A stretch of 64,000 nucleotides of DNA. Origin: Alcaligenes faecalis (lineage in GTDB: Bacteria > Pseudomonadota > Gammaproteobacteria > Burkholderiales > Burkholderiaceae_B). Made by a program: the position numbers and the translations under genes. The notes beneath the pieces are model-generated. The model made no database searches. It saw nothing but the letters and a program-made list of their open reading frames with translations, and was not told the DNA's origin. Shown piece after piece: positions 1 to 64,000 of the stretch. How positions within the stretch are numbered: the first letter of the stretch is position 1; the number at the start of each line of letters is the position of its first letter. The stretch is taken from contig NZ_CP023667.1 of NCBI RefSeq assembly GCF_002443155.1, positions 2,356,001 through 2,420,000 on the forward strand. Reading direction: 5' to 3'.

Positions 1-1971
1 GACCACGAAAATGAACAGACCGCACAAGGTGGAGTTCACGTAATCGTTAAAAATAACCTGCTGCATCTGCTCCAGTGATTTGGCCGGTGCCATGACGGTT
101 TGTTCCGCCAGACCCTGCTGGTACACCTTGGCATGGGCCAAAAAGCCGATCTTGGGATCGGGGTGGAACATTTTCTGAAAGCCCGCCACCAGCGTGCAAA
201 TCAGCAGCCAGATAGTGGGAACCACGGTCACCCAGGCGTAGCGGTCTTTCTTCATCTTGAAGAGCACCACCGTACCCAGGACCAACGCCACCGCTGCCAG
301 CATCTGGTTGGCGATACCAAACAAAGGCCACAAGGTATTGATGCCGCCCAGCGGATCGACCACGCCCTGATACAGGAAGTAGCCCCACGCCGCCACGCAC
401 AAGGAAGTGGCAATCAAGTTGGCAACCAGGGACTCCGTACGCCGCAAGCCTGGTACAAAGGTGCCCATCAAGTCTTGCAGCATGAAGCGACCCGCACGAG
501 TACCGGCATCTACTGCCGTCAGAATGAACAGCGCTTCAAACAAAATGGCAAAGTGGTACCAGAAGCTCATCATCGCAGGCCCGCCGATGACGTTGTGCAA
601 GATGAAGGCCATACCCACGGCCAAGGTAGGTGCGCCACCGGCACGGGAAATAATGCTGTTTTCGCCCACGTCGCTGGCCATTTGGGTCAGATCGGCGGGT
701 GTAATCAGAAAGCCCCAACTGGACACCACTTGTGCGGCCTGTTCAGGCGTGGTGCCAATCAAGGCGGCCGGGCTGTTCATGGCGTAGTAAATGCCGGGCT
801 CGATCACGCAGGCGGCGACCAACGCCATGATGGCGACGAAGGATTCCATCAGCATGCCGCCATAACCGATATAACGTGCCTGGGTTTCGTTCTCGATCAT
901 CTTGGGTGTGGTGCCCGAGGAAATCAAGGCGTGGAAACCGGACACGGCACCGCAAGCAATGGTGATGAACAGGAAGGGGAACAAGCTGCCGGACCAGACC
1001 GGCCCTGTGCCATCAATGAATTTGGTGGTCGCTGGCATTTTCAGCTCGGGTGCCACGATCACAATCCCGATGGCCAGACCCACAATGGTGCCGATTTTCA
1101 GAAAAGTGGACAGATAGTCACGCGGAGCCAGCAACAACCACACAGGCAGCACGGCGGCAATAAAGCCGTAAATGATCAGCGCCCAGGTCAGCTCTTCGCC
1201 ATTCAAAGTGAAGAACGGCCCCCAGCTTGGGTGCGCAGCCACATCCTGACCATAGACAATGGCGGCCAGCAGAAAGATCAGCCCGATCACCGAGACCTCG
1301 CCAATACGGCCCGGCCTCAGGAAGCGCAGATAAATCCCCATGAAAATGGCCAGCGGAATCGTCGCTGCCACCGTAAAGGTGCCCCACGGTGAGTTGATCA
1401 GGGCCTTGACCACAATCAGCGCCAGCACAGCCAGGATGATAACCATGATCATGAAGGCGCCAAACAACGCAATCACACCGGGCACCGTGCCCAGTTCGGA
1501 CTTGATCAGATCCCCCAGCGAGCGCCCGTCGCGGCGCATGGAGATGAACAAAACGGTAAAGTCCTGCACCGCCCCCGCAAACACCACACCGGCCAGAATC
1601 CAGAGCATACCGGGCAGATAACCCATTTGCGCAGCCAGCACCGGCCCGACCAAGGGGCCCGCGCCTGCAATCGCCGCGAAGTGGTGCCCAAAGAGCACAT
1701 GCTTATTGGTCGGTACATAGTCCAGACCATCGTTATGACGCCAGGCAGGCGTCATGCGGGTGGCGTCCAGCTCAAAGACCTTACGAGCAATGAAACGGCT
1801 GTAGTAACGATAGGCAATCAAATAGACGCAGACTGCGGCGACTACGATCCATAGAGCATTGATGCTCTCCCCCCGGCTTAGCGCCACCGTTCCCAGGGCA
1901 AAGGCCCCCAGCACCGCAACCAGCACCCAAATCAGATGCTGTTTCATAAAACCGCCCTCTTCTCTGCTCAT
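1..1971 (-). CDS. cstA: carbon starvation protein CstA (3' end cut by window edge)
   Basis: Polytopic inner-membrane protein of the CstA/BtsT family, which takes up peptides or pyruvate during carbon limitation. The visible 657 codons cover nearly the whole family length (about 690 residues); the C-terminus lies beyond position 1. The translated minus strand shows the family segments GPLVGPVLAAQMGY near residue 105 and GAVSGFHALISSGTTPK in the middle, and alternates hydrophobic helices with short loops throughout. I chose the ATG at 1971 because GGAGG lies 4 nt upstream. An in-frame ATG at 1947 (protein starting MKQHLIW) has AGAGGG before it and is equally plausible. The gene is divergent from ehuB. 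Confidence 0.93.
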   Translation of the reverse strand, partial: MSREEGGFMKQHLIWVLVAVLGAFALGTVALSRGESINALWIVVAAVCVYLIAYRYYSRFIARKVFELDATRMTPAWRHNDGLDYVPTNKHVLFGHHFAAIAGAGPLVGPVLAAQMGYLPGMLWILAGVVFAGAVQDFTVLFISMRRDGRSLGDLIKSELGTVPGVIALFGAFMIMVIILAVLALIVVKALINSPWGTFTVAATIPLAIFMGIYLRFLRPGRIGEVSVIGLIFLLAAIVYGQDVAAHPSWGPFFTLNGEELTWALIIYGFIAAVLPVWLLLAPRDYLSTFLKIGTIVGLAIGIVIVAPELKMPATTKFIDGTGPVWSGSLFPFLFITIACGAVSGFHALISSGTTPKMIENETQARYIGYGGMLMESFVAIMALVAACVIEPGIYYAMNSPAALIGTTPEQAAQVVSSWGFLITPADLTQMASDVGENSIISRAGGAPTLAVGMAFILHNVIGGPAMMSFWYHFAILFEALFILTAVDAGTRAGRFMLQDLMGTFVPGLRRTESLVANLIATSLCVAAWGYFLYQGVVDPLGGINTLWPLFGIANQMLAAVALVLGTVVLFKMKKDRYAWVTVVPTIWLLICTLVAGFQKMFHPDPKIGFLAHAKVYQQGLAEQTVMAPAKSLEQMQQVIFNDYVNSTLCGLFIFVV

Positions 1972-2398
1972 AGAGCCTCCACGATTTTGCATTAAGTAAG
2001 TCTGCCACCAACTTTTTTTCCGGCTGCACTTCTGATCTGAAGAAGTCGCCAGCTGCCGGTACAAGAGGCGCTGCACCGCGTAGGGGCGAGCATTCTTGCT
2101 GGGACCGCACAGTGTTCTTGATACCGTGCATTTCCCGCACCAGCAGGGTTTGAAAGCGCCGTAAAGCGCACTTTCCAAAAAAGGTGTCGGCGCGCCCGAA
2201 GGCGCGCCGAACTCATTCATGAATCAATCTGGGGTAGGCACAAGCCAGGCGCTTTTGAGAGGACAAGCGCTCTTTAATCCTTGGGAGCATAGTAAAAACA
2301 CGTACTCAAAACACCACGCATTTTCCCTAAGACCAAACTCTTTACTTATATATAAATTCTAATCAGTTCTTTTGGTCGATAGTTTCTATCCATTTAAT
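1972..2398. other. intergenic region between divergent cstA and ehuB
   Basis: No gene is supported here. On the minus strand the cstA reading frame stays open for a further 83 codons back to an ATG at 2220. That extension is rich in Cys and Arg, has no recognisable domain, and crosses the hairpin at 2187-2210, so I read it as untranslated leader. The half next to ehuB (from about 2280) is clearly AT-richer than the rest, as expected of a promoter region. Confidence 0.5.
2187..2210 (-). terminator. terminator-like hairpin in the cstA leader
   Basis: A perfect 10-bp stem (tcggcgcgcc / ggcgcgccga) with a CGAA loop on the plus strand. Read on the minus strand it is followed within four bases by six T residues (rising from 2177 to 2182 on the plus strand), the shape of an intrinsic terminator. 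It lies about 215 nt upstream of the cstA start with no gene ending just before it in that direction, so it would sit inside the cstA leader and could act as an attenuator. Function is inferred from shape only. Confidence 0.5.
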
Positions 2399-2428
2399 TT
2401 GAGTACGAATGATTTTATGCGCTATGAT
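2399..2428 (+). promoter_or_regulatory. predicted sigma-70 promoter of ehuBCDA
   Basis: TTGAGT at 2399-2404 and TATGAT at 2423-2428 are separated by 18 bp, which would place transcription start near 2435, about 60 nt before the ehuB ATG. The match was made by eye; no experimental start is known. Confidence 0.5.
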
Positions 2429-2461
2429 TTCCCTGCAAATCTTTCGTAAAACAAATCATTC
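2407..2461. promoter_or_regulatory. inverted repeat overlapping the ehuB promoter
   Basis: GAATGATTT at 2407-2415 and its exact reverse complement AAATCATTC at 2453-2461. The left arm lies in the spacer of the predicted promoter and the right arm about 20 nt downstream of the start site. The placement suits a repressor operator. The binding protein is unknown. Confidence 0.35.
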
Positions 2462-2493
2462 ATAACGAAATGGTATAGGCGAGAAAAGGACTC

Positions 2494-3360
2494 ATGATGA
2501 AACTACAATCCAAGCCCCTCTGCGCGCTGGCCTTTGCCCTGCTGGGCACCCTGGCTGCCGCTTCCAGCGCCCAAGCTGTCACGCTGGAACAAGTCAAAGA
2601 GCGCGGCGTGATTCGCGTCGCCGTTGCTAATGAAATTCCGTACGGATACATGGACATGTCCGGCAAAGCTCAAGGCGCCGGCCCGGAAGTGGCCAAGGCC
2701 ATCCTGGAGCGCCTGGGTGTCAAAAAGATCAAATGGGAAACCGCCAATTTCGGCTCCCTGATTCCCGGTCTGCAAGCCAAGCGCTTTGATATGGTGGCCG
2801 CTGAAATGGCCATCCTGCCACAACGCTGCAATACCGTGCTGTTCTCCGAGCCCAACAGCTCCTATGGCGAAGGCCTGCTGGTGGCCAAGGGCAATCCCAA
2901 GAACATTCACTCTTACGAAGACTTCGCCAAGACCGATCACAAGATTGCCATCATGGCTGGGGCTGATCAGCTGGAAATGATGCAGGCCCTGGGGGTGCCC
3001 GATGATCGCATGATCACCATTTCCAACAATGCCGATGCCATCTCCACCGTGGCAACAGGCCGTGCCGATGCCTATGCCGCAACCGGCCAGACAGCCAGTG
3101 ACCTGGCCTCCAAAGGGGGCGGCAAGGTGGAACTGGCCGCCGAATTCAAGGACCCCATCATTGACGGCAACCCGGTTCGTAGCTGGGGCGGTTTTGCCTT
3201 TGCCAAGGAATCCGAAGACCTGCGCGACGCGGTCAACAAGGAACTGGCCGAATTCAAGAAAACCGATGAATGGAAAGCCATCCTGAGCAAACATGGCTTT
3301 ACCGAAGAAGACGCCAAGCACTCGTTTGAGAAATCCACGGAACAGCTGTGTAAAGCCTGA
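2494..3360 (+). CDS. ehuB: ectoine/hydroxyectoine ABC transporter, substrate-binding protein
   Basis: Periplasmic binding protein that should capture ectoine and hydroxyectoine and deliver them to EhuCD. It has 288 residues. A Sec signal peptide ends around Ala28 (SSAQA). An N-E-I-P-Y segment (Glu47-Tyr50) sits where the ligand-contacting residues of EhuB lie. The stretch NFGSLIPGLQAKRFDM followed by AILPQRC is typical of EhuB rather than of general polar amino acid binders. Two adjacent ATGs are available; the AAGGA at 2485-2489 serves either. It is the first gene of ehuBCDA. The assignment rests on family resemblance plus the nearby ectoine genes; a related amino acid binder is the alternative. 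Confidence 0.85.
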   Translation: MMKLQSKPLCALAFALLGTLAAASSAQAVTLEQVKERGVIRVAVANEIPYGYMDMSGKAQGAGPEVAKAILERLGVKKIKWETANFGSLIPGLQAKRFDMVAAEMAILPQRCNTVLFSEPNSSYGEGLLVAKGNPKNIHSYEDFAKTDHKIAIMAGADQLEMMQALGVPDDRMITISNNADAISTVATGRADAYAATGQTASDLASKGGGKVELAAEFKDPIIDGNPVRSWGGFAFAKESEDLRDAVNKELAEFKKTDEWKAILSKHGFTEEDAKHSFEKSTEQLCKA

Positions 3361-3462
3361 TCCTTCACCTGCGGGTAAGGCGGCCGCACGGGCCTGCGCG
3401 GCTCCTTGCAAGGGCCGACAGCGCACACAAGGTGCACCGCCTGCCCTTGTCTGGAACCTGAT

Positions 3463-4134
3463 ATGGATTGGTTAAGTTACAGCTCGGCCCTGATGGAAGG
3501 GGCCTGGGTCACCATACAGCTCACGCTGTATTCAACCGTAGTGGGAGCGATCGCCTCCTTTGCCTTGGGCATAGGCAGGCTGTCCCACTCGGTGGCCCTG
3601 CGCTCACTGTCCATCACGATTATTGAAGTTTTTCGCGGCACCTCTTTATTGGTACAGCTGTTCTGGCTGTACTTTGCCCTGCCTATTCTGGGCGAGTCCA
3701 TGGGTCTGGACTGGCGCCTGGACCCGGTCGTGGCCGGCACCCTGGCCCTGGGCCTGAACATTGGCGCCTATGGTGCGGAAGTAGTACGCGGAGCCATTCA
3801 GGCTGTACCGCACTCTCAACTGGAAGCCGCCAAGGCCCTGGACTTTACCGAGCGCCAGACCTTGTGGCGCATCAGCCTGCCCCAGGCCATCCCCGAGATG
3901 ATGCCCAGCTTCGGGAATCTGGCCGTACAAAATCTGAAAGATACGGCCCTGGTCTCTTTGATCAGCCTGGGGGACTTGAGCTTTAGAGCTGAACAAATAC
4001 GCAACTTCACCCAGGACAGCACCACTATCTACACCCTGCTCTTGCTGATGTACTTTGGCATGGCACTGGTGCTGACAGTTCTGATGAAATTGCTGGAACG
4101 CGCAACCGGCCGCTGGCGCGCGCAAAGGAGCTGA
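3463..4134 (+). CDS. ehuC: ectoine/hydroxyectoine ABC transporter, permease EhuC
   Basis: Inner-membrane permease of the His/Glu type; forms the translocation pore with EhuD. It has 223 residues. The start is the ATG at 3463 (MDWLSYS), with GGAA about 6 nt upstream; an upstream in-frame start at 3406 would add 19 polar residues without similarity. Family segments are EVFRGTSLLVQLFWLYF and GLNIGAYGAEVVRGAIQAV, and the EAA loop reads EAAKALDFTERQTLWRISLP. The gap to ehuB is 102 bp and ehuD starts 2 bp after the stop. Confidence 0.87.
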   Translation: MDWLSYSSALMEGAWVTIQLTLYSTVVGAIASFALGIGRLSHSVALRSLSITIIEVFRGTSLLVQLFWLYFALPILGESMGLDWRLDPVVAGTLALGLNIGAYGAEVVRGAIQAVPHSQLEAAKALDFTERQTLWRISLPQAIPEMMPSFGNLAVQNLKDTALVSLISLGDLSFRAEQIRNFTQDSTTIYTLLLLMYFGMALVLTVLMKLLERATGRWRAQRS

Positions 4135-4136
4135 AC

Positions 4137-4829
4137 ATGCTGTTTGGTATTGAATGGGACACCAGCAGCAACGGAGCATTTGCGCTGTCTATCCTGCCTA
4201 TTCTGCTTAAAGGCTTGTGGGTCACCATACAAGCCGCCGTACTGGGCTTTGGGGTGGCCGCTATCCTGGGACTTATCCTGGCCGGCCTGAAAAGCGTGCG
4301 CCTGCGCCTGATTTCCTGGCCCGCCTATGTGCTGACCGAATTCCTGCGCGACACGCCTTTGCTGGTGCAATTGTTTTTCCTGTACTACGTGCTGCCGGAC
4401 TACGGCATTGTGCTGCCCGCCTTCCTGACCGGCGCACTGGCGCTGGGGGTGCAGTACAGCGCCTATCTGTCCGAGGTCTACCGCGCAGGTCTGGAATCCG
4501 TCACCCACGGCCAGACTGAAGCGGCCCGCGCGCTGGATATTTCTCCGCTGCGTACCTTTATGGTCATCACCCTGCCCCAGGCTATCCCACGCATCATCCC
4601 GGCCATGGGTAACTACCTGGTGTCCATCATGAAGGACGTGCCCGTACTCTCTGTCGTATCGGTGCTGGAAGTCCTGAACGTGGCCAAGATTATTGGTGAC
4701 CGCACCTTTAACTACATCATTCCCCTGTCCATGGTGGGCGGCCTGTATCTGCTGCTGACCCTCCTGGCTTCCGCTGGGGTACGAGCGCTGGATCAGCGTT
4801 TGCCCAAGCAAGGAATTCCCCTGCGATGA
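4137..4829 (+). CDS. ehuD: ectoine/hydroxyectoine ABC transporter, permease EhuD
   Basis: Second permease subunit, 230 residues with about five membrane helices. It shows [22 protein letters not shown], the EAA loop [20 protein letters not shown] and the [19 protein letters not shown] segment characteristic of EhuD. The start has AAAGGAG 6 nt upstream, inside the end of ehuC. Its last four bases overlap the ehuA start (ATGA), which implies translational coupling. Confidence 0.87.
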
Positions 4830-5611
4830 CTGACACAACAAGCCCCATCATTCAATTTGACAATGTCACCAAGAAGTTTGGTGATGTCACCGTCCTGGAC
4901 GCCTTGAACTTTCAGGTGGAGCCGGGTGAGAAAGTCACTATCATCGGCCCTTCCGGTTCTGGTAAATCCACCGTGCTGCGCATCCTGATGACACTGGAAA
5001 CCATCGACGAAGGCGTCATTACCGTGGCCGGCAAGCCCCTCTGGCATGAGCGGGTCGATGACAAACTGGTACCCGCCAGCCAGAATCACCTGCGCGAAAT
5101 GCGCAAGGAAATGGGCATGGTGTTCCAGCAGTTCAACCTGTTTCCGCACATGACGGTGATGCGCAATGTCACCGAAGCGCCTACCCATGTGCTGGGCCTG
5201 TCCAAAGAACAGGCACGCGAACGGGCTACCAAATATCTGGATCTGGTGGGCCTGATCGACCATGCCGACAAATTCCCCAGCCAGCTCTCCGGCGGGCAGC
5301 AACAACGTGTGGGGATTGCTCGGGCCCTGGCCATGGAACCGAATATTCTGCTATTTGACGAGCCTACCTCGGCCCTGGACCCGGAGCTGGTCGGTGAAGT
5401 GCTGGGCGTCATTCAAAAGCTGAGTCAAGAACAGGACCTGACGATTCTGCTGGTGACCCACGAAATGCAATTTGCCAAGGAAGTCTCAGACCGCGTCTGC
5501 TTCTTTGATAAAGGCGTGATCGTGGAATCCGGCCCGCCCGAACAAGTATTCTGCAACCCGCAGGAAGCACGAACGCAGGCGTTCTTGAGCAACTTTATTC
5601 AAGCGGCCTGA
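4826..5611 (+). CDS. ehuA: ectoine/hydroxyectoine ABC transporter, ATP-binding protein EhuA
   Basis: Cytoplasmic ATPase that powers the Ehu importer; 261 residues. Walker A is GPSGSGKST near residue 39, the signature is [16 protein letters not shown], and Walker B is [13 protein letters not shown]. The insertion carrying [20 protein letters not shown] and the run [16 protein letters not shown] are typical of EhuA. It ends the four-gene operon. No strong terminator follows in the 273-bp gap to the convergent gene. Confidence 0.9.
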
Positions 5612-5884
5612 TTCTTTTTGTTTACAGGGCAGATCAGAGGGAGCGTATAGACCAGCGACACGTCTGTTCGCTGCCTCCATAACCCAAAAAACGCGGCAAC
5701 AAGAAAGAGTGGCTGATAAAAAAGCATCCAGATTTAGCAGACAACACCAAGCTGAACAGGATGATGCGAAGGCAAGGTCTGCAACCGCCGAAAGCGGATT
5801 TCCACAAGCTGCGGTTTCACACAATCCAGCCGGGGTGGCACTACCTTACGCGGCATGCCACCCTGCTCTGCCACATGAAATGAA

Positions 5885-7540
5885 TCAATACAGCTTTTTC
5901 TGAGGTGGGCCTGAAAAACGTAGTGGTCCGATGCTAGCCATATCCACTTCGACCACCGAGGGGCCTTGATGCTCAATGGCCTGCTTCACCACTGTTTTGA
6001 ATTCGTCCAAGGACGACACCAGATACGCCTGGCACCCCATCGCCCGACCCACATCACGATAGCTAGGTGTGTGCAGCTGGTTGTAATACTGCCGATCTTC
6101 AAAGTAGCGCTTCTGTATGCCGCGCATCACGCCATAGCCGCCGTCATTCATCACCAGCAAGACCAGGTTGCTTTGCTCTTGCACCATCGTGGCCATTTCA
6201 CCAATACCCAGCATCAAGCCCCCATCACCCACCAAGGCCACCACCTTCTTGTCCAGGTTCGCTTTGGCCGTACCGATCGCGTGTGCCAGCCCCAAGCCGA
6301 TCGCCCCTGCCAAGGAGTGGATGTTTTGCAAGGGGGCTTGTACAGGGAACAGCCGACTGCCCCAGGTACTTCCGGACATGGTGATATCGCGCACCAGGAT
6401 CGCATCTTCAGGCATGGCAGCACGCAGGGCAAAGCATAGCTCGGCATATGGCCCCAACTGTTCAGTCAATTGGAGTATGGCGGCTTCACGGGCCTGGGTA
6501 ATCGCGGCATCATAGTCCGCATCGATAAAGCTGCAGCCCTGCAGATCTTGCACCAAGGCTGTCAGGGCTTCATTGGCCTCTGCGCAGACGAACTGGCTGA
6601 TGGCGTAGTTTCGCTGTTGTGCAGCCGGGTTCGCATCAATTTGCAGGGTGTTGGCAGGAAACTGTATGGAATAGGTTTTGGTTTCATTGCTGCGCAAACG
6701 CGAACCGACCACCAAGACCAAATCCGCGTCGGCCAACAGCGTTTCCACTTCGGCGGTATTGTGAAATGCACCCAAACTACGAGGGTGACTATCTGCCAGG
6801 ACGCCACGTGCATGTGTAGACGACACCACTGGAATCCCCATATCCGCCAACTGACGGACGGCTTTACCCGCTTTCAGGGTTCCCCCCCCTATCCAGAGCA
6901 TGGGACGTTTTGCGGCTTTAACGGCTGCGGCCAGTCGGGCTCTGTCGCGCTCTTGCAAAGCAGGCAATTGCAAGGGGGCGGCCGGCTCCAGGGAGACAGG
7001 CCAGGCTATGTGTGCAGCCTGCACATCGATAGGAATCTCGACACTTACCGGCCCCATGGGAACGGTAGTCGCAACGCGTATGGCCTCTTGAATCATGCCC
7101 ACCGCGTTCTCCGGGCTGGTGATGCGATACGCGGCTTTACTGGACGCGCGCAAGAAACCCAACTGATCTTTGGCTTCATGAATGAAACTGGCATCTCTAT
7201 CCAGATACTCACGTTCAACTTGGCCCGTCAAATGCAGCACAGGGCTGGCAGCATTGCAGGCTTCGATAAGCGAGCCCACGGCATTGCCGGCCCCCGCCCC
7301 CGTGCTGGTCAAGGCCACGCCCAAACCAGTGAAACGCGATTCTGCGTCGGCCATGGTGACGCTACCCGCCTCGCCCCTGGCGCATACAAACTGCACCTGC
7401 TTGCGGCGGCCCAGCGCATCGGCAATGGGCAAATTGTGAATGGAAATCACGCCATACACATTGCGTACCTGGTGGCTCTCCAACACACGGGCAATGGCCT
7501 CACCCACGGAAATGGTTTCTGTCATGTTTGTGTCTCTCAT
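5885..7540 (-). CDS. thiamine-diphosphate-dependent enzyme, acetolactate synthase/2-oxoacid decarboxylase family
   Basis: Probable 2-oxoacid decarboxylase or carboligase using thiamine diphosphate; 551 residues with the three-domain layout of the family. The activating glutamate is Glu57 in CARGEAGSV. The cofactor motif starts GDGGLMLG at residue 438 and closes at MNDGGYG. No acetolactate-synthase small subunit is nearby and the N-terminal GVISIHNLP region departs from anabolic synthases, so a catabolic decarboxylase is more likely. Its ATG at 7540 overlaps the stop of the upstream aldehyde dehydrogenase by four bases. It is the last gene of the 5.9-14.7 kb cluster. The substrate cannot be told from sequence. 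Confidence 0.82.
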   Translation of the reverse strand: MRDTNMTETISVGEAIARVLESHQVRNVYGVISIHNLPIADALGRRKQVQFVCARGEAGSVTMADAESRFTGLGVALTSTGAGAGNAVGSLIEACNAASPVLHLTGQVEREYLDRDASFIHEAKDQLGFLRASSKAAYRITSPENAVGMIQEAIRVATTVPMGPVSVEIPIDVQAAHIAWPVSLEPAAPLQLPALQERDRARLAAAVKAAKRPMLWIGGGTLKAGKAVRQLADMGIPVVSSTHARGVLADSHPRSLGAFHNTAEVETLLADADLVLVVGSRLRSNETKTYSIQFPANTLQIDANPAAQQRNYAISQFVCAEANEALTALVQDLQGCSFIDADYDAAITQAREAAILQLTEQLGPYAELCFALRAAMPEDAILVRDITMSGSTWGSRLFPVQAPLQNIHSLAGAIGLGLAHAIGTAKANLDKKVVALVGDGGLMLGIGEMATMVQEQSNLVLLVMNDGGYGVMRGIQKRYFEDRQYYNQLHTPSYRDVGRAMGCQAYLVSSLDEFKTVVKQAIEHQGPSVVEVDMASIGPLRFSGPPQKKLY

Positions 7541-9003
7541 CCTTCACACCATGGATCAGGCTGTGTACTCAGCCCCATATAAATACTTTTTTGCTGCATG
7601 TACGACAAAATACTCAGCCTGCCTTTCTCCCTGCCCACGCCGCTTTCTTTAAAACCGCCAAAGGGTGTGGAGATAGAGAATTTCTTGTAGGTATTAATCC
7701 AGACCGTGCCTACATCCAGTGCTCGGGCCAGTTGCCAAGCCTTGCGGTAGTTTTCAGTCCAAAGGCCGGCGGCCAAGCCGTAGACACTGTCATTGGCTTG
7801 CTGCAACAAGTCGTGCTCGTCCTCAAACGGCAATACCACCAGCACGGGGCCAAAGATCTCTTCCTGGCACACGCTGGCCCGGTTACCGAGCCCGGCAATA
7901 ATGGTGGGGGCGTAGTAATTGCCTTGCGCCAGATCACCCTCGGTCAGACGGTACCCACCAACTACAATCTGCCCGCCCTCCTGTTCGGCGCGTCGCACGT
8001 AGGCGTCAACCGAATTCAAGTGTTTCTCGTCTATCAGTGGGCCAACTTGAGTCGCGGCGTGCTCGGGATGCCCCACACGCAGCGCTTGTGTTTTAGCGAC
8101 CAAACGCTGCATAAAGGCCTCATACACGTTTGCGTGTACAAACAAGCGCGCACCGGCGATGCAAGCCTGCCCCGAGGAACTGAAAATGCCGTAGATCACC
8201 CCATTTACGGCCAGATCCAGATCGGCATCCTCCAACACCACCGTCGGCGACTTGCCTCCCAGCTCCAGGGAGGTACCAATCAAGCGCTCTGCTGCAATAT
8301 GAGCCAGCTGACGTCCTGTGCTCGTCCCGCCTGTGAAGGAAATTTTCTTCACCAGTGGATGCTGCACAATGGCATTGCCCACGACTGAACCTTTACCCGG
8401 TAACACGCTTAGCAAGCCGGGAGGCAGCCCCGCTTGCTCAAACAGGCGCGCCAGTTCCAAGGCGATCAAGGATGTCGCTTCGGCTGGTTTCAAGATCACG
8501 GCATTACCCGCTGCCAAAGCGGGTGCCAGTTTTTGCACTTCAGAGGCAATGGGCGAGTTCCAGGGTGTGATGGCGGCCACCACCCCCAAGGGCTCATGCA
8601 CACTCATGGTCAACCACTCTCTGGACCGGGCATTGGTCAGCTCTGTATCCAGGGTTTCCAGACACGCGGCGGTATAACGGGCCGTGGCGGCAGCACTCAT
8701 CACCAAACCACGCGTTTCTGCCAGCGGTTTGCCGTTGTCTCTTGTTTGCAAAGCTGCCAGCTCGGCCACATTTTGCTCGATCAGATCGGCCACTTTATAG
8801 AGCACCCGAGCCCGCTCCACGGGCAAGCTATCGCGCCAGGAGGGCTCTTGCCAGGCCCGGTGCGCGGCTTGAACGGCCTCTTGCACATCTTCCAGGCTGG
8901 CGGTAGAAAACTCGGCATTCACGCTACCGTCTGCTGGAAAAATGCTGCGCGCAACCGCCCCCCGGCCTTGCCGCCAATGGCCGGCCAAAAATAATGCTTT
9001 CAT
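7537..9003 (-). CDS. NAD(P)-dependent aldehyde dehydrogenase
   Basis: Oxidises an aldehyde to the carboxylate; 488 residues, the usual length of the ALDH superfamily. The cofactor fold includes LAAGNAVILKPAE and FTGGTSTGRQLA. The general base is Glu247 in LELGGKSP and the nucleophile is Cys281 in SSGQACIAGAR. The downstream neighbour is a TPP-dependent decarboxylase, so the pair could turn a 2-oxoacid into an aldehyde and then an acid. The two genes overlap by four bases. Substrate unknown. Confidence 0.9.
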   Translation of the reverse strand: MKALFLAGHWRQGRGAVARSIFPADGSVNAEFSTASLEDVQEAVQAAHRAWQEPSWRDSLPVERARVLYKVADLIEQNVAELAALQTRDNGKPLAETRGLVMSAAATARYTAACLETLDTELTNARSREWLTMSVHEPLGVVAAITPWNSPIASEVQKLAPALAAGNAVILKPAEATSLIALELARLFEQAGLPPGLLSVLPGKGSVVGNAIVQHPLVKKISFTGGTSTGRQLAHIAAERLIGTSLELGGKSPTVVLEDADLDLAVNGVIYGIFSSSGQACIAGARLFVHANVYEAFMQRLVAKTQALRVGHPEHAATQVGPLIDEKHLNSVDAYVRRAEQEGGQIVVGGYRLTEGDLAQGNYYAPTIIAGLGNRASVCQEEIFGPVLVVLPFEDEHDLLQQANDSVYGLAAGLWTENYRKAWQLARALDVGTVWINTYKKFSISTPFGGFKESGVGREKGRLSILSYMQQKSIYMGLSTQPDPWCEG

Positions 9004-9015
9004 GTTTTTCTCCGC

Positions 9016-9807
9016 CTAGATGACCAGGGCGTCACCCAGTTGATAGCAAGCGCGCACCACACTCAGTGCTGCCAAGGTGGACGTCTTAGGATTACTGGCT
9101 AAAGCGACGCCCTGCATTTCTATTTGCATCTCACCAAACGTTCCTTCGACACGGATACGATGCTGGTTTCGTGTCATGGCAGGATCAGCAATCAGCTCAA
9201 CCTGAGTTGCGTCCATGCCCACCCCTGCCAGGGCGATGGTCGCTGCCACGTTTGCATTGGCCGGAAACTTCTGTGCCGCCTCACGAGCCGAACCTCGGAA
9301 AAATACGGTCGCTTCGGTTAGCGCATCCAAATCGACCAATTGCTCGGCATAGCTGCCTTTCCAACTGGCTGGTTTTTTACGCCCTTGATACACCACACTA
9401 TCCAAACCCATTGTGCGTGCAGCGGCAATACCATCAACGCCCGCAATAGCGCCTGGCAAAATCTGTAGCTGTGCGCCCTGTGCAACCGCAAACTCACGTA
9501 TCTCCTGCTCAAACACACTGTCGGCAAACGCCCCCACCGAAATCACAGCCAAAGGCAATTGGCGCTGCAATACTGCTTTGGCATGGGCTTTCAAACCAGC
9601 TTGCCCGGCCATCTCCAACACCAGATCTGGCGTTCCCACCATGTCATCCACATGGCTGATCACTTGCACAGCAGGCCCCAGCTCTTGCTGCATGGCGGCC
9701 ACACCCGCTTCAGTGACAATCACCCATGCCAGTTCAATGGATTCAGGCAACAGGGCATGCACCGTTTTTGCCATGGCCCCATAGCCAATAAATGCTACTT
9801 TTTTCAT
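9016..9807 (-). CDS. L-aspartate dehydrogenase family protein
   Basis: NAD(P)-dependent amino acid dehydrogenase of the aspartate dehydrogenase family; 263 residues. The nucleotide-binding motif is GYGAMA at residues 8-13. Family segments GAIAGVDGI, FPANANVAATIALAG and the late NPKTSTLAALSV are present, as is an R-N-x-H motif near the expected catalytic histidine. Family members reversibly deaminate aspartate to oxaloacetate or iminoaspartate. In a catabolic cluster it may instead act on an amino-acid-like intermediate. It lies 12 bp downstream of the aldehyde dehydrogenase in coordinates and is transcribed just before it. Confidence 0.85.
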   Translation of the reverse strand: MKKVAFIGYGAMAKTVHALLPESIELAWVIVTEAGVAAMQQELGPAVQVISHVDDMVGTPDLVLEMAGQAGLKAHAKAVLQRQLPLAVISVGAFADSVFEQEIREFAVAQGAQLQILPGAIAGVDGIAAARTMGLDSVVYQGRKKPASWKGSYAEQLVDLDALTEATVFFRGSAREAAQKFPANANVAATIALAGVGMDATQVELIADPAMTRNQHRIRVEGTFGEMQIEMQGVALASNPKTSTLAALSVVRACYQLGDALVI

Positions 9808-9816
9808 CGTTCTGCC

Positions 9817-10611
9817 CTAAATTTCCTGACTAAACCCGCCAGACACGTCAATGACTGATCCCGTTGTATAGGAAGACAACGGCGACGCTAAAAACACCAA
9901 AGCCCGAGCCGCTTCCACAGGCTTGCCCAGACGTCCCATCGGTATGCCACGCTTGCGGGCAATGCCCGCCAGCCAATCCTCCCAGCTTTGATCAGGATCT
10001 GATCTATCCAGGTAGCGACGTTGCCACTGCCCGGACTCCACCATGCCAATCAAAATGGAGTTCACTCGAATGCCTGCAGCCACAAACTCTTTGGATAAAC
10101 CTTTGCTCAAATTCAACAAACCCGCTCTGGCGGCTGAAGTTGCCATCATGTGCGGTTCAGGTTTGTAAGCCAGCAAGGAGTTCACATTGGCGATGGACGC
10201 AATGCTTGACTGGCGCAGATACGGCAAGGCGGCCCGCACGGGATTTAACACACTGAAGTACTTCAGCTGCACTTCCCGTATCCACTCTTCATCCGAGGTG
10301 TCTTCAAAGCTGGCAACTTTTCCCTGGCCCGCATTGTTGATCAGCATGTCCACACCGCCGAAACGCTGCGCTACCTGCTCAATAAATTGTTTGATGGCAT
10401 CCGCATTCAACACGTCGCAACACTGTATATACAGACGATCCGACTCAAAACAGGCCGCCATTGTTTCCCAGGAATCCTGCAGGCGCCCGGAATCCCGTCC
10501 GCACCAGGCGACGTATGCGCCTTGCTCAAGCAATAGTCGTACGGTTTCCAGACCTATGCCTGAAGAGCCTCCCGTCACGACGGCCACTTTGCCGCTAACT
10601 TGAAAACTCAT
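9817..10611 (-). CDS. SDR-family oxidoreductase with atypical active site
   Basis: Short-chain dehydrogenase/reductase fold, 264 residues. The cofactor motif TGGSSGIG is at residues 13-20 and NNAG at 92-95. The catalytic serine is present (Ser145), but counting Ser+13 and Ser+17 puts Thr158 and Arg162 where the Tyr and Lys of YxxxK belong (segment ATSAARAGLL). It ends YTTGSVIDVSGG, as SDRs normally do. I recall SDR paralogs with an ATSAARAG segment, so this may be a subfamily trait rather than decay. Its ATG overlaps the stop of the upstream hydrolase by four bases. Confidence 0.85.
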   Translation of the reverse strand: MSFQVSGKVAVVTGGSSGIGLETVRLLLEQGAYVAWCGRDSGRLQDSWETMAACFESDRLYIQCCDVLNADAIKQFIEQVAQRFGGVDMLINNAGQGKVASFEDTSDEEWIREVQLKYFSVLNPVRAALPYLRQSSIASIANVNSLLAYKPEPHMMATSAARAGLLNLSKGLSKEFVAAGIRVNSILIGMVESGQWQRRYLDRSDPDQSWEDWLAGIARKRGIPMGRLGKPVEAARALVFLASPLSSYTTGSVIDVSGGFSQEI

Positions 10612-11435
10612 ATGCTGCTCTCCTTCTTGTCCTGCTCGGCATGGCCAAAGACCAGGCGATCAAATAGCGCAGGTTGATCCACGTACAGCAAATGGCCAGC
10701 TTGCGGCACTGCCTGCAATTTCAGCCGTGGGTAACTGTGCTGTAAGGCCTGCATCCCGGCAGGTGGAGTAATGCCATCCTCTGTGCCGTACAAAACCTCT
10801 ATGTCACCTTGAATACTCGGCAGGTAATCATCAATGCTGTCGTACGCCAAGAGATAGGAAGACGCTTGGAATCCCTCCAGACGCAGTCGTTTCATTGCCT
10901 GCGTCACCATCTGCATGTTTTCGGGTGTCACTTGCCCCAACAGAAACGGCCCACGCTCTTGCGCCATGGCTTCCGGGCCCAGCGCTTCGAGCAGTCGTGG
11001 ACGTTTCTCGTATACCTGCCTTTGCTGCTCTGCCGAGGTTTTGCCATAGCCCTGTGCCACACTGGCCAACACCAAACGTGACACATCCTCCGGATACAGC
11101 GAGGCATAGGCAGTGGCCATCAATGCGCCCAAGGAATGCCCCACCAGCGTGAAGGCGGGCAAGCCCACCTCCTGCACCAAGGTTCTCAGTGCCTGAGCGT
11201 AATCAGCAGCGCTAGGGGTGGCTGAGGCCAAAGCGACACTGTCGCCATAGCCCGGCGCATCCCAGGCTATCAGCCGGTTTTTCCCCGCTTGGCTTGCAAA
11301 CTGCTTGGCCCACAAACCCGCAGCCGAACTGATGCCGTGCAGCAAGACGTACACATCGCCTTGCTGCTCCCCGTTATCCCAATAAGACAGGCCAGAAGCC
11401 GTCTTACGCATCGCACCCTGTGTGCTCAATGGCAT
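10608..11435 (-). CDS. alpha/beta-fold hydrolase
   Basis: Hydrolase of about 275 residues related to C-C-bond hydrolases and esterases. It has the oxyanion segment LLHGISSAAGLW, the nucleophile elbow GHSLGA, an acid in YGTEDGITPP and the late histidine in PQAGHLLYVDQP, so a complete Ser-Asp-His triad. I start it at 11435 (MPLSTQGAM), which has GGAGG 6 nt upstream; the frame is open to 11492 but that extension is polar and lacks a ribosome site. It lies between the ABC permease and the SDR in one transcript. Substrate unknown. Confidence 0.85.
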   Translation of the reverse strand: MPLSTQGAMRKTASGLSYWDNGEQQGDVYVLLHGISSAAGLWAKQFASQAGKNRLIAWDAPGYGDSVALASATPSAADYAQALRTLVQEVGLPAFTLVGHSLGALMATAYASLYPEDVSRLVLASVAQGYGKTSAEQQRQVYEKRPRLLEALGPEAMAQERGPFLLGQVTPENMQMVTQAMKRLRLEGFQASSYLLAYDSIDDYLPSIQGDIEVLYGTEDGITPPAGMQALQHSYPRLKLQAVPQAGHLLYVDQPALFDRLVFGHAEQDKKESSI

Positions 11436-11463
11436 GTTTTGCCTCCTACTTTCGTGCGATGGC

Positions 11464-12228
11464 TTATTTCTTGGCCGCTTTTGCCGACTCATGCCAAGGG
11501 ATCACGACTTTACGCAGTGAACCAACGGTGAAATACAGCACGAAACCAATCATCGCCAAAAGGATTACAACGGCAAACAAGGTATCCACTTCCAGATCCT
11601 GCAGCTTGATGGTGGCCAAGTAGCCCAGACCACGCGAACCGGCCACAAACTCAGACACCACGGCACCAATAATGGCCAGCACAATTGCCATCTCCATACC
11701 CGTCAGGATGTAAGGCAAGGAGGCAGGGATCACCAGCAGTTTGAAGCGCTGCCAGGTGCTTGCCTTGCCCACCTGAAACACTTCAATCAAACCCGTATCG
11801 ACAGACTTGGCCCCCAGATAACTATTGGAGAAAACCGGAAAGAAAGCCAATAGCGCCGAGATGATGATCTTGGATTCGATTCCAAAACCAAACCACAAAA
11901 TGAACAGGGGAATCAGCGCCACTTTAGGCGTCAGCTGCAAGGCGATCACAAAGGGTTTGAAGATCGTGTCCAGGATGGCGATCCGTCCCAGCAACTGCCC
12001 CAGCAAGGTTCCCACAATGACTGCGATACAAAAGCCTCCCAGGCACTCGGCCAAGGTGGTGTAGATGTGATAGTAGGTATCATCGCGCTGCATCAGCCGC
12101 ACCAGGGCGTGCACCACATCTTCCGGTGGGGGCAAGACCAGGGGGGACACGTCAAAACCACTGACATAGGCTTTCCAGAGCAGGAAAAACACCAGCACGG
12201 AAATGATTTGAATAAGTAGACGATTCAC
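11464..12228 (-). CDS. ABC transporter permease, NitT/TauT (SsuC/TauC) type
   Basis: Inner-membrane permease of the nitrate/sulfonate/taurine/pyrimidine-precursor class; 254 residues with about six helices. Family features are LVLPPPEDVVHALVRL near the start, LTPKVALIPLFILWFGFG, and the EAA-like loop near IEVFQVGKASTWQRFKLLVIP. The start codon is GTG at 12228, immediately after the stop of the ATPase gene, with GGAG 8 nt upstream. It works with the ATPase and binding protein encoded just upstream. Ligand unknown. Confidence 0.87.
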   Translation of the reverse strand: MNRLLIQIISVLVFFLLWKAYVSGFDVSPLVLPPPEDVVHALVRLMQRDDTYYHIYTTLAECLGGFCIAVIVGTLLGQLLGRIAILDTIFKPFVIALQLTPKVALIPLFILWFGFGIESKIIISALLAFFPVFSNSYLGAKSVDTGLIEVFQVGKASTWQRFKLLVIPASLPYILTGMEMAIVLAIIGAVVSEFVAGSRGLGYLATIKLQDLEVDTLFAVVILLAMIGFVLYFTVGSLRKVVIPWHESAKAAKK

Positions 12229-13035
12229 TTACAACTCCAGATGCTGACGCAGTTCATCACATAGACGGGCAAACTCGGGATCACCCAAAAAGTTTGTGCG
12301 CGGACGCTCCAACGTAATAGGAATTTCGGCTACCACACGTCCCGGGCGCGCCGACATCACAATGACCCGATCCGCCAAGTGCACCGCTTCACTGATAGAG
12401 TGCGTAATCAGGAAAGCACCAAATTTCTGATCCATCCAGATACGCTCTGCATCAGCGATGATTTTTTCCCGGGTCAAGGCATCCAATGCCCCAAACGGTT
12501 CATCCAGCAGCAATAAATCGGGCTGGGAAAACAGGGCGCGCGCAAAAGACGCCCGTTGGCGCATCCCACCGGACAGCTCGGCCGGGCTCTTGGTTTCAAA
12601 GCCTTTCAACCCCACCATGTCGCATAGCAACAGCGCCCGCTGTTCATCCTCAGCGCTGTAACTGCCCGCTTGCATCAACTTGGGCAGCAGGATATTTTTC
12701 TGGATATTCATCCACGGCAAAAGTCGGTGCTCTTGAAATGCCACACCGATATCGGGCGTTTTCTTGTCGGCCGTAGCGGGCCAGTTCACCTGACCGGAGG
12801 TGGGCTGTTCCAAACCACATAACAAGCGCAGCAAGGTGGACTTGCCGCAGCCTGATGGACCAATTACTGCCACAAACTCACCGGCCATGATGTGCTGATT
12901 GATGTCTTGCAAAGCAATGGTCGTACCGGTAGAGGTCTTGAAATGCTTGGAGACACGGTCAAAACGAACGATGGGCGGTGCGTCAGTGGACGGTTTTTTT
13001 GCTAGCTCAGACAACGGTAGACTCCCAGATGGCAT
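12229..13035 (-). CDS. ABC transporter ATP-binding protein, NitT/TauT (SsuB/TauB) type
   Basis: ATPase of the importer; 268 residues if started at 13035. Walker A is GPSGCGKST, the signature [15 protein letters not shown] and Walker [13 protein letters not shown]. The ATG at 13035 overlaps the binding-protein gene by 29 bp and lacks a ribosome site. A TTG at 13014 (eighth codon) has GGGAG 7 nt upstream and overlaps by only 8 bp, so it may be the real start. The SsuB-like sequence fits a transporter of small organic anions. Confidence 0.88.
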
Positions 13036-14017
13036 TGGTATAGAGCTGTCTGGAGGTTTCCTTCATCAGACCGGCACCCTGCAACAAGCGAGTCGCTTCA
13101 TCCCACTGTTCGGGCACATTACGCAAGACATTTTCTTTACCGTGCGCCAACCACAACTCACGGTTGCCTTTCAGGTCACCCAGCGCAATATCTTCTTTTT
13201 CAATACCTGGCACATCAAAACGACGCGCAATCGTGCGAATGACTTCCAGCAGTTGCGCATCGTCCATATCCGCCATCGCCAAGATCGCCGAGCGGGTGCC
13301 TTGCAAAAATGCGACGTGCTGCTCGCGGTTGGATTCCAGATCCTCTTCACTGGCCACATAGACTTGACCAGGCACACCGTCGTCTACAGGCAGCGCCACC
13401 AAAGGCAGTTCGGCAGCACGCAGGCGCGATACCGTGCTGGCATTGCCAAAAAATGCGGCAATACGGCCCGCCTCCACCATCGCGAACGACGCCGGACCGT
13501 CAGCAACACGCTCACGACGCACCGACTTGGGGTCCACACCTGCTTTGGCCAGCATCAAGTTCAAGGTGGCCTCCATAGAACCACCGAATGACGCCACGCC
13601 AACCACTTTCCCTGCCAGTTCTTTCACGTCCCGAACTGGGTGGCTCTGGGAAGAAATCACCACAAACGGTGAAATCTGTGACACCGTGCCAAAGGCCAGA
13701 ACATCGGAGTTGTCTTGGGCGCGCGCAGACAGATAATTGGCGCCACCGGTGCGGCCAGCTTCTACCTGCTTGGCGGCAACCAGCTGTATGGCCTGACCGG
13801 CCCCCCTGCCCACTTCTACTTTGACGTTCACATCCAGTTTGTCGAAACCACCCGACGCGCTGGCATACAAGACGGGCGCGAAGGCCAGGGACAGCGTGAA
13901 AGGGGTCAGGTACGTGTAGGTCCCCTTTGCCTTGGCAAAGGCCACGCTGGCGCTCAGGGGCAAACTCATTGCCCCCAAGGCGCCGGCGCTATAAACCAGA
14001 AATTTCCTGCGGTTCAT
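13007..14017 (-). CDS. ABC transporter substrate-binding protein, NMT1/THI5/SsuA-like
   Basis: Periplasmic binding protein of 336 residues. The N-terminus MNRRKFL followed by a hydrophobic stretch ending near SVAFAKA suits a signal peptide; the RRKFL start could be a Tat signal but lacks the full twin-arginine consensus. The body resembles SsuA/TauA/ThiY proteins ([41 protein letters not shown]). It is the first transporter gene in the cluster and lies 23 bp downstream of the cupin gene. The ligand is unknown; it should be the imported substrate of the pathway. Confidence 0.85.
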
Positions 14018-14040
14018 ATGGAATCGCTCCTTGATAGGAT

Positions 14041-14652
14041 TTAGGTGGGCTGCTTGTTTTGCGCAGCGGCCTTTGCCTGCATACGCAGCTTCTTGGCGGC
14101 AGTCAGCGGATGGTCTTCGGGATAGTCAGGCAAATCAGGCCGGTTCGCCCCCAGCATCACGCACATCAAGGACTCTTCTTGACCCTCATTGCGCAAACCG
14201 CGGTACACACCCGGTGGCACCGAAATAACGTCACGTTCGTTCAAGACAACTTCGCAACGCTCTCCCTTGTATTCCAGGAACAGACGGATACTGTCGCCGC
14301 GCAAAATGAAAAATGCTTCCTCAACGTCGTGGTGCACATGCAAGGGGCCTTCACAACCAGCAGGCAAGATCATGGTGGAAAACGTGAAATGCTCTGCCGG
14401 AATGACGTTGTCGTCATGGGTTACGCCTGCTGCTCCTGTGCCGATGTAGCGAGTTTGCGCTCGACGGTACGTCGGGTTCACCTCTGCTTGCCAACCCAGT
14501 GCATTCCAATCGTACTGACGGCTTTTGCGGCGAGCGATGCGTGATTCAATCCACTCTTGCAAACTCTTGTCCTGTGGACGCTTCCAGCTCGCAAACAGAG
14601 GAGATTCCTGATCGGGAACCGGCACAATTTGTTCTGTTGTCGTATCACTCAT
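14041..14652 (-). CDS. cupin-domain protein
   Basis: Single-cupin protein of 203 residues. The metal-binding motif is intact: HVHHDVEEAFFILRG supplies H-x-H, the glutamate and the following glycine, with the second motif (VPPGVYRGLRNEG) about 30 residues later where a third histidine is replaced by Tyr/Arg. It could be a dioxygenase, isomerase or sugar/acid-binding sensor. The start at 14652 (MSDTTTEQ) has AAAGGAAAG 3-11 nt upstream; the frame is open to 14673. It is the first gene after the porin and may share its transcript. Confidence 0.82.
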   Translation of the reverse strand: MSDTTTEQIVPVPDQESPLFASWKRPQDKSLQEWIESRIARRKSRQYDWNALGWQAEVNPTYRRAQTRYIGTGAAGVTHDDNVIPAEHFTFSTMILPAGCEGPLHVHHDVEEAFFILRGDSIRLFLEYKGERCEVVLNERDVISVPPGVYRGLRNEGQEESLMCVMLGANRPDLPDYPEDHPLTAAKKLRMQAKAAAQNKQPT

Positions 14653-14686
14653 GACTTTCCTTTCTACTCCCAAAACATCAAATCAA

Positions 14687-15736
14687 TCAAAATGAATGCT
14701 GCAGCCCAACACCGAGCTGGTGTTTGCGCTGTTTTTCGTCAATAAAGTGGTTGCGCACGCTGTACACGTTGCCCATCGCATACACGTTGGTGCGCTTGGA
14801 GAGTTGATAGCGGTAACCTGCTGCAAAACCGCCATTGTTCGAGAGCATGGCGCGCTGATAACTCAGCATGGCCGTCCCTCTTTTTCCAGCAGGAATGGAC
14901 GCACCGACCGTAAAGGCGCGATCTTTGTCGCCCCCTGTTTTCACATAGCCAGGCGCAGGGCTCAGGTTAATGTTGCGCTGCTCGTTATAGCCGCTGAACA
15001 AACGCACGACGCCAAAGTCATAAGACAAACCAAACTGCAGGTTTTGCGCCTTGCGATTATTACTATCTTTAATAGGATTCAAGCGCTCGTAGGTCAGCGC
15101 CGCCTTCAGGGGGCCATTGCTATAGCGCAAGCCAGCGGTCACAACACGATTGTTGTTGGATGAGCCAAAAGACTGCTCATCAGCAGTGGAAAAGCTATAG
15201 CCAATACCGGCTTCCAGCCCACCGACAATAGGCGTCTGATACGTCACCGCATTGCTCAAGCGACCATCTGCACCGTAGTCGCCGCTTTTATACCCGAAGG
15301 TAGAACCGATGCCGTTACCGGACCATGCCACGCCAAACGGGCTGGCAATAAAGGGCGTCCACGAATAGCCAAAAACAGTTTGCCGACCAAACTTCAGTTC
15401 ACCAAAACCGCCCTTGATTCCTAAGGTTGCTTGCCGTCCAAAGAGGCGGCCTTGGGTGGAGGTGCCGGTCGTCGTCAACAAGCCGCCTTCCATTTGGAAG
15501 GTCACGGAATAACCATTACCCAGGTCTTCACTGCCGCGGATACCAAAGCGCGATTGACCGGCAATCCCGCTGGCCATTCCAAACCTTCTGCTGTCATCCA
15601 ACTGTTTTTCCAGCAACAGGCCGCTGTCCAGCAAGCCGTAGAGCTGCACGCTGCTTTGCTGGGCCAACGCAGCGCCGTGCCCGGCACACGCCATGACCAA
15701 TACACCCGCTACTGCCCCCATTCGTCCTTTACTCAT
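14687..15736 (-). CDS. outer-membrane porin (Gram-negative general porin type)
   Basis: Trimeric beta-barrel porin like those of Bordetella, Neisseria and other betaproteobacteria; 349 residues. A signal peptide ends near Ala25-Gln26 (GAALAQ), followed by SSVQLYGLLDSGL, the usual first strand. FGRQATLGIKGGFGELKFGRQ is the family hallmark, and the chain ends in Phe (GLQHSF), required for barrel assembly. It heads the catabolic cluster, 34 bp before the cupin gene, so it probably brings the substrate across the outer membrane. Confidence 0.92.
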   Translation of the reverse strand: MSKGRMGAVAGVLVMACAGHGAALAQQSSVQLYGLLDSGLLLEKQLDDSRRFGMASGIAGQSRFGIRGSEDLGNGYSVTFQMEGGLLTTTGTSTQGRLFGRQATLGIKGGFGELKFGRQTVFGYSWTPFIASPFGVAWSGNGIGSTFGYKSGDYGADGRLSNAVTYQTPIVGGLEAGIGYSFSTADEQSFGSSNNNRVVTAGLRYSNGPLKAALTYERLNPIKDSNNRKAQNLQFGLSYDFGVVRLFSGYNEQRNINLSPAPGYVKTGGDKDRAFTVGASIPAGKRGTAMLSYQRAMLSNNGGFAAGYRYQLSKRTNVYAMGNVYSVRNHFIDEKQRKHQLGVGLQHSF

Positions 15737-15751
15737 CCCTTACCCTTTTCG

Positions 15752-15765
15752 TTTCACTAGTGAAA
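15752..15765. promoter_or_regulatory. perfect palindrome, candidate IclR-type operator
   Basis: TTTCACTAGTGAAA, a 14-bp perfect palindrome 16 bp upstream of the porin start and inside the 209-bp region shared with the divergent IclR regulator. IclR-family regulators bind short palindromes in such divergent regions, so this is the best operator candidate for the cluster. The assignment is by position and symmetry only. Confidence 0.4.
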
Positions 15766-15945
15766 TGCTGTTTTATATTAGGAACAGAAAGTATAAAATC
15801 ATTTAAACTTCGAGAGAAATGAGTAGAAACCCTTTAAGCATGAATCACTTCAGACGGGCACGCCGCCGTCTATCACAATAGCGGCGCCCACTCTTATACT
15901 TAGCCACATCAACCAAACCGCTGTGACCAACACCCAAGAGAGCTT

Positions 15946-16755
15946 ATGAGTACGACTTTGCCGGCACAACAAAACTACACCGTGCCAGGACTGGAGCGTG
16001 GCCTGCGCTTGTTGTTCGAATTCAACCGGAACGAGCAGACTTTGACGGCGCCCGAGCTGGCCAAAAGACTGGAGCTTCCCCGCACCACCACTTTCAGATT
16101 ATTGGCGACACTGGAAAATCTGGGCTTTGTACAGCGTGTGGAAGGTGGCCATACATATAAATTGGGCATGGCCATTTTGCGACTGGGGTTTGAGTATTTG
16201 GCTTCTCTGGAGCTAACCCAATTAGGAACACCGATCCTGGAGCGCGTACGTGATGAAACCGGGCTCTCGTGCAACTTGGCGATTCAAGATGAACATAGCG
16301 CCGTCATCATTAGCAAAGTGGCCGCCCCCACCCCATTTGTCAGCACCGTACATGTGGGCACCCGTTTGCCGCTGCATGCCACCCTGCTGGGACGGGTGCT
16401 GTTAAGTGATATGAAACCGGCGGATTTGCTGCAGCTGTACCCAGAAAACACACTGCCCAGATTTTCTGAGCGGACGCCTACGACCACGGATATGCTGTAC
16501 GAACTCATCCGCCAAGATGCCGAGCGTGGCTATGGATACGACGAAGGGTATTTTGAGCCTGAAGTAGGCAGTGCAGCTGTCCCGATACGCAATAAGCAAG
16601 GACATATCGTGGCCGCACTGGGTGTGACGATCCCGGTCAGCTACTTGCGCTCCGGCAAGCTGGACACCTCATCCTTAGTCAATACTGTGCGCAGCGCTGC
16701 AACAGAACTGTCCCAACTACTGGGTTATCACAGCAGCGAGTCCTCGACCAGATAA
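15946..16755 (+). CDS. IclR-family transcriptional regulator
   Basis: DNA-binding regulator of 269 residues. The N-terminal winged helix-turn-helix spans about residues 12-75 (LERGLRLLFEFN to TTFRLLATLENLGFVQRV), and the C-terminal IclR effector domain about 85-260 (GLSCNLAIQDEHSAVIISKV, GYGYDEGYFEPEVGSAAVPI). It is divergent from the porin and catabolic cluster, the usual arrangement for a local activator or repressor responding to a pathway intermediate. The start ATG is preceded by AAGAGAG. Confidence 0.92.
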   Translation: MSTTLPAQQNYTVPGLERGLRLLFEFNRNEQTLTAPELAKRLELPRTTTFRLLATLENLGFVQRVEGGHTYKLGMAILRLGFEYLASLELTQLGTPILERVRDETGLSCNLAIQDEHSAVIISKVAAPTPFVSTVHVGTRLPLHATLLGRVLLSDMKPADLLQLYPENTLPRFSERTPTTTDMLYELIRQDAERGYGYDEGYFEPEVGSAAVPIRNKQGHIVAALGVTIPVSYLRSGKLDTSSLVNTVRSAATELSQLLGYHSSESSTR

Positions 16756-16786
16756 GCCATACGGGTAGAGCTTGCAGGCTGCCTGG

Positions 16787-16847
16787 ATCCTCTCCCTTTG
16801 CAAACCCGGCTTCAAGTGGGCTTTACAGAAGGAGAGGATGTTTTTTT
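16787..16847 (+). terminator. terminator after the IclR regulator gene
   Basis: ATCCTCTCC at 16787-16795 pairs exactly with GGAGAGGAT at 16831-16839, with one G and then seven T residues at 16841-16847. The 35-nt loop can form some internal pairs. It lies about 30 bp after the regulator stop and abuts the DUF2239 fragment. Confidence 0.6.
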
Positions 16848-17050
16848 CAAGCTTCATTGACCGCAGAGGCATCTGCATTTTGAGCCAGCTCGATGGCATG
16901 CTCCCGCACATCGTCCGGCCAGGCAGCCAGCAAACTTTTGAAGCGCTCCAGCTCATCGGCAAACAAGGCTCGCATGGCTTCTTCAAAACCGGGCAAATCG
17001 CCACCCAATGCGGTCATGAAATTATAGGTACGTTCCTGGGCCCAGGCCGG
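16847..17050 (-). pseudogene. 3' fragment of a DUF2239-family gene
   Basis: The minus strand encodes a 67-codon open stretch reading PAWAQERTYNFM, then TALGGDLPGFEEAMRALF, then FKSLLAAWPDDVREHAIELA before a stop. It resembles the C-terminal part of DUF2239 proteins, of unknown function and usually about 190-200 residues. A TGA lies directly upstream in frame (17053-17051), there is no start codon with a ribosome site, and no N-terminal half is found in any frame of the next 160 bp. I read it as the remnant of a deleted gene left between the IclR and ect regions. The family name is from memory of the motif. Confidence 0.6.
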
Positions 17051-17131
17051 TCAGTGCGATCAAATCCGTCATGTGCCCACAGCTCGCTCCCAAAGGCTTG
17101 CCACCTCAAACGTTTAGCAGAATCCTGGACA

Positions 17132-17168
17132 CACAAAAAACGCCCCCTGAAATAAATCCAGGGAGCGT
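17132..17168 (-). terminator. terminator of the ectRABCD transcript
   Basis: On the minus strand ACGCTCCCTG and CAGGGGGCGT form a 10-bp stem with one G-T pair, followed by a run of T. It lies 46 bp after the ectD stop. Confidence 0.75.
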
Positions 17169-17213
17169 CTTATCCGGCCAAGCCTGCACCCAAGGCGCAG
17201 ACCTTCTTCTTGC

Positions 17214-18140
17214 TCAGAACTCCAGCAGCGGTCCATTCAATGGCGTCAGGACAGGGAACTGCCCGCGAGTAGCCACATGCGCAGGACGAGGCGTCAGCCC
17301 CTGCTTGGGATCACCCACGCAGTTTTCCACGCTGTTATAGACCGTAAACACATTGGCTCGTGGCCAAGGCGAGATATTGCTGGCCGAGCCATGCAAGGTA
17401 TTGCAGTCAAAAAAGATCACCGAACCGGCCTTGGCAGTAATGGCTTCAATGCCGCCTTGATCCACCAGCAATCGCAGGCTGATTGGATCGGGCACGCCAT
17501 ACTCCTGCTTGCGCAAGGACTCCTTGTAATGGTTGTCCGGCGTTTGCCCCGTGCAAGAGATGAACTGGCGGTGCGAACCCGGCACCAGCATCAAGGGGCC
17601 ATTGCACACATTATTGTCAGTCAACAGCACCGAGCAGCTTAAGGCGCGCATTTGCGGCATGCCATCTTCGATATGCCAGGTCTCGAAGTCCGAATGCCAG
17701 TAAAACTCCTTGCCGGTAAAGCCCGGTTTCAGGTTGGCACGGGACTGATGCACATACACATCCGAGCCCAGAATCTGACGGGCCACATCCAGCACGCGCG
17801 GATCACGTACCAGGCGGGCAATCAGTTCGCTTAATTCATGCACACGAAAGATCGAGCGCACGGCCTGACTGCCTTTTTCCACCACAGCCTCTTCACGCGA
17901 CAAGATGCCGGGGTCCGTGCTCATGGCTTCCACATTGCCCAGCAAGGCTTGCACTTCCTGCGCATTGAACAAATCGGGCAGCAGCAAAAAGCCGTTGTCC
18001 TCATACTCCCGCAACTGGGACTTGTTCAAAGGCTGGCTACCTACCGGATCCGGATACACCACCGGCTCCTGGCGGCTGACGATGGCCGCCGTTCGTTCTG
18101 TACGGGATGTGTACAGATCGCTCATGGTCACTGTCATCAT
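17214..18140 (-). CDS. ectD: ectoine hydroxylase EctD
   Basis: Fe(II)/2-oxoglutarate-dependent dioxygenase that converts ectoine to 5-hydroxyectoine in the cytoplasm; 308 residues, close to the family's about 300. The EctD signature is intact: FYWHSDFETWHIEDGMP carries the iron-ligating His and Asp, and the third ligand is in CNTLHGSASN. LMLVPGSHRQFISC is also typical. Two adjacent ATGs occur (18140, 18137); AAGGAG is better spaced for the second. It ends the ect operon and starts 15 bp after ectC. Confidence 0.96.
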   Translation of the reverse strand: MMTVTMSDLYTSRTERTAAIVSRQEPVVYPDPVGSQPLNKSQLREYEDNGFLLLPDLFNAQEVQALLGNVEAMSTDPGILSREEAVVEKGSQAVRSIFRVHELSELIARLVRDPRVLDVARQILGSDVYVHQSRANLKPGFTGKEFYWHSDFETWHIEDGMPQMRALSCSVLLTDNNVCNGPLMLVPGSHRQFISCTGQTPDNHYKESLRKQEYGVPDPISLRLLVDQGGIEAITAKAGSVIFFDCNTLHGSASNISPWPRANVFTVYNSVENCVGDPKQGLTPRPAHVATRGQFPVLTPLNGPLLEF

Positions 18141-18155
18141 GCTCTCCTTAAGTCT

Positions 18156-18548
18156 TCAGTCTTCCACGATGGCTGGGTAAACCCCTTTCTCATCGTGAAC
18201 TTCCTGACCGGTCAAGGGCGGATTGAATACGCAGATCACTCGCAGCGGCTCTTTGCCACCGCGCAGATAGTGTTCGTCGTGCTGGTCCAGGGCATAGACC
18301 ACGCCTGGGCCCAAATCGTATTTCTTGCCGTCGGCAACGGTTTCGATTTCACCATCGCCCTCGATGCACCACACCGCTTCCAGGTGATTCTGGTAGTGGA
18401 TGTGCGTTTCGGTGCCAGGAAAAATAACGGTTTCATGAAAGGAAAAACCCATGCCGTCTTTCTTGAGCAAGACACGGCGGCTGACCCAGGTATCTGTGCG
18501 CACCTCGTCACGGGTTCCAATCACATCTTGTACGTTCTTCACCAACAT
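18156..18548 (-). CDS. ectC: L-ectoine synthase EctC
   Basis: Cupin-fold cyclase that closes N-gamma-acetyl-diaminobutyrate to ectoine; 130 residues, the standard length. The start [16 protein letters not shown] matches the EctC N-terminus; the frame is open to 18605 but that part overlaps ectB. Metal-site and core residues appear in [20 protein letters not shown], and the C-terminal [17 protein letters not shown] is diagnostic. The ATG shares one base with the ectB stop (TAATG), so translation is probably coupled. Confidence 0.97.
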
Positions 18549-19855
18549 TAGCGTGCTCCTCCAATCTTCAGAATCTTGGCCTGGCTGCCGCGCTTGGACA
18601 GGCACTGGGCCACGCTGCGTTCAATAATGTCCAGACCTTGAGTCAGCTCTTCATTGCTGATCGTCAGCGCCGGCAGGAGCTTCAGAACTTCGTCGTGAGC
18701 GCCCGAGGTTTCAATGACCAGACCCTGCTTGAACGCCTGTGCGGCAATTTCATTGGCCAGGCCAACACCCGGTGGCGTCACCAGACCTTGAATGAGGCCA
18801 CGACCACGCACACTCAAGCCACGATCGGGGTAGCTGTGCACCAGGTTTTCCAGCCAGTCGCGTACTTGACGCTCTTTGCCCTGGATCTCGGCTTCAAAGT
18901 CCTCGTTGGCCCAGTAGCTTTCCAGGGCTTGAGCCGCTGTCACGAAAGCCAGGTTATTGCCACGGAAGGTGCCGTTATGCGCGCTGGGTTTCCACACATC
19001 CAGTTCAGGCCGCAGCAGAACCAGGGACATGGGCAAACCAAAGCCGGACAGGGATTTGGACAAGGTGATGATGTCAGGACTGATACCGGCCTGCTCAAAG
19101 CTGAAGAAACGGCCAGTCCGGCCGCAACCGACTTGAATGTCATCGACAATCAGCAGCATGTCGTGCTCGCGGCACAGACGCTGCAACTCACGCAGCCAGC
19201 GCTGTGTGGCAACGTTCACGCCCCCTTCACCTTGCACGGTTTCCACGATGACCGCGGCAGGATGGTCCAGGCCACTGCTGGGATCTTCCAGCAAGCGCTC
19301 CAGATAAGCCATCGTATTGACGTCCGGGCCCAAATACCCGTCATAAGGCATGAACGAGGTATTGCCCAGGGCCACACCCGCTGCACTACGGAACTTGGAG
19401 TTCGCCGTCACTGCCAGGGAACCCGTGCTGACGCCGTGGAAACCGTGCGTAAAGGAAATCACATTCTGGCGGCCTTTGACCTGGCGTGCCAGTTTTAACG
19501 CCGCCTCTACGGCATTGGTGCCGGTAGGCCCCGTAAACTGCAAGCGGTAGTCCCACCCGCGCGGTTTGAGCAGCACTTTGTCCACCGTTTCAAGAAAGTA
19601 TTTCTTGGCGCTGGTGGCCATGTCCAAACCGTGTACCAAGCCGTCGGTGTTCAGGTATTCAATCAGCTTTTCTTTCAGATGAGGGTTGTTGTGCCCATAA
19701 TTGAGCGTACCGGCCCCACTGAAAAAATCGATGTATTGTCTGCCTGACTCGTCCTCCAAGACCGAGCCTCGGGCTTTGTTGAAAATGACCGGAAAGGACC
19801 GGACGTAGCCCCTTACTTCAGACTCCATCCGGTCGAATATTTTTAAGTCAGTCAT
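18548..19855 (-). CDS. ectB: diaminobutyrate--2-oxoglutarate transaminase EctB
   Basis: PLP-dependent class III aminotransferase that makes L-2,4-diaminobutyrate from aspartate semialdehyde and glutamate; 435 residues. It begins [17 protein letters not shown], as EctB proteins do. The substrate loop [18 protein letters not shown], the cofactor segment [12 protein letters not shown] and the PLP lysine in [11 protein letters not shown] are present. It starts 95 bp after ectA with GGAG 8 nt upstream of its ATG. Confidence 0.97.
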
Positions 19856-19950
19856 ATTTCCTCTCCTGGTTATAGAACGGCGTGTCTTGAGCCGACAAAC
19901 AACAATCAGCGAACCAGACCGGCTCTACCGTTCTTTTGCGTAAAGTCCCC

Positions 19951-20508
19951 TTATCCAGAGTCCAAGGGGCCGATTCGTAATAGAGGTTCTGCCTCGTGAG
20001 CCTCATCGGCAAACAAGGCGGTATCAAAGAATTCCTGCTCCTGCATGGGCACACCCCAACGCCGCGCCATGGCTGCAAACAGGCCACGCGAGGCCCGGTT
20101 GCCAGGGCTGACCGTCGTTTCCAGATAGCGCAGGGAACGGCCACGCAGACGCTGCTTCAGGTGGTCCAGCATGGCCTGCCCCAAACGACGCCCACGAGCG
20201 CGCTCATGCACGGCCACTTGCCACACAAAAAGCACATCAGGACGGTCGGGGAGAAAGTAGGCAGAGATGAAACCGTCTATTTGTTCCCCACGCTGCGCGA
20301 TAACGCAGGTCTGGGAAAAGTGCTCGCTGAGCAGCAAATAGAGATATTCAGAATTCAGATCCAGTGGCGGGCTGTCGGCAATCAGCTGATGGATGGCGGC
20401 GGCATCACGCAACAGGGGCGCACGCAGTATCAGCGCCGGGTCACTGGGGGCAGGATCGGCGGCAGTCACGCTGCCGGCCGAGCTGCCCGGACCAGGTCGG
20501 TCCGTCAA
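19951..20508 (-). CDS. ectA: L-2,4-diaminobutyrate N-gamma-acetyltransferase EctA
   Basis: GNAT acetyltransferase for the second ectoine step, using acetyl-CoA; 185 residues. It shows [38 protein letters not shown] (acetyl-CoA loop) and [20 protein letters not shown]. The frame begins with a TTG at 20508 overlapping the ectR stop (TTGA). No clear ribosome site precedes it, so expression may depend on coupling to ectR. A GTG at 20469 is an alternative start. The N-terminal about 25 residues are Ala/Pro-rich and not conserved. Confidence 0.93.
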
Positions 20509-21032
20509 ACCACCAACCCGGATTCGGGGGGTACATCCCCTTCCGGGACCTCAAGAATAGGCGAGGCCGTCTCATCGGCCTCCAGCACAACATCGGGGTC
20601 AGCGTCGAGCAAACGCACAATGCGCTCCAGCGACAGGGTCATGGTGGCCTGTTCCAGCTCGGGTAGCTCTTTCAAGGCGTCCGACAACTTCTTTTGCAAG
20701 GGGGACGGCGTGTCATGTGCCAAGGTCTTCCCTTCAGGTGTCGCACTAACAAAAACAATCCGTCGATCTTCACGGCCGCGCTCGCGCAGCACCAGTTTCT
20801 TGTCTTCCAGGCGATCCAGAATACCGACCACGGTGCTGGGGCTGACATGCATTTCGCGGCTGATGGCCGTAGCCGTCAGCGGGCCTTTTTCAATAATGGT
20901 GCGCAGGCAGATCAACTGGGGCGCGGTGATATTGCTGTACGCCGACAGTTGCCTGGAATGCAGGGCAATCGAGCGCGTGATCTGGCGCAAGGCCCGCAAA
21001 ATTCGTAAATCGTAGTGTTGATCTGTGGTCAT
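20505..21032 (-). CDS. ectR: MarR-family regulator of ectoine synthesis, EctR-like
   Basis: Winged-helix MarR-family repressor of 175 residues. It has [19 protein letters not shown], then the recognition region [19 protein letters not shown] and the wing [16 protein letters not shown]. It is the first gene of ectRABCD and shares its last bases with the ectA start. In methylotrophs EctR represses ectABC by binding at its promoter; here the gene is inside the operon, so it would be autoregulated. The C-terminal about 20 acidic/Pro-rich residues are unusual for the family. Confidence 0.9.
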
Positions 21033-21058
21033 TTAATTAGCCAAACAAAATAATTCAG

Positions 21059-21073
21059 CACGATTAATTCGTG
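21059..21073. promoter_or_regulatory. candidate EctR operator
   Basis: CACGA-TTAAT-TCGTG, 5-bp inverted arms around a 5-bp AT spacer, lying at the predicted transcription start of the ect operon. A repressor bound here would block initiation. The assignment is by position and symmetry. Confidence 0.4.
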
Positions 21074-21078
21074 TTGAA

Positions 21079-21107
21079 ATGATATGCCTAGAAAAGATCT
21101 AAGTCAA
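21079..21107 (-). promoter_or_regulatory. predicted sigma-70 promoter of ectRABCD
   Basis: On the minus strand TTGACT (21107-21102) and TATCAT (21084-21079) are 17 bp apart, a near-consensus promoter. Transcription would begin near 21072, giving a leader of about 40 nt before the ectR ATG. Confidence 0.6.
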
Positions 21108-21459
21108 ACCGATTTACACTCAAAATCATACGGAGCGTAAACCCGTGGATCTGACTCAAAACTGAAAAAAATGTAAGCGCCTGCCCCTTTCGCAGCGGGC
21201 AAGCAAGCGGGCGCAATGCCCTGCTCCTTGCCTTCTTGTCGAGGAACAGAACAAGGCAGCGTGAAGCTTACAGTACACTGCCAGGAGTCCCTGCCGGGGC
21301 TGTCACTCCTGGTCTTGCCCAAGACATGGCGTGCTGCATCAGAATCCTGCTTGCAAACCGCCACAGCCTGATACAAACCCGGTCCATTAACCCATAAGTC
21401 TGTTGGCCACGTAAAGCCGCTCCCGGTTCACGGTGCGCCCGCCAGACATAGAAACCAGC
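21108..21459. other. intergenic region between ectR promoter and yddG
   Basis: No gene is supported. Open frames on the minus strand at 21104-21376 and 21268-21468 have no domain and no ribosome site. The region must hold the yddG promoter, which I could not identify with confidence. Confidence 0.4.
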
Positions 21460-22371
21460 ATGAAGCAATCTGATAAGGCAACCCTGATCGGGCTGATCGC
21501 CATTGTCCTTTGGAGCACGATTGTCGGCCTGATACGCAGCGTCAGCGACTCTCTGGGCGTAACCGGCGGCGCTGCCCTGATTTACACCCTGGCCTCGGTC
21601 TTTCTTCTTTTATCAGTGGGCTGGGTACGCTTGCGCGACTTTCCGCGTCGCTACCTGGTCTGGGGCAGTGTGCTGTTTGTCTGCTATGAACTCTGTCTGG
21701 CCCTGTCCATCGGCTATGCCCACAACAGCCAGCAGGCAATTGAAGTGGGGATGGTCAACTATCTGTGGCCGACTTTTACCATTGTGGCCGCCATCTTGTT
21801 CAATAAGCAAAAAGCCAATTGGCTGCTTGCACCCGGCCTGCTCTTGTCCATGATGGGGATCAGCTGGATTCTAGGCGGCGAGCAAGGCTTGAGCCTGCAC
21901 AACATCTGGCTGAATGTGCAGGACAATCCCTTGAGCTACGGCCTGGCCTTTAGCGGCGCGCTGATCTGGGCCGGCTACAGCACCATGACCGCCCGCATCG
22001 CCCAGGGCAAAAATGGCATCACCCTGTTTTTCATGCTGACGGCAGCGGCCTTGTGGGTGAAGTACCTGGTCCAAGGTGCTCCAGCCATGACGTTTACGGT
22101 TCCCGCCTTGGTGTATTTGCTGCTGGCTGCCATTGCGATGGGCTTTGGCTATGCCGCCTGGAATGTCGGTATTTTGCATGGCAATGTCACCATCCTGGCC
22201 GGCGCTTCCTACTTTATTCCGGTATTTTCAGCCGCCCTGTCCACCGTTTTGCTGCAAGCTTCGTTGACGCTGACCTTCTGGCAAGGCTCGGCCATGGTGT
22301 GTTCGGGTGCCCTGCTATGCTGGCTGGCCATCCGGGTTCGCAAACCCCGCTCGCTAAAAAGCACTGCCTGA
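21460..22371 (+). CDS. yddG: YddG-type aromatic amino acid exporter (DMT family)
   Basis: Ten-helix inner-membrane transporter of the drug/metabolite superfamily; 303 residues. The N-terminus ATLIGLIAIVLWSTIVGLIR and the following GGAALIYTLAS are close to enterobacterial YddG, which exports aromatic amino acids and similar compounds. VNYLWPTFTIVAAILFNKQKANW is also typical. I start it at the ATG at 21460; the frame opens earlier at a GTG (21433). No obvious partner genes surround it. Confidence 0.88.
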   Translation: MKQSDKATLIGLIAIVLWSTIVGLIRSVSDSLGVTGGAALIYTLASVFLLLSVGWVRLRDFPRRYLVWGSVLFVCYELCLALSIGYAHNSQQAIEVGMVNYLWPTFTIVAAILFNKQKANWLLAPGLLLSMMGISWILGGEQGLSLHNIWLNVQDNPLSYGLAFSGALIWAGYSTMTARIAQGKNGITLFFMLTAAALWVKYLVQGAPAMTFTVPALVYLLLAAIAMGFGYAAWNVGILHGNVTILAGASYFIPVFSAALSTVLLQASLTLTFWQGSAMVCSGALLCWLAIRVRKPRSLKSTA

Positions 22372-22465
22372 AAAAACCATATTCATTAATTCCGACGCCA
22401 TTGTGCCTGCTGCGCAAAAATCAAAATAAAAAGCCGTTTGCTGCGCTGCAATAAAAGCCGCATAA

Positions 22466-22507
22466 AAAAAGACCGCCCCAGTTAATTCAACTTCGGGCGG
22501 TCTTTTT
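22466..22507. terminator. bidirectional terminator between yddG and tldD
   Basis: AAAAAGACCGCCC at 22466-22478 pairs perfectly with GGGCGGTCTTTTT at 22495-22507. It is flanked by A-runs and T-runs, so it can stop both convergent transcripts. Confidence 0.85.
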
Positions 22508-22535
22508 ATGGGTTTTGCTTAGCCAGCAAATTAAA

Positions 22536-23996
22536 TCAGGCGGTTCCACCTACGGTCAGGTTTTCCATCCGCACGGTAGGAATACCGACTCCAACCGGAA
22601 CGCTTTGGCCTTCTTTACCGCAAGTGCCCACTCCAGAATCCAGCTGCATGTCATTACCGATCATGCTGATTTGATTCATGGCATCGGGTCCGCTACCAAT
22701 CAGGGTGGCACCTTTAACGGGATACATCAGTTTGCCGTTTTCAATCACCCAGGCTTCCGAGGCGGAGAAAACAAACTTACCGCTAGTAATATCAACCTGA
22801 CCTCCACCGAAGTCTACGGCATATAAACCTTTTTTAACCGAAGCAATAATTTCCTGTGGATCCTTATCGCCTCCCAACATAAAAGTGTTGGTCATGCGCG
22901 GCATGGGCAGACTGGCGTAGGATTCCCGACGGCCATTCCCCGTAATCGCCGCGCCCATCAAGCGTGCATTATGGGTGTCTTGCAAATAGCCTTTCAAAAT
23001 ACCGTCTTCAATCAAGACCGTACGTTGTGTGGCATTGCCCTCGTCATCCATATTCAAGGAGCCACGACGGTTTTCCAGGGTGCCATCGTCAATGACAGTA
23101 ACGCCTTTGGATGCCACACGCTGGCCAATACGGCCCGAGAACAGGCTGCTGCCGCGACGGTTGAAGTCGCCTTCCAGACCGTGGCCCACGGCTTCGTGCA
23201 GCATGACACCAGGCCAGCCTGGGCCCAGAACCACCGTCATCTGACCAGCAGGCGCGGGTTTGGCTTCCAGGTTTGTCATGGCAGAACGCACGGCCTTGTC
23301 CACGTAGCTGCGCAGCATATCATCGGAGAAATAGGACAGATCGACCCGCCCGCCCCCTGCTGCCGAACCACGTTCACGACGGCCATTCTGTTCAACAATC
23401 ACCGACAAGGACAAATGAACCAGGGGCCGGACATCGGCGGCCAGACGACCATCGCTGCCGGCCACCAGCACGACATCGTATTCCGCCCCCAGGCTGGCCA
23501 TGACCTGCACAACGCGTGAATCTGCTGCGCGCGCCAAGGCATCCAGCCGCCCTAACAAAGCCACTTTTTCAGGGGCAGGCAAGCTGGCGATAGGATCTGT
23601 GCCGGTATACAAAGTGGGGCGCTGCGTATCGGCTGGCACCAGAATGCCGCTTTTACCCGAACCGCCCTGGCGAGCAATCGAGCGCACCACGCGAGCCGAC
23701 GACAGCAAAGCTTCGGGACTCAGGGAATCCGAGTAGGCAAAGGCGGTTTTCTCGCCGCTTAATGCGCGCACACCCACACCCTGCTCAATGGAAAAGCTGC
23801 CGCTCTTGACGATTCCTTCGTCCAGCGCCCAGCCTTCGCTGCGGGTGTACTGAAAATACAAATCGGCATAGTCAGCCTGATGGGTGAAGATCTCACCCAG
23901 CGCACCGGACAAATGGCTTTCATTCAAGCCCCAGGGCTCAAGCAACAGTCCACGGGCGCATTCCAGGGCATTGATAGCCGGATCAACTAACTTCAT
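22536..23996 (-). CDS. tldD: metalloprotease TldD
   Basis: Large subunit of the TldD/TldE protease that degrades unfolded peptides, for example antitoxins and microcin precursors; 486 residues. The zinc motif [11 protein letters not shown] (H-E-x3-H) lies near residue 270. The N-terminal [25 protein letters not shown] region and the C-terminal [20 protein letters not shown] are family hallmarks. TldE is not encoded nearby, which is common because the two genes are often unlinked. Confidence 0.94.
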
Positions 23997-24524
23997 CGTT
24001 TATTCCTACTGACAGATCCCCGGCAAGCCCATGGCTGCAAGGGACGAAAATGGGTACCAGCAGACGTGCTGACATCAACTTGGCTTCCGTCCATCTGAGC
24101 ATTAAAACAGAATGTGCCACCGTATGCGATGCCGACGTACGGATCGGGCCAATAAGGGGCCCTCTGTGCCCAAAATCAGCCTATTGAACTAATAGGTTCA
24201 AAAATTCCAATTCCGACATTTTCTGATACGGAATTAAAACTATTTTAAAATCTTTCTAATTAGAAAGGCACCTATATGGTTTTGATATAAACCCATTCGG
24301 TTTCATGATAACCCCTGATTAGATTAATTAATCAAGAGCTATAGAATTGCCTAATACCCTTAAATAATTACAAAAACCAAACAGCTTTTTGATTAAGCGT
24401 TTATTTTTTATCCAAACCACTTATCTTTTCAAGAAAATCAAAGTACACTGCTTTCACATGATAAACATGAGCTTGTGCAGGCAGGGTTTATCAGATAACT
24501 ACAAACATGAAACAGGAATCCTAT
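23997..24524. other. AT-rich intergenic region upstream of the H-NS-like gene
   Basis: No gene is supported. From about 24180 the DNA becomes strongly AT-rich with A- and T-tracts. It contains two perfect palindromes, CTTTCTAATTAGAAAG (24252-24267) and GATTAATTAATC (24322-24333). This is the kind of curved DNA that H-NS-type proteins bind, so autoregulation of the downstream gene is plausible. The tldD promoter must lie in the left part. Confidence 0.5.
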
Positions 24525-24872
24525 ATGTCAGTCGAAACTTACAGCTCCGCAAAGCAGAAGATAGAAAAAGAGATTCTCCGTCTGCAAAAGCAGATGAAAT
24601 CTCTTCGAGTCAAACAGCGTCGTCCTGTCATCGCATCTATCGTCAAGTCCATGCAAGATAACGAGATCACGATTGAAGAAGTCGCTGAAGCTCTGGAAAA
24701 TTCCGCCCGCCGCGGTGCTGGTGCTGGTTCCAACGGCCCTAAAACCAGCCTGCCTCCCAAATACCGCCACCCCGGCACCCAGGACACCTGGACTGGCCGT
24801 GGCCGCCCACCACGTTGGATCATTGATGCAGAAGCCAATGGCCGCAGCCGTGAAGAGTTCCTTATCAAATAA
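24525..24872 (+). CDS. H-NS-family nucleoid protein (BpH3/Bv3F-like)
   Basis: Small DNA-bridging protein, 115 residues, that silences AT-rich DNA. The N-terminal half is a Lys/Glu-rich coiled coil for oligomerisation (KQKIEKEILRLQKQMKSL). The C-terminal DNA-binding motif reads KYRHPGTQDTWTGRGRPPRW, matching the betaproteobacterial H-NS class. I prefer MSVETYSS at 24525 as the start (AGGAA 8 nt upstream) over the ATG at 24507. A strong terminator follows, so the gene is monocistronic. Confidence 0.92.
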   Translation: MSVETYSSAKQKIEKEILRLQKQMKSLRVKQRRPVIASIVKSMQDNEITIEEVAEALENSARRGAGAGSNGPKTSLPPKYRHPGTQDTWTGRGRPPRWIIDAEANGRSREEFLIK

Positions 24873-24892
24873 GTACGGACACCGAACAAAAG

Positions 24893-24927
24893 AAAGGGAC
24901 CGCTTGAAAAAGCGGTCCCTTTCTTAT
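24893..24927 (+). terminator. terminator of the H-NS-like gene
   Basis: AAAGGGACCGCT (24893-24904) pairs with AGCGGTCCCTTT (24911-24922) around a 6-nt loop, followed by TTCTT. The flanking A-run means it may also serve the convergent lipoprotein gene. Confidence 0.85.
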
Positions 24928-24966
24928 TGATATAAAACCCCTACATAATGCCGGGGTTCTAGCGAC

Positions 24967-25614
24967 TCAATCCCGAGCTAATGGATATCGGATATCAATC
25001 ACTTGTCCATTATTACCGGGGAAGCCATCAAATATGGCCTGGGACAAAAATGGCATCTGCTGGTCCAGGTTGTCGGAATGGCTATAAGACACGGCTGTAG
25101 CACGATACACTTCTGCGCCCGAGTTTTGATTATCTGTAATGATTACATTTAGATAATTTTTATACACAGTGACAGGAACATTCACTACATTCGGAGAATA
25201 AAAGAAACCGCCGCCCCAACCATCATTTGGCGCATAATAGCCGCGGCCAATTCCCCAAGCAGATGGACCATAAAAACTATCGGCAAATTGCGGCACCCAG
25301 CTTTGTTCCTGCGGATTGCCATAATCCATTTGCACCACAAAACGTGCCGCTTTCAGATCCGGCGCTTGCACCAGCCCCGTCACCCCGATAGAGGCCCGCA
25401 CAGAATCAGCAAAAGACTGATATTGCAGACTATTACTTTTGTCTGGCGAGGACTTGATGTAATACGTATCACCGCTGGTGGCTGTGGGCCATTGCTGATA
25501 ACGCGTCAATTTGGCAGACCAGCTAGGCGCAGCGCAAGCCGTGGTCAATACCGCAAGTGCCAGGCTCATCAGGCGTAGGGCGCGCCAGGAAAACCCTTCA
25601 GAAAATAACGTCAT
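24967..25614 (-). CDS. DUF4136-like lipoprotein
   Basis: Predicted envelope lipoprotein of 215 residues, function unknown. The N-terminus has a hydrophobic signal (LMSLALAVLTTAC) whose Cys27 could be lipidated, although TTAC is a weak lipobox. The remainder (YQQWPTATSGDTYYIKS, ARFVVQMDYGNPQ, YRATAVSYSHSDNL) resembles the DUF4136 group of small bacterial lipoproteins. A Gly/Tyr/Phe-rich middle part (about residues 115-145) is notable. It stands alone and converges on the H-NS-like gene. Confidence 0.7.
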   Translation of the reverse strand: MTLFSEGFSWRALRLMSLALAVLTTACAAPSWSAKLTRYQQWPTATSGDTYYIKSSPDKSNSLQYQSFADSVRASIGVTGLVQAPDLKAARFVVQMDYGNPQEQSWVPQFADSFYGPSAWGIGRGYYAPNDGWGGGFFYSPNVVNVPVTVYKNYLNVIITDNQNSGAEVYRATAVSYSHSDNLDQQMPFLSQAIFDGFPGNNGQVIDIRYPLARD

Positions 25615-25777
25615 AGTTTCACCCTTGCTTGTTTTTCGTTTGCACGTTCAAGCCCGATTAATGACAGCACCGTAGCGCCGACGAACAATTAGTTTACTGC
25701 CTGTTTCTGGCGTCCAGTGTGGGCGTTCAAACAACATTACAATAGACCATATTTTTCGATTGTCGGACCAGGATCAC

Positions 25778-28456
25778 ATGCGCACAGACACCTTACCTAC
25801 GATCTCCCGCCACGATTACCAGCCCTACCCCTATCAAATAGAAAAGGTACGGCTGGAATTTGATTTGGCGGCCGAGCAAACCTTGGTTCGTCTGGCTTTT
25901 CGAGCCAGCAGCCGGGACGGCCAGATCCGCCCCCTGGTACTGGATGGCGAAGATATTGAACTGCTCGAAGTCAGTATCAACGGCGTCGCCCTGACCGCCC
26001 AGGATTACCAGCTTGATGAACAGGGGCTGACACTCTCGCCCCCGACGGCAGAATTTGATCTGGTGCTGGTGAGCCGTTGCCGCCCGCAAGACAACACCAT
26101 GCTGATGGGCTTGTATGTCTCGGGTCAGAATCTGTTTACCCAGTGTGAAGCCCAGGGCTTTCGCCGCATTACCTTCTTTCCGGACCGCCCAGATGTCATG
26201 TCCCGTTATGAAGTGGTGCTGCGCGGCGATGCCAAGCTTTACCCGTATCTGCTTTCCAACGGCAATTTGCTGGAAAGCACCACGCTGGACGATGGCCGTA
26301 CCCAGGCAATCTGGGAAGATCCTTTTCCAAAACCTTCTTATTTATTTGCATTGGTTGCGGGCGATTTTGATGTGCGCGAACGCGAAATCAAAAAGGCCAA
26401 CGGTCAGCCTGCCCTATTACAAGTTTATTGCGATCGTGGTGATGGCGATAAAACAGAATGGGCCATGGAATGCCTGGAACATTCGGTACGCTGGGATGAA
26501 CAACGCTTTGGCCTGGAACTGGATCTGGACCGCTTCATGATTGTGGCCGCTCGCGACTTCAATATGGGCGCGATGGAAAACAAGGGCCTGAACATCTTTA
26601 ATGCCGCCTATGTGCTGGCCGATGCACAAAGCACTACCGATGCCTCCTTCCACGCTGTTGAAGCGGTCATAGGTCACGAGTATTTCCATAACTGGACGGG
26701 CAACCGCGTCACCTGCCGTGACTGGTTCCAGCTCTCCCTGAAAGAAGGCCTGACGGTTTTCCGCGATCAGGAATTCTCGGCCGACATGCTGGCTCAAGGG
26801 CTGGACGGTGTTCAAGCTGCCAGTGCCCGTGCCGTCAAACGCATTGATGATGTCAGCGTCCTGCGCGCAGCTCAGTTCCCTGAAGATGCCGGCCCAATGG
26901 CTCACCCCATTCGCCCCGAGAGCTATCAGGAAATCAGCAACTTTTACACCGCCACCATTTACGAAAAAGGCGCTGAAGTTATTCGCATGCAGCACACCTT
27001 GCTGGGCGAAGAAAACTTCCAGGCCGGTATTCGTGAATACTTCAAGCGCCACGACGGCCAGGCAGTCACCTGCGATGATTTCGTGGACAGCATGGACAGC
27101 GTGTATCGCCAGGTCAAACCCGGCCAAAGCCTGGAGCAGTTCCGCCGCTGGTATCAGCAAGCGGGAACCCCGCGTGTTCAGGTCAGCCTGCAACATGACC
27201 CAGCCGCCCAGACCGCCACGCTGACCCTGCGTCAAAGCAATGCGCCTGCCGGCATCGAGAACAAATCCACACCCAAGCCACCTTTGCATATCCCCTTTGC
27301 CGTGGGCATGCTGGATCAGCAAGGCACACCACTGACTCTGCATCTGGATGGTCAGCAAGGCGATACGCTGGTACTGGATTTCACCGAAACCGAACAAAGC
27401 TGGACCTTCACGCAGATTCCTGAAGCGCCAGTTCTGTCCTTGCTGCGCAACTTCTCTGCACCAGTGCGGGTGGACTACTACCGTCCGGATTCCGAACTGG
27501 CTTTGCTGGCCCGCCACGACACAGATCCATTTGCCCGTTGGGAAGCAGCTCAGTTGCTGGCTACCCGTCTGATTTTGTCCTCGGCATCAGGACGCACACC
27601 TTCGGCCGCACAATTGGCGACGGTGGTGCAAACCTGGCATGCGCTGGTACAAGACCCTGCCTTGAGCCCTGCTTACAAGGCCCGCATCCTGTCCCTGCCC
27701 AGCGAACGCGAATTGCTGGAACAAACCAAGCCCATGACCCCGCGTACCGTGGTTCAGGCTCGTCGCCAGCTGCAACGTGAACTGGGCCTAGCCCTGACGC
27801 CCTACTGGCAGGAGCTGTATCAGTACCTGAGCCTGGAACAAGCTCCCTACAGCCCCGACGCCTTGCAGGCTGGCCAGCGCTCCTTGCGCAATCTGGCCCT
27901 GAATTACCTGCTGGTGGCCGGTGTGAATACCGGCCCGCAGTTGGCACGCAATCAATATGATCAGGCCACCAATATGACTGATCGCATGGGTGCTCTTAGT
28001 GCGCTGGTGAACTACGGTGACGAAGAAGATCGTCAGGACGGTCTGGATGACTTTTTCCAGCGCTGGCAGGACAATCCCCTGGTGCTGGATCGCTGGTTCA
28101 GCTTGCAGGCCACCGCCCCCAGCACACAAGTTGCCCAGGTGCGCGCCTTGATGCTGCATCCTGCTTTCTCGATGCGCAATCCCAACCGCGCCCGCTCTCT
28201 GATTTTCCAGTTCTGCATGAATAATATGCAGGCTGTACACACGCCCGAAGGCTATGCTTTCTGGGCCGAGCAAGTCATTGCCCTGGACAAGCTCAACCCG
28301 GAAATCTCTGCCCGTCTGGCCCGTGTATTTGATAATTGGGCCCGCTTTGAACCGGAAGCCCGCGACCAGCTCAAAGCAGCGCTGGAGCGTATTCAGGCCG
28401 AACCCGGCCTGTCGGGCAATGTGGCCGAAATCGTACATAAAGCATTAACTCTTTGA
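25778..28456 (+). CDS. pepN: aminopeptidase N
   Basis: M1-family zinc aminopeptidase that removes N-terminal residues from peptides in the cytoplasm; 892 residues against about 870 in E. coli. The exopeptidase motif [11 protein letters not shown] and the zinc site HEYFHNW, with the second Glu in [13 protein letters not shown], are intact. I start it at the ATG at 25778 (AGGA 5 nt upstream); the frame opens at a TTG at 25760. Its stop lies 17 bp before the likely fbp start, so the two genes form an operon. Confidence 0.96.
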
Positions 28457-28470
28457 CCTCGGAGTCTGTC

Positions 28471-29478
28471 TTGAAGAAAAACCTTACTCAGTATCTGGTG
28501 GAGCAACAGCGCCAGAAGAAAACGGTCACCGCCGACGTGCGCCTGCTGCTGGAAACCGTCGCACGCGCCTGCAAGGCCATTGGCCATGCCGTCAGCAAAG
28601 GGGCGCTGGGCGGCGTTCTGGGTTCTCTGGACTCCGAAAACGTCCAGGGCGAAGTGCAGAAGAAGCTGGACGTACTGTCCAACGAAATCCTGCTGGAAGC
28701 CAATGAATGGGGCGGTAACCTGGCTGCCATGACCTCCGAGGAAATGGACACCCTGCACCGCATTCCCGACTACTACCCCAAGGGCGAAAACCTGCTCTTG
28801 TTCGATCCTCTGGATGGCTCGTCCAACATCGACGTGAACGTCTCCATTGGCACCATTTTCTCGGTGCTGAGCGTACCGCCCGAAGCACGTGACCGCGTGA
28901 TCGAAGAGCAGGACTTCCTGCAACCTGGCGTGCGTCAAGTGGCCGCCGGTTATGCCATTTACGGCCCGCAAACCATGCTGGTGCTGACGGTAGGTGATGG
29001 CGTGGCCGCCTTCACGTTGGACAAGGAAATGGGCTCCTGGGTGCTGACCACCGAGCGCATCACCATCCCCGAGGACACCTCTGAATTTGCCATCAATATG
29101 TCCAATATGCGTCACTGGGAAGCCCCGGTAAAACGCTATATCGACGACTGCCTGGCGGGTCCCGAAGGCCCATTGGGCAAAAACTACAATATGCGCTGGA
29201 TCGCCTCCATGGTGGCCGATGTACACCGTATCCTGACCCGTGGCGGTATCTTCATGTACCCCCGTGATGCCCGCGCCTCCGGTCGCAAGGGCAAGCTGCG
29301 TTTGATGTACGAAGCCAATCCCATGAGCTTCCTGGTCGAGCAGGCCGGTGGCATGTCGATTGACGGCACACAGCGCATTCTGGACGTGCAGCCTACCGAA
29401 CTGCATCAGCGCATTGGCGTGATTCTGGGTTCGCGCAATGAAGTCGAGCGCGTGCGTCAGTACCACGAGCCAGGCTGA
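28471..29478 (+). CDS. fbp: class I fructose-1,6-bisphosphatase
   Basis: Gluconeogenic phosphatase that hydrolyses fructose-1,6-bisphosphate; 335 residues. [21 protein letters not shown] is the active-site metal motif, and [16 protein letters not shown] residues ([21 protein letters not shown]) mark the C-terminal half. The start is most likely the TTG at 28471 (GGAG 7 nt upstream), giving an N-terminus [12 protein letters not shown] that matches Bordetella homologs. Another TTG at 28453 would overlap the pepN stop. Confidence 0.95.
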
Positions 29479-29520
29479 TTGCTGTCCGCCGAACCTCGGC
29501 GGATACAGCACTGCCAAATG

Positions 29521-29553
29521 AAAATGGCCTCCTTCTCGGAGGCCATTTTTTTA
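29521..29553 (+). terminator. terminator of pepN-fbp
   Basis: AAAATGGCCTCC (29521-29532) pairs with GGAGGCCATTTT (29538-29549) around TTCTC, followed by further T. A smaller hairpin, CCGCCGAACCTCGGCGG, precedes it at about 29487. Confidence 0.88.
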
Positions 29554-29601
29554 AAGCAATACGATTGCGGCTAACTGCTCGTCACCGCCCGATAACCCGC
29601 C

Positions 29602-30588
29602 TTAATCCAGCGTCAAAACCGTAGAGCCCGTCGTACGACGGCCGGCCAGCTCTTCATGCGCCTTGGCAACCTGATCCAAAGGAAAACGCTGACCGATCAG
29701 CGGCTTGATCTTGCCTTGCAGCACCAGCTCGAACATCTCGTCGGCAGCAGCCTGCATGGTTTCCTGCGTAGGCACATACGCACCCAGCACAGGGCGAGTC
29801 ACATACAAGGAGCCCTTGGATGCCAGCGTCGCCAGATTCACACCCGTTACCGGGCCGGAAGCATTGCCAAAGCTGACCATCAAGCCACGCGGCTGCAAGC
29901 AATCCAGCGAGCGCTCCCAGGTGTCCTTGCCCACGCCGTCATACACAACAGGTACTTTCTGGCCATTGGTCAGTTCCAGCACGCGCTGCACTACGTCTTC
30001 GTGCGAATAATCAATGACTTCCCAAGCGCCATTTTCTTTAGCCAACGCCGCTTTCTCGGGGCTGGAAACCGTACCAATCAACTTCACGCCCAAGGCACGC
30101 GCCCATTGGCAGGCGTACAAGCCCACGCCACCGGCAGCCGCATGGAACAGAATCGTCTGGCCTTCGTGCACGCGATAGGTCTGGCGCAGCAAATACCAGC
30201 ACGTCAGACCTTTAAGCATCATGGCCGCCGCCTGCTCAAAAGTGATTCCATCAGGAATACGGACGACGCGATCGGCAGGTACATTCCGTGCTTCGGCATA
30301 CGCTCCCAGGGGACTTTGACCGTAAGCGACGCGATCACCCACTTTCAGGTGCGTGACGCCCGAACCGACTGCCTCCACAATGCCGGACGCTTCAAAACCC
30401 AAACCATGTGGCAAGGGGTTGCTGTAGAGGCCATTACGGAAATAGATATCAATAAAGTTCAAACCCACCGCTTTCTGTCGGATGGTGACTTCCTTCTCCT
30501 GCGGAGCGGGTAACTCTACCGAAGCCCATTGCAATACCTCCGGGCCTCCATTACGTTCAATCCGTATCGCCTTAACCGTCTGCGTCAT
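29602..30588 (-). CDS. qor: NADPH:quinone oxidoreductase, zeta-crystallin type
   Basis: Zinc-free medium-chain dehydrogenase/reductase that reduces quinones with NADPH; 328 residues. NFIDIYFRNGLY and LGFEASGIVEAVGSGV are at the N-terminus, and the NADPH motif is HAAAGGVG near residue 150. The zinc ligands of alcohol dehydrogenases are absent, as expected for Qor. It is convergent with fbp and divergent from the EamA transporter. Confidence 0.92.
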   Translation of the reverse strand: MTQTVKAIRIERNGGPEVLQWASVELPAPQEKEVTIRQKAVGLNFIDIYFRNGLYSNPLPHGLGFEASGIVEAVGSGVTHLKVGDRVAYGQSPLGAYAEARNVPADRVVRIPDGITFEQAAAMMLKGLTCWYLLRQTYRVHEGQTILFHAAAGGVGLYACQWARALGVKLIGTVSSPEKAALAKENGAWEVIDYSHEDVVQRVLELTNGQKVPVVYDGVGKDTWERSLDCLQPRGLMVSFGNASGPVTGVNLATLASKGSLYVTRPVLGAYVPTQETMQAAADEMFELVLQGKIKPLIGQRFPLDQVAKAHEELAGRRTTGSTVLTLD

Positions 30589-30735
30589 TGTTTACTCCTT
30601 TGATGAGGGGCCCGTGGCAATGTCTTAGAATAATGCCTTACGCGTATTGCCTGCCCGACCCCGCTGCCCTATCGCTGGCTGATATAAAGCACCAGAATAG
30701 CCTAAATTTGACTCTTTTTTCTCGGATCGCTTTCC

Positions 30736-31596
30736 ATGACGCATGGACGTGCTCTGGCTGCCATTCATGTGGCCGCCGTTCTGTTCGGACTGACCGGTAT
30801 TTTTGGTGAACTCATCCAGGTCGGCGCCATGCTGATCACGGCTGGCCGGGCCAGTTTTGCAGTGCTGGCCTTGTTCATCAGTATCCGCTCTCAAGGACGT
30901 GGCCTGGGTCAGGGCATGAAAGCCGCGGACTTTCGCACCCTGCTTATGGCCTCCATCATGCTGGCCATTCACTGGGCCACTTTTTTCGTGGCCGTCAAAG
31001 TGGGCGGTGTAGCCATTGCCACCCTGGGTTTTGCCAGCTTCCCGGCCTTCATTACCTTGTGTGAATGGGCCGTGCTGCGCGAGCGCGTCACCGTGTCGGA
31101 ATGGATCATTCTGGCCCTGGTCACCTTTGGCTTGTTGCTGGTGACCCCCTCTTTCGATTTCCAGGATCAATCTACCATTGGCCTGGCCTGGGCGATTGCC
31201 TCCGGCTTTACCTTCGCCATGTTCACCCTGATCAACCGCCGCGCCGCCAAGCATTTGTCGGCACAGCAAGTGGCCTGGTGGGAAAACCTGTTTGTCGCCT
31301 TGATGTGCTGGCCTTTTGCCATACCGCTGCTGGGCGACAGCACGCTGGTGGACTGGGTATGGATTGCACTGCTGGGAGTGTTTTGTACGGCCTTGTCGCA
31401 CTACCTGCTGGTCTCTGCGCTAACCGTTCTGAATGCTCGTAGCGCCGGAATTGTGATCGCCCTGGAGCCTGTCTACGCCATCGCCTTTGCGGCTCTGCTC
31501 TTCGCTCAATACCCCAGCAGCCGTGCGCTGCTGGGTGGAGCCATCATGATTGGCGCCATCACCTGGGCAGGCTTGCGCCCACCCAAGTCCAGCTGA
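30736..31596 (+). CDS. EamA/DMT-family transporter
   Basis: Ten-helix inner-membrane transporter, 286 residues, with two EamA repeats (about residues 8-137 and 150-283). HVAAVLFGLTGIFGELI opens the first and GLAWAIASGFTFAMFTLINR the second; LNARSAGIVIALEPVYAI is the conserved end motif. These proteins usually export metabolites. It converges on the malate/tartrate dehydrogenase gene with only 4 bp between stops. Confidence 0.88.
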   Translation: MTHGRALAAIHVAAVLFGLTGIFGELIQVGAMLITAGRASFAVLALFISIRSQGRGLGQGMKAADFRTLLMASIMLAIHWATFFVAVKVGGVAIATLGFASFPAFITLCEWAVLRERVTVSEWIILALVTFGLLLVTPSFDFQDQSTIGLAWAIASGFTFAMFTLINRRAAKHLSAQQVAWWENLFVALMCWPFAIPLLGDSTLVDWVWIALLGVFCTALSHYLLVSALTVLNARSAGIVIALEPVYAIAFAALLFAQYPSSRALLGGAIMIGAITWAGLRPPKSS

Positions 31597-31600
31597 TGGC

Positions 31601-32671
31601 TTAGGCCATCGCTTCCAGAACCTGGGCAACGGCGGCACCGACTTCTGCGGTGCTGGCCTGGCCGCCCAGATCAGGGGTACGTGGGCCGTTGGCCAAAACC
31701 TGTTCAATGGCTTGCACCACTTCGGCGGCGGCCTGCGGGTAGCCCAGGAAATCCAGCATCAAGGCACCGCTCCAGATCTGACCGACCGGGTTGGCAATGC
31801 CCTTGCCGTAGATATCCGGGGCCGAGCCGTGCACGGGCTCAAACAGGGATGGGAACACACGTTCGGGGTTCAGGTTGGCCGACGGTGCAATACCGATGGT
31901 GCCAGTACATGCCGGACCCAGATCGGACAAGATATCGCCAAACAGGTTGGAAGCCACGACTACGTCGAACCAGTCCGGGTGCTGCACAAAGTGCGCGCAC
32001 AGAATGTCGATGTGATACTTGTCCCACTTCACATCCGGGTATTGCTCGCCCATGGCTGCCACGCGGGAATCCCACCAGGGCATGGAAATCGAGATACCGT
32101 TGGATTTGGTCGCCGCGGTAACGTGCTTGCCACGCTTTTTAGCCAGCTCAAAAGCGAACTTCAAGACACGGTCTGTACCGGTGCGGGTAAAGACGCTTTC
32201 CTGAATCACCACTTCGCGCTGCGTGCCTTCAAACATGATGCCGCCGCTATTGGAGTACTCGCCTTCGGTATTCTCGCGCACGATGAAGAAATCAATATCA
32301 CCGGGCTCACGACCTGCCAGTGGCGAACGCACGCCGGGCATCAAACGCACGGGACGCAAGTTGATGTACTGATCGAACTCACGACGGAACTTGAACAGGG
32401 ACTCCCACAGCGAAACGTGGTCAGGCACCAGATCGGGCCAGCCCATGGCCCCAAAGAAAATGGCCTCGGTATCCATCAGTTGGGCTTTCCAGTCCGAGGG
32501 CATCATGGTGCCGTGCTTCTGATAGTAGTCCGAGCTCCAGTCCAGCACTTTCCAATCAAAATTGATGGCGTGACGGCGAGCGGCCACTTCCAGAATACGC
32601 AGCCCTTCGGGCATGACTTCCTTGCCGATCCCATCTCCCGCGATCACGGCAATACGATGAACTTTACTCAT
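31601..32671 (-). CDS. D-malate/tartrate dehydrogenase (decarboxylating)
   Basis: NAD-dependent beta-decarboxylating dehydrogenase of the isocitrate/isopropylmalate family, DmlA/TtuC subgroup; 356 residues. It has AVIAGDGIGKEVMPEG, FKFRREFDQYINLRPVRLMPG (substrate arginines), the VRENTEGEYSNSGG loop typical of the malate/tartrate enzymes, and LFEPVHGSAPDIYGKG. It likely acts on D-malate or tartrate. AAGGA precedes the ATG by 7 nt. A hydroxyacid reductase gene lies upstream. Confidence 0.9.
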   Translation of the reverse strand: MSKVHRIAVIAGDGIGKEVMPEGLRILEVAARRHAINFDWKVLDWSSDYYQKHGTMMPSDWKAQLMDTEAIFFGAMGWPDLVPDHVSLWESLFKFRREFDQYINLRPVRLMPGVRSPLAGREPGDIDFFIVRENTEGEYSNSGGIMFEGTQREVVIQESVFTRTGTDRVLKFAFELAKKRGKHVTAATKSNGISISMPWWDSRVAAMGEQYPDVKWDKYHIDILCAHFVQHPDWFDVVVASNLFGDILSDLGPACTGTIGIAPSANLNPERVFPSLFEPVHGSAPDIYGKGIANPVGQIWSGALMLDFLGYPQAAAEVVQAIEQVLANGPRTPDLGGQASTAEVGAAVAQVLEAMA

Positions 32672-32750
32672 TCCTCTTTCCTTGTGGTTTTACATGGCCT
32701 CAACGGCCTTATTCTGACAAGACGCTGCTCTGTTCACAAAACAGCAAGTA

Positions 32751-32780
32751 GCCTGCCAGCTCCCCACGGTGCTGGCAGGC
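32751..32780 (-). terminator. possible weak terminator after ghrA
   Basis: GCCTGCCAGC and GCTGGCAGGC form a 10-bp stem around a 10-nt loop about 20 bp after the ghrA stop. On the minus strand a T-rich but interrupted tail follows, so efficiency is doubtful. Confidence 0.4.
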
Positions 32781-32800
32781 GGGTCCTGATCCAACAATGA

Positions 32801-33739
32801 TTAATAGCCCTGGCTGTGATTGACTCGCCCGGACGCCGGTTTGCCTTCTTGCAAAAGCTCGATACGCGAACCGATTTGCTCCAGCGCCAGCTCTCGCACA
32901 GTGATGCCCGAAATGTGCGGCGTAATCATCACGGAAGGAATGCCCCAATACGGATGGTCTGCTGGCAGCGGCTCCTGGGTGAAAGCATCCAGCAAAGCAC
33001 CTGACAGATGGCCGCTCTTGAGAGCCTCCAGCACATCGGCATCAACCAGGTGACCACCACGAGCCACGTTGATCAGATAACCGCCAGGCTGCAAATTCGA
33101 CAATACATCGCGATTGATCAAGCCCTCGGTTTGCGGAGTCAATGGCAAAGCATTAACCAGGATACGACTGGCAGATACGCACTCTTTCAGGCCCTGCTCA
33201 CCGGCATAACAAGGGAAGTCAGCCTCGTGCAACCGACGCGACCAGCCATGCACGGGATAACCCAGACTGGCAATGACCTTGGCAATCTTGCTGCCAATCG
33301 CACCCAGACCCAGCACAGCTACCGGCCACTGACGGCGGTCAATCGGGCGATGCGCTTTCCATTTGCCTTCACGCGCCTGTTCTTCGTATGGCTGAAAACG
33401 GCCCACGGCACGCAGCACACCATACAAGGCATATTCGGCCATTTGCTCGGCCATGCCCGCGTCTTCCAGGCGGTACAAAGGCATTTCGGCCGGGATTGTC
33501 CCTGCCACCGCATCCACGCCCGCCCCCAGGTTAAAGGTGGCGCGCAGATTGGGCTCCTGCTTGAACAAGACCGTGTCCGGCTGCCAGACCACGGCATAGG
33601 TCGCCCCGGTGCTGGGCTGGCCCGGTACGAACTCGTCGACTTTCCAGTGAGGATAAGCTTTGCGGAATTCGTCCGCCCACCGTGTGGTTTCAGATGGCCG
33701 TGCGGTAGCAACAACAAGATGTGGCAGTTGCGTGGGCAT
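32801..33739 (-). CDS. ghrA: glyoxylate/hydroxypyruvate reductase A
   Basis: NAD(P)H-dependent D-2-hydroxyacid dehydrogenase reducing glyoxylate and hydroxypyruvate; 312 residues. The cofactor motif is VLGLGAIGSKIAKVIASLG, followed by NALPLTPQTEGLIN and NVARGGHLVDADVL (catalytic Arg), then Asp/Glu segments and the catalytic histidine in ITPHISGIT. The N-terminal layout fits GhrA rather than GhrB. The ATG overlaps the stop of the upstream ATPase gene by one base. Confidence 0.92.
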   Translation of the reverse strand: MPTQLPHLVVATARPSETTRWADEFRKAYPHWKVDEFVPGQPSTGATYAVVWQPDTVLFKQEPNLRATFNLGAGVDAVAGTIPAEMPLYRLEDAGMAEQMAEYALYGVLRAVGRFQPYEEQAREGKWKAHRPIDRRQWPVAVLGLGAIGSKIAKVIASLGYPVHGWSRRLHEADFPCYAGEQGLKECVSASRILVNALPLTPQTEGLINRDVLSNLQPGGYLINVARGGHLVDADVLEALKSGHLSGALLDAFTQEPLPADHPYWGIPSVMITPHISGITVRELALEQIGSRIELLQEGKPASGRVNHSQGY

Positions 33740-35244
33740 TAACGTTTCCCTCCAAATAAAGAACCCAACACCCCACGCAGCACTTTGGTGGCAGCCCGTT
33801 TGGTCTCGGTTTTGATCATGCTTTGCACCAAGCCGTCTTTCTTGCCACCCCGCGGCCCTGTTGATCCAAATAGAAAGTCATTCACCACGCCCATCAGGCC
33901 GTCATCCTTGGCAGCCGCCGAGCCACCCGCCTGAGTGGCACCCGCGGCGCCATTGGCGGCCGCATCCGTCGCTTTTTTGGCCAGCACTTCGTAAGCGGAC
34001 TCACGATCAATAGCTTGGTCGTACTTCAAGCCAAACAAGGAGGCTTGTCGTACCGTTTGTCGTTCCGCATCGGTAGCGGGACCAATCCGGCTACCCGGCG
34101 CCACCAGCCAGGCACGCTCGGTAGGCGTGGGAATCCCCTTGGCATCCAGCATGGACACCAGGGCTTCACCCACACCCAATTCCGTAATGGCCGCTTCAAT
34201 ATCCAGACCTGGATTGGGACGCATGGTTTGCGCCGCCGTCTTGACAGCTTTTTGATCGCGCGGCGTAAAGGCGCGCAAGGCGTGCTGAACCCGGTTACCC
34301 AACTGGCCCAGAACGGTGTCAGGGATATCCAGCGGGTTTTGTGTCACGAAATAAATACCCACCCCTTTGGAGCGAATCAGGCGTACAACCTGCTCCACTT
34401 TTTCCAGCAGTGCCTTGGGTGCACCTGTAAACAATAAGTGGGCTTCGTCAAAGAAGAAAACCAGACGCGGCTTGTCCAGATCGCCCACCTCCGGCAAACG
34501 CTCGTACAGATCAGCCAGCATCCACAACAGGAACACGGCGTACAAACGGGGCGATTGCATCAGCTTGTCGGCGGCCAGCACATTGATCATGCCCCGCCCG
34601 GCCGAATCGGTGCGAATCCAGTCCATCACATCCAGGGCCGGCTCACCAAAGAAGCGATCCGCCCCTTGCGTTTCCAGGCGCAGCAAGGCTCGCTGAATGG
34701 CTCCCACACTGGCGGCGGCAATATTGCCGTACTGGCCACGCAGTTCGGCCGCACGATCCGATATGTCCTGCAGCAAGGCACGCAAATCCTTCAGATCCAG
34801 AATCAGCTGGCCTTCATCGTCTGCCACACGGAAAAGAATGTTCAGAATCCCTTCCTGGGTGTCATTCAGCTCCAGAATCTGGGCCAGCAACAAGGGCCCC
34901 ATGTCGGAGATGGTGGCGCGGACCGGGTGGCCCTGCTCGCCGAAAATATCCCAGAAGGTGACCGGGTTTGCGCCCCAGGCCGGTTCAGGCAGACCCAGTT
35001 TTTGCAGACGCTCCTGCAGTTTGGGATTGGGCTGGGCAGCCTGGGAAATTCCGCTCAGGTCTCCCTTGGCATCAGCCAGAAACACCGGGGTTCCCTGGCG
35101 GGAAAACGCTTCGGCCAGCACCTGCAAGGTGACGGTTTTACCCGTTCCTGTGGCACCCGTAATACAACCATGCCGGTTGGCCAGCGCTGGCAACAGGTAA
35201 ATGGGAGTATTGCTGTTCTGAGCAAGCAAAATTGGATCGGCCAT
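33739..35244 (-). CDS. HerA-like ATPase, YjgR/DUF853 family
   Basis: Cytoplasmic P-loop ATPase of the HerA/FtsK superfamily; 501 residues. Walker A is GATGTGKT near residue 31 and Walker B is [13 protein letters not shown]. The C-terminal region includes an Ala/Gly-rich linker (about residues 435-455) followed by a basic tail ([13 protein letters not shown]). The family is widespread but its role is not established; a helicase or protein-remodelling activity is assumed. It is coupled to ghrA by a TAATG overlap and divergent from yebC. Confidence 0.88.
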
Positions 35245-35383
35245 GATTGTTTGTTCTCTTCCGGATAGAATGCCAAGTGCCTAGATTCTAGCGACTTTCA
35301 CCCAAGCTCGGGCCTTGTCGCGCAGACAGGTTAAAATAGATCTGTTTTTCTTTGAACGTAGTCTACTGAATTGGTAATACTTT

Positions 35384-36115
35384 ATGGCCGGACATAGTAA
35401 ATGGGCGAATATTCAGCACCGTAAAGGTCGTCAGGACGCAAAACGGGGCAAACTTTGGACCAAGATCATTCGTGAGGTCACCGTGGCCGCACGTGCCGGA
35501 GGGCCTGATCCCGAGTCCAACCCACGTTTGCGCATGGCCTGGGACAAGGCAACCGCGGCCAATATGCCCAAAGACAATATTCTGCGCGCCATCCAGCGCG
35601 GCGCAGGTGGGGCAGACGACGCCAACTACGAAGAAATCCGCTACGAAGGCTATGGCATCAACGGCGCTGCCGTGATTGTGGACTGCATGACCGACAACCG
35701 TCAGCGCACTGTCTCGGATGTGCGTCACGCCTTTACAAAAAATGGCGGTAATCTGGGCCTGGACGGCTCGGTCGTGTTTCAATTTCGCCACTGCGGTCAG
35801 TTTCTGTTCGCTCCCGGCACTTCGGAAGACACGATTATGGAAATCGGTCTGGAAGCCGGTGCCGACGATATCGTGACGGACGAAGAAGGTCTGATCGAAG
35901 TGCTGTGCGCTCCCACGGATTACCCGGCTGTGCAAGCCGCGTTCCAGGCAGCAGGCCTGACGCCCGAAGTGGAAGGCGTGGTCATGAAAGCCCTGAACGA
36001 GACCGAACTGAGCGGCGACGATGCCGTCAAAATGCAAAAACTTCTGGACGCACTGGAAGGCCTGGACGATGTCCAAGAGGTCTACACCACCGCCGTCATG
36101 GACGAAGCCGAATAA
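35384..36115 (+). CDS. yebC: YebC/PmpR-family protein
   Basis: Cytoplasmic protein of the YebC/TACO1 family, 243 residues, described as a transcriptional regulator and as a factor that helps translation of difficult peptide stretches. It begins [20 protein letters not shown], the family signature, and has [14 protein letters not shown] and the acidic C-terminal half. It is the first gene of the housekeeping block that continues with purD and hemF. Confidence 0.95.
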
Positions 36116-36163
36116 CCTGGTTCCTGAAAACTCCTCTTTGCGGGCCCTGCCCGACTCATCACT

Positions 36164-37453
36164 ATGAAGCTACTTGTTGTCGGCAGCGGCGGCCGTGAAC
36201 ACGCCTTGGCATGGCGCCTGGCCCAATCTGCACGCGTGCAGACTGTCTACGTTGCCCCTGGCAATGGCGGTACCGCGCGTGCCGAACGTATTGAAAACCT
36301 GGCGATCACCGATATCCAGGAACTGATTGCCTTTGTGAAGCAAGAAAAAATTGCCTTCACCGTCGTCGGCCCGGAAGCCCCTCTGGCCGCCGGCATTGTG
36401 GACGCCTTCCGTGCGGCCGGCCTGAAAATCTTTGGTCCCACCCAGGCTGCCGCGCAGCTGGAAAGCTCCAAGGACTACGCCAAGGCCTTCATGGTGCGTC
36501 ACAACATCCCGACGGCCGCCTACGCGACCTTTACCGATCCGGAGGCCGCCAAGGATTACATCCGTCAGCAAGGCGCTCCCATTGTGGTCAAGGCCGATGG
36601 CCTGGCTGCTGGCAAGGGCGTGATTGTGGCCACCACGCTGGAAGAAGCACTGGGTGCCATTGACGACATTCTGGGCGATGGCCGCTTTGGCGCTGCCGGT
36701 GCCCGTGTGGTCGTGGAAGAATGCCTGACCGGCGAAGAAGCCAGCTTCATCGTTATGTGTGACGGCAAGAATGTGCTGCCCATGGCCACCAGCCAGGACC
36801 ACAAACGCCTGAAAGACGGCGATCAGGGCCCGAACACCGGCGGCATGGGTGCCTACTCCCCCGCTCCTATCGTCAGCCCCACGCTGCACAACCGCATCAT
36901 GCGCGAAGTCATTCACCCCACCATGCAAGGCATGGCCAAGGAGGGCTTGCCCTACTCCGGCTTTCTGTATGCTGGCGTGATGATTGACGATGGCCCGGAC
37001 GCTACCCGCCCCATCAAGGTGCTGGAATTCAACTGCCGCATGGGCGACCCTGAAACCCAGCCCATCATGATGCGCATCAAGAGTGATCTGACCGAGACCT
37101 TCGAACTGGCTCTGGCCGGCAAGCTGGACGAGGCCACCATCGAATGGGATCGTCGTACCGCCATTGGCGTGGTACTGGCAGCGGCCAACTACCCCGAAGA
37201 GCCACGCACGGGTGATGCCATCACGCAATTTGCGAAAGACACCGACGAGTGCATCACCTTCCATGCAGGCACGCAGATGAAAGAGGGCACCGTGGTCACC
37301 ACGGGTGGTCGTGTACTGTGTGTCACCGCCATGGCCGACTCCATCCGTCGCGCTCAGGAAGCCGCCTACGAGGCCATTTCCCAAACGCATTTCGACGGCA
37401 AGCAATTCCGTACCGATATCGGCTGGCGCGCTCTGCCCAGCAGTGAATCCTGA
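36164..37453 (+). CDS. purD: phosphoribosylamine--glycine ligase
   Basis: GAR synthetase, second step of purine synthesis; 429 residues. The N-terminus MKLLVVGSGGREHALAWRLA is standard. The ATP-grasp part has VVKADGLAAGKGVIVATT and the metal loop VLEFNCRMGDPETQ. It lies 48 bp after yebC and 21 bp before hemF in one direction, so the genes are probably cotranscribed. Confidence 0.97.
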   Translation: MKLLVVGSGGREHALAWRLAQSARVQTVYVAPGNGGTARAERIENLAITDIQELIAFVKQEKIAFTVVGPEAPLAAGIVDAFRAAGLKIFGPTQAAAQLESSKDYAKAFMVRHNIPTAAYATFTDPEAAKDYIRQQGAPIVVKADGLAAGKGVIVATTLEEALGAIDDILGDGRFGAAGARVVVEECLTGEEASFIVMCDGKNVLPMATSQDHKRLKDGDQGPNTGGMGAYSPAPIVSPTLHNRIMREVIHPTMQGMAKEGLPYSGFLYAGVMIDDGPDATRPIKVLEFNCRMGDPETQPIMMRIKSDLTETFELALAGKLDEATIEWDRRTAIGVVLAAANYPEEPRTGDAITQFAKDTDECITFHAGTQMKEGTVVTTGGRVLCVTAMADSIRRAQEAAYEAISQTHFDGKQFRTDIGWRALPSSES

Positions 37454-37474
37454 TTGTCGCAGCAAGGTCTTTTC

Positions 37475-38380
37475 ATGTCTTTACCCATTGATACCGTCCA
37501 GGCTTATTTCCGTCAGTTGCAAAGCCACATCGTGGACACTCTTGAGCAGCTGGATGGCACGCCTTTCGAGTCGGACCAGTGGGATCGTCCGGAAGGCGGT
37601 GGCGGTCTGTCCCGCCTGCTGGAGAACGGCCCCGTGTTCGAGCGGGCGGCCGTTCTGTTCAGCCATGTCAAAGGCCACACTCTGCCTCCGTCGGCCAGCG
37701 CCCACCGTCCCGAACTGGCCGGGCGCCCCTGGGAGGCCATGGGTGTTTCGCTGGTGATACACCCGCGCAATCCCTTTGTGCCCACCACGCACATGAACGT
37801 GCGCATGTTTGTGGCCCAGGCCCAGACAGCGGATCAAGACGATGTGTTCTGGTTTGGCGGCGGTCTGGACTTGACGCCCTACTACCTGCACGAAGACGAT
37901 GCGCGCCACTTCCATCAGGTGTGCCACGATGCCCTGGCACCACACGGTGCGGATTACTACCCACGCTACAAGCGCTGGTGCGACGAGTATTTTTACCTGA
38001 AGCACCGCAACGAAACCCGTGGCATTGGCGGCATTTTCTACGACGATCTGAACGAGCCCGGCTTTGAGGCCAGCTTTGCCCTGACCCGCTCCGTGGGCAA
38101 TTCCTTTACCGATGCCTATGCACCCATCGTGCGTGCCCGCATGGATCAGGAATACACCCAGGCGCATCGGGACTTCCAGGCCATACGTCGTGGCCGTTAT
38201 GTGGAATTCAATCTGGTCTTTGACCGCGGCACCCTGTTTGGCCTGCAATCGGGTGGACGTACAGAATCCATCCTGCTGTCCATGCCCCCCCAGGCGAACT
38301 GGCGCTACAACTGGTCGCCCGAACCTGGCACTCCGGAAGCGGCGTTGGCGCAATACCTGGTGCCGCGCGAATGGATTTGA
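37475..38380 (+). CDS. hemF: oxygen-dependent coproporphyrinogen III oxidase
   Basis: Haem synthesis enzyme that oxidatively decarboxylates coproporphyrinogen III to protoporphyrinogen IX; 301 residues. [28 protein letters not shown] and [12 protein letters not shown] form the conserved core. The start is the ATG at 37475 (AAGG 8 nt upstream); the frame also opens at a TTG (37454). The last 10 bp overlap nadD. Confidence 0.96.
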
Positions 38381-38988
38381 AGCGAGTCGGGCTCTTGGGT
38401 GGCAGTTTCGACCCCATCCATAAAGCCCACGTAGCACTGGCTGTTGCCGCGTTCGAGCAACTGCAGCTGGACCAGGTTCAGCTGTTGCCCGCCGCCCAAC
38501 CCTGGCAACGCGACGCTCTGGGTGCCAGCACCCAGGATCGTCTGGCCATGGCCGAACTGGCTGCACAACGCCACCCCGGCCTGCAGGTCAACCCCGTGGA
38601 GATCGAGCGCGGCGGCCCCACCTACACCATCGACACGGTGCGCAGCTTGCCTGCCGGGTCGCGGTACTACTGGATTTTAGGCAGCGACCAACTGCATAAC
38701 TTTTGCAGCTGGAACGACTGGCAGGAAATTCTTGAATACGTCGAACTGGCTGTTGCCCAGCGCCCCGGCAGTCCTGTGGAAACGCCCGAGGCCTTGCAAC
38801 AGGAACTGAGTCGACTTCAGCGCCGTTTACATCAGATCGACTTTCTGCCCATGGACATCTCGGCCACCCAAATTCGGGAGCGAGTGCAGCGCGGTGACAA
38901 CATCACCGCCCTGGTCCCGGAAGAAGTCGCTCAATACATTGACAAAAAACGGCTCTATCTTTCCCACCCACAGGCGCGCCCTGTATAG
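38371..38988 (+). CDS. nadD: nicotinate-nucleotide adenylyltransferase
   Basis: Transfers AMP to nicotinate mononucleotide in NAD synthesis; 205 residues. [14 protein letters not shown] is the nucleotidyltransferase motif with its H-x-x-H histidines, and [12 protein letters not shown] is the C-terminal (S/T)-x-x-R motif. It overlaps hemF by 10 bp and is followed after 8 bp by rsfS, the common nadD-rsfS pairing. Confidence 0.95.
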
Positions 38989-38996
38989 TTCTTTTT

Positions 38997-39401
38997 ATGA
39001 ATATAGAAACACTTCAACGACTCGTCATCGATGCCCTCGAGGACGTCAAAGCTCAAGACATCAAGGTCTTTAGCACTACCCACATGACCGGCCTGTTCGA
39101 TCGTGTGGTCATCGCCAGTGGTACGTCCAACCGGCAAACCCGCGCTCTGGCCCAGAACGTGTTTGACAAGGCACGCCAAAACAAAGTCGAAGTCCTGGCC
39201 CATGAAGGCGAGGACACCGGCGAATGGGTGTTGCTGGACCTGGGTGACATTGTGGTGCATTGCATGCAGCCTGCCATCCGCCAGTACTACAACCTGGAAG
39301 AACTTTGGGGCGAGCGCCCTGTCGAAGTGGAACTGCTGCCGCAATCGCGCCAGGTTCCACCGGCTGGCTTTTTTGCCAGCGCCGACGAAGACGAAGACTA
39401 A
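38997..39401 (+). CDS. rsfS: ribosomal silencing factor RsfS
   Basis: Binds ribosomal protein L14 and blocks subunit joining in starvation; 134 residues. [29 protein letters not shown] and [16 protein letters not shown] are family signatures. The C-terminus is extended by an acidic tail (ADEDED). A terminator-like hairpin lies between this gene and rlmH. Confidence 0.95.
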
Positions 39402-39431
39402 ACCCTTCCTCTGCCCTGTCGGCAATACCCG

Positions 39432-39459
39432 GGCCGCAGCTTACGATGCGGCCTTTTTT
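39432..39459 (+). terminator. terminator-like hairpin between rsfS and rlmH
   Basis: GGCCGCA (39432-39438) and TGCGGCC (39447-39453) form a perfect 7-bp stem around 8 nt, followed immediately by six T. It ends about 16 bp before the rlmH ATG, so it could reduce read-through into rlmH-maf. Confidence 0.6.
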
Positions 39460-39474
39460 CTTTTACGACATTCC

Positions 39475-39945
39475 ATGAAACTCATTGTCATCGCGGTAGG
39501 TCAGCGCATGCCCGACTGGGTGGAACAAGGCTGGCAGGAATATGCACGTCGCATGCCTCAGGACTGCGCCATAGAACTGCGCGAAATCAAGGCCGAACCC
39601 CGTACCAGCGGCAAGACGCCCGCCCAAATGATGCAGGCCGAGGCCAAGCGCATTGAAGCAGCCATTCCCGCTCAAGCAATGCGCATCGCTCTGGACGAAC
39701 GCGGCAAGGACCTGACCACTGTCAAGCTGGCCCAGGAACTGGAGCGTTGGCGCAGCAGCGGTCAGGATATTGCGATTCTGGTCGGAGGCCCGGACGGGCT
39801 GGATGCGGCCTTGAAGCAAAGCTGCCACGGCATGCTGCGCCTGTCTTCCCTGACGCTGCCCCACCCTCTGGTACGTATTTTTCTGGCCGAACAGCTGTAT
39901 CGCGCCTGGTCCGTCATGACCGGGCATCCCTATCATCGCGCCTGA
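39475..39945 (+). CDS. rlmH: 23S rRNA pseudouridine-1915 N3-methyltransferase
   Basis: SPOUT methyltransferase that modifies helix 69 of 23S rRNA; 156 residues against 155 in E. coli. The start [15 protein letters not shown] and the SAM-knot segments [10 protein letters not shown] and [21 protein letters not shown] are diagnostic. The frame is open upstream to 39103, but that part overlaps rsfS and is not coding. maf follows after 26 bp. Confidence 0.96.
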
Positions 39946-39971
39946 ACCTTCTTTTAGTCCTGGTTTTTCTT

Positions 39972-40589
39972 ATGCCTTTTCAGCCCATCTACCTGGCCTC
40001 TGCCAGCCCACGTCGCCACGACTTGCTCAACAGTATCCAGATCACGCATGAAGTCCTGAACGTGCCCAGCCCTCCGGGCGAGGATGAGCCGCGCCTGGAA
40101 CAGGAAGCCGTGCTGGACTATGTCCGTCGCACGGCCCGCGACAAGCTGCTGCGCGCCCTGGAATGGCGAGCACAGAATAGTAGCCTGGATCAAGAACGCG
40201 CTATTTTGAGTGCCGACACCACGGTCTGCATGGGCGAAGACATTTTTGGTAAACCTGCTGATATGGCCGATGCCGCACGTATCTTGCGCGAGCTCTCGGG
40301 CCGCCGTCACAAAGTGATGACCGCCCTGTCATTGGGCGTGGGCGGGGTGGAATTTGAAAGCATCAGCATCAGCGAAGTCAGCTTCAAAACGCTGAACGAG
40401 CAGGAAATTGCAGAGTACTGTGCCAGTGGCGAGCCTATGGGCAAAGCGGGGGCCTATGGTATTCAGGGTCTGGGCGGCGCGTTCATCAGCCACTTGAGTG
40501 GCAGCTATACCGGCGTAATGGGCTTGCCCGTGCACGAAACCTACCGCTTGCTGGAACTGGCCAATCTGAAGATTCGCACACCCGGCTAA
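39972..40589 (+). CDS. maf: Maf-family nucleoside triphosphate pyrophosphatase
   Basis: House-cleaning pyrophosphatase that hydrolyses non-canonical or pyrimidine NTPs; 205 residues. It opens with IYLASASPRRHDLL and has ILSADTTVCMGEDIFGKP and MGKAGAYGIQGLGG. The start is the ATG at 39972; an earlier in-frame codon lies within rlmH. In Bordetella relatives rng usually follows maf; here dsbG follows instead. Confidence 0.94.
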   Translation: MPFQPIYLASASPRRHDLLNSIQITHEVLNVPSPPGEDEPRLEQEAVLDYVRRTARDKLLRALEWRAQNSSLDQERAILSADTTVCMGEDIFGKPADMADAARILRELSGRRHKVMTALSLGVGGVEFESISISEVSFKTLNEQEIAEYCASGEPMGKAGAYGIQGLGGAFISHLSGSYTGVMGLPVHETYRLLELANLKIRTPG

Positions 40590-40674
40590 ACCGGAGAAAC
40601 AGCCTGATCAGAACAGGAATGGGGAACTCTCCGCACAAGGCCTAGTCCCATTCTTTTATTCCATTTGGCTCTTA

Positions 40675-40697
40675 GTATATATTTTATGGATATATAC
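40675..40697. promoter_or_regulatory. AT-rich inverted repeat upstream of dsbG
   Basis: GTATATA and TATATAC are perfect inverted 7-bp arms around nine bases, 33 bp before the dsbG start. It could be an operator or simply overlap a promoter; nothing more can be said. Confidence 0.25.
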
Positions 40698-40729
40698 ATT
40701 CACCGACTGTTTTGCAGGATTTAATCACC

Positions 40730-41503
40730 ATGTCGCTTTCTTCTTTTTCGATTCGTCTTGCCTTGGCCGGTTTGCTATGTACCAGCACCCTTGCTCACGC
40801 CGCCGACCGCCCCGCTGCCCTGAAGGCTCTGGAAGAACAAGGGCTGTCCATTGTGGGCGAGTTTGATGCTCCCGGTGGCCTGAAAGCCTGGGGCGCATAT
40901 AGCGGGAATCGGGCACTGGCCATCTACAACTTGCCCGATGGGCAACACATGATGGTGGGCACCATGATCGATGCCAATGGCGAAGAGGTGCGACCTGCCG
41001 GCCTGGACGAGCTGGTTCAACCGGCTATCGCCAAAGACATGCTGGGCAAGCTGGAAAAATCCCGCTGGATCAAGGATGGCGACGACAAGGCCCCTCGCGT
41101 GGTCTACGTCTTTACCGATCCAAACTGCCCGTACTGCATGCAATTCTGGCAAATGGCCCGCCCGTGGGTGGAGTCCGGCAAGGTACAGCTGCGTCACATC
41201 ATGGTTGGCATCCTGGCCCCCAGCAGCAGCCTGAAATCCGCCGCCATCCTGGCCGCCAAGGATCCTACCAAGGCCTTGAACGAGCACTCTCTGGCCATGC
41301 TGAAAGACCGCAGCGCCGGTGTGAAAGGTCTGGACAGCGTGCCCAGCGACATCGAGGCCGACCTGACCCGCAATGAAGACCTGATGATGGGCTGGGATTT
41401 GCGTGCTACCCCCGCCATGGTCTGGCAGGATGAGCAGGGTCGCATCCAAATGCAGACCGGCGCTTCACCCGACATCACCGAACGCGTTTTTGGCCCACGT
41501 TAA
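40730..41503 (+). CDS. dsbG: thiol:disulfide interchange protein DsbG
   Basis: Periplasmic thioredoxin-fold isomerase/reductase of the DsbC/DsbG group; 257 residues. A signal peptide ends at AHA (about residue 24). The active site CPYC lies in TDPNCPYCMQFWQ and the cis-proline loop is RATPAMVW. CPYC with the Asn before it fits DsbG, which protects single cysteines from oxidation. I start it at the ATG at 40730; a TTG at 40712 is also in frame. Confidence 0.92.
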   Translation: MSLSSFSIRLALAGLLCTSTLAHAADRPAALKALEEQGLSIVGEFDAPGGLKAWGAYSGNRALAIYNLPDGQHMMVGTMIDANGEEVRPAGLDELVQPAIAKDMLGKLEKSRWIKDGDDKAPRVVYVFTDPNCPYCMQFWQMARPWVESGKVQLRHIMVGILAPSSSLKSAAILAAKDPTKALNEHSLAMLKDRSAGVKGLDSVPSDIEADLTRNEDLMMGWDLRATPAMVWQDEQGRIQMQTGASPDITERVFGPR

Positions 41504-41524
41504 TTTCAAGCAGGACGTTTATTC

Positions 41525-41827
41525 ATGAGCACTCGTGTTCTCTTGCATGCCCCCACCGCCGATGCCCTGGAGCGCGCTCGCAGCAATGCGCGCAACTTGC
41601 TCAAGGACATACCGGATGCGCAGATTCGCATCATCGCCAATGCGCAGGCGGTTAAAGCCTGCGTAGAAGGCACAGAACACGAGTGCGACGCCTATACCTA
41701 TCTGTGCCCCAACACACTGCGCAACCAAGCGCTCAGCGCACCAGAGCGCTTCCAAACCCTGGAGCAAGGAGCGATCACGGCGCTGGTGAAACTGCAGGCA
41801 GAGAACTGGATTTATATTCGGGCCTGA
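41525..41827 (+). CDS. small DsrE-like protein
   Basis: Cytoplasmic protein of 100 residues resembling DsrE/DsrF-like folds (VLLHAPTADALERARSNARNLL, then IRIIANAQAVKACVE). Two or three cysteines are present (in KACVE, HECDA and YLCPN), but the role is unknown. It follows dsbG by 21 bp and may be cotranscribed, which would suit a sulfur- or redox-related job. A terminator follows. Confidence 0.7.
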   Translation: MSTRVLLHAPTADALERARSNARNLLKDIPDAQIRIIANAQAVKACVEGTEHECDAYTYLCPNTLRNQALSAPERFQTLEQGAITALVKLQAENWIYIRA

Positions 41828-41908
41828 GCAGATGTAGGCTTGGCACAACAGACCATACAGGCCGGTCATGATTTTGCCTAAGCCCGTTCAAACCTTGATA
41901 CGATAGCT

Positions 41909-41935
41909 AGGCCCGCGGCAAGCGGGCCTGTTTTT
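41909..41935 (+). terminator. terminator after dsbG and the DsrE-like gene
   Basis: AGGCCCGC (41909-41916) pairs with GCGGGCCT (41922-41929) around GGCAA, then G and five T. Confidence 0.8.
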
Positions 41936-41960
41936 ATCCCGTATCACAAGGAAATCTGTC

Positions 41961-42731
41961 ATGCCCACCCTCGCCCGCTCTGCTCTGCGTCCCTGCCTGC
42001 TACTCGCTTTATGTGCTTTAGGAACCAGTCAGGCACTGGCGCAGCAAACCACGGTTGGCGTGGGTGTGGGTTTCGCCCCCAAATACGAAGGGGCTGACAG
42101 TTACGATGGCCGCTTTTACCCCCTGCTGTCGCACCGCAATGGCCACTTCTTTTTGGCCCCCAAGGCAGGCATGCCTGCCATTGGTCTGCAAACCAACCTG
42201 ACCGACAACTGGACTATCGGCACGTACGCCGCCCTGGCCCGCGCACGTAAATCGGGTGATGCTGACCGCCTGTACGGTACTGACGATATTGATCGTCACG
42301 GCAATCTGGGCGTTTTTACCGCCTACCAACTGGGCAATGCCAAGATCGAAGGCAGCTACTACCAGGCACTGAAAAGCGGTTACGGCGCGACAGCCGTTCT
42401 GGATCTGAGCTACCGCCTCTGGAACGACCAGGACAGCAGCTTCTCGCTGGGTGCGGAATTGAAATGGTCCAACGAAAAAGCCATGCGCACCTACTTTGGC
42501 GTGAAATCTCATGAAGCCGCTGGCAGCAATGGCCAGCTGCGCACGTACCGCCCTGATGCTGGTTTGCGCTCTTATGCCTTGTACGGCCAGTACACCCACA
42601 AGATCAGCGAAAGCTGGTCCCTGCAAGGCTTGCTGGGCGTGAACACCTTGGGTGAAGAAGCCAAAGACAGCCCGCTGGTCGAGAAGAAAAGCAGCGTCTT
42701 TGGTGGCATAGGCTTGGGCTACAGCTTCTAA
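41961..42731 (+). CDS. MipA/OmpV-family outer-membrane protein
   Basis: Beta-barrel scaffold protein of 256 residues. The signal peptide ends around ALAQ (residue 28). VGVGVGFAPKYEGADSYDGRFYPLL is the MipA/OmpV hallmark, and the protein ends GGIGLGYSF with a C-terminal Phe for barrel insertion. MipA links murein synthases and hydrolases in E. coli; other members are adhesion or stress proteins. It stands alone between two terminators and a convergent gene. Confidence 0.9.
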   Translation: MPTLARSALRPCLLLALCALGTSQALAQQTTVGVGVGFAPKYEGADSYDGRFYPLLSHRNGHFFLAPKAGMPAIGLQTNLTDNWTIGTYAALARARKSGDADRLYGTDDIDRHGNLGVFTAYQLGNAKIEGSYYQALKSGYGATAVLDLSYRLWNDQDSSFSLGAELKWSNEKAMRTYFGVKSHEAAGSNGQLRTYRPDAGLRSYALYGQYTHKISESWSLQGLLGVNTLGEEAKDSPLVEKKSSVFGGIGLGYSF

Positions 42732-42737
42732 GTCCCG

Positions 42738-43115
42738 TCAGGGTCTGCCGACCCGCTTGACCGTCAAGCCGTTGTGTTCCAGGCGCGCCTGCACAACGGC
42801 TCGATGATCACCCTGAATCTCCAGCGTTCCCTCTTTCAGCGTCCCGCCCGCTCCACAGGCGTTCTTCAATTCCTTGACCAGCGCCTTGAGCTGCTCTTGC
42901 GGCATCACCAGGCCCGATACCACGGTCACGCCCTTCCCTTTTCGTCCCTTGGTTTCCAGACTCAAGCGCACCGGCCCCTGAGCCTGAGACAAAGCGTGTT
43001 CGCGCCTGTTTTCTTCGCAACGGCACTGGTTTTGCGGCTGCCCGCAATCCGGACACATGCGTCCTTGCTCCGTGCTGTACACCAGCCGAGACAGCTGATC
43101 CGATAAGCTGGCCAT
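42738..43115 (-). CDS. yciH: SUI1/YciH-family translation factor
   Basis: Bacterial eIF1-like protein of 125 residues, thought to affect start-site fidelity. The SUI1 domain fills the C-terminal half (KGRKGKGVTVVSGL, LVKELKNACGAGGTLKEG, EIQGDHRAVVQARL). The N-terminal region holds a four-cysteine cluster (CPDCGQPQNQCRC), a likely zinc knuckle seen in many bacterial members. It is convergent with the MipA gene, six bases apart. Confidence 0.92.
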   Translation of the reverse strand: MASLSDQLSRLVYSTEQGRMCPDCGQPQNQCRCEENRREHALSQAQGPVRLSLETKGRKGKGVTVVSGLVMPQEQLKALVKELKNACGAGGTLKEGTLEIQGDHRAVVQARLEHNGLTVKRVGRP

Positions 43116-43441
43116 AAAATCCGGCTCCCTTTCCTGATTAAATATTAAAAGCCCCCACGCTGCGCCTTTGGCTTGCTGCCCCCCAAGGGGGCGTTTTTAC
43201 CTTGGGGCGGCCCGGCGGTAAAACAAACCCCCACGCTTCGCCTTTGGCTTGCGCTCCACCTCGCGGCTTGCATGACGCTCGGATTCGCCAGGCACACAGC
43301 AGTCCGCAATGGACTGCTGTGTGTCCGGGCTCATCCCCAAGGGGGCTTTTTACCGGGGGCGCCGAGCCTTGGGGCGGCCCGGCGGTAAAAAAAAGCCCAC
43401 CGAATTTCGGTGGGCTTTACGCTGGACCAGGCCCAGACGAA
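43116..43441. repeat. repeat-rich intergenic spacer with several hairpins
   Basis: No gene. It holds two 25-bp copies of an element beginning CCCCCACGCT and ending GCCTTTGGCTTGC (43152-43176 and 43228-43252, one mismatch), and two identical 24-bp copies of CCTTGGGGCGGCCCGGCGG plus TAAAA (43200-43223 and 43367-43390). There are also complementary runs CCCCAAGGGGG, and a perfect 13-bp hairpin from CACACAGCAGTCC to GGACTGCTGTGTG (43293-43323). It looks like a duplicated intergenic repeat of the kind scattered in related genomes. Confidence 0.75.
43386..43418 (-). terminator. terminator of the DUF945 gene
   Basis: AAAGCCCACCGAA and TTCGGTGGGCTTT are perfectly complementary with a one-base centre. 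The minus-strand transcript then meets a T-run, 24 bp after the stop. Confidence 0.8.
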
Positions 43442-44896
43442 TTACATCATGCCCATCAGGACCAGACCAAGCAATTGCTCGGAAGTGAAGCGCTGGCCGT
43501 TGATGTCGAACACGCGATCCTTGCCATCGTACTTGATAGCGGTCGAGATGCCGTTCTCGTCATTCTTGACCATATTGGACTCGGCGTAAGGAGCCACAGC
43601 AGCGTCCAGAATCATGTCCAGCATGGCAGCATTGCCTTCTTCAGGCGACAGGCCTTCAGCCTTGTCCATATCGGCAGCCAGACCACGCAGCATGGGTTTG
43701 GAGATCAGGAGATCCAGCTGAGCAGCAGGAATGGCTTCGATCCACATCTCGGGGCTGGTTTGCAGCTCTTGCAACGTCGCATCAGGCTTTTGGAAGTCCA
43801 CACGCAACGTGGCTTTGGACTCGCCAGCAGCCGTGTACCAACGCAGAGGCTCAACACGCAGCACAGGCTTGTGCTCCAGTGCTTGCAAAACCAGTTCCAT
43901 CATCTTCTGAGCCGTTGGGCCATCAACCGAATCCATATCGTTTTGCAGATTGGAATCGGAGATCAGCTTGGACAGCGCGGAGATAGCGGGTGCGTACACA
44001 CGATCAAAATTCATCGACAGTTCAACCGAACCCAGCTTGACCTTGTCTTCAAACACCAGATCGGTCAGCGCGTAGACAACCTTGGTATCGCTGATGGAGT
44101 CTTTGGTCACCGCATCGGAGTTGATGGCGATCTGCTTGAAGGTGATGCCATCAGTCTCGGCCGTTTGCATCTTCACGCCATCGACGCTCAGCTTGCCGAC
44201 CTGGGTGCCGTTCACGTTGATGTCGCCATCTTGCTTGAAGTCCACCACGAAGTTGGAGGCTTCCAGCTTCAATGGATCGTCGCTGATGTCATCAACGAAC
44301 AGCTTGGGGAAGCTGCCGGTCACGACAATATCTTTGCTCTTGCCACCGGCCTTGGTGCGCAGCTGACCACCGCTGAAATCCACTTTGATTTCGTCGCCTT
44401 GGTGCTTGATGGCTTCAAAGTGCACGTTGGAGTCCACGGCACCGTCAAAACCAACCAGGCTGTCTGCCCACAAAGGAGTCTTGTCGCCAGTCAGCTTGTA
44501 CCAGCCTTCTGTGTCCTTGGTCTTGACCAGGGTGCTGTGCGACAAGGCGGCAACAGGGGTGAAGTTACCCAGAGCCATTGCCGACACAGGCAAAGGACCG
44601 TGGCTGATCTTGTCATCAAAAGTCAGCTCCAGAGGCTTCTCTTCAGCGTCGGAAGGCTTGATGGTGATGGTGTAGCGAGCGGTCGAGGAAAACACGCCAC
44701 GCTGGTAGTCCACCACGTTCATGACGACCGACTCGCTCATGCCCATTTGCTGCATCTGCTCGGCAGCCAGGGTATTGAACTGGGTCACTTTCTCACCCAC
44801 CAGCGCTTCAGTTTTCTTACCGGTGTACCAAGTCGAACCGCCATATGCGGCCGCTAACACGACAACCAGTGTGACCAGCCCTGTACTTTTCTTCAT
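43442..44896 (-). CDS. DUF945 (YdgA-like) family protein
   Basis: Envelope protein of 484 residues, function unknown. One N-terminal membrane segment (GLVTLVVVLAAAYGGSTWYTG) is followed by KKTEALVGEKVTQFN, as in YdgA. The long body is rich in beta-strand segments. NVVDYQRGVFSSTARYTI is a conserved early motif and SEQLLGLVLMGMM ends the protein. Homologs are anchored in the inner membrane and face the periplasm. It stands alone. Confidence 0.87.
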   Translation of the reverse strand: MKKSTGLVTLVVVLAAAYGGSTWYTGKKTEALVGEKVTQFNTLAAEQMQQMGMSESVVMNVVDYQRGVFSSTARYTITIKPSDAEEKPLELTFDDKISHGPLPVSAMALGNFTPVAALSHSTLVKTKDTEGWYKLTGDKTPLWADSLVGFDGAVDSNVHFEAIKHQGDEIKVDFSGGQLRTKAGGKSKDIVVTGSFPKLFVDDISDDPLKLEASNFVVDFKQDGDINVNGTQVGKLSVDGVKMQTAETDGITFKQIAINSDAVTKDSISDTKVVYALTDLVFEDKVKLGSVELSMNFDRVYAPAISALSKLISDSNLQNDMDSVDGPTAQKMMELVLQALEHKPVLRVEPLRWYTAAGESKATLRVDFQKPDATLQELQTSPEMWIEAIPAAQLDLLISKPMLRGLAADMDKAEGLSPEEGNAAMLDMILDAAVAPYAESNMVKNDENGISTAIKYDGKDRVFDINGQRFTSEQLLGLVLMGMM

Positions 44897-44974
44897 GACT
44901 TCCCTTTTGTAGACCTACAGTCCCAACTTCAAATAGCCGACATAATACCGAAACTAAGTTTGACTGATGGTAGT

Positions 44975-45850
44975 TTATTCCCCGTAATTGTAACTATTCA
45001 CTTGCGTAATGCGGGCGACATCTTCTTCACCCAAACCCAAGCGATGGGCTGCACGATAGGTTTGCTGGGCCGCATGAGCCACCGGCATGCTGGTATGACT
45101 GACACTGGCCAGCCCCGCCACCGTATTCAAGTCCTTCAACATGGTATCTACCGACGCCTTTACCTGATTGTCCTGCCGGGTCATGCGCGGCACGAACAAT
45201 TGCAGCAAAATCGAATCCGCCCAGCCGCCCCCCAGGGCTTCACTGATTTTGGAGGCATCCACCCCATTGTCATTGGCCAGGCTCAATGCCTCGGCAATTG
45301 CAGTCAAGGTGGTGGCCACAATGGTCTGATTGCATAACTTTGTTACTTGGCCAGCCCCTACTGCCCCCATCAAGGTGACGCGCTGCGAATACGCCGCCAG
45401 CACGGGGCGTACCCGTTCCAGCTGCGCCGCCGCTCCACCCACCATGATGGCCAAGGTGCCTTGCTCAGCTCCGCCGACTCCCCCCGAGACAGGAGCATCC
45501 AGCCAATCCGCCCCGCAACGCTGCTGCAGTTGGACAGCCATCTCGCGTGTGGCCTGAGGTGGAATCGAGGAATGGTCCACCACAATCTGCAAGGCTCCCT
45601 GCACAGTGGACAGGCCCTGCTCGCCCAGAACAGTATCGTGCACCGCTTGCGCATCGAATACACACAAGAACACGGCCTCGCATTGCTCGGCCATCTGTGC
45701 CGGGGTATCGCACCAGCGGGCACCCGCTTCAATCAAGGCCTGCGCCTTGTCCTTAGAGCGATTCCAGATACGAACCTGATGGCCGGCATTCAGCAAACGG
45801 CGCACCATCGGTTGTCCCATACGGCCCAAACCACAAAAACCAATATTCAT
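44975..45850 (-). CDS. NAD(P)-dependent beta-hydroxyacid dehydrogenase
   Basis: Member of the 3-hydroxyisobutyrate/tartronate-semialdehyde reductase family; 291 residues. The Rossmann motif is GFCGLGRMGQPMVRRL, the substrate loop DAPVSGGVGGAEQGTLAIMVGG, and the catalytic lysine region GAVGAGQVTKLCNQ. The exact substrate (3-hydroxyisobutyrate, tartronate semialdehyde or similar) is not determined by these motifs. It lies downstream of maiA but a terminator separates them. Confidence 0.88.
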   Translation of the reverse strand: MNIGFCGLGRMGQPMVRRLLNAGHQVRIWNRSKDKAQALIEAGARWCDTPAQMAEQCEAVFLCVFDAQAVHDTVLGEQGLSTVQGALQIVVDHSSIPPQATREMAVQLQQRCGADWLDAPVSGGVGGAEQGTLAIMVGGAAAQLERVRPVLAAYSQRVTLMGAVGAGQVTKLCNQTIVATTLTAIAEALSLANDNGVDASKISEALGGGWADSILLQLFVPRMTRQDNQVKASVDTMLKDLNTVAGLASVSHTSMPVAHAAQQTYRAAHRLGLGEEDVARITQVNSYNYGE

Positions 45851-45901
45851 GTCTCATCCTTTACGCCCCCACCGCAATTGAACAGGCTGAAACGGGGCAA
45901 G

Positions 45902-45923
45902 AAAAACCCGCCTGTCCGGCGGG
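45902..45923 (-). terminator. terminator after maiA
   Basis: On the minus strand CCCGCC-GGACA-GGCGGG forms a 6-bp GC stem followed by five T. It lies 45 bp after the maiA stop. Confidence 0.7.
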
Positions 45924-45967
45924 TGGGTTCTGGTCGGCCCAAGTCCGGGCCGCCTTCATGCTGATGC

Positions 45968-46615
45968 TCAAGCGGCGTCGGGCTGACGGTCGGGAGCGGC
46001 TTCCTGGAAAGCGGACAGCTCAAGGCACTTCTCTTCGACGGCCAACAGGCGGGGAAACGCGCTCAGATCGATTTCAAAGCGACGCGCATTGAACATCTGG
46101 GGAATCAGGCAAATTTCAGCAACACCGGGGGTATCACCGAAGATAAAGGGATGATCCTTTTTGCCATGACGCTGCACCAGGGCCTCCAGACCCTCCAGCC
46201 CTACCTGGACCCAATGGCGGTACCACTGATTGCGAGCATCCTCTTCGGCGTGCAGTTCGTTTTTCAAATACTGCAACACGCGCAGATTATTCAGCGGGTG
46301 AATATCGCAAGCCACCGTTTGAGCCATGGAGCGTGCCCATGCCCGCTCTGCGGAGGCCTTGGGCAGCAAAGGCAGCTCGGGATAGCGTTCGTCCAGATAT
46401 TCCAGAATGGCCAGGGATTGCGTAATGATCAGGCCATCATCGTCCAATGCAGGCAGCAACTGCACTGGATTGATCTGCACATAATCCGGCTGATGCTGCT
46501 GACCGCCATCTTTAAGCAGATGAACAGGCTTGATCTGGTAATCCAGACCCTTGAGGTTCAGACCAATCCGTACCCGGTAAGCGGCGGAACTGCGAAAGTA
46601 GCTATACAAAATCAT
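45968..46615 (-). CDS. maiA: maleylacetoacetate isomerase
   Basis: Zeta-class glutathione S-transferase that converts maleylacetoacetate to fumarylacetoacetate in tyrosine breakdown, or maleylpyruvate in gentisate breakdown; 215 residues. The catalytic SSAAYRVRIGLNLKG motif is near the N-terminus and QINPVQLLPALDDDG, ITQSLAILEYLDERYP complete the glutathione site. No other tyrosine or gentisate genes are nearby. It follows ispH by 34 bp. Confidence 0.9.
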   Translation of the reverse strand: MILYSYFRSSAAYRVRIGLNLKGLDYQIKPVHLLKDGGQQHQPDYVQINPVQLLPALDDDGLIITQSLAILEYLDERYPELPLLPKASAERAWARSMAQTVACDIHPLNNLRVLQYLKNELHAEEDARNQWYRHWVQVGLEGLEALVQRHGKKDHPFIFGDTPGVAEICLIPQMFNARRFEIDLSAFPRLLAVEEKCLELSAFQEAAPDRQPDAA

Positions 46616-46649
46616 CTTGTCTCCTGTCCACCCTACAAAATTCGTTTTT

Positions 46650-47621
46650 TTATTTGTTCAGGCTTTCAATCTTGCGCGACAGCTCTCGAGGCAGCGGGAA
46701 GGCAATGTTTTCTTCCACACCATCCAGGGCCCGCACTTTGCCTACGCCCAGTTCCTGCAAGCGCTGAATCACCTGATTCACTAGAACTTCCGGTGCCGAC
46801 GCACCGGCCGTCACACCCACGCGCTTTTTACCGACCAGCCAGGCCGGATCAATCATTTCCGGTTTATCCAGCAGATAAGCTTCCGCGCCCTTGCGTTCGG
46901 CCACTTCGCGCAAACGATTGGAGTTCGAGCTGTTGGTACTGCCCACCACCAGGACCAGATCGCACTGTGGAGCCATGATCTTGACCGCATCCTGACGGTT
47001 CTGTGTGGCGTAACAGATATCGCTTTTCTTGGGTTCCACGATATTGGGGAAGCGTTCACGCAAGGCCTGGGCCACCACCGCCGCATCGTCCACGGACAAG
47101 GTGGTTTGCGTCACAAAGGCAAGCTTGTCGGGATCAGCCACTTTCAGATCGGCGACGTCCTCGGGCGTTTCCACCAGGTACATGCCGCCATCGGCCTGCC
47201 CCAAGGTGCCCTCGACTTCAGGGTGACCGACATGACCAATCATGATGATCTCCCGGCCTTCGGCCCGCATGCGAGAGACCTCGATATGCACTTTGGTCAC
47301 CAGCGGACATGTGGCATCAAACACTTTCAGGCCACGCTTTTCGGCATCGTCACGCACCTGACGCGAGACGCCGTGAGCCGAGAAAATCACGATCGCACCC
47401 GAAGGGGCCTCGTCCAGCTCTTTAATAAAGATCGCCCCTTTGTTGCGCAGGTCTTCGACCACGTAACGGTTATGGACGATTTCATGACGCACGTAAATCG
47501 GTGCGCCGTGCAATTCCAAGGCGCGTTCGACAATATCAATCGCGCGGTCGACCCCAGCACAGAATCCACGGGGCTGGGCCAGAACAACCTCAGCGTTCTG
47601 AACGGGAGTAGCTTGACTCAT
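46650..47621 (-). CDS. ispH: 4-hydroxy-3-methylbut-2-enyl diphosphate reductase
   Basis: Iron-sulfur enzyme, last step of the MEP isoprenoid pathway; 323 residues. The three cluster cysteines are in [23 protein letters not shown] and [23 protein letters not shown] and [13 protein letters not shown] are also conserved. The ATG shares one base with the fkpB stop (TAATG), the usual fkpB-ispH pairing. Confidence 0.97.
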
Positions 47622-48097
47622 TACAGAATCCCCAAAATATGTACATCCAGGCGCAAGGCCACGCCGGCCAAAGGATGGTTGAAATCGAACAAGGCCGTCT
47701 TGTCGTCGATTTCCTTGAGTACACCCGAATAGCGGCTGCCATTAGGGGCGGCAAACTCCACCATATCACCGGGTACGAACTCCACGCCTTCGGCGGCATT
47801 GCTGGCCAGCATTTCGCGAGTGATGCGCTGCAAGAGGTCCGGGTTACGGGCGCCGTAAGCATCTTCAGGGGTGATGTCGAGCTGAAAGCGCTCGTCTTCA
47901 CGATGCCCCAGCAATTTCTCTTCCATGCCAGGAGCCCACTGACCATTGCCCAGTTGCAAGGTCGCCGGGCGGCCCGTAAAGGTATCCGCAAACACAGAGC
48001 CTGCCGCCGGGCCACTGGCCAGCTCTATACGATAGTGCAAAGTCAGGTAGGAATCCTGACGGACAATTCCAAGCTCGGAACTAGCAGAGTTACTCAC
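47621..48097 (-). CDS. fkpB: FKBP-type peptidyl-prolyl isomerase, FkpB/SlpA type
   Basis: Prolyl isomerase and chaperone of 158 residues. [23 protein letters not shown] and the pocket segment [16 protein letters not shown] frame the inserted-flap layout of SlpA/SlyD-type FKBPs, and [16 protein letters not shown] is their signature. It has no signal peptide and no metal-binding His tail. It is coupled to ispH and divergent from radC. Confidence 0.92.
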
Positions 48098-48146
48098 GAT
48101 CGCTCACTATAGAAAATCATTCAATTACCGCATTTTAGCGTTTCTT

Positions 48147-48818
48147 ATGGCCACATCCACTTTACGCCGCCAAGGGCCCCGTGAGCGCATGTTGGCGCAC
48201 GGCCCTGCCTGTCTGAGCACCCCGGAACTGCTGGGTATTGTCCTGCGCACCGGTACACGCGAGCGCAATGCTGTCGAGCTGGGCCAGATGTTGCTGGACC
48301 ATTTTAACGGACTCAAAGGATTATTATCGGCCGATGCGTCTGCCCTGCGCCAACTGGACGGAATCGGCCCGGCCAAATGCGCGGAACTGTTGGTTATCCG
48401 GGAACTGCAACGCCGCTGTGCCCTGGAGTCGCTCACTGACTTGCCAGTCCTGAACCAGGCAGACAAGGTACGCGAATATTGTCTGGCCCATATCGGACAC
48501 TTACCCGTGGAGCACTGCCTGGCCCTGTTTCTGGACAATCAGCTGCGACTGATCTGCGCCGAGGAAATCAGCCGGGGAACGGTGAACCAGGCCTCGGTCT
48601 ACCCCCGGGAGATTCTGCGCGCCGCCCTGCGTCACCACAGTTGCGCCATCATTCTGGCGCACAACCATCCTTCCGGCGCGGCCTATCCCAGCGCTGCCGA
48701 TATACGGCTGACCCGGCACATACGGCAGGCCTTGGCTCTGGTAGACATACGCTTGCTGGACCACATTATCGTCACGCCCAGCCAGACTGTCTCCATGGCC
48801 GAGCGCGGGGATCTGTAA
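48147..48818 (+). CDS. radC: RadC-family protein (JAB/MPN domain)
   Basis: RadC protein of 223 residues. The N-terminal part has helix-hairpin-helix features (LRQLDGIGPAKCAELLVIRELQ). The JAMM-like metal motif is intact: a Glu in ICAEEISRGT, HNHPSG in ILAHNHPSGAAYPSAAD with the following Asp. Despite the name, a direct DNA-repair role is unproven. Its ATG is 49 bp from the divergent fkpB. Confidence 0.95.
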   Translation: MATSTLRRQGPRERMLAHGPACLSTPELLGIVLRTGTRERNAVELGQMLLDHFNGLKGLLSADASALRQLDGIGPAKCAELLVIRELQRRCALESLTDLPVLNQADKVREYCLAHIGHLPVEHCLALFLDNQLRLICAEEISRGTVNQASVYPREILRAALRHHSCAIILAHNHPSGAAYPSAADIRLTRHIRQALALVDIRLLDHIIVTPSQTVSMAERGDL

Positions 48819-48828
48819 ACCATTCGGC

Positions 48829-48850
48829 CCGGCGGAAACTGCCGGATTTT
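48829..48850 (+). terminator. possible weak terminator after radC
   Basis: CCGGC and GCCGG form a 5-bp stem around GGAAACT, followed by A and five T. It is short, so efficiency is uncertain. Confidence 0.4.
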
Positions 48851-48911
48851 TGATACAGTTCCATGAGCTTCCCCGTAAAATCCAGAACACACTACAAGAG
48901 TACGGAGCGCC

Positions 48912-49754
48912 ATGTCTGATCCCGCCGTGAAGTCCTTTGTTGGACGCGTACGTGACATTCTTCACGATCTATCCCCATCAGAGCGACGTCTGGCGGAATT
49001 TGCCCTGGATTTCCCAGGCGATCTGGCCGGCTACAGCGCGTCTGAGCTGGCGTCTCTGGCCCATGTATCCAACGCTACGGTTACCCGCTTTATTCGGCGC
49101 CTGGGCTATAGCAATTACGAAGCGGCCCGCAAGCAAGTGCGCTCTGAAAAGAAAGCCGGCTCCCCCCTGCTGCTGGCCGCGACCGAGACAGAAGCCGAAC
49201 GCTCACTGGCCACGCAGCTGCAACAGAGCCAGAACAATCTGGCCTCTACCTACAGACGCATTCCCGACTCGCTGCTGCAAGAGATCGCCCAGGCCATTCT
49301 GGCTGCGCGGAAAGTGTGGGTGCTGGGGTTTCGCTCCAGCCACGCCCTGGCCAACTACTTTCGCTGGCAGTTGCTGCAAATCGTCCCAGAAGCTCAACTG
49401 ATTCCCGGTCCTGGTGAAACCATGGGAGAGCATCTGGCCGGCATACACGCCGAGGATGTGGTGGTGATCTTTGCCCTGCGTCGCCGGGTGCGCAATATGG
49501 ATCAGCTTATTGGTCAAATGGCTCAGCTGAACCCGAATGTGCTGCATATTACCGATCAACTCAGCGCCGAGAAAAGCGCCTGTCGCTGGACGTTGCGATG
49601 TGATGTCCAGTCACCCGGTGTGCTGGACAACCACGTGGCAGTGATCGGCTTATGCCATTTGATTCTGAGCCAGGTAATGGATCAGGCCGGTCCGGCCGGA
49701 CGTCGCCATCTAGGCATGGTGGAAGCTTTCCACGACAGTTTTCTGGAGCTGTAG
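48912..49754 (+). CDS. RpiR-family transcriptional regulator
   Basis: Regulator of 280 residues. An N-terminal helix-turn-helix (about residues 5-80: LSPSERRLAEFALDFPGD, ELASLAHVSNATVTRFIRRLGYSNY) precedes a SIS domain (about 120-260: AILAARKVWVLGFRSSHALANYF). SIS domains in this family bind phosphosugars or related ligands. It lies upstream of two MFS transporters and a racemase-fold protein but has its own terminator, so it probably controls them from a separate transcript. Confidence 0.92.
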   Translation: MSDPAVKSFVGRVRDILHDLSPSERRLAEFALDFPGDLAGYSASELASLAHVSNATVTRFIRRLGYSNYEAARKQVRSEKKAGSPLLLAATETEAERSLATQLQQSQNNLASTYRRIPDSLLQEIAQAILAARKVWVLGFRSSHALANYFRWQLLQIVPEAQLIPGPGETMGEHLAGIHAEDVVVIFALRRRVRNMDQLIGQMAQLNPNVLHITDQLSAEKSACRWTLRCDVQSPGVLDNHVAVIGLCHLILSQVMDQAGPAGRRHLGMVEAFHDSFLEL

Positions 49755-50054
49755 GTCGCTGAGACTGGCACCACAAACCCGCCCGCTCCTCCTGCAGCCA
49801 AGGCAAATCAGCTCCGCCCAAGTCAGGCTGCCAGCGGCTATCCCAGGAATCGAATAAGGATCATATGCAAAATGCGATGATCCTTTTTTTATTAAAACTC
49901 CTTTTATATCAATCGATTAATCAATCCAACTTAAAGTCCTGCAAAATCTTTCTCGTTAACCCTAGTTTTGAAAATATTTTTTCATACCAATAATGGCTGA
50001 AAAAATAATGTTATGGGCGGACGTGCCCTGCATGTCCTGAAACGAGGAGAAACC
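49755..50054. other. intergenic region between the RpiR gene and the MFS gene
   Basis: No gene. It contains the terminator at 49856-49890 and then an AT-rich stretch (49886-50010) that probably holds the promoter of the transporter operon. No inverted repeat stood out as an operator. Confidence 0.4.
49856..49890 (+). terminator. terminator of the RpiR regulator gene
   Basis: AAGGATCAT (49856-49864) pairs with ATGATCCTT (49877-49885) around 12 nt, followed by five more T. Confidence 0.75.
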
Positions 50055-51473
50055 ATGTCTAGCAAGCAGCAAACCTTGCCGGCCAACACCGGGCAGGCAC
50101 AGGCCAGTTCTACGGCCAACAACCACACGGTTCAGCAGCAACTGGAAAACTCGCTGGAGACCATAGGCGTCACCAACTCGCACCGCAAAGTGCTGGCCCT
50201 GATTTTGCTGGGCGTGCTGTTTGACGTGCTGGAGCAAAATGCCGTGGGCCTGGTCGGTCCGCTTCTTCAGGAACATTGGGGGCTGACGCCTCGCGATGTC
50301 GGGTTTCTGAACACCCTGACCTTTGCCGCTGCGGCCCTGGGGCGCTTGCTGTCCGGCTATATCGCCGACCACTATGGTCGCCGCGTCATGTTGACCATCA
50401 ATCTGGCCCTGTTCACGTTGGGCGCGCTGATCTGCGCCCTGGCCCCCAGCTACTGGGTACTGGGCCTGGGTCGCATGATTGTCGGCTTTGGTCTGGGTGG
50501 CGAGATCTCGATTGCCGTCACCATGCTGGCCGAGTTCTGCTCCTCGCGCTTTCGCGGCACCGCCGTCGGCACGATCAACGTCGCGGGTGGTGGTCTGGGC
50601 AATATGCTGGCTCCGGCCTTTGGCTTGCTGGTCTTTACCCTCTTTCCCGGCCCCGAGAGCTGGCGCTGGGTGTTTGGCCTGCTGGTCATGCCCGCCTTCA
50701 TGGTGCTGTTCTACCGTCGCTACATTCCTGAAACACCTCGCTTTCTGGTATCGCAAGGGCGTATCGACGAGGCCAATCAGGTTTTGAATATTCTGGCCTC
50801 GGGCAAGCTGGGCCGCCACGTTGCCAACCCCTACCCTTATCTGCACAGCGGCCCGCAAGCGCAAAAAGCAGAGCGCGTACGCTTGAGCGAGATTTTCCAG
50901 GGCCCGCTGGCCATGCGCACGCTGGTTACCGGCATTGCCGTGTGCATGACCTACGGCGCACAACTGACGGTGCTGACCCTGATGCCGACTCTGCTGGTAG
51001 AACAAGGCTACTCCCTGGTGAAAAGCTATACCTTCACCATCCTGATGCAGTCAGGCAGCTTGCTGGGTGCCCTGACTGCCTCGTACCTGGGCTCTCGCGT
51101 GCCTCGCAAACGCGTCTTCACCTTGGGGGCCTTGCTGGCCTGCGCCAGTGGTCTGGCCTTTGGCTTTCTGAGCTTCAATATTTATCTGGTGCTGCTGTTC
51201 GGTGCGGCCTTCCAGTTCTGCGTACTGCTGCTGAACACCACGATCTGGATTTTCTCCCCTGAGCTATATCCCACGCGCGTCCGCGCCTTTGGCACCGCCT
51301 TCATTCTGGCATTGGGTACCTTGGCGGGTGCATTTATCCCTACGCTTAGCGGCTGGGTGCTGGAAGGCTATGGTGTCGCCGGCATGTTCACCTTGATGGC
51401 TGGCATGTATGTCACCTTTGCCGCCGTCCTGCAGTTGGCGCCCGAAACCTTTGGCCGCCCCCTGGATACCTGA
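50055..51473 (+). CDS. MFS transporter, sugar/metabolite:proton symporter type
   Basis: Twelve-helix inner-membrane transporter, 472 residues. Signature loops are GYIADHYGRRVMLTIN between helices 2 and 3, and YIPETPRFLVSQGR after helix 6, as in the sugar/aromatic-acid symporter group. About 45 polar residues precede helix 1. The start at 50055 (MSSKQQ) has GAGGAG 6 nt upstream; the frame opens at 50013. The racemase-fold gene follows after 38 bp. Substrate unknown. Confidence 0.88.
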   Translation: MSSKQQTLPANTGQAQASSTANNHTVQQQLENSLETIGVTNSHRKVLALILLGVLFDVLEQNAVGLVGPLLQEHWGLTPRDVGFLNTLTFAAAALGRLLSGYIADHYGRRVMLTINLALFTLGALICALAPSYWVLGLGRMIVGFGLGGEISIAVTMLAEFCSSRFRGTAVGTINVAGGGLGNMLAPAFGLLVFTLFPGPESWRWVFGLLVMPAFMVLFYRRYIPETPRFLVSQGRIDEANQVLNILASGKLGRHVANPYPYLHSGPQAQKAERVRLSEIFQGPLAMRTLVTGIAVCMTYGAQLTVLTLMPTLLVEQGYSLVKSYTFTILMQSGSLLGALTASYLGSRVPRKRVFTLGALLACASGLAFGFLSFNIYLVLLFGAAFQFCVLLLNTTIWIFSPELYPTRVRAFGTAFILALGTLAGAFIPTLSGWVLEGYGVAGMFTLMAGMYVTFAAVLQLAPETFGRPLDT

Positions 51474-51511
51474 TTCACTTGATAAGCCGCGTTACGGCGG
51501 CCCCTGTATTT

Positions 51512-52189
51512 ATGTCTCATACCGTACTGCTCATCAACCCCAATACTTCCCGTCCCACCACTGACATGATGGTTGCCCTTGCCCAGGCTTGCTTCCAGAG
51601 CCTGCAGCGCAGCGATATCCAGGTCCGCGGGCTGACTGCCCCCGAAGGGCCGGGCATGTTGACCGAAATGAAGGAGCTGGAGCAGGCCGCCACCATGGCC
51701 AGGCACCCGCTGGTGCTGGCACAGGCACAGGACGCTGATGGCGTCATCGTCGGTGCTTTTGGTGATCCCGGCCTGCAAGTCCTGGCTGAGCACGTAACGG
51801 TGCCCGTCATCGGTATAGGCCAGGCTTCCATGATGCAGGCCGCCCGAGCAGGCAGCCCTTTTGGCATTGCCACCACGACACCCGGCCTGGAGCAATCCAT
51901 TCTGGACCAGGTACAGCGCTACGGCTGGAGCGACCAGTTCTCCGGCCTGCGCCTGACCCCTACCGCCCCCCTGGATCTGGCCCAGGCCCCTGAACGTCAG
52001 GATCAGGAACTGGCCGACAGTGTCGTGGCATGTATCGAACAAGACGGTGCTCGCGCCGTCATCATCGGCGGTGGCCCACTGGCTCAAAGCGCACAAGCGC
52101 TGCAAAGCCGGCTGGCTGTGCCGGTGATCAATCCCATCATTGCTGCCTGCGAGCTCATGGCCGAGCGCCTGCCCCCAGATCAGCCATAA
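51512..52189 (+). CDS. Asp/Glu/hydantoin racemase-family protein lacking the catalytic cysteines
   Basis: Protein of 225 residues with the racemase fold (VLLINPNTSRPTTDMM start, VPVIGIGQASMMQAA, VPVINPIIAACELMAE end). Active hydantoin and Asp/Glu racemases use one cysteine in IACFGDP and another in LGCAG. Here the matching positions read VGAFGDP (Ala82) and IGGGP (Gly187), so both are gone. The fold is kept, which suggests a changed activity or a binding role. It lies between two MFS transporters, overlapping the second one's leader. Confidence 0.8.
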   Translation: MSHTVLLINPNTSRPTTDMMVALAQACFQSLQRSDIQVRGLTAPEGPGMLTEMKELEQAATMARHPLVLAQAQDADGVIVGAFGDPGLQVLAEHVTVPVIGIGQASMMQAARAGSPFGIATTTPGLEQSILDQVQRYGWSDQFSGLRLTPTAPLDLAQAPERQDQELADSVVACIEQDGARAVIIGGGPLAQSAQALQSRLAVPVINPIIAACELMAERLPPDQP

Positions 52190-52217
52190 CACGCGGTACC
52201 ACACAAGGAGACACCCC

Positions 52218-53543
52218 ATGACAAGCAGCACCCTTGGGGACGGAGCCCAGGCCCCGTCCGCCAGCAAGCAGGAACTGGATCAGATTTACAAGAAAGTGAT
52301 GTGGCGCATTTTGCCCTTCATTTTCTTGCTTTGGATGCTGGCCTGGATAGACAGGCTCAACATTGGTTTTGCCAAGCTGCAAATGCAGCCCGAGCTGGGG
52401 TTTTCCGAAACGGTTTACGGCATCGGTGCCGGTATTTTCTTTTTGGGCTACTTCTTTTTTGAAGTGCCCAGCAACTGGTTGCTGCTGCGTATTGGTGCAC
52501 GCAAGACCCTGGCCCGTATTGCCTTTGGCTGGGGCCTGATCTGCGTGCTGATGATGTTTACCAAAACAGCCGCCTACTTTTATGTGATGCGTTTTTTGCT
52601 GGGCGCTTTTGAGGCAGGTTTCCAGCCCGGCGTATTGCTGTTCCTGACCTTCTGGTTCCCAGCCCATCGTCGCGCCAAAGCTTTTGCGGTGTTTATTTCC
52701 GCCTCGGCGGTGGCCTCGGTTGTGGGCGCACCGCTGGCCGGTTTCATCATGACGCGTCTGGATGGCGTCAATGACTGGTCCGGTTGGCAATGGCTATTCT
52801 TGCTGGAAGGCCTGCCGACAATTTTCGCAGGCATTCTGGCGGTAATGTTCATTGTGGACAGCCCGGAAAAAGCCAGCTGGTTAAGCCAGCGTGAGAAGGA
52901 CCTGATCAAACAGGAGCTGGTGCTGGACGCCAAGGCCGCAGGCCCGCGCGAGCACAGCTTCAAGAAAGCCTTGGGCAATGCCGATCTGTGGACCCTGACC
53001 CTGATGTTCTTTGGCATCGTGGCCGCGAACTCCACACTGGCCTTTTTTGCGCCCACCCTGGTGCGCTCGCTGGGCCCGACCGATCCGCTACAGGTGGGCT
53101 TGCTGGTTGGTCTGGTCTATGTATTTGGGGCCATCTTCCAGCTGGCACTGGGCTTTAGTGCCGACCGTCGCCGCGAAGCCCGTCTGCACACAGGTATTCC
53201 CGTCATCATCGGCGCGATCGGTCTGGCTGGTGTGGGGCTGCTCCTGGGCAACAATACGACCCTGGCTTTTATCAGCCTGATTGTGGCCGTGTCCGGCACC
53301 ATGGGTTGCATTCCGGTGTACTGGCAGTTACCTAATGCCGTACTGGCGGGCTCGGCAGCCGCTATTGGCGTGGCCTTCATCAACTCCGTCGCTAATCTGG
53401 CCGGCTTCGGCGCTCCCTTCATGTTGGGCGCTCTGAAAGACGCCAGCGGCAATTTCCAAAGCGGTTTATGGATTATTGCGGCGCTGGAACTGGCCGTTGG
53501 TATCTGGATTCTGTCTTTCCGCAAGCGCAGGCAAGCCACCTGA
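52218..53543 (+). CDS. MFS transporter, anion:cation symporter type
   Basis: Inner-membrane transporter of 441 residues with 12 predicted helices. It begins KKVMWRILPFIFLLWMLAWIDRLNIGFAKLQM in two halves typical of the ACS family, followed by FFFEVPSNWLLLRIGARK and LGAFEAGFQPGVLLFLTFWFP. Such carriers import organic acids such as tartrate, phthalate or ureide derivatives. AAGGAG sits 8 nt before the ATG at 52218. It ends the operon. Confidence 0.9.
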   Translation: MTSSTLGDGAQAPSASKQELDQIYKKVMWRILPFIFLLWMLAWIDRLNIGFAKLQMQPELGFSETVYGIGAGIFFLGYFFFEVPSNWLLLRIGARKTLARIAFGWGLICVLMMFTKTAAYFYVMRFLLGAFEAGFQPGVLLFLTFWFPAHRRAKAFAVFISASAVASVVGAPLAGFIMTRLDGVNDWSGWQWLFLLEGLPTIFAGILAVMFIVDSPEKASWLSQREKDLIKQELVLDAKAAGPREHSFKKALGNADLWTLTLMFFGIVAANSTLAFFAPTLVRSLGPTDPLQVGLLVGLVYVFGAIFQLALGFSADRRREARLHTGIPVIIGAIGLAGVGLLLGNNTTLAFISLIVAVSGTMGCIPVYWQLPNAVLAGSAAAIGVAFINSVANLAGFGAPFMLGALKDASGNFQSGLWIIAALELAVGIWILSFRKRRQAT

Positions 53544-53566
53544 ACGCCTTGCCAATCATGGACCAG

Positions 53567-53605
53567 GGCCCCGAAAAAGCCGGCAAACTGGCCGTTTTCG
53601 GGGCC
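53567..53605 (+). terminator. probable terminator of the MFS-racemase-MFS operon
   Basis: GGCCCCGAAAA (53567-53577) pairs with TTTTCGGGGCC (53595-53605) around 17 nt. The stem is long, but no T-run follows. Confidence 0.5.
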
Positions 53606-53898
53606 TGCCTACCCGCCAGCGAACCAGATCCTGTTGCACTTGTGCCGCGCTCGTACGGAGTTTTCTTTGAAAAGCGGCGGCTCGATGCTAAAATTTCAGG
53701 CTTCATCGGATACGTGGCAAAAAGTCTTTAGGCATTATTCAATCGGGCGGGATTAAAAAAATCCAAACCCGGTTAAAAAAACAGCCCTCTAGCTTTTTAG
53801 TGCCGGTACTTACAAGACTGAAAATCTGCCCTGTGCAGCTTTATTTTTGTAAATACGTGCCTTGCTGGCGGTCCTTATTTGTCAAAACAGGAATCATC
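53606..53898. other. intergenic region upstream of rpmE2
   Basis: No gene is supported beyond the hairpin at 53567-53605. The stretch from about 53730 is AT-rich with several A-runs and should hold the rpmE2 promoter. Short open frames here lack domains and ribosome sites. Confidence 0.35.
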
Positions 53899-54165
53899 AT
53901 GAAAGAAGGCATTCACCCAGAATACCGTGACGTGGTGTTTCTGGACCTGCAAACGGGCAACTCCTTTATCACCCGTTCCACTGTCCAGACTCGCGAAACC
54001 ACCGAAAAAGACGGTAAGACTTACCCGCTGTTCAAGTGTGACGTGACGTCCGAGTCGCACCCCTTCTACACGGGCGCTCAAACCCGTATCGTGGAAACTG
54101 GCCGCGTTGAAAAATTCCGCGCCCGTTTTGCCCGTACGGCTGGTACCGTCAAGAAAGGCGAATAA
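53899..54165 (+). CDS. rpmE2: 50S ribosomal protein L31 type B
   Basis: Ribosomal protein of 88 residues. [20 protein letters not shown] and the run [14 protein letters not shown] identify L31. The CxxC zinc motif of type A is absent, so this is the zinc-independent type B, which often replaces the type A protein when zinc is scarce. A frame open from 53800 is not coding upstream of the ATG. A strong terminator follows. Confidence 0.95.
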
Positions 54166-54196
54166 GCTCTCTTTCGCGACATACCGCGTTCAGCGC

Positions 54197-54226
54197 AAAA
54201 AAGGCAGCTTCGGCTGCCTTTTTTTT
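54197..54226 (+). terminator. terminator of rpmE2
   Basis: AAAAAAGGCAGC (54197-54208) and GCTGCCTTTTTT (54213-54224) close on a TTCG tetraloop, followed by more T. Confidence 0.9.
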
Positions 54227-54300
54227 ACCGTACATTTCCCGGCCAAGGCGCCCCCTTTGCATTAAGATAGGGCGAATCAACAGACTGTTTTACCCTAGAC

Positions 54301-56061
54301 GTGTCATCCAGCCTCATACCCACCTCCACCCCTGCCCGCCTGACTGCTACCGCTGCCGTCAAACTTCCCCGACTGGTCCTGCTTGTTGTGGGGACAATTT
54401 ACATTCTTGCGGGTCTGTTTTTCCGTGATCCCTGGAAGGCAGACGATGTCATCGGGCTTGCGACCATGCTTACCGCTTTGTCTGATCCCAGCGGTCAGGC
54501 CTTGCTGTTGCCGCAGGTAGGCGACCTGGCGCACGCCCAGGATGGGCCGCTGACGACCTGGCTGGGTGCGCTGTTCATTACGCTGTTTGCGCCGCTGCTC
54601 AAGCTGTTCACCTCCGAACTGAACGCCAATATTGTGGCGTCCCGCCTGCCCAATTTACTGTGGTTCGGCATGCTGGCGGCCTCAGTCTGGCACAGTGCCT
54701 ACTGGCTGGCCCGTCGTCCTGAAGCCCAGCCGCTACGCCTGCCCTTTGGGGGCGAGCCCTCTCCCACCGCCTATGGACGCATGATTGCCGATGCCACCTT
54801 GCTGCTGACAGTAGCCACGGTTGGCATCATCTGGCGCATGCATGAAACCTCGGAAGTGCCGGCCATCATCGCTTTTCAGGCGCTGGCCTTGTACAGTCTG
54901 GTGCGCATGTTCGACCGCCCTGCCTCGGGCGCGATCATGCTGGGCCTGTCTTTGGGTGCCTGCTTTCTGACCCGCGGCTGGCTGGGTGCGGGCCCCATCA
55001 TGCTGGCCACCACGCTGTGTTTCATTCCGCGCGGCCCCTTGCGCCAGCACAGCCAATGGCTGGCCCTGAGCGCTGTGCTGACCCTGGCCATCATCATGGC
55101 CTGGTGGATTCCGGCCAAGCGTGTCAGCGTGTACTGGACCGAACAATGGCGTCTGTGGCATCTGGCTGCCTGGGGCTGGGCTGGTTTCAAGGAACAACTG
55201 AATAATCTGCGTGACCTGCTGTGGTTCCTCTGGCCCATCTGGCCCTTGGCACTGCTGGCCCTGTGGCAATGGCGCAGCTGGTTCAAGGCGCCACATATTT
55301 ATGTGCCCGCCATCAGTTTTCTGGTGCCACTGTTCAGCCTGCTGTTCATGCGCGATGCCTTCGAGCCCGAATACGCCTTGCTGGTCGTGCCTTGCGCCAT
55401 CCTGGCTGCTTTCTCGCTGCCCACCCTGCGCCGTGGCGTCATCAATACGCTGGACTGGTTTGCCATCATGTGTTTCTCGCTGACGGCGGCAACCGTCTGG
55501 CTGGGCTGGTTTGCTCAGCAAACCGGATGGCCACGCCAGATTTCGCACAATATTGCCCGCCAGACACAAGGCTATGACACCTTCATCTCCTGGCCGGTCA
55601 TGATTATTGCCGTGCTGGGTACTGTCGCCTGGATTGCCCTGGTACGCTGGCGCTTGTCCACCAACCCTCCCGGGCTGCTGCGTGGCACCGTCCTGTCTGC
55701 AGGCGGTCTGATTACCACCTGGCTCTTGCTGGTGACCTTGTGGATGCCCTCGCTGGACTACGTACGCAGTTACCGTGATGTCTCCGGCGAACTGTCCGCC
55801 GCCCTGCGCGTACACAAACAGCCCGGCGAGTGCCTGCGCTCCTGGGGCCTGGGTTCGGGGCAACGTGCCTCCTTCCTGGTGTTCAACAACATCAATATCA
55901 ATTTCGACAACCGCTGCTCTTTGGTGCTGGAACAGTTCTCCCTGCGCGACCTGCAAGATGGCAAGGCCCCCATTCCCGATAATGCGGTCCAGCTCTGGCA
56001 AGGCAAACGCGGGCCAGATCGTCACGAGGCTTTCCGTCTGCTGCGAGTGCAAGCTCAGTAA
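54301..56061 (+). CDS. ArnT-like membrane glycosyltransferase
   Basis: Inner-membrane GT-C glycosyltransferase of 586 residues with about 12 helices; related to ArnT and PMT-family enzymes that move a sugar from undecaprenyl phosphate to lipid A or another acceptor. RDPWKADDVIGLATM near residue 42 carries the Asp-containing loop typical of the catalytic site, and WKAD/RMHETSEVPAI are on the periplasmic loops. The start codon is GTG. No arnBCAD genes are nearby, so the donor is uncertain. The MATE gene follows after 9 bp. Confidence 0.8.
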   Translation: MSSSLIPTSTPARLTATAAVKLPRLVLLVVGTIYILAGLFFRDPWKADDVIGLATMLTALSDPSGQALLLPQVGDLAHAQDGPLTTWLGALFITLFAPLLKLFTSELNANIVASRLPNLLWFGMLAASVWHSAYWLARRPEAQPLRLPFGGEPSPTAYGRMIADATLLLTVATVGIIWRMHETSEVPAIIAFQALALYSLVRMFDRPASGAIMLGLSLGACFLTRGWLGAGPIMLATTLCFIPRGPLRQHSQWLALSAVLTLAIIMAWWIPAKRVSVYWTEQWRLWHLAAWGWAGFKEQLNNLRDLLWFLWPIWPLALLALWQWRSWFKAPHIYVPAISFLVPLFSLLFMRDAFEPEYALLVVPCAILAAFSLPTLRRGVINTLDWFAIMCFSLTAATVWLGWFAQQTGWPRQISHNIARQTQGYDTFISWPVMIIAVLGTVAWIALVRWRLSTNPPGLLRGTVLSAGGLITTWLLLVTLWMPSLDYVRSYRDVSGELSAALRVHKQPGECLRSWGLGSGQRASFLVFNNININFDNRCSLVLEQFSLRDLQDGKAPIPDNAVQLWQGKRGPDRHEAFRLLRVQAQ

Positions 56062-56070
56062 GTTTCAATC

Positions 56071-57492
56071 ATGTCCTCCGTGTTTCATCACAACTGGAAA
56101 GGCCAGGCAGGTCAGATCCTGCGTCAGGCCTGGCCGGTGCTGGTCGGTTCCTGGGCGGGTATCGCCTTTGGTGTTCTGGATACCGTTATGGTCGGCCACA
56201 GCAGCCCGATCGACCTGCAGGCCATGGGCCTGGGCGTATCCATTTACATCACCGTTTTTATTGGCTTGATGGGTGTCATCCACGCCCTGATCCCTATCAT
56301 TGCGCAGCAATTTGGCGCGCGCCGCCTGACAGAAGTGGGCCGCTGGTGGGGGCAAGGCGTGTGGCTGGCCCTTTTGCTGACTTTGATCGGCACCCTGGCG
56401 CTGGCCTTTCCCAATATCTGGCTGCGCTGGTCGGGCGATTTGAGCCCTGAGGTTCACGACCGGGTGACCTGGTATTTGCGCAGCCTGATTCTGGCCCTGC
56501 CTGCCGCCCTGGTATTCCGAACGATTTACTGCCTGGGCACGGCAACTTCCCGCCCCAAGGCCGTCATGCTGATCAACCTGTTCAGCGTGGCCTTCAAGGC
56601 CCTGTTCAACTGGGTGCTGATTTTCGGCAAATTCGGTTTGCCAGCCATGGGGGCTGTCGGTTCCGGCCTGGCCACGACCGTGGTGTCCTGGCTGATGCTG
56701 GCAGCCGGCTTGTGGCTGCTGCGCACCGACCGCTACTACAAACCCTTCACGCTGCGACTGGGGCTGCCCAACTGGGCGGCTCAAAAAGAACTGCTGCGTC
56801 TGGGTCTGCCCATGGGCGGCTCCTATCTGATCGAGATCTGCGCCTTCAGTTTCATGGCCTTGCTGGTTGCCCGTGAGGGGGTCTTTGCATCGGGTGCGCA
56901 CCAGATCATGGCCAATCTGGCTGCCGTCTGCTTCATGGTGCCTATGGCCGTGGGCGTTGCCGCCGCTTCTGTCAGTGCACAAGCGATTGGGGCCGGGCAA
57001 TATCACCGCGCCCGCCAGGTGGGGATGTTAAGCCTGGGGATCGTGCTGGCGGGGGCGACCTTAACCATTACCCTGCTGGTGCTGCTGCGCCCGACTTTGG
57101 CCAACGCCTACACCGATGATGCCGACGTAGCGCTGCGGGCTTTGCTGTTGCTGCAACTGCTGCCTTTCTTTCACTTTTTCGATGCGTTCCAGTGCCTGAT
57201 TTCCTATTTGCTGCGTGCATATAAAGTGGCTTTTGTCCCCATGCTGCTGCAATTTTTTGCCTTGAGCGTGCTCGGGCTGGGCGGTGGCTGGTGGCTGGGC
57301 TTCGGGCCTGCCGCCGGATCGCTGGAAGGAGTCATTCAGTGGCTGGCACCGGGAGCGCCTGTAGGAGCAGCCAGCTTGTGGACCATGTCCAGCCTGGGTC
57401 TGGGAGCCTCGGCATTGCTGCTGCTGTTCTGGTACGTACATATTTTGCGTATTTACAATCCGGCAAGGCGCAAGACGCAGGCGTCCCAATAA
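56071..57492 (+). CDS. MATE-family multidrug efflux transporter
   Basis: Sodium- or proton-driven exporter of 473 residues with 12 helices in two repeats. LRQAWPVLVGSWAGIAFGVLDTVMVG opens the first repeat, and LLRLGLPMGGSYLIEICAFS the second. DTVMVGHSSPIDLQAMG and ASGAHQIMANLA are conserved MatE segments. It is close to NorM. It shares a transcript with the ArnT-like gene, and the two may act together in envelope or antibiotic resistance. Confidence 0.9.
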   Translation: MSSVFHHNWKGQAGQILRQAWPVLVGSWAGIAFGVLDTVMVGHSSPIDLQAMGLGVSIYITVFIGLMGVIHALIPIIAQQFGARRLTEVGRWWGQGVWLALLLTLIGTLALAFPNIWLRWSGDLSPEVHDRVTWYLRSLILALPAALVFRTIYCLGTATSRPKAVMLINLFSVAFKALFNWVLIFGKFGLPAMGAVGSGLATTVVSWLMLAAGLWLLRTDRYYKPFTLRLGLPNWAAQKELLRLGLPMGGSYLIEICAFSFMALLVAREGVFASGAHQIMANLAAVCFMVPMAVGVAAASVSAQAIGAGQYHRARQVGMLSLGIVLAGATLTITLLVLLRPTLANAYTDDADVALRALLLLQLLPFFHFFDAFQCLISYLLRAYKVAFVPMLLQFFALSVLGLGGGWWLGFGPAAGSLEGVIQWLAPGAPVGAASLWTMSSLGLGASALLLLFWYVHILRIYNPARRKTQASQ

Positions 57493-57642
57493 GCCAGACC
57501 TGGGGCACTGGCACTCGCTCAGTCCACGGCAAACTCAGACGCCTCGGTACTGGCTACCCTGTCCCCTTTCGCTCTTTGCTCAGCCTCAAAACCCCAAGGC
57601 CAAAATATGGCAAATCCTCAAAGCGCAAACATATAAAAAAAC

Positions 57643-57675
57643 GGGACCAGTTATTCAACTGGTCCCACTTTCTTT
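57643..57675. terminator. bidirectional terminator between the MATE gene and proV
   Basis: GGGACCAGTT (57643-57652) pairs with AACTGGTCCC (57657-57666). An A-run lies to the left and a T-rich stretch to the right, so both convergent transcripts are served. Confidence 0.8.
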
Positions 57676-57699
57676 ATCGCCTTACCAAGACAAGGAAAC

Positions 57700-58977
57700 T
57701 CAGGCAGCAGGTTTACTGCCTTCAATGGCTTCCACGATCTTGGCCGTATCATCCGGAGTCGACTCTGCAGCCGCATCCGGCGACTCCTCCACCGCATCAA
57801 TCAGCGGGCTGACCAGATCCACAACCTTGCTGCGTGAGAGCAGGCCAAGGAACTCGTCGTTCTCGCCAGTCACAGCCAAAGGTTCGCTGCTGCGCAGCAA
57901 TTGCCCCAGGATTTCATCCAGCCCCATGGTGGCGGGAACCGAACTCATTTCATCCACAAAGCCGGAGATGTCTCGTGCGCCTTGCTGCACCGCTTCCTGA
58001 GCACTGGAACGCATCAAGACACCGGCCAGACGCTTGCCATCGAGTACAGGCGCATAACGCACACCCCGTTCGCTCAAGCGCTCCAGCGCGTGAACAGCAC
58101 GGGTACGCATGGTGAAGGTCAATGTCTTGCTGGAATCGCGCACCGCATGGGCGGCATTCAGCACCTTGCTGCGGTTCACATCCTGCAAGAAAGCCTGCAC
58201 ATAATCGCTGGCGGGTGACAGCAGAATATCTTCGGGCGAACCTTCCTGGATCAACTCGCCATCTTTCAGAATGGCAATCCGGTTACCCAGGCGTAGCGCT
58301 TCGTCCAGATCATGCGTAATAAACACAATGGTCTTGTTCAAACGGGCTTGCAGCTCCAGCAACTGATCCTGCATTTCGCGTCGAATCAGCGGGTCCAAAG
58401 CCGAAAAAGCCTCGTCCATCAAGAGGATGTCCGCATCGGTGGCCAAGGCTCGAGCCAGGCCCACACGCTGCTGCATACCGCCAGACAACTGATGAGGGTA
58501 CTGTTTCTCAAACCCCTGCAGACCTACCTGCTCCAGCCAGTAAGTGGCCTTCTCCTCGCGGGCGGCACGACCCATGCCCTGCACCTGCAGGCCATAAGCC
58601 GCATTTTCCAGCACCGTGCGATGCGGAAACAGGCCAAAGCGCTGAAAGACCATGCTGATCTTTTGCTGACGGAACTGCATCAGCGCCTTGCCGTCCAGAC
58701 TCATCACATCCACATCGTCCACCAGAATTTGCCCGGCAGTCGGTTCAATCAAACGGTTGAAGTGGCGGATCAAGGTGGACTTGCCCGAACCGGACAGACC
58801 CATGATGACGTAAATGCTGCCGTGCTCAATGGACAGGCTGATATCGCGCAGACCCAATGTATGGCCACTCTTGGCCAGCAGCTCATCCTTGCGAACGCCG
58901 TTACGAGCTTCTTCCAGCCAGCGCTCGGGTTGGGAGCCAAAGATCTTGTAAATATTACGGACTTCAATCTTGCTCAT
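57700..58977 (-). CDS. proV: glycine betaine ABC transporter, ATP-binding protein ProV
   Basis: ATPase of the ProU/OpuA-type importer; 425 residues. Walker A is GLSGSGKST near residue 60, the signature LSGGMQQRVGLARALA and Walker B ILLMDEAFSALDP. The C-terminal part (about 290-400) is a pair of CBS-like domains (RYAPVLDGKRLAGVL, TGENDEFLGLLSRSK), which in this class sense ionic strength. About 25 acidic residues end the protein. It overlaps proW by four bases. Confidence 0.94.
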   Translation of the reverse strand: MSKIEVRNIYKIFGSQPERWLEEARNGVRKDELLAKSGHTLGLRDISLSIEHGSIYVIMGLSGSGKSTLIRHFNRLIEPTAGQILVDDVDVMSLDGKALMQFRQQKISMVFQRFGLFPHRTVLENAAYGLQVQGMGRAAREEKATYWLEQVGLQGFEKQYPHQLSGGMQQRVGLARALATDADILLMDEAFSALDPLIRREMQDQLLELQARLNKTIVFITHDLDEALRLGNRIAILKDGELIQEGSPEDILLSPASDYVQAFLQDVNRSKVLNAAHAVRDSSKTLTFTMRTRAVHALERLSERGVRYAPVLDGKRLAGVLMRSSAQEAVQQGARDISGFVDEMSSVPATMGLDEILGQLLRSSEPLAVTGENDEFLGLLSRSKVVDLVSPLIDAVEESPDAAAESTPDDTAKIVEAIEGSKPAA

Positions 58978-59831
58978 GAGGCCTCCCGTGTCTGAAAGCG
59001 ACGGCCGAACTCTTGCGTGATACGGTCAAACAGGATCGCCAGCAGCACAATACCCAAACCGGCCATCAGACCACGGCCCACTTGCAGTCGGTTAATACCT
59101 TGCAGCACTTCGTAGCCCAGCCCCCGCACACCAATCATGGAGGCGATCACCACCATGGCCAGGGCCATCATGGTTGTCTGGTTGATACCGGCCATGATGT
59201 TGGGCATGGCCAGAGGCAATTGCACGCCGTAGAGCTGCTGCCAACGGTTGGACCCGAAGGAGCGCGAGGCTTCCAGCACTTCGCTGTCGACCAGGCGTAT
59301 ACCCAGATCGGTCAGGCGAATCACCGGCGCAATGGCATAAATAATGGTGGCAATCAGGGCGGCGATCTTGCCCAGGTTAAACAGCATCACCACCGGGATC
59401 AGATACACAAAGCTGGGCATGGTTTGCATCACGTCCAGCACCGGCATCATGATGCGACGCAGCCAGTTGAAGCTGGCCATCAACAGACCCAGCGGTATGC
59501 CTATCAGCACAGACAGGAAAACGGCCACGATCATCAGCGCTAGGGTCTGCATGGCTGCATCCCACAAGCCGATCAAGCCGATGACAAACAACATGGCTCC
59601 CATGGCCACGGAAAACAGGACGCGGCGGCTGGCAACCCAGCCCAACACGACCACCACCAGCACGACGGCCCACCAGGGGCTGCTGCGCAGGATGGATTCC
59701 ATAAAGACCAGCATGTCCAGCAAAGGCTGGGTCATGGCGCGCAAGGTGCTGGAATAATTGGCCACCAGATCACCCACGAACTGATCGATGGGCAAACGTA
59801 AGGCGCGCGGATCAATCAACTCAGGAAACAT
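58974..59831 (-). CDS. proW: glycine betaine ABC transporter, permease ProW
   Basis: Inner-membrane permease of 285 residues. QTMPSFVYLIPVVMLFNLGKIAALIATIIYAI, in two halves, and the EAA loop EASRSFGSNRWQQLYGVQLP identify it. The start at 59831 (MFPELIDP) has GGAG 10 nt upstream; the frame opens at 59858 without a ribosome site. It lies 164 bp after proX, a gap holding a large palindrome, and is coupled to proV. Confidence 0.93.
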   Translation of the reverse strand: MFPELIDPRALRLPIDQFVGDLVANYSSTLRAMTQPLLDMLVFMESILRSSPWWAVVLVVVVLGWVASRRVLFSVAMGAMLFVIGLIGLWDAAMQTLALMIVAVFLSVLIGIPLGLLMASFNWLRRIMMPVLDVMQTMPSFVYLIPVVMLFNLGKIAALIATIIYAIAPVIRLTDLGIRLVDSEVLEASRSFGSNRWQQLYGVQLPLAMPNIMAGINQTTMMALAMVVIASMIGVRGLGYEVLQGINRLQVGRGLMAGLGIVLLAILFDRITQEFGRRFQTREAS

Positions 59832-59962
59832 AAAAAACACTCCGTAAAACTCGTGCATGCGGCGCGGGCGTGCCGCCCGGCCATGAGCCTGCCGACCACA
59901 GGGTGGCCAGGCAGAAAAGCGAGGTACGGCTCAGTGCACGCACCCACAGGGGGTGCAGCAAC

Positions 59963-59976
59963 CGAGGCCGGCCTCG
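59963..59976. repeat. palindrome in the proX-proW gap
   Basis: CGAGGCCGGCCTCG, a 14-bp perfect palindrome, with a second GC hairpin (GCACCC-ACAG-GGGTGC) beside it. It lies between the binding-protein gene and the permease gene and could stabilise the proX message or dampen read-through. Confidence 0.4.
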
Positions 59977-59995
59977 CCCTACAACAACACGAATA

Positions 59996-61039
59996 CTAAA
60001 GAGCGGCTTTTACGCGCTGAGCCACTTCCATGGGCACCCATTTGGTCCAGGTGTCCTCATGCTCTTTCAGGAACCAGTTCGCCACATCCTCGGGCTCGCC
60101 CTCGGTTTTTTCCATGTGGGCCATGGTGTCGTTCATCAGTTCCAGAGGCATGCTGACATTGGCCAGGAAAGCCGTCAGTTCGGGAGCCTGCTTGGAGAAT
60201 TCCGTATTCACGGCAGTGAACACCGGGTTTTCAGGGTAATCGCTAGGCTCTGGATTGGCACAATTGGGGTCAGTCAGACACCCGTGCTTTTTCTCGTCAT
60301 AAGCCGGCAGTTCCAGCTTGACCAGATCCATGGAACCTACCAGCGGTGTGGGGTACCAGTAGTAGAACACTACGTTTTCCTTGCGCTGGTAAGCAGAAGT
60401 CAGTGCTGCTTTCTGCGTGGCGCCGGTACCGGGCGAGAACAGGGTATAGGTATCGCCCAGCTTCAGGGCATTGAACAGATTGCCACTGACCACTTCACAA
60501 CCCCAACCTGCCGGGCAGCCATAGAAACGGCCTTTGCCGGGCTCTTCCGGGTCCTTGAATTCATCTTTGAACTTGGGCAGGTCCGCAGCGGACTTCAGTT
60601 CAGGCAGGCGCTCGGCGGTGTAGCGTGGAATGAACCAGGCTTCGCCACCCATATAAATATCGCCAATACGTTTTACATTTCCCTTGGCTTCAGCCTGTTT
60701 CCAGGGATCAGCCACACTGTTGAGCCAGATTTCAGTGTTGACATCCAGGTCGCCTCGCTCCAACGCGGCCAACGCCGGAAGCGTCTCGACCGAGATGACC
60801 TCAGTCTTGCAGCCATAACCCTTGTCGGCGATAAAACGCTCGACTTCAGTCAGGACCAGGTTCGATTCCCAATTCATGCCGCCAAAGCGGACAGTGCGGT
60901 CCAGTTCGCAGGCTGCCGGGGCAGCGGCTTGTGCGGCGGACGACAAACCCAGCAAAACGCTGGCCAGCACAGAGGCTTGAATCAGGGGAAAACGGTGCAA
61001 GCGCGACTTGGCACCGGCGTGAGGGAAGTATGAAGACAT
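59996..61039 (-). CDS. proX: glycine betaine ABC transporter, substrate-binding protein ProX
   Basis: Periplasmic binding protein of the OpuAC/ProX group; 347 residues. The signal peptide ends near AAQA (about residue 38). VRFGGMNWESNLVLTEVERF and DVNTEIWLNSV are followed by IPRYTAERLPELKSAADL and CPAGWGCEVV, all typical of ProX. Tryptophans of the betaine cage are plausible in NWES, EIWL and YYWYPTP. The start at 61039 has GGAGGAG 5 nt upstream. The first gene of proXWV; E. coli has the reverse order. Confidence 0.93.
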   Translation of the reverse strand: MSSYFPHAGAKSRLHRFPLIQASVLASVLLGLSSAAQAAAPAACELDRTVRFGGMNWESNLVLTEVERFIADKGYGCKTEVISVETLPALAALERGDLDVNTEIWLNSVADPWKQAEAKGNVKRIGDIYMGGEAWFIPRYTAERLPELKSAADLPKFKDEFKDPEEPGKGRFYGCPAGWGCEVVSGNLFNALKLGDTYTLFSPGTGATQKAALTSAYQRKENVVFYYWYPTPLVGSMDLVKLELPAYDEKKHGCLTDPNCANPEPSDYPENPVFTAVNTEFSKQAPELTAFLANVSMPLELMNDTMAHMEKTEGEPEDVANWFLKEHEDTWTKWVPMEVAQRVKAAL

Positions 61040-61520
61040 GATGCTCCTCCTTGAGTTACTGTGGACGCGTCCTGCATGATCAGTCGGCGCCAAGGCTAAA
61101 GGGGTGTGCGGAAGACGATGCTCTTATCGCCAATACATACCTACGTATAGAGCGAGTGCCAGGCACTCACGAAAAACCCGGAACGGCGTTGGGGGCTGAG
61201 CCCCTTTCTTTTACCGTTCCCTGCCTTGACCGAAACAAAACGGCTGGGCCAGGGTTACACCGCGCGGGACGATGATTTGGTGCGAATAGAACACGCTGCT
61301 TGAGCGGTTCTGGATCGAATTGATGAATCAGACAAGGAGGCCATTCTACGGGCCTTTGCAATCAAAAACAAATTATTACCGCACAAAACCAGTGAAAATC
61401 CTGAATATGTCAATGGCGAAAACACAACAAAAGCCTTGTTTGGCGTGGTTTTAGCAATTTTCCAAACTTTTTTTTGTTACTTAATAATTCAAGGCTAATC
61501 AGGGAAGTTAACAACCAAAC
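61040..61520. other. intergenic region upstream of proX and downstream of cfa
   Basis: No gene is supported. The part from 61360 to 61500 is AT-rich with long A- and T-runs. The proX promoter should lie within about 150 bp of 61039, but I could not fix a convincing -35/-10 pair. Confidence 0.35.
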
Positions 61521-61562
61521 CCAAAAAGACAAATGACAAGGCCTGAAACCTTGTCATTTGTC
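61521..61562 (-). terminator. terminator of cfa
   Basis: GACAAATGACAAGG (61528-61541) pairs perfectly with CCTTGTCATTTGTC (61549-61562) around seven bases. On the minus strand a run of five T follows. It lies about 15 bp after the cfa stop. Confidence 0.85.
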
Positions 61563-61577
61563 CTGCCAATCAGTGGC

Positions 61578-62834
61578 TTAACGCTGGTACATATAGTCCC
61601 GTCGCCATGGATATACCAGGTCGGGCGCATACTCCAGTTCTTGCGCGCGTCCTGCACTTTGCGCCTGTGCCAGAACCTGATGCAAGGCAATCCATCCATG
61701 CTCAAAGCCCATTGCGCAACCGGCCAGATAAACCCGGTACGCCCGCAGGGATTTTTGACCCTGCTCGGAATCCAGCGTGGCCTTGGCCTTGTCCAGCTGG
61801 CTTTCCAAAGCATCACTCCAGGCCCACAAGGTACGCGCATAGTGTGGCCTCAGGTTCTCGATATCCAGCCCCTCCAGACCGCCTTCGGCCAGATGACGCA
61901 ACACATGGCTGATATGGGTCAGCTCTCCGCCGGGGAAAATGTATTTCTCGATAAAGTCACCCATACCCGCGCCCAGCTGGCTATTGTCCACGCCACCTGC
62001 GGTAATGCCATGGTTCAGGATCAGGCCACCCGGTTTGACCAGACGGCGCAGCTTGTCAAAGTAAGCACTGAGCTGGGCGCGGCCCACATGCTCGAACATG
62101 CCCACCGAGGCCAGCTTGTCATAGGGTTTGAGCTCATCCAGATCCCGGTAATCGAGCAACATCATGCGGGCCCGGCCCGTCAGCCCCTTTTGCTCAATCA
62201 ATCCATTCACATACGCATGCTGGTTACGGGACAAGGTAATGCCGGTCACATCCACATCGTAATTTTCGGCCGCCCACATCAACAGGCCGCCCCACCCGGC
62301 CCCAACATCCAGAAAGCGCTCGCCCGATTGCAGACGCAGCTTGCGGCAAATGTGATCCAGCTTGGCTTCCTGGGCCTGGGCCAGCGTCATGTCCGGCTCG
62401 CGATAATAGGCGCAAGAATAGACCCGACGCGGGTCCAGCCACAGGGCGTAGAAGTCGTCCGACAAGTCGTAGTGAAACTGGATCTGCTTGGCGTCCTTTT
62501 CCTGGGAATGACGCCAGACGGAGGTCAAGTGCTTGATGATGGAGGTCAGCCAGCCTGCCTGGGCCGCATCGACCGGCGATCCTGGCAAGATATCGGCGGC
62601 CAGTTGCATCAAATCCCGCATGGACCCCTCAAAATCCATACGCCCTTCCACGTAGGCCTCGCCCAACTGTCCGGACTGTCCGGCAGCCAGTTGCGCCAAA
62701 GTGGCATTGTCTTTGATTGTCAGATGAACCGATGCGTTGGCTGCACCGACTTGCTCCCCATTGGGCAAGGTCAGTCGAACCGGGACGCTGAGTTGATCTA
62801 ATTTGGCCTGGACCATGGATGAAATGGAACTCAA
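61578..62834 (-). CDS. cfa: cyclopropane-fatty-acyl-phospholipid synthase
   Basis: SAM-dependent enzyme that adds a methylene bridge to unsaturated acyl chains of membrane lipids, often under stress; 418 residues. IQFHYDLSDDFYALWLDP and the SAM motif FLDVGAGWGGLLMWAAE are followed by ASVGMFEHVGRAQLSAYF and FIEKYIFPGGELTHIS. The start is probably the TTG at 62834 (GGAGG 5 nt upstream); an ATG at 62816 is the alternative and a frame open to 62900 is not supported. It is divergent from the drug exporter gene. Confidence 0.94.
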   Translation of the reverse strand: MSSISSMVQAKLDQLSVPVRLTLPNGEQVGAANASVHLTIKDNATLAQLAAGQSGQLGEAYVEGRMDFEGSMRDLMQLAADILPGSPVDAAQAGWLTSIIKHLTSVWRHSQEKDAKQIQFHYDLSDDFYALWLDPRRVYSCAYYREPDMTLAQAQEAKLDHICRKLRLQSGERFLDVGAGWGGLLMWAAENYDVDVTGITLSRNQHAYVNGLIEQKGLTGRARMMLLDYRDLDELKPYDKLASVGMFEHVGRAQLSAYFDKLRRLVKPGGLILNHGITAGGVDNSQLGAGMGDFIEKYIFPGGELTHISHVLRHLAEGGLEGLDIENLRPHYARTLWAWSDALESQLDKAKATLDSEQGQKSLRAYRVYLAGCAMGFEHGWIALHQVLAQAQSAGRAQELEYAPDLVYPWRRDYMYQR

Positions 62835-63121
62835 CTTCGCCTCCTTGTATGTAAACAAACAAAGATGACAATGTGTCGCCTGAATCGACACACCGCCCAT
62901 AAGCCGTCAATCCTGTAGCCTAATACAATCAGCCCTTGAATCCGTTGCGTCAAAGTCACGAATCATGTGCTTCATACCTAAAGCACTTATGCCGGATTTG
63001 ACCTTGCCCCATGCTAAACTGCCTGCCTTTGGCCCATTGCATCGGTTTGCATTGATGCTCGGCGCGGGGTTGCGGCTTCAGGCTCTTGGCCAGGATCTGC
63101 CCCACCTTAATACTTGGCCCG

Positions 63122-64000
63122 ATGACACGCAACCACTCCCCTGCATTTCCCCCCTGGCTCATCTTGATGGGGCTGCTCACCGCCCTGGGGCCTCTGGCCA
63201 TTGACATGTACCTGCCCGCCTTCCCGGCGATGGCCCAGAGCCTGAACACCTCGGCAGGTATGGTAGAGCGCACTCTGGCCGGTTTCCTGCTGGGCGTGGG
63301 AGTGGCTCAGCTAGTCTACGGCCCGATGGCCGACCGCTTCGGGCGCAAGCTGCCCTTGCTGCTGGGCGTGCTGATTTTCACCACCGCTTCTTTTTTCTGT
63401 GCCCGTGCCAGCGACATTGATGAGCTGACGGTCTGGCGCATTGTGCAAGCCTTTGGTGGCGCCGCCGGCATGGCCATCCCCCGCGCCGTGATCCGGGATC
63501 GTTTCGAGACCCGTGAAGCCGCCCGAGCCCTGTCCATGCTGATGCTGATCATGGGTGTCATGCCGATTCTGGCCCCACTGATTGGCGGCCAGATCCTGCT
63601 GTTTAGCGACTGGCGCGGCATTTTCTACTTCATGGCAGGCTGTGGTGTGCTTCTGTGGCTGCTGACCTTTTTCACCATGCGAGAGTCTCTGGCCCCGGAA
63701 CGGGTGCTGCCACTACAACCCAAGCTGATTGCGCATAATTACAGCGCCTTGCTGCGCGACCGGCCCTTCATGTTTTATTCCCTGGCTGCCGGTTTCAGTT
63801 CTGCGGGCATGTTTGCCTATATCGCCGGATCGCCACGCGTCTTTATTGATTTGTTTTCTGTCGAGCCGCGTCATTTCGGTTTTTATTTTGGCGCCAATGC
63901 CGCCTGTCTGATTGTTTTCTCTCAAGTCAGCGCCCGCTTGCTCAATACCTACAGCCCACCCACTTTGCTGCGCGTGGCACAGGGCCTGCAAGTGATCTTT
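63122..64000 (+). CDS. Bcr/CflA-family drug exporter (3' end cut by window edge)
   Basis: MFS exporter of the bicyclomycin/chloramphenicol resistance group. The 293 visible codons give about eight helices of a protein usually near 400 residues. LTALGPLAIDMYLPAFPAMA is the Bcr/CflA hallmark, followed by GVGVAQLVYGPMADRFGRK and GGAAGMAIPRAVIRDRFE. The ATG at 63122 has no clear ribosome site, and the frame is open further upstream, so the start is uncertain. Confidence 0.88.
   Translation, partial: MTRNHSPAFPPWLILMGLLTALGPLAIDMYLPAFPAMAQSLNTSAGMVERTLAGFLLGVGVAQLVYGPMADRFGRKLPLLLGVLIFTTASFFCARASDIDELTVWRIVQAFGGAAGMAIPRAVIRDRFETREAARALSMLMLIMGVMPILAPLIGGQILLFSDWRGIFYFMAGCGVLLWLLTFFTMRESLAPERVLPLQPKLIAHNYSALLRDRPFMFYSLAAGFSSAGMFAYIAGSPRVFIDLFSVEPRHFGFYFGANAACLIVFSQVSARLLNTYSPPTLLRVAQGLQVIF

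Follow-up and report, generated by a model that had tools for sequence, protein, structure and literature searches.

Which compound is handled by a compact Alcaligenes faecalis operon that joins a porin and an importer to six catabolic-type enzymes? The operon lies in a 64,000-nucleotide stretch of DNA, hereafter called the window.

Operon layout and gene products

ORFs together with Pfam and NCBIfam matches delimited nine enzyme and transport genes (TPP enzyme, aldehyde dehydrogenase (ALDH), aspartate dehydrogenase (AspDH), SDR, hydrolase, permease, ATPase, binding protein and cupin) and a porin, all on the minus strand, with a divergent IclR gene on the plus strand (Table 1). Four-base overlaps link TPP to ALDH (7537-7540) and SDR to hydrolase (10608-10611), and at the remaining junctions the neighboring genes overlap or lie apart by no more than about 30 bases. 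These data bear out the gene positions and tight packing described in the initial annotation, as well as its single strand, porin and divergent regulator, but the enzyme and transport genes that it counted as eight are nine. Comparison with locus L006 places the true start of the hydrolase more likely near 11435; that of the cupin is more likely near 14652.

Table 1. Features of the operon and its regulator
Feature	Position	Strand	Evidence
TPP-dependent enzyme, PRK07064 family, predicted 2-oxo-acid decarboxylase	5885..7540	-	NF005470 800 bits (cut-off 495); Pfam TPP_enzyme N/M/C
Aldehyde dehydrogenase	7537..9003	-	PF00171 558 bits
L-aspartate dehydrogenase family enzyme	9016..9807	-	NF009828 382 bits (cut-off 177)
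SDR, PRK07062 family	9817..10611	-	NF005468 420 bits (cut-off 266)
Alpha/beta-hydrolase	10608..11492	-	PF00561
ABC permease, NitT/TauT-like	11464..12228	-	PF00528; best NCBIfam SaoP, SsuC, TauC, all below cut-off
ABC ATPase, NitT/TauT-like	12229..13035	-	PF00005; best NCBIfam SaoA, NtrCD, aliphatic-sulfonate ATPase, all below cut-off
Periplasmic binding protein (family SBPii), NMT1/SsuA-like	13007..14017	-	PF09084 78 bits
Cupin	14041..14673	-	PF07883
Outer-membrane porin	14687..15736	-	ORF; identified by visual inspection and by resemblance to annotated porins
Palindrome TTTCACTAGTGAAA with flank, candidate IclR operator	15751..15766	.	Palindrome-like counterparts in L006, L007
IclR-family regulator, PcaR/PobR-like	15946..16755	+	PF01614, PF09339; TIGR02431 170 bits (cut-off 285)

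The ten-gene operon was found in the window and in six further genomes of its family, and the order porin, cupin, binding protein, ATPase, permease, hydrolase, SDR, AspDH, ALDH, TPP is retained in Alcaligenes pakistanensis and three loci of the Paenalcaligenes group (L006-L009). Since this order is kept there, and the six-enzyme core (cupin, hydrolase, SDR, AspDH, ALDH and TPP enzyme) is present in 17 of 17 named loci, the cluster is not a chance assembly. Profile matches and the loci of relatives likewise agree with the earlier description of a conserved catabolic-type cluster, in which an IclR gene adjoins genes for uptake, hydrolysis and amino-acid dehydrogenation together with a TPP enzyme and an ALDH, and the neighborhood comparison that it proposed revealed co-occurrence of the genes in other genomes. 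The layout of four loci (L096, L104, L107, L108) matches the presumed PA3504-PA3514 gene order of P. aeruginosa.

A decarboxylase role is predicted for the TPP enzyme. The ALDH, which reached no NCBIfam cut-off among the best 25 models listed, would act on a side-chain aldehyde. Ser120, Asp239 and His267 of the hydrolase are invariant in all 16 aligned cluster copies, and the cupin of the operon retains an HxH...E motif, with His replaced by Arg in the second cupin motif. The AspDH carries Asp_DH_C and NAD-binding domains and aligns with structure 2dc1, with conservation of the His189 position, which we take to be the catalytic residue. It belongs to the same family as the L-aspartate dehydrogenases (EC 1.4.1.21) KpnAspDH, DelAspDH and PaeAspDH, sharing their aligned active-site His and the GxGxxA cofactor motif described for KpnAspDH (available text of PMC5554190). 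The KpnAspDH primers printed there encode both ends of the AspDH in the Klebsiella cluster L023 (compared by eye), and the two enzymes correspond. KpnAspDH was shown to be active on oxaloacetate and aspartate and is specific for C4 compounds; relative activity did not exceed 5.5% with any further keto or amino acid assayed. The same available text presents these AspDHs as tools and assigns them no role in catabolism.

The importer shares its permease, ATPase and binding-protein families with NitT/TauT systems (SsuABC, TauABC), but all scores fall below the curated cut-offs; SBPii reached 37 bits against 163.5 for SsuA_fam, and a sequence search of solved structures at E 1e-5 returned 0 matches for it. 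The predicted SBPii model (pLDDT 58.5) was too poor to suggest a ligand, and an AF2 model of the cupin (mean pLDDT 69.8) matched generic cupins only and was uninformative. In type (ii) loci the porin gene keeps its place next to those of the cupin and SBPii. The candidate operator pattern has a single exact site in the genome, at the operon, and one extra site at one mismatch; a reversed control pattern gives two.

The importer raises the alternative, improbable in our estimation, that the operon degrades an unrelated small anion (a sulfonate, phosphonate or aspartate derivative) and has only enzyme families in common with aromatic clusters. The resemblance of the transporter parts to Ssu, Tau and Sao systems would suit this, as would the fact that sulfopyruvate-type decarboxylases are TPP enzymes. 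However, window proteins resemble cluster copies of the Rieske oxygenase (RO) type from Acinetobacter and P. hominis (TPP 68-71% identity to four copies, AspDH 57-63%, cupin 59-60%), which lie in the same relative order, and within the family all 18 genomes that carry SBPii also have this TPP gene.

Oxygenase-bearing clusters in relatives

The six-enzyme core recurs in Acinetobacter, Klebsiella, Caballeronia, Burkholderia and others, mostly alongside an RO, an additional SDR and a dioxygenase of the extradiol type (VOC). Core, RO and VOC share one cluster in Acinetobacter (L012, L013), Klebsiella (L023), Caballeronia (L024), Burkholderia (L129) and Streptomyces (L133), and also in Paracoccus (L131) but with another cupin. 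These oxygenases, which hint at the chemistry, were absent from the initial annotation. The RO is accompanied by ferredoxin and reductase in L010, L013, L023, L024 and others, and its nearest solved structures are phthalate 4,5- and carbazole dioxygenase. In the VOC protein, His156, His215 and Glu266, presumably the metal ligands, are invariant in eight of eight aligned sequences.

TPP matches occur in 74 loci, near-copies counted, and by hand tally 63 of these carry more cluster genes. Among the 63, the hydrolase accompanies AspDH in 55 of 56, and neither hydrolase nor cupin was found within the stretch examined in the seven loci that lack AspDH. The gene set falls into two modules: G432 and G434 have the genes for cupin, hydrolase and AspDH grouped with those for porin, SBPii and ABC system, while RO, SDR, TPP, ALDH and VOC are located elsewhere. 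Four of four VOC clusters with a flavin monooxygenase (FMO) and a TRAP gene but without RO (L027, L085, L086, L116) also lack the dihydrodiol-type SDR, as expected because the substrate would already be hydroxylated. L098, with FMO and no RO on a short contig, keeps this SDR and counts against that explanation. Xanthine-dehydrogenase-like genes near L025 and L095, considered as a quinaldate 4-oxidoreductase, gave generic family scores and are suggestive only.

Bacterial degradation of the kynurenate ring was reportedly described from extracts by Hayaishi and Taniuchi in 1961-63, and the scheme is said to appear on the KEGG tryptophan map. It runs through ring dioxygenation, dehydrogenation, extradiol cleavage, reduction, 2-oxo-acid decarboxylation, aldehyde oxidation and ring hydrolysis. 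Its enzyme types and their order fit the gene set of the RO-type relatives step for step, whereas its first three enzymes are missing in the window, where the operon appears like the lower part of the pathway rather than a complete one. In the literature searched, we found neither genes assigned to kynurenate degradation nor a published pathway covering the gene set, and the main text of an A. baylyi metabolic-model paper contains 0 occurrences of kynuren-, quinal-, quinolin- and tryptophan. The earlier statement that no described pathway uses this set may be true only for genes, since the fuller set of the relatives fits the 1960s scheme. Among the named annotated loci, no kynurenine-pathway gene was seen.

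An RO, a dihydrodiol-type SDR, a VOC dioxygenase and an alpha/beta-hydrolase also occur in meta-cleavage pathways of the mhp/bph type, but these use a hydratase, an aldolase and an acetaldehyde dehydrogenase where the relatives' clusters have TPP enzyme, ALDH, cupin and AspDH. The target of the clusters might be a monocyclic aromatic that bears an amino-acid side chain (2,3-dihydroxyphenylalanine type); the hydrolase would then release aspartate from its meta-cleavage product, in the way that MhpC releases succinate. This was our first idea, later demoted to a rival that we rate quite improbable. The C4 specificity of AspDH would fit, as would the likeness of VOC to HpaD and catechol 2,3-dioxygenases and that of the hydrolase, weak but with an intact triad, to meta-cleavage hydrolases. 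Against it, no hydroxypentadienoate hydratase or aldolase is annotated in the clusters inspected (plasmid gene tables being incomplete), and clusters with RO, VOC, SDR, TPP and ALDH exist without the hydrolase (L091-L093, L100, L105, L106). The edge of L127 does hold a gene of the fumarylacetoacetate-hydrolase family.

Distribution of the oxygenase-less form

The gene set is uncommon: a sample of 398 genomes from the phylum contained 15 with a TPP match, and a sample of 369 from the class a single one, the window's own. Within the family, 268 genomes were profiled with a TPP cut of at least 550 bits, chosen after a gap at 497-560 bits was visible; the seven matches below it had neither VOC nor SBPii. 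In counts that are not phylogenetically independent, the TPP gene was present in 33 genomes, VOC in 25 (all among the 33) and SBPii in the 18 noted above. Eight genomes had TPP and no VOC; SBPii was found in seven of them, and the eighth genome is 86% complete. In a TPP tree of 54 rows, the window clade joins the RO-type P. hominis and next Acinetobacter, and the oxygenase-less form requires at least two changes.

RO and VOC orthologues were absent from six of six oxygenase-less genomes tested (best RO 85-116 bits, VOC 0-102), whereas the same search gave at least 573 bits for RO and 424 for VOC in four of four positive genomes. Distant Rieske proteins were nevertheless present. One lies with a reductase about 7 kb beyond the TPP gene of P. 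suwonensis (L090); this type scores 98-116 bits, with 26-28% identity to cluster ROs, and is dicamba-demethylase-like. Such a pair shares the contig of the operon in Alcaligenaceae bacterium 429, and the window genome has a 74% identical relative of the P. suwonensis protein, unlinked to the operon. Their presence near or with oxygenase-less operons counts against import of an opened ring. They leave room for an alternative, in our judgment unlikely, in which the shared core is a lower kynurenate or quinoline-carboxylate pathway and Alcaligenes imports the intact aromatic, opened by an unlinked, non-orthologous oxygenase. The complete importer, porin and regulator would serve this, and SBPii relatives also adjoin full RO/VOC clusters in Nitratireductor and Paracoccus. 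On the other hand, the unlinked Rieske protein has its nearest relatives among enzymes of the dicamba O-demethylase type, no orthologue of the ring-cleaving VOC was found in the window genome, and the sole exact site of the candidate operator is at the operon itself.

Predicted pathway

The missing oxygenases and the VOC-or-SBPii pattern in the family lead us to predict uptake of an already ring-opened compound. We tentatively favor, at slightly less than an even chance, a reading of the operon as the oxygenase-less form of a recurrent, predicted aromatic-degradation gene set that would take up an intermediate of the kynurenate pathway, the already ring-opened 4,6-dihydroxypicolinate 2-oxo acid, and degrade it to aspartate or oxaloacetate, a C5 acid (likely glutarate) and CO2. 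We infer kynurenate as the parent substrate, along with the step order, imported compound and products. In the relatives, RO, dihydrodiol dehydrogenase and VOC would convert kynurenate to 5-(3'-carboxy-3'-oxopropenyl)-4,6-dihydroxypicolinate; for xanthurenate, FMO might replace RO and dihydrodiol dehydrogenase. In the window, the porin and ABC system would admit the ring-opened compound, the SDR would reduce its side chain, the TPP enzyme would split off CO2 and the ALDH would yield 5-(2'-carboxyethyl)-4,6-dihydroxypicolinate. Cupin and hydrolase may then open the lactam and cleave a C-C bond, and AspDH may convert iminosuccinate to aspartate, or onward to oxaloacetate and ammonia. The carbon would balance as C10 = CO2 + C5 + C4. 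Reduction of a C=C bond is not typical of SDRs, a point against this scheme. Beside the L132 cluster, supposed glutarate genes were rejected: the acyl-CoA dehydrogenase best matched acryloyl-CoA reductase rather than a glutaryl-CoA enzyme, and the CoA-transferase, of oxalate/mesaconate/glutarate type, stayed below all cut-offs and was not counted.

A broader proposal, possible but doubtful, is dedicated cross-feeding: bacteria without O2-dependent ring opening would import the kynurenate ring-fission product leaked by oxygenase-bearing neighbors, via a porin-cupin-ABC module joined to the lower pathway in at least two lineages, and both cluster types would hold the missing genes of the 1960s pathway, with the FMO variant serving xanthurenate. 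Both kynurenate and xanthurenate derive from tryptophan and are neuro- and immunoactive. If the assignment to kynurenate is correct, bacteria of gut and soil (Acinetobacter, Klebsiella, Paenalcaligenes, Alcaligenes) bear recognizable kynurenate-removal genes, catabolic aspartate dehydrogenases, hitherto studied as tools, gain a metabolic role, and the oxygenase-less form would make cross-feeding on a ring-cleavage product genetically visible. The ring-opened compound is not known to occur as a free nutrient. Untargeted MS reports list 5-(2'-carboxyethyl)-4,6-dihydroxypicolinate from pig faeces, chicken caecum, calf rumen and mouse plasma; these are annotations, and the compound stands later in the pathway than the imported one. 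A point against the predicted products is that those named for the 1961 Pseudomonas work are glutamate, alanine and organic acids, not aspartate and glutarate, although a C5 plus C4 split could be reconciled with them.

The operon and its recurrent core

The catabolic-type operon that the initial annotation placed beside an IclR gene was confirmed, with all named genes present. The porin and the divergent regulator stood as described, and the enzyme and transport genes number nine, one more than the eight first counted. The genome is a single contig of 4.08 Mb. The same operon was found in Alcaligenes pakistanensis, and the gene for the thiamine-dependent (TPP) enzyme was detected in 2 of the 10 Alcaligenes genomes searched, our own included, so the operon is patchy within the genus. 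A palindrome with counterparts in two related loci (L006 and L007) was the only exact match to its pattern in the genome; one further site appeared at one mismatch, and a reversed control pattern gave two matches. It is a candidate operator only.

Features of the operon and its surroundings in the window
Feature	Position	Strand	Content
Operon	5885-15736	-	TPP enzyme, ALDH, aspartate dehydrogenase (AspDH), SDR, alpha/beta-hydrolase, ABC permease, ABC ATPase, NMT1/SsuA-like binding protein, cupin, porin
Divergent IclR gene	15946-16755	+	
Candidate operator	15751-15766		Palindrome
Binding protein	13007-14017		N-terminal start with NRRKFL, which we take to be twin-arginine-like
Ectoine/hydroxyectoine operon genes	17214-18605	-	EctD- and EctC-like by inspection of their translations; adjoin the IclR gene on its right side
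Polar amino-acid-type ABC importer	3406-5611	+	Two permeases and ATPase, left of the operon, convergent (named by eye)

A scan with AspDH returned 17 named loci, all of which carry cupin, hydrolase, SDR, AspDH, ALDH and TPP genes. This core is preceded in 13 of the 17 (12 Acinetobacter and Paenalcaligenes hominis) by genes for a Rieske ferredoxin, a small HTH-type protein, a Rieske oxygenase (RO), a second, dihydrodiol-type SDR, a two-domain extradiol-type dioxygenase (VOC), a ferredoxin reductase and an MFS carrier. MFS or ABC carriers accompany similar sets in Klebsiella, Caballeronia, Burkholderia, Cupriavidus and Novosphingobium; the sets of Paracoccus, Pseudosulfitobacter and Nitratireductor have a different, longer cupin, and Streptomyces has a distant set. 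His156, His215 and Glu266 are kept in all eight VOC proteins compared, and among solved structures the RO comes closest to phthalate 4,5-dioxygenase and carbazole dioxygenase. At E 1e-120 the TPP enzyme was matched in 15 of 398 phylum-sample genomes and 1 of 369 class-sample genomes (our own included in both), so the gene set is not common.

The alphaproteobacterial clusters L029, L087, L088, L131 and L132 have the longer cupin in place of the short one, with a length of 315 residues in the L029 and L131 copies; two copies tested against NCBIfam gave no match. Clusters of genus g243 hold RO, VOC, SDR, TPP and ALDH genes without AspDH, and a biphenyl-diol-dioxygenase-like VOC gene lies close to one of them (L092 1730-2680). 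One genome (G593) yields 50 matches to Rieske and 15 to VOC proteins; at a separate place (L095) it also holds AspDH and cupin genes together with a second TPP gene.

Proposed fit to kynurenate degradation

The kynurenate scheme (1960s work, KEGG map) runs through 7,8-dioxygenation, dehydrogenation and 8,8a extradiol cleavage to 5-(3'-carboxy-3'-oxopropenyl)-4,6-dihydroxypicolinate, followed by reduction, decarboxylation to a formylethyl compound, oxidation to a carboxyethyl compound and ring hydrolysis. RO-type clusters contain an enzyme of every class that this scheme needs; the weak points of the fit are the SDR as C=C reductase and the exact cupin step. Opening the pyridone lactam by hydrolysis and cleaving a C-C bond would yield iminosuccinate, a C4 compound carrying the nitrogen, and a C5 diacid, which together with the CO2 of the decarboxylase would make up all ten carbons of kynurenate. 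We consider a kynurenate-type parent substrate fairly probable. In the M1242 cluster of Caballeronia, a gene of the RidA family of imine/enamine deaminases (L126 4321-4737; 46 bits, under the cut-off) lies close to that for the RO, which is consistent with an imine intermediate.

The published end products in pseudomonads, as relayed by a citing paper, are glutamate, alanine and organic acids (Horibata et al. 1961). These are unlike the products proposed here, but they too include a C5 skeleton, and a C3 compound that could be derived from a C4 acid. Published work names 7,8-dihydroxykynurenate and the 3'-carboxy-3'-oxopropyl compound, and untargeted mass spectrometry of pig faeces, chicken caecum, calf rumen and mouse plasma is reported to have detected a later intermediate, the 2'-carboxyethyl compound; the latter reports are annotations, not proof. 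A search of open-access literature, mostly without subscription journals, returned no genes assigned to kynurenate ring degradation and no description of the cluster.

Both ends of the AspDH of a Klebsiella cluster (L023) match, by eye, the primer-encoded ends of KpnAspDH, which preferred NADPH and whose relative activity towards pyruvate, 2-ketoglutarate, glutamate or alanine did not exceed 5.5% (PMC5554190). Given this specificity and the primer-end match, AspDH fits the proposed C4 product. The window AspDH shares the GxGxxA motif with KpnAspDH and retains a His aligned to His189 of 2dc1. In L023 the gene (10737-11502) is in two frames and missing from the gene table, and the record is titled plasmid yet spans 5.37 Mb. 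A Tn-seq study counts PA3505 among the genes essential in three of the four host-like media used; one of its tables assigns the gene to nicotinate metabolism, and its text describes a hypothetical pyrimidine gene. This is neither for nor against the kynurenate reading.

The oxygenase-less form

Seven genomes, the window's own among them, carry the oxygenase-less form. Profile searches of six of them gave best RO scores of 85-116 bits and best VOC scores of 0-102 bits, and all four positive genomes scored at least 573 and 424 bits, respectively. Among 268 family genomes, 40 had a TPP match at E 1e-120, 33 of them at 550 bits or more, a cut chosen after a gap between 497 and 560 bits was visible; neither VOC nor binding protein was found in any of the seven below it. 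At E 1e-60, VOC occurred in 25 and the window-type binding protein in 18 of the 268 genomes, all inside the 33 and together in 11. In each of these searches only the best few candidates per genome were scored. Eight of the 33 lacked VOC, and seven of these had the binding protein (the eighth, G578, is 86% complete). Fisher tests on these counts were extreme but ignore descent. A TPP tree of 54 rows requires at least two changes to the oxygenase-less form, forced by well-supported branches: the window clade joins RO-type P. hominis and then Acinetobacter, and G405 and G623 fall elsewhere among RO-type relatives; several long branches in other parts were flagged unsure.

The SDR, TPP and ALDH genes are retained in all seven oxygenase-less genomes (as split frames in P. 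niemegkensis), so the imported compound should lie above the decarboxylation step. Our preferred reading is that the importer brings in a compound entering the same pathway below ring opening. Relatives of the binding protein (40 and 44% identity) adjoin the RO-type clusters of Nitratireductor and Paracoccus, and P. hominis (G571) has, besides its RO-type cluster, a separate IclR/porin-cupin-binding protein-ABC set on another contig. Alternatively, an unlinked oxygenase could serve the operon, a rival that we keep alive: in P. suwonensis, about 7 kb past the TPP gene, lies a distant Rieske protein (L090 626-1654, minus strand) accompanied by a reductase gene, Alcaligenaceae bacterium 429 (G574) has a similar match (115.5 bits) on the operon's contig, and the window's genome encodes a 74%-identical relative at a distance of over 1.2 Mb from the operon. 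The L090 protein has 26-28% identity to the cluster ROs and its nearest solved relatives include dicamba O-demethylase, and tblastn found none of its type in the 64 kb window or in the L006, L099 and L102 stretches; we take it as an unrelated demethylase type. Returning to uptake below ring opening, we tentatively read the cluster as the lower part of a ring-degradation set that recurs and fits kynurenate-type substrates, in a form most likely scavenging a ring-opened intermediate. It would be a new, oxygenase-less variant of a pathway of known kind whose genes have seemingly never been assigned.

The TPP, hydrolase and porin genes of Paenalcaligenes niemegkensis are each in two frames (L009 3998-14002 and L166 5985-15746); this copy looks decayed or poorly sequenced, and relatives have intact copies.

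Two modules and a monooxygenase variant

The 74 loci in which TPP matched, each of 12-32 kb and some of them near-copies, were scored for gene families by tblastn; two genomes are present twice (L007 = L090 and L010 = L089). Eleven hold distant TPP enzymes without a cluster. AspDH is present in 56 of the remaining 63, accompanied by the hydrolase in 55 and by a cupin of either kind in 53; none of the seven loci without AspDH has hydrolase or cupin within its 12-32 kb. Cupin, hydrolase and AspDH thus form one travelling module, and RO, second SDR, VOC, SDR, TPP and ALDH another. The two lie at separate places in G432 and G434, where window-type porin, binding protein and ABC genes sit beside cupin, hydrolase and AspDH.

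The dihydrodiol-type SDR is missing from all four VOC clusters that have a flavin monooxygenase (FMO) and a TRAP carrier without RO (L027, L085, L086 and L116). A counterexample is L098, whose short contig carries an FMO but no RO, and which retains this SDR. The FMOs of L085, L086 and L116 match that of L029 at 532-542 bits, and the latter is similar to tropone 2-monooxygenase and 6-hydroxynicotinate 3-monooxygenase.
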